43,147 nucleotides of DNA from Rhodospirillales bacterium. Its GTDB lineage: Bacteria; Pseudomonadota; Alphaproteobacteria; BOG-932; Roseiterribacteraceae. Below are positions 1-43,147 of the stretch, piece by piece. Under the pieces are notes generated by a model. That model was not told where the DNA came from. It saw nothing but the letters and a program-made list of their open reading frames with translations, and searched no databases. The stretch is from the NCBI GenBank assembly GCA_003165335.1, contig PLTD01000253.1, positions 1 through 43,147 of the forward strand, given 5' to 3'. The stretch's first letter is position 1; the number at the start of each line of letters is the position of its first letter. The position numbers and the translations under genes are program-made.

Positions 1-418
1 CCTTCAATATGCTTCTCCTTCTGCCCGCGGCGGCAACAAGTGCGTGCCGATGCTTGTAAGAGTCGAGCCAATGGCCGGTCGAAGGAACGGCCTGATTCTG
101 TGAGGATTTTCGATGGCAGTACTACCGGCATTTGGCAGATTGGCTTGACAAACATTGAGTAACGCGAAAACTTCGCAGTCCGTCATTTAACGCCCCTTTG
201 GGGCGGGAAGCCCATTTTTTCTTTTTTGCCCACCCAACAGCGATAAACCACCAAGTCCGGTGTGAAGCCCGACGCACAGTGCCGTCGATGCAACAACTGC
301 TGAAGAGAACAACTGGAGGCATCTTTCGGCGGATTCAGGCACAGTTGTGGGAAAACTGTCACATAAATGGATATTGGCCGCTTGGGTTTTGGCGGCTTGG
401 TCTGCTAGATAACGCGCC
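1..418. other. Region upstream of hisB with no recognised gene
   Basis: No reading frame here resembles a known protein. The plus-strand frame 1 stays open from the window edge to about position 162 and could be the end of a gene outside the window, but its translation is not recognisable. The hslV gene that often lies divergent to hisB in alphaproteobacteria is not seen. The stretch holds a terminator-like hairpin and T-run at 191-227 and a perfect 6-bp inverted repeat, ACAGTT/AACTGT, at 341-346 and 354-359. The hisB promoter must lie here or further upstream, but I could not assign clear -35 and -10 boxes. No histidine-rich leader peptide is visible. Confidence 0.5.
191..227 (+). terminator. 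Probable intrinsic terminator or attenuator-like hairpin pair
   Basis: A perfect 6-bp stem CGCCCC/GGGGCG (191-196 with 200-205, TTT loop) overlaps an alternative 4-bp stem GGGC/GCCC (201-204 with 210-213). The second stem is followed directly by A and then two runs of six T (215-220 and 222-227). The T-rich tract lies on the plus strand, so it would act on transcripts reading rightwards. The two stems share bases 201-204 and 205, so they cannot form together. Confidence 0.45.
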
Positions 419-1039
419 ATGACTGAAAAAAGCGAAAATATGGCCCTTGGTGGCCGACGAGGCGCTGTAACGCGAAATACGTCCGAGACGCGGATCGCGG
501 TGACAGTCGATCTCGACGGGACAGGCAAATACGCGGTCACTACCGGCATCGGGTTTCTTGATCACATGCTGGAACAACTATCGCGGCACAGCCTTATCGA
601 CCTGACGGTTAGGGCCGAAGGCGATTTGCACATCGATTTTCACCACACGACTGAGGATACTGGTATCGCTATCGGCGAGGCGGTGGCCAAGGCTCTTGGC
701 GACCGAAGGGGCATCAACCGCTACGGCCACATCTATATTCCCATGGATGAAACGCTGACGCGCGTGGCGCTCGACTTGTCTAACCGGCCCTACTTGATCT
801 GGAACGTCGAATTTACGCGCGACAAACTGGGTGAGATGGACACGGAACTGTTCAAGGAATGGTTTCAGGCCTTCGCGCAGGCCGCAGGCTGCACGCTGCA
901 TGTCGAGGCGCTGTATGGCACCAACAACCATCACATTGTCGAGACTTGCTTCAAGGGTTTGGCCCGGGCTCTGAAGATCGCGATCGCGCATGATCCACGC
1001 CAATCCGATGCGGTGCCGTCCACAAAAGGCGTGCTGTAA
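419..1039 (+). CDS. hisB: Imidazoleglycerol-phosphate dehydratase HisB
   Basis: Cytoplasmic enzyme of histidine biosynthesis that dehydrates imidazole glycerol phosphate to imidazole acetol phosphate; the family is a manganese enzyme forming a 24-mer. The 206-residue protein carries the diagnostic motifs in order: [30 protein letters not shown] with the metal-binding histidines, LSNRPYL, and [16 protein letters not shown]. It ends in the usual STKGVL-like tail. It is monofunctional, without the phosphatase domain fused in E. coli, as expected for alphaproteobacteria. The ATG at 419 gives a length slightly above the usual 195-200; an in-frame ATG at 440 is an alternative, and neither has a strong ribosome site. 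It heads the his operon, with hisH 25 bases downstream. Confidence 0.97.
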
Positions 1040-1064
1040 GCGGCACGATCAGAACTAAGACCCC

Positions 1065-1712
1065 ATGGAAACAGTCGCTATCGTCGATTGCGGTTCGGGC
1101 AATCTGAAATCTGCCGCTAAAGCCTTTGAACGCGCTGCATTTGAGGCAGAGCGCGGTTTCAAGGTCATGGTAACCAGTGATCCCGATTCAGTTCTGCGCG
1201 CCGATAGGATAGCGCTTCCCGGCCAAGGAGCGTTTGCCGCCGTTTTGGCCGGTGTTGCCGCCGTGTCCGGACTCAGAGAGGCATTGGAAGAAGTGGCGAT
1301 TGCTAAGGCGCGCCCGTTCTTTGGCATATGCGTCGGCATGCAATTGATGGCGACGCGCGGATTGGAGCATGGCGCATATGATGGCTTTGGCTGGATTCCG
1401 GGCGAAGTGATACCTTTGCAGCCGGCCGACCCGGCTCTGAAAGTACCGCATATGGGCTGGAACAATCTTGAAGTCGATCGACCGGAGCATCCAGTAATGC
1501 GTGGTATCAAGACCGGGGACCATGCCTATTTTGTCCACTCCTATCGCTTTGTCTGTGCTGATCCTGCCGATCGGATAGCCTATGCCGACTACGGCGGCGC
1601 GGTAACTGCTGTTATTGGCCGCGACAATTTGATCGGGACACAGTTTCATCCGGAGAAAAGCCAAGCGGTCGGTTTGGCAATGATCGCAGCCTTCCTGGAG
1701 TGGAGGCCCTGA
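1065..1712 (+). CDS. hisH: Imidazole glycerol phosphate synthase, glutaminase subunit HisH
   Basis: Class I glutamine amidotransferase that hydrolyses glutamine and passes ammonia through the HisF barrel, making IGP and AICAR. The 215-residue protein shows the triad: nucleophile Cys89 in GICVGMQ, and His195 and Glu197 in QFHPEKSQ near the C-terminus. The oxyanion-strand LPGQGAF motif is near residue 51, and the PHMGWN and HAYFVHSY segments are typical of HisH. Its partner hisF is in the same operon. The last bases overlap the possible upstream start of the GNAT gene. Base composition is lower in GC than hisF and hisE downstream. Confidence 0.96.
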
Positions 1713-1714
1713 AC

Positions 1715-2260
1715 GTGCCAGCTAACATTTTGCCGCCGCCCAGACTGACGGTCGAGGTCGCCCAGCGCTTGAAGGGCGGAGATCTGAACGATCTGTGCGA
1801 GGCAGCTGAGCTTGCGATCCGGGCTGAGGGCGGATTCGGCTGGCTGAAACCGCCACCGCGCGAGGTTATGGAGCGCTATTGGCGGGGTGTACTCACCGTG
1901 CCGGAGCGCACGCTATTCGTGGGTCGCGTCGACGGAGTAATCGCGGGATCGGTTCAACTCGTGCGACCGCCGCGTAACAATGAGGCGCAGGCGATGGCGG
2001 TCCATGTGACGACAGCGTTCATGGCACCTTGGGCGCGCGGCAACCACCTGGCGCGAGCGCTGCTGGAGGCGGCGGAGGTCAGGGCACTCGAGGACGGATT
2101 TGCGATAATCAATATGGATGTCCGCGAGACGCAACGGGCGGCCATCGCACTCTGTGAGACATTAGGCTACACGCTTTGGGGAACCCATCCGTGCTATGCG
2201 CGGGTCGACGGGCAGTTCGTGCCGGGCCGTTTCTATTTCAAAGATTTGACGAGCACATGA
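1715..2260 (+). CDS. GNAT-family N-acetyltransferase inside the his operon
   Basis: About 181 residues with a GNAT fold. A conserved N-terminal segment is followed by a strand rich in aliphatic residues ([14 protein letters not shown]), then the acetyl-CoA loop region [21 protein letters not shown], a variant of the R/Q-x-x-G-x-G/A motif, and a final [21 protein letters not shown] segment typical of the family. I chose the GTG at 1715 because GGAGG lies 8 bases upstream; an in-frame GTG at 1700 would overlap hisH by 13 bases. The stop overlaps the hisA start as ATGA, so translation is probably coupled. The substrate cannot be read from the sequence. A role tied to histidine or its intermediates is only suggested by position. 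Confidence 0.88.
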
Positions 2261-2985
2261 TTCTTTACCCTGCGATCGACTTGAAGGATGGCGCCTGTGT
2301 GCGCTTGTTGCGCGGCGATATGGCGGCCGTCACCGTCTATAATGAAGATCCAGCTGAACAGGCTCGGCGGTTCGCCGAGTCGGGATTCGCGTGGCTGCAT
2401 CTGGTGGATTTGAACGGTGCGGTTGAAGGCAAGCCGGTTAATGCCAAAGCAGTCGAGTCGATCATCGCCACGACAAAGCTCCCGATCCAATTGGGTGGTG
2501 GCATCCGAAACATCGCGACCATCGAGGATTGGCTTTCTCGCGGTGTAGAGCGCGTTGTTCTGGGGACCGCGGCGGTGCGCAACCCTACTTTGGTCAAGGA
2601 AGCCTGTAACAAGTTTCCAGGTCGCGTGGCTGTGTCGATCGACAGCCGGGAGGGCTTGGTTGCGGTGGAGGGGTGGCGTGAGACATCGACCATGCGCACC
2701 CTAGATCTGGCGTTGGACATGGAGCAGGCTGGCGTTGCTGCAATCGTATTTACGGACATCAACCGAGACGGAGCGATGGGTGGGATCAATTTGGAGGCCA
2801 CGGTGGACCTCGCCTTCGCCCTGACCACTCCGGTGATCGCCTCAGGCGGCATATCCAGCATCGAAGATATCGTTGCGGTGAAGCGCGAGGAAAAATCGGG
2901 CATTGCCGGGGTTATCTGCGGACGCGCCCTGTACGACGGCCGGGTCGATCCCGCCGAGGTGCTCGCAATAATGGCCGCCGAGTAA
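2257..2985 (+). CDS. hisA: ProFAR isomerase HisA
   Basis: Cytoplasmic (beta/alpha)8-barrel enzyme that isomerises ProFAR to PRFAR, the step before the HisH/HisF synthase. The 242-residue protein starts [12 protein letters not shown] and has the catalytic pair Asp8 and Asp129 (in AVSIDSREG). Phosphate-binding loops LGGGIRN (near residue 80) and ASGGISS (near 190-200) mark the two half-barrels. The start at 2257 is fixed by the family N-terminus and by the ATGA overlap with the preceding gene; the longer open frame upstream is not used. hisF begins 9 bases after the stop. Two hand-counted 60-base samples gave about 53-57% GC, clearly below hisF. Confidence 0.97.
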
Positions 2986-2994
2986 GTTGATCCG

Positions 2995-3786
2995 ATGCTG
3001 AAGATACGCGTCATACCCTGTCTCGATGTCAAGGACGGGCGCGTGGTCAAAGGCGTCAACTTCACCCAACTGGTCGATGCCGGCGACCCGGTCGAACAGG
3101 CGCGGGTCTATGACCGCGCCGGTGCCGATGAGCTGACCTTTCTCGACATCACCGCTTCATCCGACAACCGCGCGACCCTCTATGACGCGGTCCGGCGGAC
3201 GGCGGAGCAGGTCTTCATGCCGCTGACCGTCGGCGGCGGGGTGCGCACGGTCGACGACATTCGTACGCTGCTGCTGGCGGGGGCCGACAAGGCCTCGATC
3301 AACACCGCGGCGGTGGCGCGGCCCGAATTCGTCGCCGAGGCGGCCGAGCGGTTCGGCAGCCAATGCATCGTCGTGGCCATTGATGCCAAGTCGACCGGCC
3401 CCGGTAAATGGGAAGTATTTACCCACGGCGGACGCAACGCCACCGGCTATGATGCGATCGAATGGGCGCAGCGCATGGCGGCGGCCGGCGCCGGCGAAAT
3501 CCTGCTGACCTCGATGGACCGGGACGGGACGAAGATCGGATTCGACCTGGCCTTGACCCGGCAGGTTTCCGATGCGGTCCGCATTCCGGTGATCGCGTCG
3601 GGCGGCGTCGGCACGCTGGATCATCTGGTCGAAGGTGTCATCGAAGGCCATGCCAGCGCGGTTCTTGCCGCGTCGATCTTTCATTTCGGGATCTTCACCA
3701 TCGCCGAGGCCAAGGCCAGGCTGGCGGCGGCAGGCATACCGGTACGCCCGGCCATTACCGGTCCGGCCAGCGAGGAGGCAGCCTGA
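2995..3786 (+). CDS. hisF: Imidazole glycerol phosphate synthase, cyclase subunit HisF
   Basis: Barrel enzyme that uses ammonia from HisH to convert PRFAR into imidazole glycerol phosphate and AICAR. The 263-residue protein begins [20 protein letters not shown], with catalytic Asp11 and Asp130 (VVAIDAKS). It has the phosphate loops VGGGVRT near residue 80 and ASGGVGT in the second half, and the HGGRNATG loop typical of HisF. The stop TGA shares its last base with the hisE start. Two hand-counted 60-base samples gave 68-70% GC, so the composition changes sharply between hisA and hisF although they are 9 bases apart. Confidence 0.97.
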
Positions 3787-4121
3787 TGGCCGATTCCCAG
3801 ACCCTCGACCGCCTGTACCAGGCGATCCTGTCGCGCCGCGGCGGCGACCCCGAGACATCCTATACCGCCAAACTATTCATGAGGGGCCGCGCCAAGATCG
3901 CCCAGAAGTTGGGCGAGGAGGCGGTCGAAACCGTGATCGAGGCGATGAAGGATGGCGAGCCGGCCAAGCTGGCCGCCGAATCGGCCGACCTGCTGTATCA
4001 CCTGCTGGTGCTCTGGGCCGACGCTGGGCTTAAGCCTGCGGAAGTCTATGACGTTCTTGCGGCGCGCGAGGGCATCAGCGGCATCGCCGAAAAGGCGTCC
4101 CGCAAGAAGGGAAAGGCGTGA
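3786..4121 (+). CDS. hisE: Phosphoribosyl-ATP pyrophosphatase HisE
   Basis: All-alpha, MazG-like nucleotide pyrophosphatase that hydrolyses PR-ATP to PR-AMP, the second step of the pathway. It is 111 residues, the usual length for a stand-alone HisE, so it is not fused to HisI; hisI is not in the window. The metal-binding signature KLGEEAVETVIEA (near residues 43-55) and ESADLLYHLLVLWAD (near residues 66-80) are present. The start is the ATG sharing its A with the hisF stop (TGATG); the open frame continues upstream only as a shadow of hisF. The same one-base overlap occurs at its own stop with the HIT gene. Confidence 0.96.
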   Translation: MADSQTLDRLYQAILSRRGGDPETSYTAKLFMRGRAKIAQKLGEEAVETVIEAMKDGEPAKLAAESADLLYHLLVLWADAGLKPAEVYDVLAAREGISGIAEKASRKKGKA

Positions 4122-4489
4122 TGGCGTACGACGACAACAATATCTTCGCCCGCATCCTGCGCGGCGAAATCCCGGCGAAGCCGGTCTATGAAGACGAATA
4201 TGTGCTCGCCATCAACGACATCAACCCGCAGGCGCCGACCCATATTCTGGTGATGCCCAAGGGCAAATACGTGTCCTTCGACGATTTCTCGGCAAAGGCC
4301 AGCGACGCGGAGATCACCGCCTTCATGCGCGCCACGGGCAAGATCGCGCGCGACGCCGGCGTGGACGCGACAGGCTATCGCCTGATTTTCAACCACGGGC
4401 CGGACAGCCACCAGGAAGTGCCGCATCTGCATGTCCATATTCTGGGCGGCCGGCCGATGGGGTTTCTGATCGCCCGTACGGCGGCGTGA
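4121..4489 (+). CDS. HIT-family nucleotide-binding hydrolase (HinT-like)
   Basis: A 122-residue histidine-triad protein. The triad is His102, His104 and His106 in PHLHVHILGG. Upstream are the NIFARILRGEIPA N-terminal motif and AFNDI-like segment LAINDINPQAP that bind the nucleotide. HinT proteins hydrolyse adenosine phosphoramidates and related adenylates; the physiological substrate is uncertain. It is translationally coupled to hisE through a TGATG overlap and is the last gene of the his transcript, an arrangement I recall as common in alphaproteobacteria. A GTG three bases earlier is also possible but less likely. Confidence 0.93.
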   Translation: MAYDDNNIFARILRGEIPAKPVYEDEYVLAINDINPQAPTHILVMPKGKYVSFDDFSAKASDAEITAFMRATGKIARDAGVDATGYRLIFNHGPDSHQEVPHLHVHILGGRPMGFLIARTAA

Positions 4490-4635
4490 CCATTCCGGAT
4501 GATGTGCGCGGCGCAGTTCAGACGCTCCGTCAACGCATAGCCTTATCTTCACCACACGATTGACATAATCGTATTCCAACTATTGTGTAGTCGGTAATGT
4601 GAGTGATGGCCGGGACACCGGCCAAGGAGAGTAGA

Positions 4636-4845
4636 GTGTCAGCTTCCAGTACGAAGCCTGGCTCCGGTAACGGGCCTGCCTGGCTTGATCAGGTTCTTGG
4701 ATGTCTGTCCCCGCCTTTTTCATTCCGCAACGGCGGATCTGCGATCACGGGCTCGAAAGGCCCCGATGGCAAGCCGGCGCAGCAAAGCGCCGCGATTCGC
4801 AAGGTTGACGGAGCCGCCCAGCCGAAAGGCCGGCAGCGGAGTTAG
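4636..4845 (+). CDS. Possible small protein, 69 residues, unknown
   Basis: I do not recognise this product. The GTG start at 4636 is supported by AAGGAG at 4624-4629, six bases upstream, which directly follows a GC hairpin. The predicted peptide is rich in Gly, Ala, Ser, Pro and Lys, with no obvious signal peptide or membrane segment. A different overlapping plus-strand frame (about 4685-4879) encodes an arginine-rich peptide of similar length, so the frame choice is unsure. The region could equally be a structured non-coding RNA. Confidence 0.28.
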   Translation: MSASSTKPGSGNGPAWLDQVLGCLSPPFSFRNGGSAITGSKGPDGKPAQQSAAIRKVDGAAQPKGRQRS

Positions 4846-4893
4846 GGACAGCCGGCGGGCCGCAAGACCCACCGAATGAGACATGACTAACGA

Positions 4894-4930
4894 CAGCGAC
4901 GCCAAGGGCAACCCGGCGCCGCTGTTTTCT
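4894..4930 (+). terminator. Strong intrinsic terminator-like hairpin
   Basis: A long stem is built from CAGCG (4894-4898) with CGCTG (4920-4924), CGCC (4900-4903) with GGCG (4915-4918), and an inner GGG/CCC (4906-4908 with 4912-4914) around a CAA loop. It is followed at once by TTTTCTT from 4925. Orientation is plus, so it would end transcription from the his operon or from a short unit starting near 4560, and shield it from the minus-strand DUF35 gene that ends at 4973. Confidence 0.6.
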
Positions 4931-4972
4931 TATGTGGGCCATCGAATTTTCATCCGGGAATGACGATGAGTA

Positions 4973-5365
4973 TTATCCCACCGGATGCCAGACGGTCAGC
5001 GGTGGGTCGCCCTCAAAGAGGGCGCGCACGCGCATTCCGATTACGGGCGCAGGGGCGGCAAGCCGCCCGATCATCCGAATATCGTCCTGCTCGTCGATCT
5101 GGACCTCGACCGTGACGTAAGGCACATCGTCCTGGAAGGCGCGCATGAAGACCTGGTGGGTGCGCACCCAGCTGATGATGGTGCCCAGCCCGCTGACCGC
5201 AACCCATTCTGCCTGGAAACTGTGGCAGCGGTTGCAAATGGCGCGCGCCGGCCAGCGATATGCGCCGCAGCCGGAACAGCGCTGCAGCCGAAGTTCGCCC
5301 GCACTGACCCCCTCCCAATAGGGAGCGGAGTCGCGGTCGGGGTGCGGAACCGGGCGGTCGCTCAC
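4973..5365 (-). CDS. DUF35 OB-fold / zinc-ribbon protein (thiolase or aldolase partner)
   Basis: A 130-residue DUF35 protein: an N-terminal rubredoxin-like zinc ribbon with Cys30, Cys33, Cys44 and Cys47 (CSGC and CNRC), followed by an OB-fold domain ending at the acyl-CoA-binding face. DUF35 proteins partner thiolase-like enzymes, or act in steroid side-chain aldolase and hydratase complexes. Its start overlaps the stop of the thiolase-like gene as ATGA, so the two are probably made as a pair. The gene ends 43 bases from the terminator-like hairpin of the opposite strand. Confidence 0.9.
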   Translation of the reverse strand: MSDRPVPHPDRDSAPYWEGVSAGELRLQRCSGCGAYRWPARAICNRCHSFQAEWVAVSGLGTIISWVRTHQVFMRAFQDDVPYVTVEVQIDEQDDIRMIGRLAAPAPVIGMRVRALFEGDPPLTVWHPVG

Positions 5366-6525
5366 GATCCGCCTTCCAGCAGCAGGGCGCTGGTGACGCC
5401 GCCGACATAGCCGGGCGCGCCGGTGCTGAGCGCGATCCGGGCGCCCGTCACCTGCCGGTCGCCGGCCTGGCCGCGCAGCTGCGCCGCCGCCTCGGCGATA
5501 TGGTTCCAGCCGTGGACATAGCCCTCGGACAAAAACCCGCCATGGGTGTTGACCGGCATCGACCCGCCCAGCGCCGTCGCGCCCGACAGCGTGAACGCTC
5601 CGCCCTCGCCCTTGGCGCAGAATCCGTAATCCTCAAGCTGGATCAGGACGGCGGGGGTGAAACAGTCATAGATCATCGCGACATCGACATCGGCCGGTTT
5701 GAGTCCCGCCATCCCGAACAGGCGGGGGGCCATCTGTGCGGCCAGCGAGGTGCCGGGCGGGGGCTGCTGGTTGGAAAACAAGGTCTGCCCGCCGCCCCAG
5801 GCCGCCGCGCGGATCGTCACGGGCGGTTGCTTGAGGTCCCGGGCCCGCTCGGCGCTGCAGACCAGCACCGCGACCGCGGCGTCGGTCTCCAGGCAGCAAT
5901 CGAGCAGCCGGAACGGCTCAACCACCCAACGCGAGGCTAGGTATTCCTCATAGGTGATCGGTGTTCGCATCAGTGCGTGCGGGTTCAGCGACGCGTGGCG
6001 CCGCTGGGTTACGGCGACCGCGCCCAGATGGCGCTCGGTCACGCCATAGCGCTGCATATAGGCCTGGGCGACCATCGCATATTGCTGGGGCGGGGCGACA
6101 TAGCCATAGGGCGCCTGGTATTGGGTCTCGATCGAATCGACCGTCGGCCGTCCGGTGCCGCCCATGCGGAATTCCGAACGGGCGTTGATCGCGCGATAGC
6201 ACACGACATAGTCGGCGACGCCCGCCGCGACCGCCATCGCCGCCTGCCCCACAACCGCCTGGGATGAGCCGCCGCCGCCGAAATGATCGACGAAATAATG
6301 CAGGTCGCGAATGCCCATCGCCTGGGCGACGACCGAAGAGGGTATGGAATCGCCCACCCTGTGGGTTGCGATCCCATCCAGCCGGGCCGGGTCTAGGCCC
6401 GCGTCCTGCAGCGCCGCCATGATCGCGCGGGTCGCGAGCGTCAGTGTGCTGACGCCCGAGTTTTTCGAGAATTCGGTGTATCCGACACCGGCGATCGCCG
6501 CCTTGTCGGCCAGATCGAACGCCAT
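5362..6525 (-). CDS. Thiolase-like protein (SCP2/Ltp2 type, possible aldolase)
   Basis: A 387-residue protein of the lipid-transfer/SCP2 thiolase family, with AGVGYTEFSKNSG at the N-terminus and NTHGGFLSEGYVHGWNHIAEA near residues 326-346. The position where true thiolases carry the nucleophilic cysteine reads FGGGGSSQA (residues 82-90), so that Cys is absent. The C-terminal segment STGAPGYVGG also lacks the usual second Cys. Tyr286 and Tyr336 lie in regions where, as I recall, Ltp2-type retro-aldolases have catalytic tyrosines. With the DUF35 partner, this points to an aldolase-like C-C cleavage on a CoA thioester rather than thiolysis, which is inference. The start at 6525 is chosen from the family N-terminus and a GGAGG/AAGGA site; the open frame continues further upstream. 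Confidence 0.88.
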   Translation of the reverse strand: MAFDLADKAAIAGVGYTEFSKNSGVSTLTLATRAIMAALQDAGLDPARLDGIATHRVGDSIPSSVVAQAMGIRDLHYFVDHFGGGGSSQAVVGQAAMAVAAGVADYVVCYRAINARSEFRMGGTGRPTVDSIETQYQAPYGYVAPPQQYAMVAQAYMQRYGVTERHLGAVAVTQRRHASLNPHALMRTPITYEEYLASRWVVEPFRLLDCCLETDAAVAVLVCSAERARDLKQPPVTIRAAAWGGGQTLFSNQQPPPGTSLAAQMAPRLFGMAGLKPADVDVAMIYDCFTPAVLIQLEDYGFCAKGEGGAFTLSGATALGGSMPVNTHGGFLSEGYVHGWNHIAEAAAQLRGQAGDRQVTGARIALSTGAPGYVGGVTSALLLEGGS

Positions 6526-6540
6526 CGATATCCTTGCCTC

Positions 6541-6570
6541 CCCGGGTGATGTGATTATCATCGGGCCGCC
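6541..6570. promoter_or_regulatory. Imperfect inverted repeat in the divergent promoter region
   Basis: The 93-base gap between the divergent thiolase-like and CoA-transferase genes contains TGAT (6547-6550) and ATCA (6557-6560) separated by six bases, flanked by CCC at 6541-6543 and GGG at 6563-6565. The symmetry suits a dimeric repressor such as a TetR or MarR family protein, but no regulator gene lies next to it. Evidence is symmetry and position only. Confidence 0.25.
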
Positions 6571-6618
6571 AGGGGAACAAGCGAGCGGTCGGTTGGACAT
6601 GAAGCGAAAAGCGGCGGA

Positions 6619-7830
6619 ATGACCAGTGTCGAAATTTTCGGTGGTGTGCGCGTGGTCGAGTTGGCGCAATATGTCATGGTCCCCTCGACCGGCGCGATGC
6701 TGGCGGATTTCGGAGCAGAGGTCATCAAGGTCGAAACCCCGGGCATCGGCGACCCCTATCGCAATCTAGTCGTCGATGTCCGTGGCGCCGGAAGGCCCAA
6801 TTACAGCCTCGAACAGAACAATCGCGGCAAAAAGAGCATCGCGCTGGACCTTAAGGCCCCGGCCGGTCTGGCGCTATTCTATCGCCTGATCGAGACTGCC
6901 GATGTATTTCTGACCAGCCTGCGTCCCGGTGCGCTGAAGCGCATGGGACTGGATGTCGCCGATCTGCGCAAACGCAACCCCAGGCTGATCTATGCCCGGG
7001 CGAACGGTCTGGGCTTCAAGGGGGCCGAGGCCGACAAGCCCGGCTTCGATGCCAGCGCCTTCTGGTCGCGCGGCGGATTCGCCCATCTGTTAACCCCGCT
7101 GTCCGGCGAATTCATCCGCCAGCCGCGTGCGCTGGGCGACCATTCGGCGGCGATGAACCTGGCATTCGGCGTCGCAGGTGCCCTGTTTCGCCGCGCCACA
7201 ACCGGAGAGCCCTCGCTGATCGAGACCTCGCTGCTGGCGACCGCCGCTTGGGTTCTGTCCAATGATCTTGTCGCCGCCCAGGATGGTGCTCACGATACGA
7301 ACCTCCAGCGCAAGGCGGTGGAGCGCAATCCGCTCGTCGGCACCTACCGGACTCGCGACGGCCGCTGGATTCAGCTCGTCTTCCTGGAGCCCCAGCGCTA
7401 TTGGCCGAGCCTTTGCGTGGCGCTCGGCCGGACCGATTTGAGTGCCGATCCGCGCTATGCCGACGCCAAAGCGCGAACGGCGAACGGGGTTGAACTTCTG
7501 GCGCTGTTGTCGGAGATCTTCGCCGCAAAGGATTGGGCCGAGTGGAGGCCCAGTTTCGACTGTCTGGACGCACCGTGGGAGTTGGTACGATCGATCGAGG
7601 ACGTGTTCACAGATCCGCAGACGATCGCGAACGGACATATCTTCGAGCTCGGCACAACAGACGGCACGCCCGTTAAGCTGGTTGCGTCGCCGCTGACGGT
7701 GGATGGTATGCCCGGCACTGGCGAGCGCCTGGCGCCGGATTGCGGTCAGCATACCGACGCTCTACTGGCCGAATGCGGCATTTCGCCTTTGGAAATCGAA
7801 TCTTTGCGCCGTGCTGGCGTCTTGTCATAG
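6619..7830 (+). CDS. CaiB/BaiF (family III) CoA-transferase
   Basis: Family III CoA-transferases move CoA between carboxylic acids through an aspartyl-CoA intermediate. The 403-residue product has the N-terminal GVRVVELAQYVMVPSTGAMLADFGAEVIKVE signature region, NNRGKKSIALDLK near residues 67-79, and the catalytic Asp at about residue 174 in ALGDHSAAMNLAFG. Length matches the family (about 400). It most likely activates a carboxylic acid for the neighbouring enzymes; the acid cannot be deduced. The amidohydrolase gene follows 10 bases after the stop, so the two are co-transcribed. The first half is visibly more GC-rich than the second. Confidence 0.92.
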   Translation: MTSVEIFGGVRVVELAQYVMVPSTGAMLADFGAEVIKVETPGIGDPYRNLVVDVRGAGRPNYSLEQNNRGKKSIALDLKAPAGLALFYRLIETADVFLTSLRPGALKRMGLDVADLRKRNPRLIYARANGLGFKGAEADKPGFDASAFWSRGGFAHLLTPLSGEFIRQPRALGDHSAAMNLAFGVAGALFRRATTGEPSLIETSLLATAAWVLSNDLVAAQDGAHDTNLQRKAVERNPLVGTYRTRDGRWIQLVFLEPQRYWPSLCVALGRTDLSADPRYADAKARTANGVELLALLSEIFAAKDWAEWRPSFDCLDAPWELVRSIEDVFTDPQTIANGHIFELGTTDGTPVKLVASPLTVDGMPGTGERLAPDCGQHTDALLAECGISPLEIESLRRAGVLS

Positions 7831-7840
7831 GGAGGTCAAT

Positions 7841-8965
7841 ATGGACTGCCGCGTTATCTCTGCGGACAACCATATCAACGAGCCGCCATGGGTGTTCGAC
7901 CGTGTGCCCGTTGCGCTGAAGGACCGCGCGCCGAAGATGCTGCGCGGTGCCGACGGCGGGGACGGCTGGAGCTTCGACGGCGGACCGCCCAAACGCACAT
8001 TCGGGATCGAGGCCATGGCCGGGTTCGAGAAAAAGGATTTTCGGCTCGGTGGCCTTCGATTCGATCAGATCAGACCCGGAAACTACGATGGCGTCGAGCA
8101 TCTAAAGGATATGGATATCGACGGCGTCTACGGCTCTGTGACTTATCCGGCCAATGTCATCCAGGTCTACAGCATGGCCGATCGCGAGATGGCACTAGCC
8201 TGTCTCAAATCCTACAACGACTGGATGCTGGAGGATTTCCAGCCGGTCGACCCCAAGCGGCTGATCGCATTGCCGATGCTTCCGACAGAAGATGGGATTG
8301 AAACCTGCTTGACCGAGTTCGATCGTGTGATGGCAAAGGGGGCCAAGGCACTCTTTATCCCCGGGATGCCCGAGCGTCCGTATAACGACCCCTATTATGA
8401 GCCGTTATGGAAGTTGGCGAGCGAAGCCGGAGTGGCCCTCACTTTCCACCGAACGTTCGGCGGTAAACCTGACAAATCCGACTGGGACGAGCTGGCGAAC
8501 CAAAAGGTAAGCGTCGGTGGAATCGTCTTTCGCTATTTCTCAGGCGTGCGACCGCTGACCTATATGATTTTTGCCGGCATTTTTGATCGTCATCCCAACC
8601 TGAAGATCGTCGCAGGGGAGGTGGATGCGGGCTGGGTGCCGTTCTGGATCCAGACGATGGACCACCACTGGGAAGCTCAGCAGGCTTGGTTCCCGCAGAG
8701 CCTAGAGCACCCACCATCTGACTTCGTCGGCGTCAATGTCTTCACCACCGCAATCGACGACTACGTCGGGTATGATCTTATAACAACGGGCAAGTATCCA
8801 ACTTTGGCGAATGCGACGATGTTCTCGTCTGACTATCCCCATAGCGCTACTATTTGGCCTAACTCAGCGAAGGTTGCCGAGAAAGTTACACGGAACATGA
8901 GTCCGGTGGATCGCTATAAGGTATTGGAAGGAAACGCGAGCAGGGTATTCGGTTTCGGAAGGTAG
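7841..8965 (+). CDS. Amidohydrolase-2 family metal-dependent hydrolase or decarboxylase
   Basis: A 374-residue TIM-barrel enzyme of the amidohydrolase-2 family. Metal-ligand motifs are the N-terminal SADNHINEP (Asp9, His11), a central TFHRTFGG histidine, and the C-terminal FSSDYPHSATIWP aspartate. Members either hydrolyse or decarboxylate aromatic and other acids; ACMS decarboxylase is a known relative. The start at 7841 has GGAGG at 7831-7835; the frame is open further upstream inside the CoA-transferase gene but that is not used. With the CoA-transferase, the thiolase-like pair and the nearby Rieske enzyme it suggests breakdown of a cyclic or aromatic acid, which is inference. Confidence 0.9.
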   Translation: MDCRVISADNHINEPPWVFDRVPVALKDRAPKMLRGADGGDGWSFDGGPPKRTFGIEAMAGFEKKDFRLGGLRFDQIRPGNYDGVEHLKDMDIDGVYGSVTYPANVIQVYSMADREMALACLKSYNDWMLEDFQPVDPKRLIALPMLPTEDGIETCLTEFDRVMAKGAKALFIPGMPERPYNDPYYEPLWKLASEAGVALTFHRTFGGKPDKSDWDELANQKVSVGGIVFRYFSGVRPLTYMIFAGIFDRHPNLKIVAGEVDAGWVPFWIQTMDHHWEAQQAWFPQSLEHPPSDFVGVNVFTTAIDDYVGYDLITTGKYPTLANATMFSSDYPHSATIWPNSAKVAEKVTRNMSPVDRYKVLEGNASRVFGFGR

Positions 8966-9303
8966 GCACTAGCCTTCTCCGTAAAACCCGGGAGAAAGTC
9001 TACGAACAAAACGGGGACCTGTGCGGGTTCCAGGGTCGACTTATCTTTGATGCCGGTACGAGAAGATTCGGCTGCTGTTCGCGCCCGGTCCGAGGGCGTG
9101 TCGCTGGACCGAGTTGTGATGCCCGAGCTAGGTGTCCTAGCGCTTTTTACCGAGGCCGCCAATCGAATGCATCTGAGCGCGCGGGGTGATATCGCGACGT
9201 GAAAGCAGCCCGAATTTTGGCAGATCTTGATGGCGCCGGCTGTGTGCGACGCTTGCATATAGCCGAGGCTCTGAGTAACCGGCGGCCGGCGCCGGGGCGG
9301 TAA
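8966..9303 (+). pseudogene. Decayed 3' end of a comM-like gene (Mg-chelatase/YifB family)
   Basis: No intact gene lies here, but plus-strand fragments resemble the C-terminus of ComM, an AAA+ branch-migration helicase used in natural transformation. One frame (about 9029-9202) reads SRVDLSLMPVREDSAAVRARS, then ALFTEAANRMHLSARG, matching the family's LLDRIDLHVEV and LLTRAAEAMRLSARGY segments. It then hits TGA at 9200-9202. A second frame (about 9196-9303) continues with VKAARILADLDGA and VRRLHIAEALSNRRPAPGR then TAA, matching the family's VARTIADLAGA and HIAEALSYRR ending. The upstream segment near 8995-9030 may match in yet another frame. At least one frameshift plus loss of the N-terminal two thirds make this a relic. 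The match is by memory, not by alignment. Confidence 0.62.
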
Positions 9304-9309
9304 TGCGGA

Positions 9310-10353
9310 TCAAGCGGCCGTCGTCAGAGACTCACGGACCAGTTTCTGGAAGTGCCATACACCGCCTTCATGCCGGGGGCTAAGGCGGCCAGTGTCATAT
9401 AGACCGGCATCCAGGTTGCGCTGAACCGCCTCGCAGATGCGCGCGTCTTCTTGCGTTACCTGCAGCGCGGCTGCGAGTGCTGAAGTTATGGCTTTTTGTC
9501 CCCGATCCGAAGTGTCCTGAAAATAGAAGTTGTAGATCAACTTCGTCCGATGCGGACCCATTGGCACAATGCGCTCGATGTTCATGCCTTTTGGATAAAT
9601 GTTGAGCGCTAGGTTGGGAAAGCGCCATAGCCAAAGTCCGGAATAATTCGCCCCGTCTCGTTGCGGAGCGCGGTGAACTGCGTGCCGGTCCTTTATAATC
9701 ACTTGGTACTGGTTTGACTCGATCTCCTGGTCCAGGCCGGGATGCATTGCCTTGATGTGGTAACCCTCGGAATAATTATCGACATAGGTCTTCCAATTGC
9801 AGGCGATCTCATGCTCGGCGTGGCTATGGAAGCGATACGTTTCGATAGGAAAGTCTACCGTTTCAACGCTGAGCGGCGCCATAGCCTGATTGAGTGGCGA
9901 TGCCGCTGCATCGAGATTGACGAAAATATGACCTCGCCAAATGCCGGCCTGAATTGGGAAAAGCCCGAAATCTTGCTTGTCGAATCCGGCAGCATCACCG
10001 AACTCAGGCGTACGGCGAAGCGATCCTTTCGTATCGTAGACCCAGCCGTGATAGCGGCAACGCAAAACGTCGCAATGTCCTTGCCCATCCCAGAGAATTG
10101 GGCCGGCGCGATGGCGACAAACATTGTGAAACGCCCGCAAGATCCCATCGCGGTCGCGGATGACGAAGATCGGCCAACCTGCAATGATGTCGGTTAGGTA
10201 GCTACCGGGCTCGGGCAATTCCTCAGTTCGGCCGACCATCAGCCATTCGCGTCCGAAGATGGCGCGCCGCTCGCTTTCCCAAATGTGCGGGTCGGCACCG
10301 TACCAAGCGGCAGGCAGGGTGGTTGCGTTCGAAAGTTCTGCGTTGGTTGTCAT
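9310..10353 (-). CDS. Rieske non-heme iron oxygenase, alpha subunit
   Basis: A 347-residue ring-hydroxylating oxygenase. The Rieske [2Fe-2S] site is Cys79-x-His81 (CRHRAG) and Cys99-x2-His102 (CRYHGW). The mononuclear iron site is seen in VDNYSEGYHIKAMHPGL: bridging Asp192 and ligands His199 and His204. Length and layout are those of oxygenases acting on aromatic acids, quaternary amines or O-methyl groups; the exact substrate is not readable. No ferredoxin or reductase gene is adjacent, so electron partners must be elsewhere. It is divergent from the APC permease, with 138 bases between, and its 3' end abuts the comM relic. Confidence 0.92.
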   Translation of the reverse strand: MTTNAELSNATTLPAAWYGADPHIWESERRAIFGREWLMVGRTEELPEPGSYLTDIIAGWPIFVIRDRDGILRAFHNVCRHRAGPILWDGQGHCDVLRCRYHGWVYDTKGSLRRTPEFGDAAGFDKQDFGLFPIQAGIWRGHIFVNLDAAASPLNQAMAPLSVETVDFPIETYRFHSHAEHEIACNWKTYVDNYSEGYHIKAMHPGLDQEIESNQYQVIIKDRHAVHRAPQRDGANYSGLWLWRFPNLALNIYPKGMNIERIVPMGPHRTKLIYNFYFQDTSDRGQKAITSALAAALQVTQEDARICEAVQRNLDAGLYDTGRLSPRHEGGVWHFQKLVRESLTTAA

Positions 10354-10491
10354 CTTTGCCTATGCTCGGCCAGCCTTGCTCCGGCCAGTACAATCAGCGC
10401 AATTATCAGGATTTTCTGGCTTTTGGACAACGCGAATATCGACGCAGTGGAGCCGAGTGGGCATAGTGAAGCCAGACCTTAATAGGGTGGC

Positions 10492-11814
10492 ATGACTAGA
10501 TCGCATCCCCGAAAGCTCGGCCCGGTATTGGCCACGATGTTCGTAACCGGCAATATGGTCGGGTCAGGCCTGTTCCTTCTGCCGGCCACGTTGGGCAGCA
10601 TCGGCGGGATTTCGGTCTTTACCTGGGGGCTGGCCACGATCGGCGCCCTTCTTATCGCCGGGGTATTTGCCCGGTTGGGGGTGTTGGCGCCTTGGGCCGG
10701 TGGCCCCTATGCCTATGCCCGAGCAACCATGGGGCGCTATTTCGGTTTCCAGACCAACTACATCTATTGGATTTCCTGCTGGGTAGGAAACGTCGGGATC
10801 GCGCTGGCGGTGACGGGTTATTTGGCAGAGCTCTTTCCTGCTTTGAAGCCGTCGATGCTTTCGGCCACGACCACTTCAGCCGTCATCTGGATAATGGTTG
10901 GAGCCAACATCGCAGGTCCTCGGATCATTGGAACGATTGAGGCGGTAGCGATGTTGGTCGGCTTGGCTCCGGTCTTGGCGATCGGCATATTCGGCTGGTT
11001 CTATTTCGATCCTGATATCTTTGCGGCATCGTGGAATGTGTCGGGTCGATCCGCCTTTTTGGCGGTTCCGGCATCGCTGGTCCTGGTATTTTGGGCATTC
11101 ACGGGGCTGGAAAGCGCTGCTGTAGCCGTGGAGGTTGTCGAGAATCCCAGGCGAAATCTCCCGATCGCAGCATTGGGAGGCGTTGCGCTTGCCGCCGTAA
11201 TCTATGCCGTTTCCTGCACTGTGCTGATGGGGATCGTCCCGGCCAAGGACCTTGCGGAATCTTCGGCCCCTTTCGCATTGGTGGCCCGTCAGATCTTTGG
11301 GCCGGCGGTCGCTACGCTACTGATCCTAACGACCATTCTTAAAGCCTCTGGAACCCATGGAGGCTGGACTCTGGTGTCTGCCGCCACAGCCAAGGCTGCA
11401 GCAGAGGACGGGGCGTTCCCGCGTTTATTCGGAATCGTTAATAGTCGGGGAATCCCGGTGCGTAGTTTGCTCGCTCATGGGGTTCTGATGACGGCTGCGG
11501 CCTTTGCGACGATTTCTCCGACCATCGGGCAGCAATTCAGCAAGCTGATTGATGTATCCGTGGTTTTTTCACTGACCTCATATGTCTATAGCGCGATCGC
11601 GCTAATACGCTTGCGGCCCATGGATGCGCCTGGTGCCGTTCGCGACCGGGTGATGGCCGTGCTCGCCGGTCTGTTTTCGATTTGGGTCATTGCCGCCTCC
11701 GATGCCACCCTCTTGCTCGTCGGGACAGCGATTCTCGCATCCAGCATTCCGCTCTATCCATTTTACAAAGGGCGCAGGAGCATAATGCCCATAGTTGTAG
11801 GGCAGGAAGCGTGA
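10492..11814 (+). CDS. APC-superfamily amino acid/polyamine transporter (AdiC-like)
   Basis: A 440-residue inner-membrane protein with about 12 hydrophobic segments. The TM1 signature GNMVGSGLFLLPA (residues 20-32) is the unwound substrate-binding loop of APC transporters. GGPYAYARATMG and FQTNYIYWISCWVGN (near residues 65-100) resemble the basic amino acid/polyamine antiporter branch that includes AdiC and PotE. It probably moves amino acids or amines, possibly by exchange. It is translationally coupled to the EamA gene (TGA/GTG overlap) and followed by the secreted M20 peptidase, which suggests uptake of peptidase products. Confidence 0.9.
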   Translation: MTRSHPRKLGPVLATMFVTGNMVGSGLFLLPATLGSIGGISVFTWGLATIGALLIAGVFARLGVLAPWAGGPYAYARATMGRYFGFQTNYIYWISCWVGNVGIALAVTGYLAELFPALKPSMLSATTTSAVIWIMVGANIAGPRIIGTIEAVAMLVGLAPVLAIGIFGWFYFDPDIFAASWNVSGRSAFLAVPASLVLVFWAFTGLESAAVAVEVVENPRRNLPIAALGGVALAAVIYAVSCTVLMGIVPAKDLAESSAPFALVARQIFGPAVATLLILTTILKASGTHGGWTLVSAATAKAAAEDGAFPRLFGIVNSRGIPVRSLLAHGVLMTAAAFATISPTIGQQFSKLIDVSVVFSLTSYVYSAIALIRLRPMDAPGAVRDRVMAVLAGLFSIWVIAASDATLLLVGTAILASSIPLYPFYKGRRSIMPIVVGQEA

Positions 11815-12743
11815 CCCGCTTCAAAGCGGATCTATTACTACTGTTGACCGCGCTGATCTGGGGTACGGCTTTCGTCGCTCAGAAGCTCGGGAACGCTAAG
11901 GTCGGCCCTTACCTCTTCGTGTCAGGTAGGTTTGCCCTATCCGCGCTTCTTCTGATGCCGTTGGCCTATTGGGAGGCTCGGCGCGGCCGCGACCTCCGAA
12001 GGCGGGACTGGGCGTTGAGTGGGGTAATCGGCCTGACTTTGTGCGCCGGCTCGACCATGCAGCAGGTTGGCCTGACCTCAACGACGGTAACAAATGCGGG
12101 ATTCATCACTACGGTCTACATTGCCCTCGTACCCTTCGTTGCTTGGGCGATACTGCGCACGGCCCTGCGTCCGTTAGTCTTGGTCGCTGTCATAGTATCG
12201 CTGTCAGGTGCGTGGTTGCTCGCTTATCACGGCGAGTCGGCGCAACTGAACATGGGCGACCTTCTCGTTTTCGCGTCGGCATTTCTTTATGCGTTGCACA
12301 TCGTGCTGGTGTCGATCTTCCTAAAAGTAACGCACCGCCCATTCTTCCTGTCCTTGCTGCAATATTCAGTGACGGCTGTCATCGCGGGCGCGATCGGCTT
12401 TGCCGTTGAGTCGGCGAACCGGCAAGCGGCCCAGGACGCGCTCCCGACCATCCTCTATGCGGGCTTATTGTCAGGCGGCGTCGGCTATACGCTGCAGATT
12501 GTTGCGCAACGCTATACTCCGGCGACCGAGGCGGCGTTGATCATGTCGCTGGAAAGCGTGTTCGCGGCCCTTGCTGCGGCAGTCGTGCTGGGAGAGCGGT
12601 TGACACAGTTGGCGGCGGTGGGTTGCGCGCTGATATTGCTGGGCGTCGTGTTGGTCGAGATCGTCCCGGTCCTGGTGCGTGGGCGTTCAGTGAACGGGCA
12701 GATAGACGAAATGCCACCGATTGGCGCCGCGCCCTTAGATTGA
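11811..12743 (+). CDS. EamA/DMT-family transporter
   Basis: A 310-residue inner-membrane protein with two EamA repeats of about five helices each. The first begins LLLLLTALIWGTAFVAQKLG and the second begins near MGDLLVFASAFLYALHIVLV; the motif ESVFAALAAAVVLGERLT at the end of the second repeat is diagnostic. Family members usually export amino acids or related metabolites. The GTG start at 11811 overlaps the permease stop and has AGGAAG a few bases upstream; the longer upstream frame is inside the permease. The M20 peptidase starts 11 bases after the stop. Confidence 0.9.
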   Translation: MTRFKADLLLLLTALIWGTAFVAQKLGNAKVGPYLFVSGRFALSALLLMPLAYWEARRGRDLRRRDWALSGVIGLTLCAGSTMQQVGLTSTTVTNAGFITTVYIALVPFVAWAILRTALRPLVLVAVIVSLSGAWLLAYHGESAQLNMGDLLVFASAFLYALHIVLVSIFLKVTHRPFFLSLLQYSVTAVIAGAIGFAVESANRQAAQDALPTILYAGLLSGGVGYTLQIVAQRYTPATEAALIMSLESVFAALAAAVVLGERLTQLAAVGCALILLGVVLVEIVPVLVRGRSVNGQIDEMPPIGAAPLD

Positions 12744-12754
12744 AAGAACTGGCC

Positions 12755-14176
12755 ATGGGGTTCAAACGTTCTCAAGTTCTTAACGCTGCGACGGTTCTGG
12801 CGTTGATGACTGTGTCTGGAGGAGGAGCGTCGGCGCAGAGCTCTACCCAGGACTGGCATGCCTTCGGGCGGGATGTCTTAAAACAGCTGGTTGAGATCAA
12901 CTCGGTCCATGCCAATGGGTCGACTGGGGCCACCCTGGCCATTGCCGAAAGGCTTACTGCTGCAGGCTTTTCCAGGGAGGATTTCCAACTTCTGTCTCCG
13001 CCCGGTCATCCCACTAAGGGTGATATCGTTGTGCGCCTGAAGGGCACGGGGAAGTTGCGGCCGATGCTCTATATAGGCCATCTCGATGTTGTTGAGGCCG
13101 AAAAAGCCGATTGGACATATGACCCGTTCAAGTTGATCGAGAAGGACGGCTGGCTTTATGGTCGGGGCACGATCGACATGAAAGGGCAGGATTCATCGAC
13201 CCTTACCGCACTGATCCGGCTGAAAAAAGAGGGTTATGTGCCGGACCGCGATATCATCGTCGCCTTCACGGCAGATGAGGAAGCGGGGGGCGAGCAAAGC
13301 GGTGTCGACTGGCTGGCAAAGAACCATCGCGACTTAATCGATGCGGAGTTCGTGATCAATCCCGACTCGGGTGACGCAGCCTCTAAGAATGGCCGGAAGC
13401 TCTATCTGGGGATTCAAACCAGCGAGAAAGAATATATGACGTTCGGCTTGGAGGCGTCCGATAAGGGCGGGCACAGTTCGGAGCCGACGCCGGCCAACCC
13501 GATCTATCATGTGGCGTCTGGGTTAGACCGTCTGTCGAAATACCAGTTTCCGTTGCATCTAACAGATACCAGCCGAGCCTACTTTGCCCAGCGCGCAAAG
13601 TTGGAGACCGGCCAAGTTCGAGCCGACATGCTGTCGGTTGCCGGCTCCTCGCCCGACCCTGCTGCAGTTGCGCGACTGTCGGCGGTCGTTGAAACGAATG
13701 TCATGCTGCGCTCCACGTGCGTGGCGACCGAATTTCAGGGTGGGCGCAGCGAAAGCGCGCTGCCTGAGAAGGCGGCAGCCGTCATCCAATGCCGGATTAT
13801 TCCCGGTGAGTCCCAGGCATCAGTCGAACAGGCAATTACCGACACGGTCGCCGATCCGGCGGTAAAACTTACCGTGATCTATCCACCGGATATCAGTCCC
13901 GAGTCTGCAATCGATCCGAGAATCTTCGGAGAGGTCCAGGAACTAGGCAAGGAGATGTGGCCCGGGGTGATCGTGGTCCCGGAGATGTCGCCGGGCGCAT
14001 CGGACAGCGCCTTTACCCGTGCGGTCGGTCTGCCCAGCTACGGCGTGGACGGCACGTTTCAAGACCTGGATGACAACCGTGCTCATGGCCGCGACGAGCG
14101 CGTGGGCATTGAGGCATTCAATCAGGAACTCGACTTCAGCTATCGCTTGATGAAGGACCTGAGTCGGATACCGTAG
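12755..14176 (+). CDS. Secreted M20-family metallopeptidase
   Basis: A 473-residue M20/M25/M40 di-zinc peptidase with a signal peptide (residues 1 to about 27, ending GGASAQ), so it acts in the periplasm or beyond. Active-site motifs: GHLDVVE (His109, Asp111), GRGTIDMKGQ with bridging Asp141, DEEAGGE with catalytic Glu175 and Glu176, and NPDSGD near residue 204. A lid (dimerisation) domain occupies roughly residues 215-340. Members cleave dipeptides or N-acyl and carbamoyl amino acids. The ATG at 12755 is chosen because it gives the signal peptide. The gene closes the permease/EamA operon and converges on the TonB-dependent receptor 44 bases away. Confidence 0.92.
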   Translation: MGFKRSQVLNAATVLALMTVSGGGASAQSSTQDWHAFGRDVLKQLVEINSVHANGSTGATLAIAERLTAAGFSREDFQLLSPPGHPTKGDIVVRLKGTGKLRPMLYIGHLDVVEAEKADWTYDPFKLIEKDGWLYGRGTIDMKGQDSSTLTALIRLKKEGYVPDRDIIVAFTADEEAGGEQSGVDWLAKNHRDLIDAEFVINPDSGDAASKNGRKLYLGIQTSEKEYMTFGLEASDKGGHSSEPTPANPIYHVASGLDRLSKYQFPLHLTDTSRAYFAQRAKLETGQVRADMLSVAGSSPDPAAVARLSAVVETNVMLRSTCVATEFQGGRSESALPEKAAAVIQCRIIPGESQASVEQAITDTVADPAVKLTVIYPPDISPESAIDPRIFGEVQELGKEMWPGVIVVPEMSPGASDSAFTRAVGLPSYGVDGTFQDLDDNRAHGRDERVGIEAFNQELDFSYRLMKDLSRIP

Positions 14177-14184
14177 GGGAAGGA

Positions 14185-14212
14185 AGGGTGCCGGATTTAG
14201 GTCGGCAGCCCT
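14185..14212. terminator. Hairpin between convergent genes, possible bidirectional terminator
   Basis: AGGG (14185-14188) pairs with CCCT (14209-14212) and GCCG (14190-14193) with CGGC (14203-14206) around a nine-base loop. It lies between the M20 peptidase stop and the receptor stop. No T-run follows on either strand, so activity as an intrinsic terminator is uncertain. Confidence 0.3.
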
Positions 14213-14220
14213 CTGGAAGG

Positions 14221-16611
14221 TTAGAACTTCTGCCCGAATTTGACGCCAAAGGTGAGCGGCTGGATCGGGACAATGTAGGTCACGCCAAGATTCTTATATT
14301 GGGTTGCACAGACTGCTGCCGGACACTCCGCGTAGCGGTAGATCTGCCCCCGTTCGTCGAAGGCGTTCTTCAAAAATATCGAGGCTGAGAAACTGTCGTT
14401 CGATACACCGCCCGACAGATCGAACGATACATAGGATGGAATCGGCCCCAAATCAGCGCGCTCGGCAGACCTAAGGTCCGAGGTTCTGCGCCCCACATAG
14501 ACCATCGACCCTTGTAGGAATGCGTCGAGGCCGTCGTTAAGCGTCCATTCATAGCGCGCGGTCGCGTTCCCCTTAACGGGCGGTGTAACCGGAAGGGTTT
14601 GGCCAGATGGCGCCAGAGGGCTGGAACAAGTTGTGATCGGTTTGTTTGCCGCATCAGTTGTGCCGCAGTAATTCTGCGTCAATTCGGCATCGACGATGCT
14701 GATCGCGCCCGATACCAGCCAATGCGAATCGATCGCCCAGCTTGTGTCAGACTCGATGCCTTTGATCTCTGCTTGCCCGGCATTGGCAATCTCCGTCAAG
14801 CTGTTGGGACCCAGGAATGCAAACTGGAACTGATCCCAGTTTTCATAAAAAAGCGCGCCGTTCCAGCGGATTTGCTTCTCGTCCCAGGTCGTCTTCCAGC
14901 CGATTTCATAGTTGTAGAGAGTATCGGCATTGTACGGCCCGAGGTTGCCGTTGCGATTCACGCCGCCTGGGCGGTAGCCGTCAGATGCAGTGAAATAGAT
15001 CAGGCGATCTTCGTCGAACTTGTATGAGATGTTAGCTTTATAGGTCTCGCTGACCTGTTCACCGACTTTGTTTAAGTTTACGCACGGGGCGTCCTTGAAG
15101 GGTGTGAAATCGAAACATGCCGCCTCACCTGTGCTCCCACTATAGCCTGCACCGAACCCATAAAACCCGTAGAGCGAATTACGAGCATCGAAGACTCGCA
15201 AACCTCCGGTTATGCTTAACTGGTCGGTTAAGTCGTAGGTCGCCTCACCAAAGACGGCAGCGTCGCGGTCGGTTCGCACTTGCTCGGTTAACCAAAGCGT
15301 GCCCGGGAGGGTGCTGACGGATAAGGCGGGGTCGAAGCCGGGGATTATATATTGCTGGCGGATGTCGTGCGTCTGATGTTCATAGAAGAGCCCGGCCGTG
15401 ATCCTGAACCTATCGCTGCTGGGTGACGTTACACGCAGCTCTTGGCTATCTTTGGAAAATTTATCTGTGCCAACAATGTGCTGTGATGGATTGATCAGAT
15501 TTCCAGCGGCGTCTTTGATATTTGCGCCTGAGCCGAACAACGTATCGTAAAAGAACGAGTAGTCGGTGTAGTCGGTCTGACTGTTCAGCCAGCGATTGAA
15601 ATAGCCGCCGGCATAGGTCACGTCGAAGTCATAGAGCTTTCCCTGGATGGTTAGCCCGGCCTGGTAGAAACGGTCATGGTTATTTTCAGGTTGGAAATGC
15701 GCGACTTGAAGATCGCCGACCTTGTTGCTGAAGCCGAAAATGCCATCACTGCGCTGATCTTGTCCGATCGCGTTGGGCGTAATCGTCCAATCGTCATCCA
15801 GTTCGATTTTGATCGCGCCGCGGCCACCATAAGTCTGGACGCCGTTATAATTGTTCTGCACTCGGCTGGAGTTGTCGATCGTGATGCCGGACGACGGAAA
15901 GGTCAGCGTGCCGTGGACGTTGTCGATATAGCCGGCGTCGCCCTCTTCCCACCCAACCAAGCGAATGGCGACCTTGTCCGAAATTGGGACATTGATGAAT
16001 CCCTCGACGACATTGCCGGTGTCGCCATGGTCGACCTGGTTGACTTCAACATCATAGCCGGCATGGAACCCGCTCAGATCTGGCGCGTTGGAAATGATGC
16101 GCAAAGTACCTGACTGAGAACTCGCGCCGTAAAGCGTACTTTGCGGGCCCGCCAATGCCTCGATGCGGGCAATGTCGTAAAGATGGACGTCGATCGCGCC
16201 CTGGATTGTGGTGACGGGCAGTTCGTCGAGATAAACACCGACGCTGGGAAGCGGCCCGGAGTGGTTGCCGTCATTGCCGCTGGCGACTCCACGGAAATAG
16301 ATTTCGGTCTGGCTGGGCGCAATCGTTTGATAAGTTACGCTCGGTAGGAATTTCACGTAATCGTTGAATTCCGTAGCGTACATCTGTTCCAGCTTTTTGC
16401 CGTTCAGCGCTTGGATGCTGACCGGCACGTCCTGGAGATTTTCCGACCGCTTCTGCGCGGTGACGACGATTTCTTCAAGTTGACCATTGGCTGCCGTCGG
16501 TTGGTCCTGAGCCAGTGCAAGCGGTGTACCAGCCATCACCGTCGTTGCTAGAAGGCCGATCTTGAACGCCCTTCCCGAGAACGCCACTGGGTGGAAGCTT
16601 GTTGCTGACAT
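14221..16611 (-). CDS. TonB-dependent outer-membrane receptor
   Basis: A 796-residue receptor. The signal peptide ends near ALAQD (about residue 35). A TonB-box-like EIVVTA follows at about residues 48-53, the plug domain covers about residues 55-170 (VPVSIQAL, IYFRGVAS, LYGASSQSGTLRI), and a 22-strand barrel ends with an aromatic residue (FGVKFGQKF). The N-terminal QKRSENLQDVPVS signature is that of the large sphingomonad/Caulobacter receptor group importing diverse organic compounds and iron chelates. AAAGGGG lies before the start. The gene lies 69 bases downstream of the TPR-sulfotransferase on the same strand. The ligand is unknown; neighbours suggest a peptide- or amino-acid-linked compound. 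Confidence 0.93.
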   Translation of the reverse strand: MSATSFHPVAFSGRAFKIGLLATTVMAGTPLALAQDQPTAANGQLEEIVVTAQKRSENLQDVPVSIQALNGKKLEQMYATEFNDYVKFLPSVTYQTIAPSQTEIYFRGVASGNDGNHSGPLPSVGVYLDELPVTTIQGAIDVHLYDIARIEALAGPQSTLYGASSQSGTLRIISNAPDLSGFHAGYDVEVNQVDHGDTGNVVEGFINVPISDKVAIRLVGWEEGDAGYIDNVHGTLTFPSSGITIDNSSRVQNNYNGVQTYGGRGAIKIELDDDWTITPNAIGQDQRSDGIFGFSNKVGDLQVAHFQPENNHDRFYQAGLTIQGKLYDFDVTYAGGYFNRWLNSQTDYTDYSFFYDTLFGSGANIKDAAGNLINPSQHIVGTDKFSKDSQELRVTSPSSDRFRITAGLFYEHQTHDIRQQYIIPGFDPALSVSTLPGTLWLTEQVRTDRDAAVFGEATYDLTDQLSITGGLRVFDARNSLYGFYGFGAGYSGSTGEAACFDFTPFKDAPCVNLNKVGEQVSETYKANISYKFDEDRLIYFTASDGYRPGGVNRNGNLGPYNADTLYNYEIGWKTTWDEKQIRWNGALFYENWDQFQFAFLGPNSLTEIANAGQAEIKGIESDTSWAIDSHWLVSGAISIVDAELTQNYCGTTDAANKPITTCSSPLAPSGQTLPVTPPVKGNATARYEWTLNDGLDAFLQGSMVYVGRRTSDLRSAERADLGPIPSYVSFDLSGGVSNDSFSASIFLKNAFDERGQIYRYAECPAAVCATQYKNLGVTYIVPIQPLTFGVKFGQKF

Positions 16612-16680
16612 TTTTTACCCCTTTGTTCATATTAGGTCCGTTACTGCGTCCTTGGCCGAATAAACTGCCTGGCCTCGCTT

Positions 16681-18720
16681 TCAGCGGTGCCGGGAAGGCT
16701 GCTCGGGATAGCGGTCGATGATATCGCCCAGCACCGATCTCAACGGGCCGAGCCAATCTTGGAAATGTTTCCAGTGGTCTAGTCCATCGCGGTAGATCGG
16801 CTTACGGACCTGCTCTGAACTGGCAGTGCGCACAGCGCGGTCGTTTTCGTGAAAGCGCAGGCAGGCTGCCTCGAACGGCAATCCGCAATAATCCAGCAGC
16901 CGCCGGACTTCGGTTTCGGTGTCATCGACCAAACTTTCGTAGATAACGCGATGGATTTTGCCGGGCAGCGCCGCATCAAAATGATCCATCAGATCGACAT
17001 AGTCGCGGTAGTAGGTGCCGATATCGGTCAGGTCATAGGAAAAAGCCTGGCCGCGTGCGAAATTCTGCTTGAAGACGGACATAGAAGAGCCCAGCGGGTG
17101 ACGTCGGGCATCGATGATTTTCGCGTTCGGAAGCATCGAATGGATCATGCCGATATGCAGGAAGTTATGCGGCATCTTGTCGATGAAGAACGGGCGGGCG
17201 GTCTTACGCTGAACGCGCGTCAGTCTGAGATAGTCTTCTCCCATTGCGCGCAGTCGAGCCGCATCGATTGTACTCAGGATATCGGGATATAGATCCGTGT
17301 CGTCCCTGCGCTTGCGTGCACCGAGTGTCCGCGCCATCGCACTGATCTCCGGCAGCTCCATGGTGCCTTCAACTTGGGAGTGGCTGGACAGTATCTGCTC
17401 GATGAGGGTTGAGCCGGCGCGCGGGAGGCCAACGATGAATATCGGATCGGCGGACTGACAGCCCCACCCTTGTCGTTCCTGGAAAAAGGCCGGATCAAAC
17501 AGGACCTGCGATCTGTGCATTTGGTCGGTCATCTCGGCGCGGTCGTACTCGATCTGTCCGCGCCTGATCGCGTTGCCGGTGGAATAATGGCGAAAGGATT
17601 CCGCATAGGCGGCTTCGTCTTCCAGTGCCTTGCCTAGAGCGAAATCGAAATGCAGGCGGTCTTCGTCTTCGATATCGGGTCGCGCCAGTTGCGCACGCAT
17701 ATTCGCTATGTCGCTGCTGGAGAAACGAAATGTCTTGAGATTTGCCAGGCTCCAATAGGGTTCACCCAATCCGGGCGCCAAGGCGATGCTGTGTCGATAG
17801 GCTTCGATGCTATCGTTTTGCCGCCCTTTGGTTTTGAGCGCATGGCCATAGCTCATCCAGGCCTTTGGTTGCGCCGGATATTCCTTCAGAACACCTTCGT
17901 AGAGCGCAATGGCATTGTCATAATCGCCCACTTGCCCAAGCGCCGCGGCCTTTAGATTGCGGTAATTGGGGTCGGTGGGTTCGCTGCTAAGAAGCTTGTC
18001 GATTTCGACGATTGCTTCGGCGGCCTTGCCAAGGCGATAGAGCACCACCGCGTAATTGTGGCGCGCGGCCGTGAATCCGGGCGCTAGCTCGAGGCAACTT
18101 TCCAGCAGCGACGCCGCATCACCATACCGACCGATTCGCGTTGCGACCTCGGCTAACATGCGCATCGCGGCGACGTCGGACGGATGGCGTTTTAGGAAAT
18201 CCTTGAGTGCGCGCTCCGCGACAGCAAGTCGGTTTTCGATCAAAGCCGCTGCCGCTTCCAACAGGATCGGATTGGTGACGGAAGTCCGGATGTGTTGTGC
18301 ATAGAAATTATCGGCGGCTTCGCTGTCGCCGGTAAGCGAGCACAGGTCGCCCAGTGCGCGCCAGGCGTCGCTCATCTGCGGCTTGAGCTCGGTTGCCCGC
18401 TGCAGCGCTTGGCGTGCTTCGCTCGACAGGCCCAACGCTCCCAAGGTCAGTCCGAGCTCATAATGGGCATCTGCCCACAAGGGCTGTTCTACGAGGAGGC
18501 GCTCAAAGGTGGAGTTAGCAGCAACTAGATCGCCGTTACGGCGTTTGGCGATCCCGAAAATTAGAAGCGCACCGGGGTTCTTTGGGACCGCCTGCAATAT
18601 TTCTCTTGCCTGTTCCTCGGCGAGGCGGGGATTGGTGTCCAGTAGGTGCAAGGCATGATTGAGGGCAGCTGTCAGGGATCCCGTAGGACCTGAAGCCTTA
18701 TTGGTTCGTGGCGTCGTCAT
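16681..18720 (-). CDS. TPR-repeat sulfotransferase family protein
   Basis: A 679-residue two-part protein. Residues about 15-330 hold tetratricopeptide repeats with the alternating small/large pattern (for example near residues 85-118, 215-250 and 285-318). Residues about 420-679 form a sulfotransferase domain with the 5'-phosphosulfate loop GLPRAGST at 431-438 and a later DARRHPLGSSMSVFKQNF segment resembling the 3'-phosphate motif. No signal peptide is seen. The start at 18720 is the ATG before TTPRTNKAS; the open frame continues 95 codons upstream without family similarity. In sphingomonads such proteins often sit beside TonB-dependent receptors, but their sulfate acceptor is not established. 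Confidence 0.87.
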   Translation of the reverse strand: MTTPRTNKASGPTGSLTAALNHALHLLDTNPRLAEEQAREILQAVPKNPGALLIFGIAKRRNGDLVAANSTFERLLVEQPLWADAHYELGLTLGALGLSSEARQALQRATELKPQMSDAWRALGDLCSLTGDSEAADNFYAQHIRTSVTNPILLEAAAALIENRLAVAERALKDFLKRHPSDVAAMRMLAEVATRIGRYGDAASLLESCLELAPGFTAARHNYAVVLYRLGKAAEAIVEIDKLLSSEPTDPNYRNLKAAALGQVGDYDNAIALYEGVLKEYPAQPKAWMSYGHALKTKGRQNDSIEAYRHSIALAPGLGEPYWSLANLKTFRFSSSDIANMRAQLARPDIEDEDRLHFDFALGKALEDEAAYAESFRHYSTGNAIRRGQIEYDRAEMTDQMHRSQVLFDPAFFQERQGWGCQSADPIFIVGLPRAGSTLIEQILSSHSQVEGTMELPEISAMARTLGARKRRDDTDLYPDILSTIDAARLRAMGEDYLRLTRVQRKTARPFFIDKMPHNFLHIGMIHSMLPNAKIIDARRHPLGSSMSVFKQNFARGQAFSYDLTDIGTYYRDYVDLMDHFDAALPGKIHRVIYESLVDDTETEVRRLLDYCGLPFEAACLRFHENDRAVRTASSEQVRKPIYRDGLDHWKHFQDWLGPLRSVLGDIIDRYPEQPSRHR

Positions 18721-18788
18721 GGTGGCAACCACTCTTGAGCGCATCTCCCGCATTGCACACAAAACTATCGGCAGACTTTTGCTCCATG

Positions 18789-20210
18789 TCAATTCTGCCT
18801 TGCGTTTTTTGCAGGGCTCGTCAGCTCTGCCCCGAATGGTGCCGGGCTTTCTTTTGCGATCAAGCGTCCACTGAGAAGCCAAAAGCGCAAGCTGAGCAAG
18901 AGTGCAACGGAGGCAAGTCCCGAGGCGAGGCCCCACCAGAGTCCTACCGCGCCAAGTCCCATGCGCACGGCCAGTATCCAGGCTGTCGTGAAGCCGATGC
19001 CCCAATAGCCGATAGATGCGGCGATTGCCGGGATGCGCGTGTCTTTCAGACCCCGCAGAGCGCCGGCGGCGATGGTTTGCGCCCCGTCAAACACCTGGAA
19101 AAGCGCTGCAATCGTAAGCAACTTGGTCGCCAACGCGATCACGTCGGCCCGCGTCGGATCGCCCGACGTAATGTAAAATCCCGCGATTACTCCGGGAGCT
19201 GTGATCAGGATCGTCGCCATGACGCCCATGAACCCAACGCCCAGCGTGAAAGCGGCCACCGCCGCTGCGCGGGCTGCGCGGGGGGCGTTCTGCCCCATGT
19301 AAAACCCCACCCGGACATTGACCGCCTGGGAGATTGCCAGCGGTACCATGAAGGTAACCGACGCAACGCTCATGCTGATCTGGTGAGCGGCCAGAGGTGT
19401 TGCACCGAATCGGCCGATCAATAGGGCGGCAAAGCTGAACAGAACGATCTCAACGGCCATGATGAATGCGATTGGCCAGCCAAGCTTCGCCAGTTCCTTC
19501 ACGATAAGCCAGTCGATCGCGCCGATCAGCCGAAATGGACGAAGCGCTTTGGTAAGGCGGATTTCCAGCCCGATGGCAATTGTCATCATCCAAAGAGTAA
19601 TGAGCGTAGCAGTGCAGGAGCCGATATAGCCCAGGCGGGGCAAGCCCCAAGCGCCGTGAATAAGGCCGTAGTTCAGCAGGCCGTTGACGACGACAGCGAC
19701 CAAAGCCACCGCCATCACCATCCAGGGTCGGCCCATCGCGGCGAGATAGCCTCGCTGCGTCGCCATCAGCAGTGAGCCTGGCATGGCGAACAATAAGACC
19801 CTGTCGTATTGCGCAATTGCGTGGGCTAGAGCCGGGGACTCACCGATCAAAAGAAGAATCGGCTCCGCATTCCACAGAAGCAGCATCGGTGGAATGGCCG
19901 AAAGCAAGGCGAGTACGACACCACCGCGTAAAATCGGTGCTATGCGCGCCGATTGTCCAGCACCGCGTGCGTGGGCTATCAAGATACTGACCGAGATTAG
20001 GCCGCCGGTGACGACGATCATCAGCGTGAAGAACAGATTGGCGCCCAGCCCTCCGGCCGCCAGCGCATCGCGCCCTAGCGTCCCCAACAACACAGTGTCA
20101 GTGGCACCCATTGCCACCTGAGCCAACTGTGCCAGTGCTAGCGGCGCAGCAAGCCGGACGGTGGCACCGATTTCGGCACCGAATCTGGGGCGGGTGTGAA
20201 GCGGGGACAT
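18789..20210 (-). CDS. MATE-family multidrug/toxin efflux protein (NorM-like)
   Basis: A 473-residue inner-membrane antiporter with about 12 hydrophobic helices in two bundles. The N-terminus LAAPLALAQLAQVAMGATDTVLLGTLGRDALAAGGLG is the MATE signature, with the second-bundle equivalent PLAISQAVNVRVGFYMGQNAPRAA near residues 285-310. Members export cationic drugs or metabolites using sodium or proton gradients. The gene is upstream of the TPR-sulfotransferase on the same strand (68 bases apart) and divergent from the HMG-CoA lyase-like gene. Whether it belongs functionally with the receptor cluster is unknown. Confidence 0.93.
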   Translation of the reverse strand: MSPLHTRPRFGAEIGATVRLAAPLALAQLAQVAMGATDTVLLGTLGRDALAAGGLGANLFFTLMIVVTGGLISVSILIAHARGAGQSARIAPILRGGVVLALLSAIPPMLLLWNAEPILLLIGESPALAHAIAQYDRVLLFAMPGSLLMATQRGYLAAMGRPWMVMAVALVAVVVNGLLNYGLIHGAWGLPRLGYIGSCTATLITLWMMTIAIGLEIRLTKALRPFRLIGAIDWLIVKELAKLGWPIAFIMAVEIVLFSFAALLIGRFGATPLAAHQISMSVASVTFMVPLAISQAVNVRVGFYMGQNAPRAARAAAVAAFTLGVGFMGVMATILITAPGVIAGFYITSGDPTRADVIALATKLLTIAALFQVFDGAQTIAAGALRGLKDTRIPAIAASIGYWGIGFTTAWILAVRMGLGAVGLWWGLASGLASVALLLSLRFWLLSGRLIAKESPAPFGAELTSPAKNARQN

Positions 20211-20350
20211 CGAAACCTAGCGTGAGCTAAGCGCTGAACATAGTGTGAGAGTCGCGCAGTGTCACATGACGAAGGCGCATTTCAACACTGCGGCTGGACG
20301 CGAGTTTCGCCGGCTCTTATCTTCCCGCGCGCAAAGCACAGGAGGCGACG

Positions 20351-21262
20351 ATGGGGCGTTTCGTAACATTGGTCGAGGTTGGCCCGCGCGATGGACTGCA
20401 GAATGAACCGATGATTCTGCCGACTGACGCTAAGATCGCCTTTATCAATCGAGCTCTCGACGCAGGCTTGAAGCACATCGAGGCGGTTAGCTTCGTCCAT
20501 CCAAAAAAAGTACCGCAAATGGCCGATGCCGAGGCAGTTATGGCCGGCGTACCGCGCAATCGCGGAGCAATCTATTGCGGGTTGGTACTGAATCGACGTG
20601 GATTTGATCGTGCTGTCGCTGCTGGGTGCGATGAAATTCTCTATGTCACGTCTTCAACCGACAGCTTCAGCTTGCGCAATCAGGGTATGCCGGTTGCAGA
20701 TGCGATAGCAGGTTGGCACGAAATAGCGCGGGCAGCAGCAGATAGGGGCATACGGGCCAGCGTATCGATCTCTAACGCTTTCGGTTGCCCATTCGAAGGC
20801 CGCGTCGCCATATCAAGGATCGCCGAGATCGCTGCCGAACTCATCAAATCTCCTGTGGGCGACTTGACCATACCCGATACGATCGGGGTTGCCGTGCCGC
20901 CTCAGGTGACTGCGATGTGGAAAGCGCTGCGACCGGTTGTGGGGGATGTTTCGCTTAGGGCGCATTTTCACAATACGCGCAATACCGCCATCGCGAATGT
21001 CTACGCTGCGGTGGAGGCCGGTGCCACAGTGGTCGATGCGTCGATCGGAGGCATCGGCGGCTGCCCGTTTGCACCGCGTGCCACAGGAAATGTCGCGACT
21101 GAGGATGTGCTCTATCTCTTGAATGAAATGGGGGTGGAGACCGGTGTGTCGCTCGACGGGCTTATTGCGACAGCGAAATGGCTGGAGCCGCAGCTTGGCC
21201 ATACGCTTGCTGGTATGGTTTCACGGGCAGGTGGATTTCCGGCCGGTCGCGCTGCTGCTTAA
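20351..21262 (+). CDS. Hydroxymethylglutaryl-CoA lyase-like enzyme
   Basis: A 303-residue TIM-barrel lyase of the HMGL family. It has GPRDGLQNE (residues 11-19, with catalytic Arg13 and metal ligand Asp14), the metal histidines His205 and His207 in AHFHNTRN, and Cys238 in GGIGGCPFAPRATGN. The AHFHNTRN segment differs from the HLHDTYG of classical HMG-CoA lyases, so the substrate may be a related 3-hydroxy-3-methylacyl-CoA. Classical role: split HMG-CoA to acetyl-CoA and acetoacetate in leucine and terpenoid breakdown. AGGAGG lies six bases before the ATG. No other leucine-pathway genes are adjacent. Confidence 0.88.
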   Translation: MGRFVTLVEVGPRDGLQNEPMILPTDAKIAFINRALDAGLKHIEAVSFVHPKKVPQMADAEAVMAGVPRNRGAIYCGLVLNRRGFDRAVAAGCDEILYVTSSTDSFSLRNQGMPVADAIAGWHEIARAAADRGIRASVSISNAFGCPFEGRVAISRIAEIAAELIKSPVGDLTIPDTIGVAVPPQVTAMWKALRPVVGDVSLRAHFHNTRNTAIANVYAAVEAGATVVDASIGGIGGCPFAPRATGNVATEDVLYLLNEMGVETGVSLDGLIATAKWLEPQLGHTLAGMVSRAGGFPAGRAAA

Positions 21263-21474
21263 GCGCCGAAGATACGCGGCTTGCCCAAATTGGGAAACGT
21301 TATATCCTGATTGCTGCGGCGCAACATTTTGGTTTTGCGCGCATTTGTCAGGCGGGCACGCTGAACTCTTTTCGCCACATATCGGCCGGTGACCGATCAA
21401 ATCGACGCCGAAACACGCCGGCTGGTCGCCTGATTGGCCGCGCGTCGGGCAAGGGTCAGGATATCTTCAGGGGT

Positions 21475-22584
21475 ATGTTCGAGCATGCCCTGTGGGGCAT
21501 ATTTCAAACCACCCGTGAAGGTCGATATATCAGAGCCAATGCGGCTTTAGCCCAAATCTACGGTTACCCATCTACCGAATCGCTGCTCGAAGGCCTGACC
21601 GATATAGGGAGTCAGCTTTACGTCGATACGGCGCGGCGAAGCGAATTCGTCCGCCTCATGCAAGTTCAAGGGCACCTGTCGGGCTTTGAGTCCGAGATCT
21701 ACCGCCGCGATGGTTCGGTGATCTGGATCTCGGAAAGCTGCCGGGAAATACGCGACAAGCAGGGTGCCTTTATCTGTTATGAAGGCACGGTCGAGAATAT
21801 TACGCGGCGTAAGCGCATAGAGGCTGAGCTCCACGCGGCCCGCGAAATCGCCGAGCGGTCCAACCAGGCCAAATCCATTTTTCTGGCGAACATGAGCCAT
21901 GAATTGCGTACCCCGCTTAATGCGATATTGGGCTTTTCAGAGTTAATGACGCAGGAGCTTTTCGGGCCGCTGGGCGACCCGCGATACACGGAGTTTGCAG
22001 GCGATATATTCCGCAGCGGCAAGCATCTGCTGGAGATAATCGGCAATATTTTGGACCTGGCGAAAGTTGAAACCGGGCAGATGGAGCTCTACGAGCGGGA
22101 CGTCGAGCTTGCCGAGTTGATGCTTGGCTCTGAACGATTGGTCTCTGAAGCAGCTCGCCAGCGCGATGTTAGGCTTGAAGTTCGCTTACCGACGATGCCG
22201 GTGATCGTGATTGCTGATTCTACCAGGCTGAGGCAGGTCATTCTGAATCTTCTGTCCAATGCGGTGAAATTCACATCCGCAGGGGGCAGCATCATTCTGT
22301 CCTGCGGACGCGCGCACGATGACCTGTTTTTGCGGATAAGTGATACTGGAATTGGCATTGCCCCTGAAAGCCTTACCAAGGTGATGCAACCTTTTCATCA
22401 GGTCGATGGCTCATTCTCGCGGCAATACGAGGGAGCTGGCCTTGGGTTGCCGCTGAGCCAATCGCTGGTCGATCTGCATGGCGGAGAAATGACGATCGAG
22501 AGCATTCTTGGAAAAGGCACGACGGTCACTGTTCATCTGCCCGGCACCAGAGTGCGCGATTGGGGCCAGTTGGTCTCAGATTAG
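21475..22584 (+). CDS. PAS-domain sensor histidine kinase
   Basis: As called, 369 residues: one PAS/PAC unit (residues 1 to about 112), a HisKA domain with phospho-acceptor His142 in [21 protein letters not shown], and a HATPase with N-box NLLSNAVKFT (258-267), G1 SDTGIGIAPE and G2 GAGLGLPLSQS. No membrane segment is seen, so it is probably cytosolic. The PAS domain may start slightly upstream (DIFRGMFEHALWG), yet the only upstream in-frame ATG is at 21178, inside the lyase gene; a non-standard start between them is possible. No response regulator is adjacent. Its stop overlaps the bioD stop on the other strand by nine bases. A CCCAA-A-TTGGG palindrome sits at 21284-21294. Confidence 0.85.
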   Translation: MFEHALWGIFQTTREGRYIRANAALAQIYGYPSTESLLEGLTDIGSQLYVDTARRSEFVRLMQVQGHLSGFESEIYRRDGSVIWISESCREIRDKQGAFICYEGTVENITRRKRIEAELHAAREIAERSNQAKSIFLANMSHELRTPLNAILGFSELMTQELFGPLGDPRYTEFAGDIFRSGKHLLEIIGNILDLAKVETGQMELYERDVELAELMLGSERLVSEAARQRDVRLEVRLPTMPVIVIADSTRLRQVILNLLSNAVKFTSAGGSIILSCGRAHDDLFLRISDTGIGIAPESLTKVMQPFHQVDGSFSRQYEGAGLGLPLSQSLVDLHGGEMTIESILGKGTTVTVHLPGTRVRDWGQLVSD

Positions 22585-23250
22585 AGTGGCGAGTCGTTCG
22601 AAGGTGGGGTGTCGGTGTGTCTCGGCGCCGAGTCGCGGAAGACCTATAATTTCCGACTTCGCAAAACGGCGAATTGTTGAAATTGTCTGTTCAAGGTCGA
22701 CCGTGCTGCCAGGCGTTTCGCTGAGCACGACCGAAATCACTTTCAAGCCGCGCCGGTTAAGCACATCAAGCGCCGACAAGGTATGGCTGATGCTACCAAG
22801 ATAGCTGCCTGCCACCAGCAGGACCGGCAGGTTGAGCACTGCCATCCAGTCCAGAACAGTGTAGATCTCGTTCAGCGGCGCCATGATTCCGCCGACTCCT
22901 TCGATAAGCAGCGTGCCGGCGCAAGCCGCAATCCGGTCGCGGGAAAAACCCAGGAGGTCGTCGAAGTTCAGGCTCCTGCCCTCCAGCTGCGCAGCCATGT
23001 CCGGCGAAAGCGGAGCTTTGAGGCGCCACGGGGAAATCCTCTCGACCTCGCTTAGCGTGATGCTACGCCCCAGTGCCGCCAAAAGGACACCTGTGTCACT
23101 GTCGACGACGTTTCTCATGTCGAAACCGCTGACGACCGGCTTCAGCGCTTCGGCGCGACGACCTGTAAGTTGGAGCTCGCGGATCAAGCCGGCGGTGACA
23201 AAGGTTTTTCCAATGTCTGTTCCTGTTGCCGTAATGAATACTGCGCTCAT
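22576..23250 (-). CDS. bioD: Dethiobiotin synthetase BioD
   Basis: ATP-dependent carboxylase that closes the ureido ring: DAPA plus CO2 plus ATP to dethiobiotin. The 224-residue protein has the P-loop ATGTDIGKTF (residues 8-17), ALKPVVSG (catalytic Lys in the KP motif, near residue 37), and EGVGGIMAPL near residues 117-126. Its start overlaps the bioF stop by four bases (ATGA), so the two are coupled. The 3' end overlaps the convergent histidine kinase gene. Confidence 0.96.
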   Translation of the reverse strand: MSAVFITATGTDIGKTFVTAGLIRELQLTGRRAEALKPVVSGFDMRNVVDSDTGVLLAALGRSITLSEVERISPWRLKAPLSPDMAAQLEGRSLNFDDLLGFSRDRIAACAGTLLIEGVGGIMAPLNEIYTVLDWMAVLNLPVLLVAGSYLGSISHTLSALDVLNRRGLKVISVVLSETPGSTVDLEQTISTIRRFAKSEIIGLPRLGAETHRHPTFERLATLI

Positions 23251-24404
23251 GACGGCGTAAGAGTTGCGGATCGTATAGTCTCGGCCAGCCGTTCGATCTC
23301 CGCGTCAGGATGAAGGGCGGTGAAGGCGACGCGAAGGCGCGCGGTTCCATCAGGCACTGTCGGTGGTCGGATTGCGACCACTAAAAAGCCGGCGTTCTCT
23401 AGCACTTGCGATGCATCGAGCGCTGCTTTGGCATCACCGATCAAGATTGGAACGATTGGGCTCACAGCATCAGGGAGCCCTAATCGGCGGGTGAAAAGGC
23501 GCGCTTTGGCGATGGGGCGTGCAGCATAGTCGGGCTGCTGTTCGATGATATCGATGGCGGCAATTGCGCCTGCGACCGAGGCCGGGGGTAAACCGGTCGA
23601 ATAGACTAGCGTACGCGCCCGAGTCTTGATCAAGTCGATGACCGGTTGCGATGCGCAGAGATAGCCTCCATAGCCGCCGATAGCCTTGGACAAGGTTCCC
23701 ATCTGGAGCGGGACATCAGCCTTTCGTCCGTCGGCGAAGCTGGAACCACGTCCGTCACCCAGAACGCCGATGCCATGTGCGTCATCGGAGAGTAACCAGC
23801 AGTCATATTGCCGGGAGAGGTCTGCCAATGCGTGAAGCGGCGCCAGATCACCATCCATCGAAAATACGCCGTCGGTGGCAATCAGCGCATGGCGATGATT
23901 GCTACGATGCTCTTTCAACAGGCCTTCTAGATGATGGATATCGTTATGGCGGAACGTCAGCGCCCGTCCACCCGCCAGTTTACCGCCAGCCATCATGCAG
24001 GAATGAGCCAATTCATCGATCAGAACCAAGTCAGCCGACCCGGTCAGCGTAGGCATGATCCCAGCATTGGCAAGATAGCCCGAGCCAAAGACACAAGCGG
24101 CTTCGGTGCCCTTAAGCCGGGCGAGCCTCGCCTCCAGTTCGGTGAACAAAGGATGATTGCCTGTTACCAGCCGCGAGGCGCCCGCACCGACACCATAGCG
24201 TTCGATCGCGGCCGTAGCCGCGGCCTTGACGGCCGGGTGGTGGCTTAAATTCAGGTAGTCGTTGCAGGAGAAAGACAACAAGCGCCGACCGTTGCGCACA
24301 ACCCAGATATCGTCCGTGCGGGTGGTCTCCACCAAAGTCCGCAACAGCGACCGATCGCGGAGTTGTTTAAGCTTTTCGCGGGCGAAGTCGTCCAGGGATG
24401 ACAA
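23247..24404 (-). CDS. bioF: 8-amino-7-oxononanoate synthase BioF
   Basis: PLP enzyme condensing pimeloyl-thioester with L-alanine to give KAPA, the first step of ring assembly in biotin synthesis. The 385-residue protein has FSCNDYLNLSHHP at residues 45-57, GAGASRLVTGNH (73-84), the PLP aspartate/histidine pair in SDDAHGIGVLG (206-216), and Schiff-base Lys240 in GTLSKAIGGYGG. The start at 24404 gives the family N-terminus. It is divergent from bioB across 98 bases and is followed by bioD with an overlap. Confidence 0.96.
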   Translation of the reverse strand: MSSLDDFAREKLKQLRDRSLLRTLVETTRTDDIWVVRNGRRLLSFSCNDYLNLSHHPAVKAAATAAIERYGVGAGASRLVTGNHPLFTELEARLARLKGTEAACVFGSGYLANAGIMPTLTGSADLVLIDELAHSCMMAGGKLAGGRALTFRHNDIHHLEGLLKEHRSNHRHALIATDGVFSMDGDLAPLHALADLSRQYDCWLLSDDAHGIGVLGDGRGSSFADGRKADVPLQMGTLSKAIGGYGGYLCASQPVIDLIKTRARTLVYSTGLPPASVAGAIAAIDIIEQQPDYAARPIAKARLFTRRLGLPDAVSPIVPILIGDAKAALDASQVLENAGFLVVAIRPPTVPDGTARLRVAFTALHPDAEIERLAETIRSATLTPS

Positions 24405-24502
24405 AATAGCGCACTACCGTTTACAAGCGGGACAAGGCTCATGGTGTGACGGCTGGTTTTCGCGAACGCAAGACCCCCGTATTTGCAAATGGAATTGGTG
24501 AA
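24405..24502. promoter_or_regulatory. Divergent bioFD / bioBA promoter region
   Basis: The 98 bases between bioF and bioB must carry both promoters. A GTTTACAA element near 24418-24426 resembles half of a BirA-type biotin operator, but no partner half-site is seen at the usual distance. No TTATNNATAA-like BioR box, known from many alphaproteobacteria, is present. The control mode is therefore unresolved. Confidence 0.35.
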
Positions 24503-25510
24503 ATGTCCGTCGTCAGTATCGATTCGTTTGTTTCTAATGCGCCCTCGGGCTTTGCTCAGCCTGGGGCAGTTCGTCACGACTGGTCCCGCGATGAGATCCG
24601 CGCGCTCTTCGCGCTGCCTTTTCCTGAGCTGATTTTCCAGGCTCAAACCGTCCACCGCAGGAATTTTGATCCGACCCAGGTGCAGATTTCAACCTTGCTG
24701 TCGATCAAGACCGGGGGCTGCCCTGAAGATTGCGCCTATTGCCCGCAAAGCTCTGCTTACGAGACCGAACTGAAGGCAAGCAAGCTGATGGATGTCGACA
24801 CGGTTCTGGCTGAGGCTGCTGCGGCCAAGGCGGCCGGGGCCAGCCGGTTCTGCATGGGTGCGGCCTGGCGTTCGCCTAAGGACCGCGACTTGGATGCTGT
24901 TTGCGCGATGGTCGAGGGCGTGAAGGCGATGGGGTTGGAAAGCTGCGTCACGCTTGGGATGCTTACCCCGCCGCAGGCTGGCCGCTTGAAGGATGCCGGG
25001 CTGGATTATTACAACCACAACCTAGACACTTCGCCCGAATTCTATGGCGAGATCATTTCCACCCGCACCTATCAGGACCGGCTGGACACGCTGGAAACCG
25101 TGCGCGACGCAGGCATCAACGTGTGCTGTGGTGGCATCGTCGGCATGGGCGAAGGTCTGGAGGACCGGGTCGGCATGGTCCACGCGCTGGCCACCCTGCC
25201 CTCACATCCCGAAAGCGTGCCGATCAACATGCTGGTCCAGGTTGAGGGTACTCCGCTCGCCGGTGGCCAGGGCCTGGACCGGCTTGATTTCGTTCGCACT
25301 ATCGCCGTCGCGCGTATCTGTATGCCCGAATCGATGGTGCGCCTGTCGGCCGGCCGCGAAGACATGACTGACGAAACCCAGGCTTTATGCCTGCTGGCTG
25401 GCGCCAACTCGATTTTCTACGGTCCCAAGCTGCTGACCACACCCAATCCGGCTCAGGATCGCGACATGGCCTTGCTGGAACGGCTGGGCATGAGTCCGAT
25501 GGCACTGTGA
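24503..25510 (+). CDS. bioB: Biotin synthase BioB
   Basis: Radical SAM enzyme that inserts sulfur into dethiobiotin, using a [4Fe-4S] and an auxiliary [2Fe-2S] cluster. The radical SAM cysteines are Cys73, Cys77 and Cys80 in [31 protein letters not shown] and AGREDM (whose Arg binds the second cluster) are present. With the ATG at 24503 the protein is 335 residues, close to the E. coli enzyme (346). An in-frame GTG at 24446 would add 19 residues without family similarity. bioA follows four bases after the stop. The 3' half looks more GC-rich than the 5' half. Confidence 0.97.
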
Positions 25511-25514
25511 TCTG

Positions 25515-26780
25515 GTGACTTCCCAGCAGCCTGCCTGGTTTACGGCCGGCTATCCTCATATCTGGACGCCCTACAGCCAGATGAAGATCGCGCTACCGCC
25601 CTTGGCCGTGGCGCGGACCGAGGGTGTGCGGATTTATCTTGACGACGGTCGCGAGTTGATTGACGGGATTGCTTCCTGGTGGACCGCCTGCCACGGCTAT
25701 AACCATCCGCATATTCGCGCGGCGGTAACGCGGCAGCTTGAGGTCATGCCGCATGTCATGTTCGGCGGATTGACCCATGAGCCGGCGCTGGCACTCGCCG
25801 CGCGGCTGACAGAGATGTTGCCGGGCGACCTCAGTCGCGTTTTCTTCTCCGATTCCGGATCGGTCTCGGTTGAAGTCGCAATGAAGATGGCGCTGCAGTT
25901 CTGGCTGAACAAAGGTGAGCGCGGACGCACGCAGTTCCTCGCCTTCAAGGGCGGCTATCACGGCGATACCCTCGGAGCGATGGCGGTCTGCGACCCGGGT
26001 GAGGGTATGCACAGTCTTTTCACCGGCCTGCTGCCACCCCAGCCGATGCTGGAATTGCCGACTGATGCTGATTCTATTGCAACCTTGGACCGATTTCTGG
26101 ACCAGCATGCCGGGGAACTGGCTGGAATCCTCGTCGAACCGCTGATCCAGGGCGCTGGAGGAATGATTTTTCATGACGCAGAAATCTTGCGCCGGCTGCG
26201 CGCTGCGGCCGACGCTCACGGGCTGATCCTGATTTTTGACGAGATTTTCACCGGCTTTGGCCGCACAGGAACGATGTTTGCCTGCGAGGCCGCCGGAATC
26301 GTGCCCGATATCATTACTCTATCGAAGGCGCTCACCGGTGGGACGTTGGCTCTTGCGGCGACAGTGGCGAGCGGGAAAATATTCGACGGGTTCTGGTCGG
26401 ACGACCCGGATCATGCGCTGATGCACGGGCCGACCTATATGGCCAATCCCCTCGCTTGCGCTGCGGCCAACGCCTCGCTGGACCTGTTCCAGTCCGAACC
26501 GCGCTTGCAGCAGATTGCGACAATCGCGGATGGCCTTGCCGATGGCCTCTCGCCGCTCAGGAATGCCCGGAATGTGAAAGATCTCAGGGTGATGGGTGCG
26601 GTCGGTGTCGTGCAGCTAAAGCGGCTTGAGGATCCGAAGGCGCTGCAGCGTGCCTGCGTCGAGGCCGGAATCTGGGTCCGTCCGTTCCGCGATATCGTCT
26701 ATCTAACCCCGTCTTTCACGATCGGGGCGGACGATCTGGGCCAGCTGACGGCGACTTTGGTGAAGGTGCTGGCCGCTTAG
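25515..26780 (+). CDS. bioA: DAPA aminotransferase BioA
   Basis: PLP aminotransferase converting KAPA to 7,8-diaminopelargonate using S-adenosylmethionine as amino donor. The 421-residue protein has HIWTPYSQM (residues 15-23), [15 protein letters not shown] (51-65), the PLP aspartate at 242 ([12 protein letters not shown]), Schiff-base Lys271 in TLSKALTGG, and [15 protein letters not shown]. The GTG start lies four bases after bioB, so translation may be coupled. The four bio genes together cover KAPA to biotin. The 3' end overlaps the convergent gapR gene by four bases. Confidence 0.96.
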
Positions 26781-27058
26781 ACGGTCATACCCAGGGCGCG
26801 CATATAGAGGTCGAGCAATTCTTCCTGCTCTCGCCTCGCCTGGGATTCCATTTTGCGCAGGCGGACGACCTGACGCATGACCTTGACCTCAAAGCCGGTG
26901 CCCTTGGCTTCGGCATAGACTTCCTTGATGTCGGCGGCGGTTGCCGCCTTTTCCTCTTCAAGCCGTTCGATCCGCTCGATGAAGGATTTTAGCCGGGTGG
27001 CGGAGCTGTCGCTGGTCGCGGCGTCGGCATGGCCCTGGTCGAGTGCTGTATCTGGCAT
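26777..27058 (-). CDS. gapR: GapR-like DUF2312 chromosome-structuring protein
   Basis: A 93-residue, mostly helical protein of the DUF2312/UPF0335 family. In Caulobacter, GapR binds overtwisted DNA ahead of replication and transcription forks. The core [45 protein letters not shown] is that family: a coiled-coil helix (about residues 25-50) followed by a basic DNA-binding helix. The acidic, less conserved N-terminus is normal. It is a single gene convergent with bioA, with a four-base overlap of stops, and divergent from the DUF6489 gene. Confidence 0.9.
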
Positions 27059-27198
27059 GATTGATGTCGATCTTTGGATGGAGGAGCCGGGAAGCTACGG
27101 CGACTTGCCCTGAGAGACAAGCGCTCTGTGGATGTTTCGGCGGTCCGATCGTTTATCCGATTGCCCGGTGATGCCGCTTTGGTTAGTGTCCGTCTAGG

Positions 27199-27438
27199 AT
27201 GAAGATCAATGTGGAAATCGACTGCACGCCGGAAGAGGCGCGCGCCTTTTTCGGTCTGCCGGATGTCGGGCCGATGCAGGCGCGTCTGATGCAGGAAGTC
27301 GAGGAGCGGACTTTGGCCGCCATGCGGGCGATGGAACCCGAGGCATTGGTTCAAAACTGGCTGCCGGCATCCATACAGGGTTTTGAAAACATTCAGAAAA
27401 TGTTTTGGAACGCGATGGGCGATCCGAAGAAGAAATAG
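27199..27438 (+). CDS. DUF6489 family small protein
   Basis: A 79-residue protein of a small alphaproteobacterial family that I recall as DUF6489. It begins MKINVEIDCTPEEARAFFGLPDV, has an MQARLMQEVEERTL helix and WLPASIQGFENIQKMFWNAMG, and ends in lysines. No membrane segment or cofactor motif is visible, and the function is unknown. It may be loosely related to phasin-like helical proteins by pattern, but that is weak. The ferredoxin gene starts eight bases after its stop. Confidence 0.85.
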   Translation: MKINVEIDCTPEEARAFFGLPDVGPMQARLMQEVEERTLAAMRAMEPEALVQNWLPASIQGFENIQKMFWNAMGDPKKK

Positions 27439-27446
27439 AGAGTTAC

Positions 27447-27836
27447 ATGACGACCGACCGTTCGCTGCCGAGTGATCCTGCGCCCTATTATGAGGCGCAT
27501 GTTTTTGTTTGCACCAATGATCGCGGTGAGGACGCCAAGCGTCCGTCCTGCGCACGGGCCGGGTCGGAGAAATTACGCGACTATATGAAGGCCCAGGCAC
27601 GCGCCGCGGGACTGAAGGATGTCCGGGTGAATGCCTCAGGCTGCCTCGACCGTTGCGAGCTGGGCTGCACGATGGCGATCTATCCGGAAGGGGTTTGGTA
27701 CCATTACGATACCCGTGCCGACATCGATGAAATCATCGAAACTCACCTGAAGCAGGGTAAGCGAGTCGAGCGGTTGCTGCTGACGACCGAGCAGGAAGAA
27801 CTGCGGCCCGAGCAGGTTCCGGTCCCCGCCGAATAG
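27447..27836 (+). CDS. Thioredoxin-fold [2Fe-2S] ferredoxin
   Basis: A 129-residue thioredoxin-like ferredoxin. It starts AHVFVCTNDR with Cys22, then Cys35, and has the GCLDRCELGC region with Cys66, Cys70 and Cys74, followed by MAIYPEGVWYHY, which is typical of this family and related to the NuoE fold. It probably carries electrons in the cytoplasm; the partner is unknown. The start is the ATG at 27447, since the longer frame runs back into DUF6489. mnmE follows eight bases downstream, so DUF6489, ferredoxin and mnmE form a probable transcript. Confidence 0.9.
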   Translation: MTTDRSLPSDPAPYYEAHVFVCTNDRGEDAKRPSCARAGSEKLRDYMKAQARAAGLKDVRVNASGCLDRCELGCTMAIYPEGVWYHYDTRADIDEIIETHLKQGKRVERLLLTTEQEELRPEQVPVPAE

Positions 27837-27844
27837 GCTGCATC

Positions 27845-29149
27845 ATGTCGGGCGAGACTCTGTTCGCCCTGGCCAGCGCGGCCGGCCGCGGGGCAATTGC
27901 GGTGTGGCGCCTTTCCGGACCGGATGTCGCCGTCGGTTTGCAGGCTTTGACGTCCCGCAATTTACCCGCGCCGCGCCGCGCCGTATTGCGGGCATTGACC
28001 GACCCATCGACTGGAATTTTAATCGATCACGCGCTGGTTTTGTGGCTTCCCGCCCCCGCAAGTTACACGGGGGAGGATTCGGCCGAGTTGCACTGCCATG
28101 GCGGTCGTGCAGTGGCGGAGTCGGTCGCCGCGGCGCTCGGCCGGTTGCCCGGATTTCGCCCTGCCGAGCCGGGCGAATTTTCCCGTCGCGCTTATCTGAA
28201 CGGCAAGCTGGATTTGACCGAGGCTGAGGCGGTCGCCGATTTGGCTGCCGCTGAGACGGAGGCCCAGCGTCGCCAGGCGCTGGCCCAGGCCGGCGGGGCC
28301 TTGAGCACCCTTTACGACGGCTGGCGCAGCCGGTTGATCCACTTGCGGGCGCATCTGGAGGCCGACATCGAATTTCCCGACGACGATATCGGCGATCCGG
28401 TCGCAGAATTGTCCGGACAATTAAAAGAATTGCGCTCAGCGATCGCGGACCACCTGGCCGATGCCCGCCGGGGGGAGAGGCTACGTGAGGGTTTGACCAT
28501 TGCCGTCATCGGCGCACCCAATGCCGGAAAATCAAGTCTTGTGAATAGCTTGGCCCGCCGCGATGTCGCCATTGTCTCGCCCGAGGCGGGCACGACGCGT
28601 GATGCGATCGAGGTTCATCTCGACCTTGGCGGGTATCCGGTGACGCTGGTGGATACCGCGGGGTTGCGGTCTGCGCCGGGGACCATAGAGGCGGAAGGCA
28701 TCGCCCGCGCCCGTGCCCGGGCGGGCGCGGCGGACCTGGTTCTGGCCCTCTTCGCCGCGGATGGGCCGCCCGACGCTGAGACTCTGGCGATGATCGACGA
28801 CCGGACGATCAGAGTGACCAGCAAGGCGGATCTGGGGGGCACCGTAACTGAGGCGCTAGCAATCTCCACCACAACCAACGCCGGTATCGACACTCTGCTC
28901 AAAGTCCTGACAGACCGTGTGGCCGGGTTGTTCGCCGACAGGGGCGCCCCGCCACCCACCCGCGCCCGCCATCGCCAAGCTCTGACCCTCTGCCTGGCTG
29001 CACTCGATGCCTCTGGTGCGGCCCCGCTTCCCGAACTGGCGGCGGAAGAGTTGCGGATCGCAGCCGATGAGCTGGGCCGCATCACCGGCCGTATCGACAT
29101 TGAGGACATGCTCGACTCCGTATTCCGGGATTTCTGCATCGGGAAATAA
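27845..29149 (+). CDS. mnmE: tRNA modification GTPase MnmE
   Basis: GTPase that with MnmG adds the (carboxymethyl)aminomethyl group to U34 of several tRNAs. The 434-residue protein has the N-terminal folate-binding domain (AAGRGAIAVWRLSG, then HGGRAVAESV and RPAEPGEFSRRAYLNGKLDL at about residues 105-124). The G domain has G1 GAPNAGKSS (223-231), G2 GTTRD (249-253), G3 DTAG (270-273) and a G4-like TSKAD. The C-terminus is the invariant FCIGK with the catalytic Cys. Its partner mnmG lies just beyond, but here a small membrane-protein gene of opposite strand intervenes. Confidence 0.97.
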   Translation: MSGETLFALASAAGRGAIAVWRLSGPDVAVGLQALTSRNLPAPRRAVLRALTDPSTGILIDHALVLWLPAPASYTGEDSAELHCHGGRAVAESVAAALGRLPGFRPAEPGEFSRRAYLNGKLDLTEAEAVADLAAAETEAQRRQALAQAGGALSTLYDGWRSRLIHLRAHLEADIEFPDDDIGDPVAELSGQLKELRSAIADHLADARRGERLREGLTIAVIGAPNAGKSSLVNSLARRDVAIVSPEAGTTRDAIEVHLDLGGYPVTLVDTAGLRSAPGTIEAEGIARARARAGAADLVLALFAADGPPDAETLAMIDDRTIRVTSKADLGGTVTEALAISTTTNAGIDTLLKVLTDRVAGLFADRGAPPPTRARHRQALTLCLAALDASGAAPLPELAAEELRIAADELGRITGRIDIEDMLDSVFRDFCIGK

Positions 29150-29182
29150 CGTAACAGCGCCGGCTGTACTCCCGCAGTTTGG

Positions 29183-29386
29183 CTATTGATTGCGGCTGTT
29201 TTTGCGGCGTCGCGCCGGTCTTCTGGGAACATAGAACATCAGCACCAGGAATACGCTCCCGACTGCGCCGATAGCCACTGCCGTTCCAATTGAGGCGGTG
29301 AAGACCAAATGAAGGGCGGACGAGATGATCCCGGTAAGCACTGCGGCGGCTATCGCTTCGGGAATGATGGGAGGAATTGGGCGCAT
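29183..29386 (-). CDS. Small membrane protein with two helices, unknown
   Basis: A 67-residue protein with two hydrophobic stretches (about residues 9-31 and 33-53) and a strongly basic cytoplasmic tail ([14 protein letters not shown]). I do not recognise a family. The positive tail and two-helix layout suggest a real small inner-membrane protein. It is transcribed towards mnmE, with 33 bases between stops, and divergent from mnmG. Codon choice looks like its neighbours. Confidence 0.6.
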
Positions 29387-29456
29387 ATCGGCATGTTACG
29401 CGCTCAAGACCGGCATTCCTAATGAATCTCTCTGGTCTGCGGCATTACACGCTCCC

Positions 29457-29472
29457 TGTTTCACGTGAAACT
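29457..29472. other. parS site upstream of mnmG
   Basis: The 14-base palindrome GTTTCACGTGAAAC at 29458-29471 is the core of the ParB-binding site parS (consensus TGTTTCACGTGAAACA). Here 15 of 16 consensus bases match, the last being T rather than A. It lies 50 bases before the mnmG start and about 3.3 kb from parB. Confidence 0.93.
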
Positions 29473-29520
29473 TCCGCTTCGCCTTTGACCCGCGCTGATG
29501 AAAACCTTACATTCCGGCCC

Positions 29521-31401
29521 ATGATGAATTGGGACGTTATTGTTGTCGGCGGCGGACATGCCGGGACCGAGGCGGCAGCGGCTGCGGCTCGAATGGGCGC
29601 GCGCACGGCCTTGATTACCCATGACCGGGAGACAGTGGGGGTAATGTCCTGCAATCCCGCCATCGGCGGGTTGGGTAAAGGTCATTTGGTGCGCGAAATC
29701 GATGCATTGGACGGCATTATGGGCCGTGCCATCGATCGAGGCGGAATTCAGTTCCGCATGCTCAATCGATCGAAAGGACCCGCGGTCCGCGGGCCACGGG
29801 CCCAGGCCGACAGAAAACTCTATAGACAGGCGGTCCACGATCTTCTGGCCGAGCAGGCCGGCCTCGAAATAGTGGAAGGCGCCGTCGTCGACTTGATTCT
29901 GGAAAATCGTGGTTCGGTATGCGGTGTCACCCTGGCGAATGGTCTGAGCCTACAGTCCGGCGCGGTCGTGCTGACCACCGGTACATTCCTTAACGGCTTG
30001 ATCCACATCGGCGAAACCAAGATCCCAGCAGGACGTGTGGGAGAGGCGCCATCCCTGGGCCTGTCCGAGCGGCTGACTGCAGCAGGCTTCGTGTTGGGTA
30101 GGCTAAAGACCGGTACGCCACCACGCCTCGACGGGAGGACCATCGATTGGTCGGCTTTGGAGGCTCAACACGGCGACGAGCCCCCTGAGCCTTTTTCGAC
30201 CCTGACAACCCGGATCACCACCCCACAGATACCCTGCCATATCACCTGGACCGGGCCTGCCGGCCACGAACTCATCCGCGAAAACTTGCATCGTGCGCCA
30301 ATGTATTCAGGGCAGATATTGTCGAGCGGTCCTCGCTATTGTCCGTCGATAGAAGACAAGGTCGTGCGCTTCGCGGATAAGACACAGCATCAAATATTCC
30401 TCGAGCCAGAAGGACTTGACGATCCCACGGTCTATCCGAACGGCATTTCGACGTCATTGCCTGAGGACGTACAGCGGGCATTGTTGAAGACAATACCAGG
30501 GCTCGAAGCTGCGCAGATGTTCCGGCCCGGCTATGCGATCGAATATGATTTCGTCGATCCGCGTGAATTGTCGCCTACACTCGAAACTAAACGCGTCAAG
30601 AACCTGTTTCTGGCCGGGCAGATCAACGGAACAACCGGCTACGAGGAAGCAGGGGCCCAAGGACTCCTCGCCGGCATAAACGCCGCGCGCAGAGCGGGCG
30701 GCGCCGACGGTGTCAGTCTCAGTCGGGGTGACTGTTACATCGGGGTGATGGTCGACGATCTGGTTACGCGCGGCGCGCCGGAACCATACCGCATGTTCAC
30801 ATCCCGGGCGGAATATCGGCTCACGCTGCGCGCCGACAACGCGGATCAACGCCTGACGGCACTTGGAATGACGCTGGGAGTGGTCGGATCCGACCGAAAG
30901 ATGGCTTTCGGAGCCAAAATGGATGAATTGGGTCGTGCCCGCGACTTGGTCTCGAGCCTGAATGCGACGCCTCCCGAGCTCGGTCGCAAAGGCCTGCACG
31001 TCAATGCCGACGGAGTACGACGCAGCGTTGCTGATCTTTTGCGCCTTCCGGGGGTCGATCTAGCCAGGCTGGCGGCAATTTGGCCTGAATTGGCTACCCT
31101 TTCGCCTGTTGCTGCGGAGCAGATAGAGATCGACGCGCGTTATGCCGGCTACCTTGGCCGGCAGGAGGCCGATATACGGGCGCTGCGCCGGGATGATTCC
31201 CTCGTCCTGCCACCCAATTTGGATTACGCCGGCGTCGGCAGCCTCTCGACTGAAATCCGCATGATCTTGGGGAGCGCGCGCCCCACCACTTTGGGTGCCG
31301 CGGGTCGCATTCCCGGCGTGACCCCGGCAGCTCTCGCTGCACTACTGCGCCACGTCAAAAGACGCGAAGCGCCGCGCGACGATGTCGCCCTTGCCGGCTG
31401 A
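29521..31401 (+). CDS. mnmG: tRNA modification enzyme MnmG (GidA)
   Basis: FAD enzyme that pairs with MnmE to modify the tRNA wobble uridine. From the ATG at 29521 it is 626 residues, matching the family (about 629 in E. coli). The N-terminus [23 protein letters not shown] binds [26 protein letters not shown] and [11 protein letters not shown] are signature segments. The C-terminal domain includes [11 protein letters not shown], which recognises tRNA and MnmE. The open frame reaches back to 29377 across the parS site but those 48 residues lack family similarity. The rsmG start overlaps its last 20 bases. Confidence 0.96.
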
Positions 31402-32011
31402 ACCGCGCGAAGAATTCCTCGCATCGTTCTCTGTTTCACGTGAAACAGAGGCGCGTCTTGCCCGCTATGAGGAGATACTTCTAACGCGCAATCAAACACT
31501 TAGCCTGATTTCAGACGCCACGGCAGATATAATCTGGACACGACACTTTCTCGATTCAGCCCAACTGCTACCTTTGATACAACAGCCCGAACTTCCTCTT
31601 GTCGACATCGGCACGGGCGCCGGATTCCCCGGCCTGGTTCTCGCCATCATGGGCCTGCCCCAGGTCAATCTGATCGAACATAATATGCAGAAGGTCGCAT
31701 TTTTGCGGGCCCTCGTGGCAGACCTGGATTTGCCGGTTACCATTCATGCGATGAAGTCCGACGCGGTAAGGCCCTTTGTCGCCGGAACCGTCACGGCCCG
31801 GGCGCTTAAGCCCTTAAATCAACTTATCGGCCTCGGACGCCGATTCCTCGGTCCCGGAAGCGTCTGTGTGTTTCCCAAGGGCCGCAGGGCGGAAGAAGAG
31901 ATGGCGGCTGCCTCCGCCAAGTGGCATATGAAGGCAGAGCGCTTTCCCAGCCTGACCGACCCCGACTCCACGATCTTTCGTCTTTCCGACGTAACCGAGG
32001 CCCGCCAATGA
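31382..32011 (+). CDS. rsmG: 16S rRNA m7G527 methyltransferase RsmG (GidB)
   Basis: SAM-dependent methyltransferase that modifies G527 of 16S rRNA; loss of the E. coli enzyme gives low-level streptomycin resistance. The 209-residue protein has the SAM loop [12 protein letters not shown] (about residues 74-85) and the [11 protein letters not shown] region. Residues 18-22 (VSRET) are encoded by a perfect parS site, a known trait of rsmG in alphaproteobacteria. The gene overlaps mnmG by 20 bases and parA by four bases (ATGA), tying translation of these genes together. Confidence 0.95.
31432..31447. other. parS site inside rsmG
   Basis: A perfect 16-base match to the parS consensus TGTTTCACGTGAAACA. 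It lies in frame within rsmG codons 17-22. It is about 1.3 kb upstream of parB and about 2.0 kb from the other parS, so ParB may nucleate over the whole mnmG-parB segment. Confidence 0.96.
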
Positions 32012-32796
32012 GCAAATTCAGGACCTTTGCGCTCGTCAATCAAAAGGGCGGCGTCGGAAAGACGACGACAGCCGTCAATTTGGGCACCGCTCTGGCGGCA
32101 ATGGGCAGGACTGCGCTCTTGATCGATCTGGATCCGCAGGGAAATGCGTCGACGGGACTGGGAATTGAGCGCGCACAGCGCGTCCGCGGCACCTACGAGA
32201 TGCTGCTGGGCGGCGTACCGGCGGCAGACGCCATCGTACCGACTCTGATTCCCCGGCTTTCGATTGTCCCGTCATCGGTCGATCTTGCCGGAGCCGAGAT
32301 CGAATTGGTCAATACTGATCGCCGCGAGCACCGTCTGGCCGAGGCACTAAACGGCACCTGCGGTCGCTTCGACTATATTCTGATAGACTGCCCGCCATCG
32401 CTCAACTTATTGACATTAAATGCTCTTGTGGCCGCCGATGCCCTCCTCGTGCCACTCCAGACAGAGTTCTATGCCTTGGAGGGGTTGAGCTATCTGGTAC
32501 AAACGGTCGATCGGGTTAAGCGTGCGTTCAATGCTCGGTTGGAACTGGCCGGGATCATTCTGACAATGTTCGATCGCCGCAACGGTCTGTCTGAGGCTGT
32601 AGCCCAAGATGTCCGGGCACACTTCGCACAGACCGTCTTTGACACTATGATTCCCCGCAACGTGCGAGTCTCCGAGGCGCCGTCGCACGGACTGCCGGTT
32701 CTCATCTACGATCACCGCTGCCTGGGTGCGCAGGCCTATATCCAACTGGCAGCCGAGTTCTTGAATCGTTTTGATGGAGTGAAGGTCGGTGGCTGA
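32008..32796 (+). CDS. parA: Chromosome partitioning ATPase ParA
   Basis: A 262-residue deviant-Walker ATPase that drives segregation of ParB-parS complexes along the nucleoid. The Walker A motif KGGVGKTT is at residues 13-20; DLDPQGNASTGLG (Walker A' region) and DCPPSLNLLTLNAL (Walker B) follow. Its short N-terminus identifies it as a chromosomal (ParAb/Soj) type. The start overlaps the rsmG stop as ATGA, and the parB start overlaps its end by eight bases. Confidence 0.97.
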   Translation: MSKFRTFALVNQKGGVGKTTTAVNLGTALAAMGRTALLIDLDPQGNASTGLGIERAQRVRGTYEMLLGGVPAADAIVPTLIPRLSIVPSSVDLAGAEIELVNTDRREHRLAEALNGTCGRFDYILIDCPPSLNLLTLNALVAADALLVPLQTEFYALEGLSYLVQTVDRVKRAFNARLELAGIILTMFDRRNGLSEAVAQDVRAHFAQTVFDTMIPRNVRVSEAPSHGLPVLIYDHRCLGAQAYIQLAAEFLNRFDGVKVGG

Positions 32797-33709
32797 AAGC
32801 ACGAGCAAAAAGAAGGGGTTGGGACGCGGCCTTTCGCATTTGTTCGGCGAAGCCGAGGCCGCATATCGTGAGTCGGGCATTCAGAATGCCGCCCCCTCAC
32901 AGGTGGCCGCTGCCGGCGGCTCTACCTTGCCCATCGCCTTCCTGAAGCCGGGGCGCTTTCAACCGCGCCGGCACTTCGACGAGACGGCGCTGGAGGAATT
33001 GGCCGCGTCGATCCGACATCACGGTCTGCTTCAGCCGATTCTGGTCCGGCCGATTGTGGGCGCATCGGACAGTTATGAGATTATCGCCGGAGAGCGCCGC
33101 TGGCGCGCAGCCCAGCGCGCCTCGCTCCACGACGTGCCGGTCATCGTACAGATGTTGACGGACACGCAGGCGCTCGAAATCGCTCTGGTCGAGAATTTGC
33201 AGCGACAGGATCTGTCGGCGCTGGAAGAGGCGGAGGGCTACAAGCGGCTGATCGACGAGTTCAATCATTCCCATGCCGAGTTGGGCGAACTGGTCGGCAA
33301 AAGCCGAAGCCACGTCGCCAACATGCTGCGATTGCTGGCACTTCCAGAGGCGGTTAAGGCGTTGATGCAATCCGGCGAACTGTCTGCCGGTCACGCCCGC
33401 GCGCTCCTGACCGCCCCCGACCCGGAAGCGCTCGCCAAATCCGTGACGGCGCGCGGCCTGTCGGTGCGCGAGGTCGAGCGTCTGGCCAATCAGGCAAAGC
33501 TCATGCGCAAAACGCCGCCTAGGTCGGCAGGACAGGCGCCCGGAAAGTCGTCGGCCAAGCACGCTGACGTAATGGCGCTTGAGCGCGACCTCACCGAGCG
33601 ACTGGGCTTGCGGGTTACGATCGATGGGCGCGGCACAAGCGGTGTTCTTGCCATCGCCTATCAGTCTATCGACCAGCTGGACGAAATATTAGAGAAACTG
33701 ACCCGGTAA
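32789..33709 (+). CDS. parB: Chromosome partitioning protein ParB
   Basis: CTPase and parS-binding protein. The 306-residue product starts with a basic, ParA-stimulating KKKGLGRGLSHLFGE tail, then the CTP-binding ParB domain with PRRHFDE and GERRWRA (101-107), and ENLQRQDLSALEEAEGY. A helix-turn-helix follows at about residues 163-185 (GKSRSHVANMLRLLALP), and a C-terminal dimerisation region with KHADVMALERDLTERLGLRV. The GTG at 32789 is the only suitable start. Two parS sites are present within 3.4 kb upstream. Confidence 0.97.
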   Translation: MAESTSKKKGLGRGLSHLFGEAEAAYRESGIQNAAPSQVAAAGGSTLPIAFLKPGRFQPRRHFDETALEELAASIRHHGLLQPILVRPIVGASDSYEIIAGERRWRAAQRASLHDVPVIVQMLTDTQALEIALVENLQRQDLSALEEAEGYKRLIDEFNHSHAELGELVGKSRSHVANMLRLLALPEAVKALMQSGELSAGHARALLTAPDPEALAKSVTARGLSVREVERLANQAKLMRKTPPRSAGQAPGKSSAKHADVMALERDLTERLGLRVTIDGRGTSGVLAIAYQSIDQLDEILEKLTR

Positions 33710-33795
33710 TAGTAATTCATATGTAAAGCCCAAGTAGAACACAGAACTCGACTACAAACAGTTTTGGAGTCCTGAGGTTAGGACAGAATATAACT

Positions 33796-34338
33796 CTATG
33801 GCGCGGGCTGCCCGCGGCCTCGCTCGTTCCAATCGGCTTTCCGGTGCATTCCACCCGGCCCGCCGAACCCGTGGTCGAACAAATCGTCGGCAATTTGTTT
33901 CTGCTCGTCGGAAAAGACGAGATAAAGCGGCTGAAGAGCAGCCAACATTTCCGATAGGCTGGTCGCCTGAGCCGAAAGCGTCTTCCGGCTATGTTCAAGC
34001 CGGTCTATCAACGTGAAGCGGGTGTCGCGATAGGTGTGCATTGCGGCGATTTCCGCATCCCTGTCCTTGGCTTGTTTGCGCATCACATCGGCAAGCGTGT
34101 CCCAGGGTTTTGTTTGAGCTTCCGTAATCTTGAGCGCGGTTCGGATGAACGCCAAACGGGCTTCGATTCGTTCGCTGGGTAGTGGGGCCGGATGAGCTCT
34201 CAGGCCGGACGCAATCTGGTCGAAGTCGGTTGCAAGGGCCTCCTGTCCGACAATCAACGGGAACAGGGCAAGAGAACCGATCAGCGCGGTCAAAAACGCA
34301 ACGGCTGCAACAATCCTGGCCGTAAATCGCTTCGTCAT
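33796..34338 (-). CDS. Spy/CpxP-like LTXXQ-motif periplasmic protein
   Basis: A 180-residue protein with an N-terminal membrane or signal segment (about residues 7-32) and a helical body. The LTXXQ-type motif appears as ITEAQTKPWDTLADVMR (71-87), with a second, weaker FSDEQKQIADD (142-152). Members such as Spy and CpxP are periplasmic chaperones or envelope-stress modulators. It lies 116 bases downstream of a multi-PAS histidine kinase on the same strand. A sensor-accessory role like that of CpxP with CpxA is possible but is inference. Confidence 0.78.
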   Translation of the reverse strand: MTKRFTARIVAAVAFLTALIGSLALFPLIVGQEALATDFDQIASGLRAHPAPLPSERIEARLAFIRTALKITEAQTKPWDTLADVMRKQAKDRDAEIAAMHTYRDTRFTLIDRLEHSRKTLSAQATSLSEMLAALQPLYLVFSDEQKQIADDLFDHGFGGPGGMHRKADWNERGRGQPAP

Positions 34339-34454
34339 GGGAAATCCCTCTGTGCGAGCCGGAATATCGTGGAAAGTAATGCCGCGCTCACCGTTGCCAC
34401 GCGGGTCGCAACCTAATCCTGCGCTCGGCTTGGCAGACTCACGATGTGCCCACC

Positions 34455-36329
34455 CTAGCGCGGCAGATAGATTCTTACCGTGGTGCCTTCGTCTTCGACG
34501 CTACTTATCGCAAGACGGCCGTGATGCAGTCCGCAAAGTTCCCGCGCGATCGACAAGCCAAGGCCGCTGCCGGGAAAGCGCCGCGCCAATGAGTTTTCTG
34601 CCTGAACGAAAGGCAGAAGAACGCGTTCGAGGTCTGTTTCGGAAATGCCGCAGCCGGTGTCGGTGACTTCGATGACTGCTTCGGCATTGGTAAAACTTAT
34701 GCGGGTCGTCACAGTGCCGCCCACCGATGTAAATTTGATGGCGTTTGACAGAATGTTCAGCATCACCTGCTTTAATTTGAGGAAGTCGCCCGTAATCTCC
34801 GGGCATTTATCGGGAAATTCGGCCGAAAGCGTAACGCCGCCGGTTTGCGCCATGACGGAAACCAGGGCCAGGGAGGTTTCCACTAGATCCTTCAGGTCCA
34901 CCGGCCCGCGATTGAGCTCTAATGAACCGGATTCGATTTTCGACAAATCCAGGATCGTGTTGATCAATTCCAGAAGGTGACGGCCGCTTTCGCTAACATC
35001 GGTAAGATATTCAGCATAGGAAGGAACCCAGCCGGTGCGCTTCACGCCGTGCTCGATCAGCTCGGTAAAGCCGATGATGGCGTTCAGAGGCGTCCGAAGC
35101 TCGTGACTCATATTTGCGAGGAAATTGCTCTTGGCGCGATTTCCCGCTTCCGCGGCTTCCTTCGCGCGAAGCAATTCTTCCTGGGCGCGGCGGCGCTCGG
35201 TGACATCGCGGCTGATCACGACCCAACGGAACACGCCGCTATCGAACTTCTGCACGGTTTCGACGCGCGCTTCGACCCAAAAGATGCGGCCGTTTACACC
35301 CAGGCTTTCGAACTCGACCGGTTTTCCGTCATCCCGCTTTTGCGCCGCGGATATCAGCTTTGAACCTATTTCATTGAAATTATTGACATCCAATTTCTGC
35401 ATCGGTTGTCCGATCAGGTCGCCTGCATCGCCCCCGAACAACGCGGTAAATTGTTCATTCACATACAGAATCTTGGTGTTGCCCTGTATGCTGCCCTCGC
35501 TTTCGAAAACAACGATCGAATCGTAAGATCGAACGACGATGGAGCGCAAAAGCTCGACCTGATCCTCCGCTTCCTTCTCGCGCGTAATGTCGCGCATGAC
35601 ACCCGAGAATATGACTGTCCCGTCCGCCTCCCGACGCGGCATCATCGACTGACGAATCCAGCGCACGCGCTCCTTCCCGTCACGGATGCGATAATCCATG
35701 GAATAGATCGACAGGTTTTGCGCCGCTTGCTCCATGGCTTCGGCGCGGCGCTTGTCCTCTTCGTCGTTCGTAATCATCCGTGCATAGATCATCATCGGAT
35801 CCTGTCCGACCAATTCGCCGGGAAGATCGAGCAACTGGACCAAACTCTCGCTGATCGCGGGGAAAATATAGCTCCCGTTCGGAGTGCGGCGGCTTTCGGT
35901 AAAAACGCCGCCGATGTCCGAATCGGTGGCATCGAGGCGCTGTTGCGCTTGCACCAGTGCATCTTCCGCCAAATGCTCCTCGGTGACGTCGCGGGCCAAC
36001 CGGCGGACGCCGCCCGACACGGTGCGATGCTCGTCGATATGGATGATGCGACCCGACGGCATCCGATATTCGTGCGAGCGATCTGTTCCGAACCCCTCGA
36101 CGCGCTTTCGGATGAACTCTTCGCGGTCGTCCATCGCATAATTGTCGACAATAAATTGAATGGTGCGGGTATTGCTCAGCGCGGCCCTTAAAAGATCGAC
36201 ATAAGCGACCCCGCGCACGAGCTTGGCGGCGGCGTAGTGCCACTCCCCGGCAAAGCCCTCGTCCCAATCGACTAATCGGCCGTCAGCATCGAACAGCGCG
36301 AAGCTGTGCAGAAATTCCTCCGACGCCAT
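34455..36329 (-). CDS. Multi-PAS sensor histidine kinase
   Basis: A 624-residue kinase with no membrane segment. Three PAS-type units are visible at about residues 5-117, 140-252 and 260-380, with PAC endings ([40 protein letters not shown]). Then come HisKA with His409 in [21 protein letters not shown], the N-box [12 protein letters not shown]1 TDTGCGISE and [12 protein letters not shown]. The C-terminus is the end of the ATPase domain, so it is not a hybrid kinase. No regulator is directly adjacent on the same strand. The nearest response regulator is the atypical one at 39287, so pairing is unproven. Confidence 0.92.
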
Positions 36330-36330
36330 T

Positions 36331-36489
36331 CTATTGCATTTTCATTGTGTAACCGGATGGCAACTTCGAAGGATTGCAAGAAACCCCTGCATTGTAAACG
36401 CGCGCATTACGGCGCAACCCAGCGGATTTTGGCATGGAGCGCGTAACCGCGGCATTATCGTTGGATTGAACCGGCGCAAACGAGGTCAT
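36331..36489 (-). CDS. Possible 52-residue small protein before the PAS kinase
   Basis: I do not recognise this frame. It starts [15 protein letters not shown], a beginning that looks like other short alphaproteobacterial proteins with an SNDN stretch. A GAGAGG element lies about five bases before its ATG at 36489. Its TAG ends one base before the kinase ATG, so it could be a coupled upstream gene. It could also be a chance frame in the divergent regulatory region between the kinase and the molybdenum hydroxylase genes. Confidence 0.28.
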
Positions 36490-36606
36490 CACGCCTCTCA
36501 CGGCGAAGAGCCGGATCATGTTAAGAAGTATTGTGTTTTGCATCGCGGGGAACCAGATGAACCTGCGTACGAAGAGCATGACAACCACCCGAGCCGGAGA
36601 CGACCC

Positions 36607-37062
36607 ATGATCGTGTTAACCGTGAACGGAACACGTCACGAACTCGATATCGAACCCGAAACACCGCTTCTTTGGGCCTTGCGCGATGAGGTCGGGCTGA
36701 CAGGCACCAAATATGGTTGCGGCATCGCCCAATGCGGGGCCTGCACTGTTCATGTCGACGACCAGCCGGTTCGATCGTGCTCACTTTCGGTCGGAGATGC
36801 GAACGGAACCAAAATTACGACTATTGAAGGGCTCTCACCCGACGGCAGCCATCCCGTCCAGCAAGCCTGGATCGCCGAAGATGTTCCGCAATGCGGCTAT
36901 TGCCAATCGGGACAGATCATGGCCGCGGTCGCCTTTCTGAAGGCGATCCCAAAGCCGACCGATGCCGATATCGATGAAAATCTGACCAATATATGCCGAT
37001 GCGGCACCTATCCCAGGCTGCGCGCAGCGATTCATCGCGCTGCAGCCGCGACGAACGGCTGA
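36607..37062 (+). CDS. [2Fe-2S] small subunit of a molybdenum hydroxylase (IorA type)
   Basis: A 151-residue iron-sulfur subunit of the xanthine oxidase family. The plant-type [2Fe-2S] cluster is bound by Cys38, Cys43, Cys46 and Cys58 ([12 protein letters not shown]). The second cluster is bound by Cys96, Cys99, Cys130 and Cys132 (CGYCQ, CRCGTY). Its size and the absence of an FAD subunit match isoquinoline 1-oxidoreductase alpha subunits and related aldehyde dehydrogenases. The ATG at 36607 gives the standard N-terminus; the frame is open further upstream. The large subunit starts 12 bases after the stop. Confidence 0.93.
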
Positions 37063-37074
37063 GGAGCTAGCGAG

Positions 37075-39270
37075 ATGGGTCACATTGAACCTACGTCCGC
37101 GGCTTTGGGTAGGCGCGATTTTCTGGTCAGTGCAGCAACAGCTGCCGGTGGTCTGGCAATCGGCGTTTCCATACCGGGAATGGCTGCCGGCCTGCCGCTG
37201 CCCGGCCAAACCTGGGACGACGACGCGCCGGCCGGCGAGGTCAATGCCTGGATCGTTATCGAGCCGGACGAAAGCGTGATTATTCGTGTCGCCAAATCCG
37301 AGATGGGTGAGGGGGTGCTGACATCAATGCCCATGATCGTCGCCGAGGAATTGGCCTGCGACTGGACAAAGGTGCGGTCCGAATATGCTTCTTCGAATCG
37401 CAATCTGCTGGAGCAAGGCGTTTATAAAAGCATGCTGACCGGCGGCAGCAGCGCGGTTCGCGCGTCACGGCCTTATCTACAGCAGGCGGGCGCCAGCGCC
37501 CGCGCTCGGCTGGTCGAAGCCGCAGCCAAACGCTGGAGCGTGCCTTCCGCCGATTGTCAGGTGGCGAACGGCGTGGTGTCCCATAAGGCGACAGGTCGCA
37601 GCCTTACCTATGGGGCTCTCGCGGGCGATGCCGCCAAGATTACCTTGGCGCAGGAGCCGGCGATCAAGACACCTGATCAGTTCACGCTGATCGGCAAGCC
37701 GACGGCGCGCCTCGACAGCAAGGTCAAAGTTACCGGTGAGGCGATATTCGGCCTCGATATTCGGTTGCCCGATATGGTCTATGCCGCCGTCACAACCTGT
37801 CCGGTGCCGGGCGGAACGGTCAAAAGCTATGACGCCAAGGCGATCCTCGGCCATCGCGGCGTGCAAAGCGTCGTCGCGCTGCCGAACGGCGTCGCCGTTG
37901 TTGCCGACCGGTTCTGGCGTGCAAAGCAGGCTGCGCTGGCGCTGCCGATCGAATGGAATCCGGGCGCGGGCGCAGGCACCAACAGCGCGCAGTTCCGTGA
38001 AGATTACCGAGCCGCCTTAAAGGGGCCGCTTCAGAACGCCAAGACGGTCGGCGACACGGAAAAGGCGCTGGGAGAGGGCAAACTGATTGAGGCGCTGTAT
38101 GAAGTGCCCTATCTGGCCCATGCGACGATGGAGCCCCTGAATTGCACGGTCCATCTGCAGTCCGACCGTCTCGACATCTGGATGGGCACGCAGGCGCCGG
38201 ACATCACCATGGGACTGGCCGCGAAGACCACCGGGCTGAAGCCTGAGCAGATCTTCATCCATAACTGCTATCTGGGCGGCGGTTTCGGACGCCGCGCGAT
38301 CAATGACGAGCTGGTCCAGGCGCTGGCGGTGGCCAAGACTGTGGGCAAGCCGGTAAAGCTTGTTTGGACGCGCGAAGAAGATATGCGGCACGACCGCTAT
38401 CGCCCGCAGGCTGCGATCGCCTTCAAGGCGGCGCTAGGCAAGGATGGGATGCCCACCGCATTTACGGCCCAGACCGCGGTCGGATCGATCATGCAGTCGA
38501 TAAAGGGAATGCTCGATTTCCCGATGCCGCCCGGCGTGGAGCCACTCGCCGTCGAGGGGCTGGTCAATATGCCTTATGCGATTCCCAACATTAAAGTCGA
38601 TGCGGTGCTGAAAAACACCCATGTGCCGGTGATGTTCTGGCGTTCGGTCGGCAGTTCGCAAAACGCCTTTGCGGTCGAAAGCTTCATCGACGAATTGGCG
38701 CATGAGGCGGGCCAAGACCCCTACCAGTTTCGCCGCAAGCTGTTGGAAGGAAAGCCCGATTTCCTGCGCGTTCTCGACATGCTGGCCGAAAAGGCGAACT
38801 GGAGCCAGAAACTCCCGTCCGGTAAGGGGCGCGGCATCGCCATCCATGAATCCTTCGGGACAATCGTGGGCGAGTGTGTAGAGGTCGCGGTAGACCCCAA
38901 GGGCAAGCTGCGCTGCGAGCGCGTGGTAGCTGTGGTCGATTGCGGCCACGTCATCAACCCGCGCAATGTTGAAATGCAGATCGAAAGCGGCGTCATCTAT
39001 GGTCTGACCGCGGCGCTTTACGATGAGATTACGGTCAAGGACGGCGCGATCGAACAGGGCAATTTCGATAGCTATCAAATGGTGTGCCTGGCAGATTCAC
39101 CCAAGATCGAAACCTACCTGGCGCTCAGCGGCGGCACCAAGTGGGGTGGAATCGGTGAACCCGGCACGCCGCCGATCGCGCCTGCATTGTGTAATGCGAT
39201 TTTCGCAGCCACAGGCAAGCGGGTCCGCGAATTGCCGATCAAGAACACCGATCTTGGCAACCGGGTTTAG
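37075..39270 (+). CDS. Molybdopterin large subunit of a molybdenum hydroxylase (IorB type)
   Basis: A 731-residue molybdopterin subunit. The N-terminus has a twin-arginine signal ([15 protein letters not shown], from about residue 12), so the folded complex is exported to the periplasm. Mo-cofactor motifs include [12 protein letters not shown] near residues 398-409, and [20 protein letters not shown] near the C-terminus holds the catalytic Glu. Size and single-chain form match IorB-like enzymes that hydroxylate N-heterocycles or aldehydes. A GGAG site precedes the start. No cytochrome subunit is adjacent; the atypical response regulator gene follows after 16 bases. Confidence 0.93.
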
Positions 39271-39286
39271 TGGGCGGGAAGGGCCG

Positions 39287-39967
39287 ATGACGGCCGCCTC
39301 AGACGGCAACCGGTCCGTCTATGTCGTCGCCGCGGACGACACTGTGCGGCGGGCGCTGAGTGAGCATCGCTCGGGCCCGGCAGGATGGAACGTCGCTATG
39401 CTGAGCGTCACTCGCGACTTGCCGCCTGAGCCCGATGCAATCGTTGTCGTCGATCTTGACGATCCGGCGGTGCAGAGCGGCTCGGTCGAGGTGGTGCGTA
39501 CTTCGGGATTCGCCGGGCCGATATTGATCCTGGGCAATAATGGCGCCGCGCGTGTGCCGGAAGACGAGCCGATCGCCCGTCCGGTCAGGCTGGGAACATT
39601 GCTGGCGCGGATCGACGCGCATTGGACTGTAGCGACCGACCCTGGGACTATTGCCCTGGGACCCTATGAATTCGTTTCCGCGGACCGCGTCCTGCGCGAT
39701 GCTGCGAACGATGTGGTCATTCGACTGACCGAACTCGAACACAAGCTTCTCAGCTATCTGGCCGCCGCGGGCGGCGGACTGATCGACCGGGATCAGCTTC
39801 TGGAGTGCGTGTGGGGCTATAATACGCAGGCCGATACGCACACCGTCGAAACGCATATCTGGCGGTTGCGCCAGAAAATTGAGACAGATGACCCAGCATC
39901 CCGCTTTCTGGTCACCGAGGCGGGTGGTTATCGCCTTTTGTTGGCGGGTTCAGACTCAGGCGGGTAA
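39287..39967 (+). CDS. OmpR/PhoB-type response regulator with degenerate receiver
   Basis: A 226-residue regulator with a receiver-like N-terminus and a C-terminal winged helix (about residues 125-220). The DNA-binding part shows RLTELEHKLLSYLAAAGGGLIDRDQLLECVWGY and THTVETHIWRLRQKIE, which are typical. In the receiver, Asp17, Asp18 and Asp56 (VVVD) are kept. The usual Thr/Ser position reads ILGNNG, and the conserved Lys-Pro near the end is Arg-Pro (IARPVRLGTLL). Phosphorylation switching may be altered. The start at 39287 has GGGAAGG upstream. It lies between the Mo-hydroxylase and sppA, all on the plus strand. Confidence 0.88.
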   Translation: MTAASDGNRSVYVVAADDTVRRALSEHRSGPAGWNVAMLSVTRDLPPEPDAIVVVDLDDPAVQSGSVEVVRTSGFAGPILILGNNGAARVPEDEPIARPVRLGTLLARIDAHWTVATDPGTIALGPYEFVSADRVLRDAANDVVIRLTELEHKLLSYLAAAGGGLIDRDQLLECVWGYNTQADTHTVETHIWRLRQKIETDDPASRFLVTEAGGYRLLLAGSDSGG

Positions 39968-40020
39968 GCTTGAGCGCTGGAACCGTATAGCGGTATTCCA
40001 AGAATTTCTCGGAGACATCG

Positions 40021-41802
40021 ATGCGCTTCATCGTCCGTTTGCTGGCCGTCGTTGGGCTTCTGTTCATTTTGCTGATCTCCGTACTCGTAGTGGGAGTGTC
40101 ACGGCTTCATGTCGCCGGCCATTCTCCCGTCGTGATCAAGGACGGAACGGTTCTTACATTGGCTGTCGAAGGCCCTTTCATTGAAGATTCACCGACGCGC
40201 ACGGGTCTCACCAGCATTTTGACCGGTCATGCCAAAAAGCTGCGCGAAGTGATCGCCGGAATCGATAAGGCAGCTGCCGATTCCCGCATAAAAGGGTTGG
40301 TGCTGAAAATCGATGCCTCCGCCGGCATGTCGCAAATCCAGGAACTGCGTGCGGCGATCAAGCGCTTCAGGGCCGCCGGCAAGTTTGTCTATGCCTTTGC
40401 CGACGATTACGGTGAAAGCGCGGCTGGCAACGGCGAATATTATCTAGCTTCGGCCAGCGACCAGCTGTGGCTGCAGCCGATGGGTGAGGTCATGCTGACC
40501 GATGTCGTCTTCGAGGCGCCGTTTCTCAAGGATATGTTTGCCAAACTTGACGTCGAACCGGAATTCGTAAAGCGCGCCGAATATAAGACCGCACCCGAGA
40601 CTTACACAGAGCGCGCCTATACGCCCGCCGCGCGGGAAATGATGGAAAGCCTTGCCAACGATCTGACGCAACAATTGGTGACCGACGTCGCCGCCAGCCG
40701 GGGTCTGTCGGCCGACGACGTCCGCGCAATATTAGCACGCGGGCCCATGACCGCGGACGAGGCGCTTCAGGCCAAGCTTATCGATCATGCGGGCTACGCT
40801 GATGAGGTTGTCGCCACCGCTAAGAAAGCTGCCGGGACCGAAGTGCCGACCCTGGCGTTGCCCGATTACTATGCCCAGGCTGGCGCCGAAAAGCATGACC
40901 GGCCTAATATCGCGCTCATCTATGAAGTCGGGGAGATCGACAGGGTGACAGGGCCAATCGACGCGACCAGCGACCGGCGCGGGCTGGATCAGGGCAATGC
41001 CGTGGTCCAGGGCTTTAGCCAGGCGATGGCCAACCCGTCGGTCAAGGTGATCGTCTTTCGCATAGACAGTCCCGGCGGGTCTGTGTCGGGCTCCGAATCG
41101 ATACGCCGCATGGTCGTGCGGGCAAAACAGGCCGGAAAGAAGATCGTAGTTTCGATGGGCTCGGTCGCAGCCTCCGGCGGCTATTGGATATCAGCCGACG
41201 CCGACAAAATCGTCGCCGATCCGGCGACGCTTACCGGGTCGATCGGCGTCTTTTCCGGAAAGTTCGTCGTCGGCAAGGGCCTGGCCGACATCGGCGTCAC
41301 GACCGACCGTACGACGGCGGGGCCGTTTGCGGCCATGGATTCGCCCTTCGCGCCCTTCACGGCGGATCAGAGCCAGAAGCTCAACGCCGATATCGACGCA
41401 GTCTATAACGGCTTTATTTCGATCGTCGCCAACGGGCGCAACCTACCGGCGGGAACGGTGGCGGGGTCCGCCAAGGGCCGCGTCTGGTCCGGCCAGCAAG
41501 CCAAGCAGCTCGGCTTGGTGGATAGTCTGGGCGGCCTCGACGATGCCATCAATCTCGCCCGTCAAGTCGGCAATATTCCGGCCGATCAGCCGACAGCCCT
41601 GCGTGTCTACCCCGAACCGCTGTCCCCGCTTGAGGCGGTGATGGCGGTCGTCAAAGGGGACGCGGACATCAAAAGCGATGTCGGCAGCCAGCTGGGCGAT
41701 CTCGACGGTCCGGCGGGTGCCGCGGTGCGTGCCTTGGCGCCCCTGTTCCGCGATCCGCGCGGCGATATGGTCAGGATGCCCGACCTGGGGGCGGTTCGCT
41801 AA
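40021..41802 (+). CDS. sppA: Signal peptide peptidase SppA (long form)
   Basis: Membrane-anchored serine protease that degrades cleaved signal peptides. The 593-residue protein is the two-repeat 67-kDa type, with a single N-terminal membrane anchor (about residues 5-28). By comparison with E. coli SppA, the catalytic dyad is Lys189 in AEYKTAPETYTE (N-terminal repeat) and Ser385 in SVAASGGYWISADADKIVADP (C-terminal repeat). IDSPGGSVSGSE (348-359) and LTGSIGVFSGKF are further signatures. A GGAG site lies six bases before the ATG. Confidence 0.95.
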   Translation: MRFIVRLLAVVGLLFILLISVLVVGVSRLHVAGHSPVVIKDGTVLTLAVEGPFIEDSPTRTGLTSILTGHAKKLREVIAGIDKAAADSRIKGLVLKIDASAGMSQIQELRAAIKRFRAAGKFVYAFADDYGESAAGNGEYYLASASDQLWLQPMGEVMLTDVVFEAPFLKDMFAKLDVEPEFVKRAEYKTAPETYTERAYTPAAREMMESLANDLTQQLVTDVAASRGLSADDVRAILARGPMTADEALQAKLIDHAGYADEVVATAKKAAGTEVPTLALPDYYAQAGAEKHDRPNIALIYEVGEIDRVTGPIDATSDRRGLDQGNAVVQGFSQAMANPSVKVIVFRIDSPGGSVSGSESIRRMVVRAKQAGKKIVVSMGSVAASGGYWISADADKIVADPATLTGSIGVFSGKFVVGKGLADIGVTTDRTTAGPFAAMDSPFAPFTADQSQKLNADIDAVYNGFISIVANGRNLPAGTVAGSAKGRVWSGQQAKQLGLVDSLGGLDDAINLARQVGNIPADQPTALRVYPEPLSPLEAVMAVVKGDADIKSDVGSQLGDLDGPAGAAVRALAPLFRDPRGDMVRMPDLGAVR

Positions 41803-41839
41803 AGGTCAGCAGCAACATAGTCGGGCAGGAGCGTGGGGA

Positions 41840-41941
41840 TCAGCCCTTTGCGCGGGCGCGGCGGCGGCGATTGCGTGCCTTATGATGCCCTTTGCGTCGG
41901 TTGGCGCGAATCTGGTTGGTCGTCTTTTCTGATTTGCGCAT
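41840..41941 (-). CDS. Arginine-rich 33-residue mini-protein
   Basis: A very short frame starting MRKSEKTTNQIRANRRKGHH and ending ARNRRRRARAKG, of which roughly half the residues are Arg, Lys or His. The start is supported by GGAG five bases upstream of the ATG at 41941. Such composition suits an RNA-, ribosome- or DNA-associated peptide, but I do not recognise a named family. It is convergent with sppA and sits 110 bases beyond the ParB-like gene on the same strand. It is below the length most gene finders accept. Confidence 0.5.
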   Translation of the reverse strand: MRKSEKTTNQIRANRRKGHHKARNRRRRARAKG

Positions 41942-42051
41942 TGCAACTCCGTTCCTGGCAAGGGTTCTCGCCCGGGCATTCGCGTTAAGTATCATGGGGA
42001 CTGCAGTCTCTATAGCAAGCCGCGCCGCGGGGGAAGCCGCCGAGGTTCGTT

Positions 42052-42675
42052 TTACGGAACCTTCGCAACGGCGCCGCACCAGCCCGGCAGATAATTTGCC
42101 TCAACGGACTTGGCCAGGTTCAACGCGTCGTTCAGTGCGGCATTGAAGTCCTTCTCTAGGGACTTGCGCTTTATTCGGCGCCGAAGGAAGTCGGCCCAGA
42201 TGAACTCGCTGAAGGGTGTGATGTCCTTCGCGTATCCGCCGGTCCGGCGAAGCTCACCGGCCAGGCTGCGGAACGGGTCATCCTGAAGCTCGGATATCTG
42301 CGCGGGAATCTCAGCAAAGTCCCGACGCAGGCCGTCCTTGTCATAGGGGTGGCACCACCCCTTGCAATCCATGACGACCCAGAAGGATTCCTTATCGACG
42401 GCGCGCAGGTCGGCGATCACGTCGATCAGAACGTCCTTCACGCCCTCGTCGTGTAAAGCCCGGGTCAGATGATGATGGTCGGTAACATACATCCGCCCTT
42501 TTGGACCCAAGATAACCGGCACCATATGGCGGCCGAGAAACATGGCGTCCTTGCCGGCGGGGCGTTCGCGCCAGAGCTTTCGCTTCTCGGCCACTTCGCG
42601 ATAACCGACGGTGATTTGAGTCGGCCGCAAGCCGGCAATCGGGACCGGAGTTACCAGCGGCTCTCGAAATGTCAT
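42052..42675 (-). CDS. ParB-like nuclease-domain protein (ParBc_2 family)
   Basis: A 207-residue protein of the ParBc_2 family, in which a ParB/sulfiredoxin-fold domain stands alone. It starts with PTQITVGYREVAEKRKLWRE (about 18-37) and the core MYVTDHHHLTRAL (62-74). A WVVMDCKGWCHPYD segment and a C-terminal helical region with two Trp follow. There is no helix-turn-helix, so it is unlikely to act as a parS binder. Function is unknown. It follows dxs on the same strand after 30 bases and may share its transcript. Confidence 0.85.
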   Translation of the reverse strand: MTFREPLVTPVPIAGLRPTQITVGYREVAEKRKLWRERPAGKDAMFLGRHMVPVILGPKGRMYVTDHHHLTRALHDEGVKDVLIDVIADLRAVDKESFWVVMDCKGWCHPYDKDGLRRDFAEIPAQISELQDDPFRSLAGELRRTGGYAKDITPFSEFIWADFLRRRIKRKSLEKDFNAALNDALNLAKSVEANYLPGWCGAVAKVP

Positions 42676-42705
42676 CCGCAGTCACTCCCCCATGATGTCG
42701 TCGCC

Positions 42706-43147
42706 TCAGCCGAGTGCGACGACTGTCTGCCGCTCAATGCCCAACGCATTTAACGCGGTGGCCACGATCTGGGCGGCATTCAGGCCCGCCTCGTCATATT
42801 GCTTATAGGGCGTGTCATGATCCTGAAATCGGTCCGGTAGCACCATGGCGCGTATCTTGAGGCCGCGATCGAGCAGTCCGTTGGTTGCCAGGTCGTGCAG
42901 AACCATCGAGCCGAATCCACCGATGGAGCCCTCCTCGACGGTGATGACGACCTCGTGTTCGCGCGCCAGGCGCCTGATGAGCGCCGTGTCGAGCGGCTTG
43001 GCGAAACGGGCGTCAGCCACGGTCGTCGACAGGCCGCGCGCGGCCAGTAGCTCTGCCGCCTTCAGGCATTCCTGCAGGCGGGTCCCCAGGCTTATCAGGG
43101 CAATCTTGCTGCCTTCCTGCACGATCCGGCCGCGGCCGATCTCGAGC
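42706..43147 (-). CDS. dxs: 1-deoxy-D-xylulose-5-phosphate synthase Dxs, 3' part
   Basis: Partial: the 5' end lies beyond the window edge. About 147 residues of the C-terminal transketolase domain are visible. [23 protein letters not shown] begins it, followed by [41 protein letters not shown], the segment where Dxs contacts the neighbouring domain, and a [20 protein letters not shown] motif typical of Dxs. Dxs makes DXP from pyruvate and glyceraldehyde 3-phosphate, the first MEP-pathway step for isoprenoids, thiamine and pyridoxal. The frame runs to the window edge, so the apparent internal Met is not the start. Confidence 0.94.

Follow-up and report, generated by a model that had tools for sequence, protein, structure and literature searches.

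We describe here a pair of overlapping genes that probably encodes a retro-aldolase for CoA thioesters, an enzyme of the thiolase fold that would depend on a DUF35 partner and work with two tyrosines. The pair lies on the minus strand, at positions 4,973 to 6,525 of the window, by which we mean the whole 43,147-nucleotide stretch of Rhodospirillales DNA that was analysed. The larger protein belongs to the thiolase fold family, lacks the thiolase nucleophile and carries two tyrosines whose place is conserved, and its DUF35 partner is conserved with it. Aldolases of the thiolase fold have been characterised mainly for steroids, and to our knowledge no activity is known for any member of the clade to which this protein belongs.

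The gene pair and its fold

5362..6525, minus strand: predicted thiolase-fold, two-tyrosine CoA-thioester aldolase, 387 aa (ORF, Pfam Thiolase_C_1, PDB match 6ok1)
4973..5365, minus strand: DUF35 partner, 130 aa, with zinc ribbon and OB fold, GTG start (ORF and Pfam)
5225..5278, minus strand: C4 zinc motif C-x2-C-x10-C-x2-C in the DUF35 protein

The stop of the aldolase frame and the start of the DUF35 frame share four nucleotides, GTGA, so that the two genes are translationally coupled, not fused; the overlap reported by an earlier, sequence-only reading of this DNA is thus real, while its wording "fused in translation" does not apply to what are two separate ORFs. Its naming of the overlapping gene as DUF35 agrees with Pfam, which finds zf-ChsH2 and OB_ChsH2_C in the 130-aa protein and Thiolase_C_1 in the 387-aa protein, and the smaller protein matches the DUF35 chains of two solved aldolase complexes (9myr_B, 4.8e-18; 6ok1_B, 2.5e-11).

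For the larger protein, the top PDB sequence match is Thermomonospora curvata Ltp2 (TcLtp2; 6ok1, E 2.7e-90), followed by 4u4e and then by CtSal (9myr). An AlphaFold2 model built from 42 sequences (mean pLDDT 89.1, pTM 0.92) retrieves with Foldseek first 6ok1_C (TM-score 0.90/0.92, rmsd 2.4), then 6ok1_A and then CtSal 9myr_A. Alignment and model together show a thiolase fold without the nucleophile Cys, as in the broad group of Ltp2-, Sal- and IpfD-type aldolases.

Active-site residues

6271..6273, minus strand: Gly85 codon, column of the missing thiolase nucleophile Cys (alignment with SCP2-thiolase 6hsj)
5668..5670, minus strand: Tyr286 codon, aligned with TcLtp2 Tyr294 (general base)
5662..5664, minus strand: Cys288 codon, column of TcLtp2 His296 and CtSal Cys304 (alignment)
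5518..5520, minus strand: Tyr336 codon, aligned with TcLtp2 Tyr344 (general acid), thiolase GHP-His column

The segment GGGGSSQA, from which the loss of the catalytic Cys had been proposed, spans residues 83-90, and the column that holds Cys in SCP2-thiolase 6hsj is occupied by Gly85. The two tyrosines suspected to be catalytic fall exactly on residues 294 and 344 of TcLtp2, described as base and acid, respectively, in passages of PMC12329534; given the E-value of the 6ok1 alignment and the same spacing of 50 residues in both proteins, we do not regard this match as due to chance. Neither of the two outcomes that the sequence-only reading had named as refuting it arose, as no Cys lies in the nucleophile column and both tyrosines fall on published catalytic positions. 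The aldolase reading is supported by this alignment and by the 6OK1-like model, the activity being a predicted one.

The further statement that a C-terminal Cys is also absent was incomplete, as the SCP2-thiolase compared lacks a Cys in that C-terminal stretch too, and a Y286-D-C288-F motif had been overlooked. In enzymes of the SCP-2/Sal type, a working second Cys is located in an HDCF/YDC motif (PMC12329534, in the part consulted), and this column, which holds the second Cys of SCP2-thiolases and Cys304 of CtSal, is that of Cys288 in the window protein.

DUF35-coupled thiolases do exist, and three of them (7pxp, 5m3k and 6esq) are among our PDB matches by sequence and/or Foldseek, which lends some colour to a thiolase or a Claisen-type acyltransferase (BbsAB- or PhlABC-like) that works with another nucleophile; however, Gly fills the nucleophile column, Tyr fills the GHP-His column and the BbsB-type score is only 133 bits against a cut-off of 750, so that such an enzyme is very improbable.

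Conservation in the clade and a possible link between residues 288 and 336

A scan of genome contigs for relatives yielded 61 loci, 31 of which (L017-L047) are at least 59% identical to the window protein, while the remaining ones reach at most 45%. Together with the window these 31 form a clade of 32 members (L017 being represented in the alignment by the same gene, L013) that spans Pseudomonadota, Myxococcota and Actinomycetota. Tyr286 and Tyr336 are both kept in all 32 aligned members, and Tyr286 is invariant in the 42 sequences of A1. A same-strand DUF35 gene follows the aldolase in 31 of the 32 loci (30 of 31 in the main scan, there with the C4 motif, plus the separately placed L017), the sole miss being L038, whose contig ends after 590 bp. 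In the sponge-type Acidimicrobiia (L030-L046), the aldolase and DUF35 frames do not overlap, the latter lying roughly 0.4-1.35 kb further downstream; by eye, these loci also have 2Fe-2S and MoxR-like genes nearby.

This conservation bears on the idea of a non-catalytic or decaying pseudo-enzyme that serves as a scaffold. Thiolase catalysis has indeed been lost, but the frame is open, an ortholog in the same synteny is 85% identical, and the tyrosine pair and DUF35 are kept across three phyla, so that we give this idea hardly any credence.

Residue 288 behaves differently from the tyrosines, with Ala in 28 of the 32 clade members and Cys in four, and Cys288 is therefore probably dispensable. 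We accordingly dropped it as an essential hybrid catalytic residue; it may be an optional remnant of an SCP-2/Sal-type active site. The same count weighs against catalysis in the fashion of Sal, with Tyr286 as the base, Cys288 as the general acid and Tyr336 in a structural role. The YDCF motif does resemble YDCY of CtSal and YDCF of TbSLP, and CtSal needs its Cys according to passages of PMC12329534, yet Tyr336 is kept in all 28 members in which residue 288 is Ala, and we consider this mode unlikely.

Over a set of 113 proteins, drawn by similarity to the query and including five PDB fragments, the states at 286/288/336 are YAY (47), YCH (27), YCY (13), YNY (9), YHY (5), YSH (2), YGY (1), YSY (1), YCQ (1) and other (7). 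Where both 286 and 336 are Tyr (76 proteins), residue 288 is A, C, N, H, G or S; where Tyr286 is combined with His or Gln at 336 (30 proteins), it is only C (28) or S (2). Position 288 thus seems free in the presence of Tyr336 and bound to Cys or Ser next to His or Gln, a pattern that is suggestive only. It fits published mutants, as a change of TcLtp2 His296 lowers activity only 14-fold and the C304A/S/H mutants of CtSal are dead (both from passages of PMC12329534). With four changes at 336 and 15 at 288, but only two independent pairs, the association carries no significance. A clade that keeps the tyrosine pair while fixing neither His nor Cys at position 288 offers a natural test of which residue donates the proton.

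Relationship to Ltp2

The 113 sequences were reduced to 78 tree rows by dropping five odd-motif paralogs and near-copies above 85% identity, and a tree was computed with IQ-TREE (bootstrap/SH-aLRT support) after removal of columns 286, 288 and 336. The window's clade forms 13 rows with support 100/98 and lies, as does the 16-row Ltp2 group with TcLtp2 (100/98), within a 48-row Tyr336 group (100/98); the window protein is outside the Ltp2 group. An 18-row YCH clade is the sister of the Tyr336 group, and IpfD is a long, weakly placed branch (69/55) outside it. The separate, supported clade makes the window protein a relative of Ltp2, not Ltp2 itself, and the family models agree: its top NCBIfam match, NF005892, scores 415.5 bits and does not reach the curated cut-off of 469. 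The second catalytic Tyr of Ltp2 sensu stricto (Tyr344) has its counterpart in Tyr336, while the YDHF motif with His296 is replaced by YDCF.

A true steroid side-chain aldolase, which like Ltp2 takes the propionyl unit off C3 side chains, would account for the nearest solved structure, the common tyrosine pair and the identity of the top NCBIfam model. Against it stand the score below the cut-off, the position outside the 16-row group, YDCF instead of YDHF, a DUF35 protein that is not fused to MaoC, and the neighbourhood, as no acyl-CoA dehydrogenase or hydratase, MaoC included, was detected within 8 kb of the aldolase (window 1-14525), whereas the Ltp2 locus used for comparison encodes two proteins of each kind, dehydrogenase and MaoC. 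On these grounds of cut-off, clade, motif and neighbours we rejected steroid Ltp2 as the identity of the protein and hold it to be quite improbable; a steroid substrate is likewise unlikely, and the substrate would then be a non-steroid one. The family models that match proteins of this kind hide the likely chemistry behind the names thiolase, acetyl-CoA acetyltransferase or lipid-transfer protein.

Occurrence, gene neighbourhood and oxygenases

The clade is separate and widespread, found in Actinomycetota and Myxococcota (with Amycolatopsis circi, Williamsia soli and Dactylosporangium species among its culturable carriers) and rare in Alphaproteobacteria: among 385 alphaproteobacterial genomes surveyed, the close type occurs in two, the window's own and one of the same genus, and any match at E 1e-90 in ten. 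The gene order shared by these two genomes (the second being G001, locus L017) is hisB-hisH-GNAT-hisA-hisF-HIT / DUF35-aldolase / CoA-transferase-amidohydrolase / Rieske-APC, with an extra TetR gene between CoA-transferase and amidohydrolase in L017. The ORF that separates hisH from hisA, at 1700-2260 of the window and likewise in G001, was identified by eye as a GNAT-like acetyltransferase. The neighbours concerned here, all syntenic in G001, are:

6619..7830, plus strand: CaiB/BaiF-type CoA-transferase, divergent neighbour, presumed to load CoA (Pfam CoA_transf_3, 324 bits)
7838..8965, plus strand: Amidohydro_2 protein, PtmU3/DitZ-related, probably mononuclear (Pfam; start at 7838 chosen by us within ORF 7703-8965)
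9310..10353, minus strand: Rieske non-haem oxygenase alpha subunit (Pfam Rieske and Ring_hydroxyl_A)

The neighbouring CoA-transferase, to whose pathway the sequence-only reading had tied the pair, is indeed the divergent neighbour of the aldolase in both genomes. The Rieske alpha subunit has carnitine monooxygenase as its top PDB match (1.7e-37) and is a candidate pathway member only. We also considered a carnitine-like substrate, hinted at by the CoA-transferase, by the carnitine/glycine-betaine-monooxygenase-like Rieske protein and, in relatives, by a betaine-aldehyde-dehydrogenase-like ALDH, but did not retain it, as every score falls far below the curated cut-off.

Neighbour classes were counted up to 8 kb on each side (phmmer, 1e-10) in loci called with home-made gene callers; as the loci are related the counts are given without p-values, and as the queries come partly from the same loci they are biased. 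The MaoC query was cut to its MaoC part, since the uncut query matched nearly every locus through its own DUF35 domain.

Window's clade, non-sponge (n=18: the window, 16 genome loci and plasmid-collection locus L110): CoA-activating 17, oxygenase-type 16 (two of them, L020 and L021, only weak luciferase-family matches), hydratase 3, acyl-CoA dehydrogenase 2, ALDH 8
Own-paralog clade (n=5): CoA-activating 5, oxygenase 5, hydratase 0, dehydrogenase 0
YCY sister clade (n=6): CoA-activating 5, oxygenase 2, hydratase 6, dehydrogenase 3
YCH (n=12): CoA-activating 11, oxygenase 3, hydratase 7, dehydrogenase 2
Ltp2 and kin (n=8): CoA-activating 7, oxygenase 3, hydratase 6, dehydrogenase 6
IpfD locus: ligase and Rieske

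In its non-sponge loci, the window's clade combines CoA-activating and oxygenase-type genes with few hydratases, and in this it differs from its sister clades. Short or near-duplicate sponge-type loci (L030, L033, L034, L038, L042, L045) and plasmid locus L109 were left uncounted. Two results run counter to the pattern: nine sponge Acidimicrobiia loci show neither CoA-activating nor hydratase genes and only weak luciferase-family matches, and no CoA-activating gene or oxygenase was detected within the 8-kb flanks of L110. The luciferase class is the weakest evidence, because luciferase-family proteins can also be reductases.

The own-genome paralog (L008, G000:C26:35000-54000, at 7455-9946) is 44% identical to the window protein and has YDAY and the Tyr; besides DUF35, its cluster contains several AMP ligases, a cyclase-like gene and an oxidoreductase of the luciferase family, and similar gene sets occur in relatives from Sphingomonas, Rhizorhabdus and Halioglobus. 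In actinobacterial loci, the aldolase repeatedly has a DUF7700 protein nearby (186 aa in L036, 10959-11519).

Two types of Amidohydro_2 protein recur. The c25 type (DFPHPD) has an acidic residue two positions after the His of DYPH/DFPH in five of five cases, a marker of a binuclear site in the part of PMC7782822 consulted; the c18 type (DYPHS followed by Ala or Val) has Ala or Val at that position in nine of nine. Adjacent c25 and c18 genes are found in five loci (L036 at 3364-5696, L022, L027, L029 and L040). The window has c18 only, without the acidic residue (DYPHSA); no c25 was found within 8 kb in the window or L017, and the top own-genome match to c25 is 28% identical. PtmU3 is described, in passages of PMC10811679, as a beta-hydroxylase of the amidohydrolase superfamily that accepts CoA-ligated substrates; the window amidohydrolase is related, but as the binuclear marker is missing, we rejected it as a dinuclear beta-hydroxylase of this kind. 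A motif scan for a Rieske ferredoxin in the five c25/c18 loci gave none in four and one motif-only match, in a 175-aa frame, in L029; the want of a convincing ferredoxin weakens the oxygenase idea.

Proposed reaction and pathway

The two-tyrosine mechanism is carried over from one enzyme, TcLtp2, as described second-hand in the part of PMC12329534 consulted. By this analogy, the neighbouring CoA-transferase would load the substrate on CoA, and the resulting beta-hydroxyacyl-CoA would dock in the thiolase CoA cleft, with the DUF35 protein forming a wall. Tyr286 would remove the proton from the beta-hydroxyl, cleavage of the C-alpha/C-beta bond would leave an acyl-CoA enolate along with an aldehyde or a ketone, and Tyr336 would give the proton back to the enolate, releasing acetyl-CoA or propionyl-CoA.

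The pathway is possibly fed by an oxygenase. Tentatively, and with considerable doubt, we suggest that the clade as a whole is an oxygenase-fed CoA-thioester cleavage module apart from steroid side-chain removal. An acid would be loaded on CoA, an oxygenase whose type would vary by lineage (Rieske, amidohydrolase-related, P450 or flavin) would add the beta-hydroxyl directly, replacing dehydrogenase and hydratase, and the aldolase-DUF35 pair would cut, as in ibuprofen breakdown, on other, probably natural, substrates. The combination of Cys288 with Tyr336 would then preserve an intermediate state between the Cys-acid site of Sal and the Tyr-acid site of Ltp2. The clade probably marks a degradation route that has not yet been described.

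Comparison with known systems

TcLtp2 with the DUF35 domain of ChsH2 (6OK1) shares with the window pair the thiolase fold, both catalytic tyrosines, the lack of a nucleophile Cys and a DUF35 partner with a C4 zinc motif. It differs in YDHF for YDCF and in its separate clade; its DUF35 is joined to MaoC in one protein, whereas the window DUF35 stands alone, and its neighbours belong to a steroid pathway, whereas nothing local to the window points to steroids.

The Comamonas testosteroni pair CtSal-CtShy (9MYR), whose substrate is a bile acid, has in common the fold, the Tyr base, the Cys of the YDC motif and the DUF35 partner. CtSal carries Gln where the window protein has Tyr336, and CtShy a C3H1 zinc finger (PMC12329534, in the part consulted) where the window DUF35 has the C4 motif; the Cys that acts as the acid in Sal is present as Cys288, but is Ala in most of the clade. 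SCP2-thiolases and TbSLP share the fold and, in HDCF/YDCF, a Cys at the position of Cys288; the nucleophile Cys and GHP His of SCP2-thiolases are Gly85 and Tyr336 in the window protein.

The adjacent c25/c18 genes recall AibH2/AibH1 of the AibH1H2 monooxygenase (described in passages of PMC7782822). In the open-licence PMC literature we found no link between IpfD and Ltp2, no PtmU3 with an aldolase or DUF35, and no non-steroid use of Ltp2.

IpfD-IpfE is encoded on plasmid pIBU218 (L115) in the order Rieske alpha and beta, thiolase-like IpfD, OB-fold IpfE and AMP-binding ligase, the gene HRJ34_RS27705 being taken as ipfD by this order, which is our own assignment. In the part of PMC9195938 consulted, the ibuprofen step is called a retro-aldolase reaction to propionyl-CoA and 4-isobutylcatechol, and elsewhere a thiolase one. 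The role of IpfD rests on pathway genetics. Close to the ipf cluster, the same plasmid encodes a second relative (L108 8588-10152; pIBU218 50938-52502), an Ltp2-like YDHF aldolase, 46% identical, accompanied by an OB-fold gene, a gene resembling enoyl-CoA hydratase and a CoA-transferase gene. IpfD itself is 38% identical to the window protein and, on its long and unsure branch, does not group with it, yet it likewise has Gly at the nucleophile column and YDAF with the second Tyr, corresponding to YDxF and Tyr in the window, and as in the window a stand-alone OB-fold partner gene is accompanied by CoA-activating and Rieske oxygenase genes nearby.
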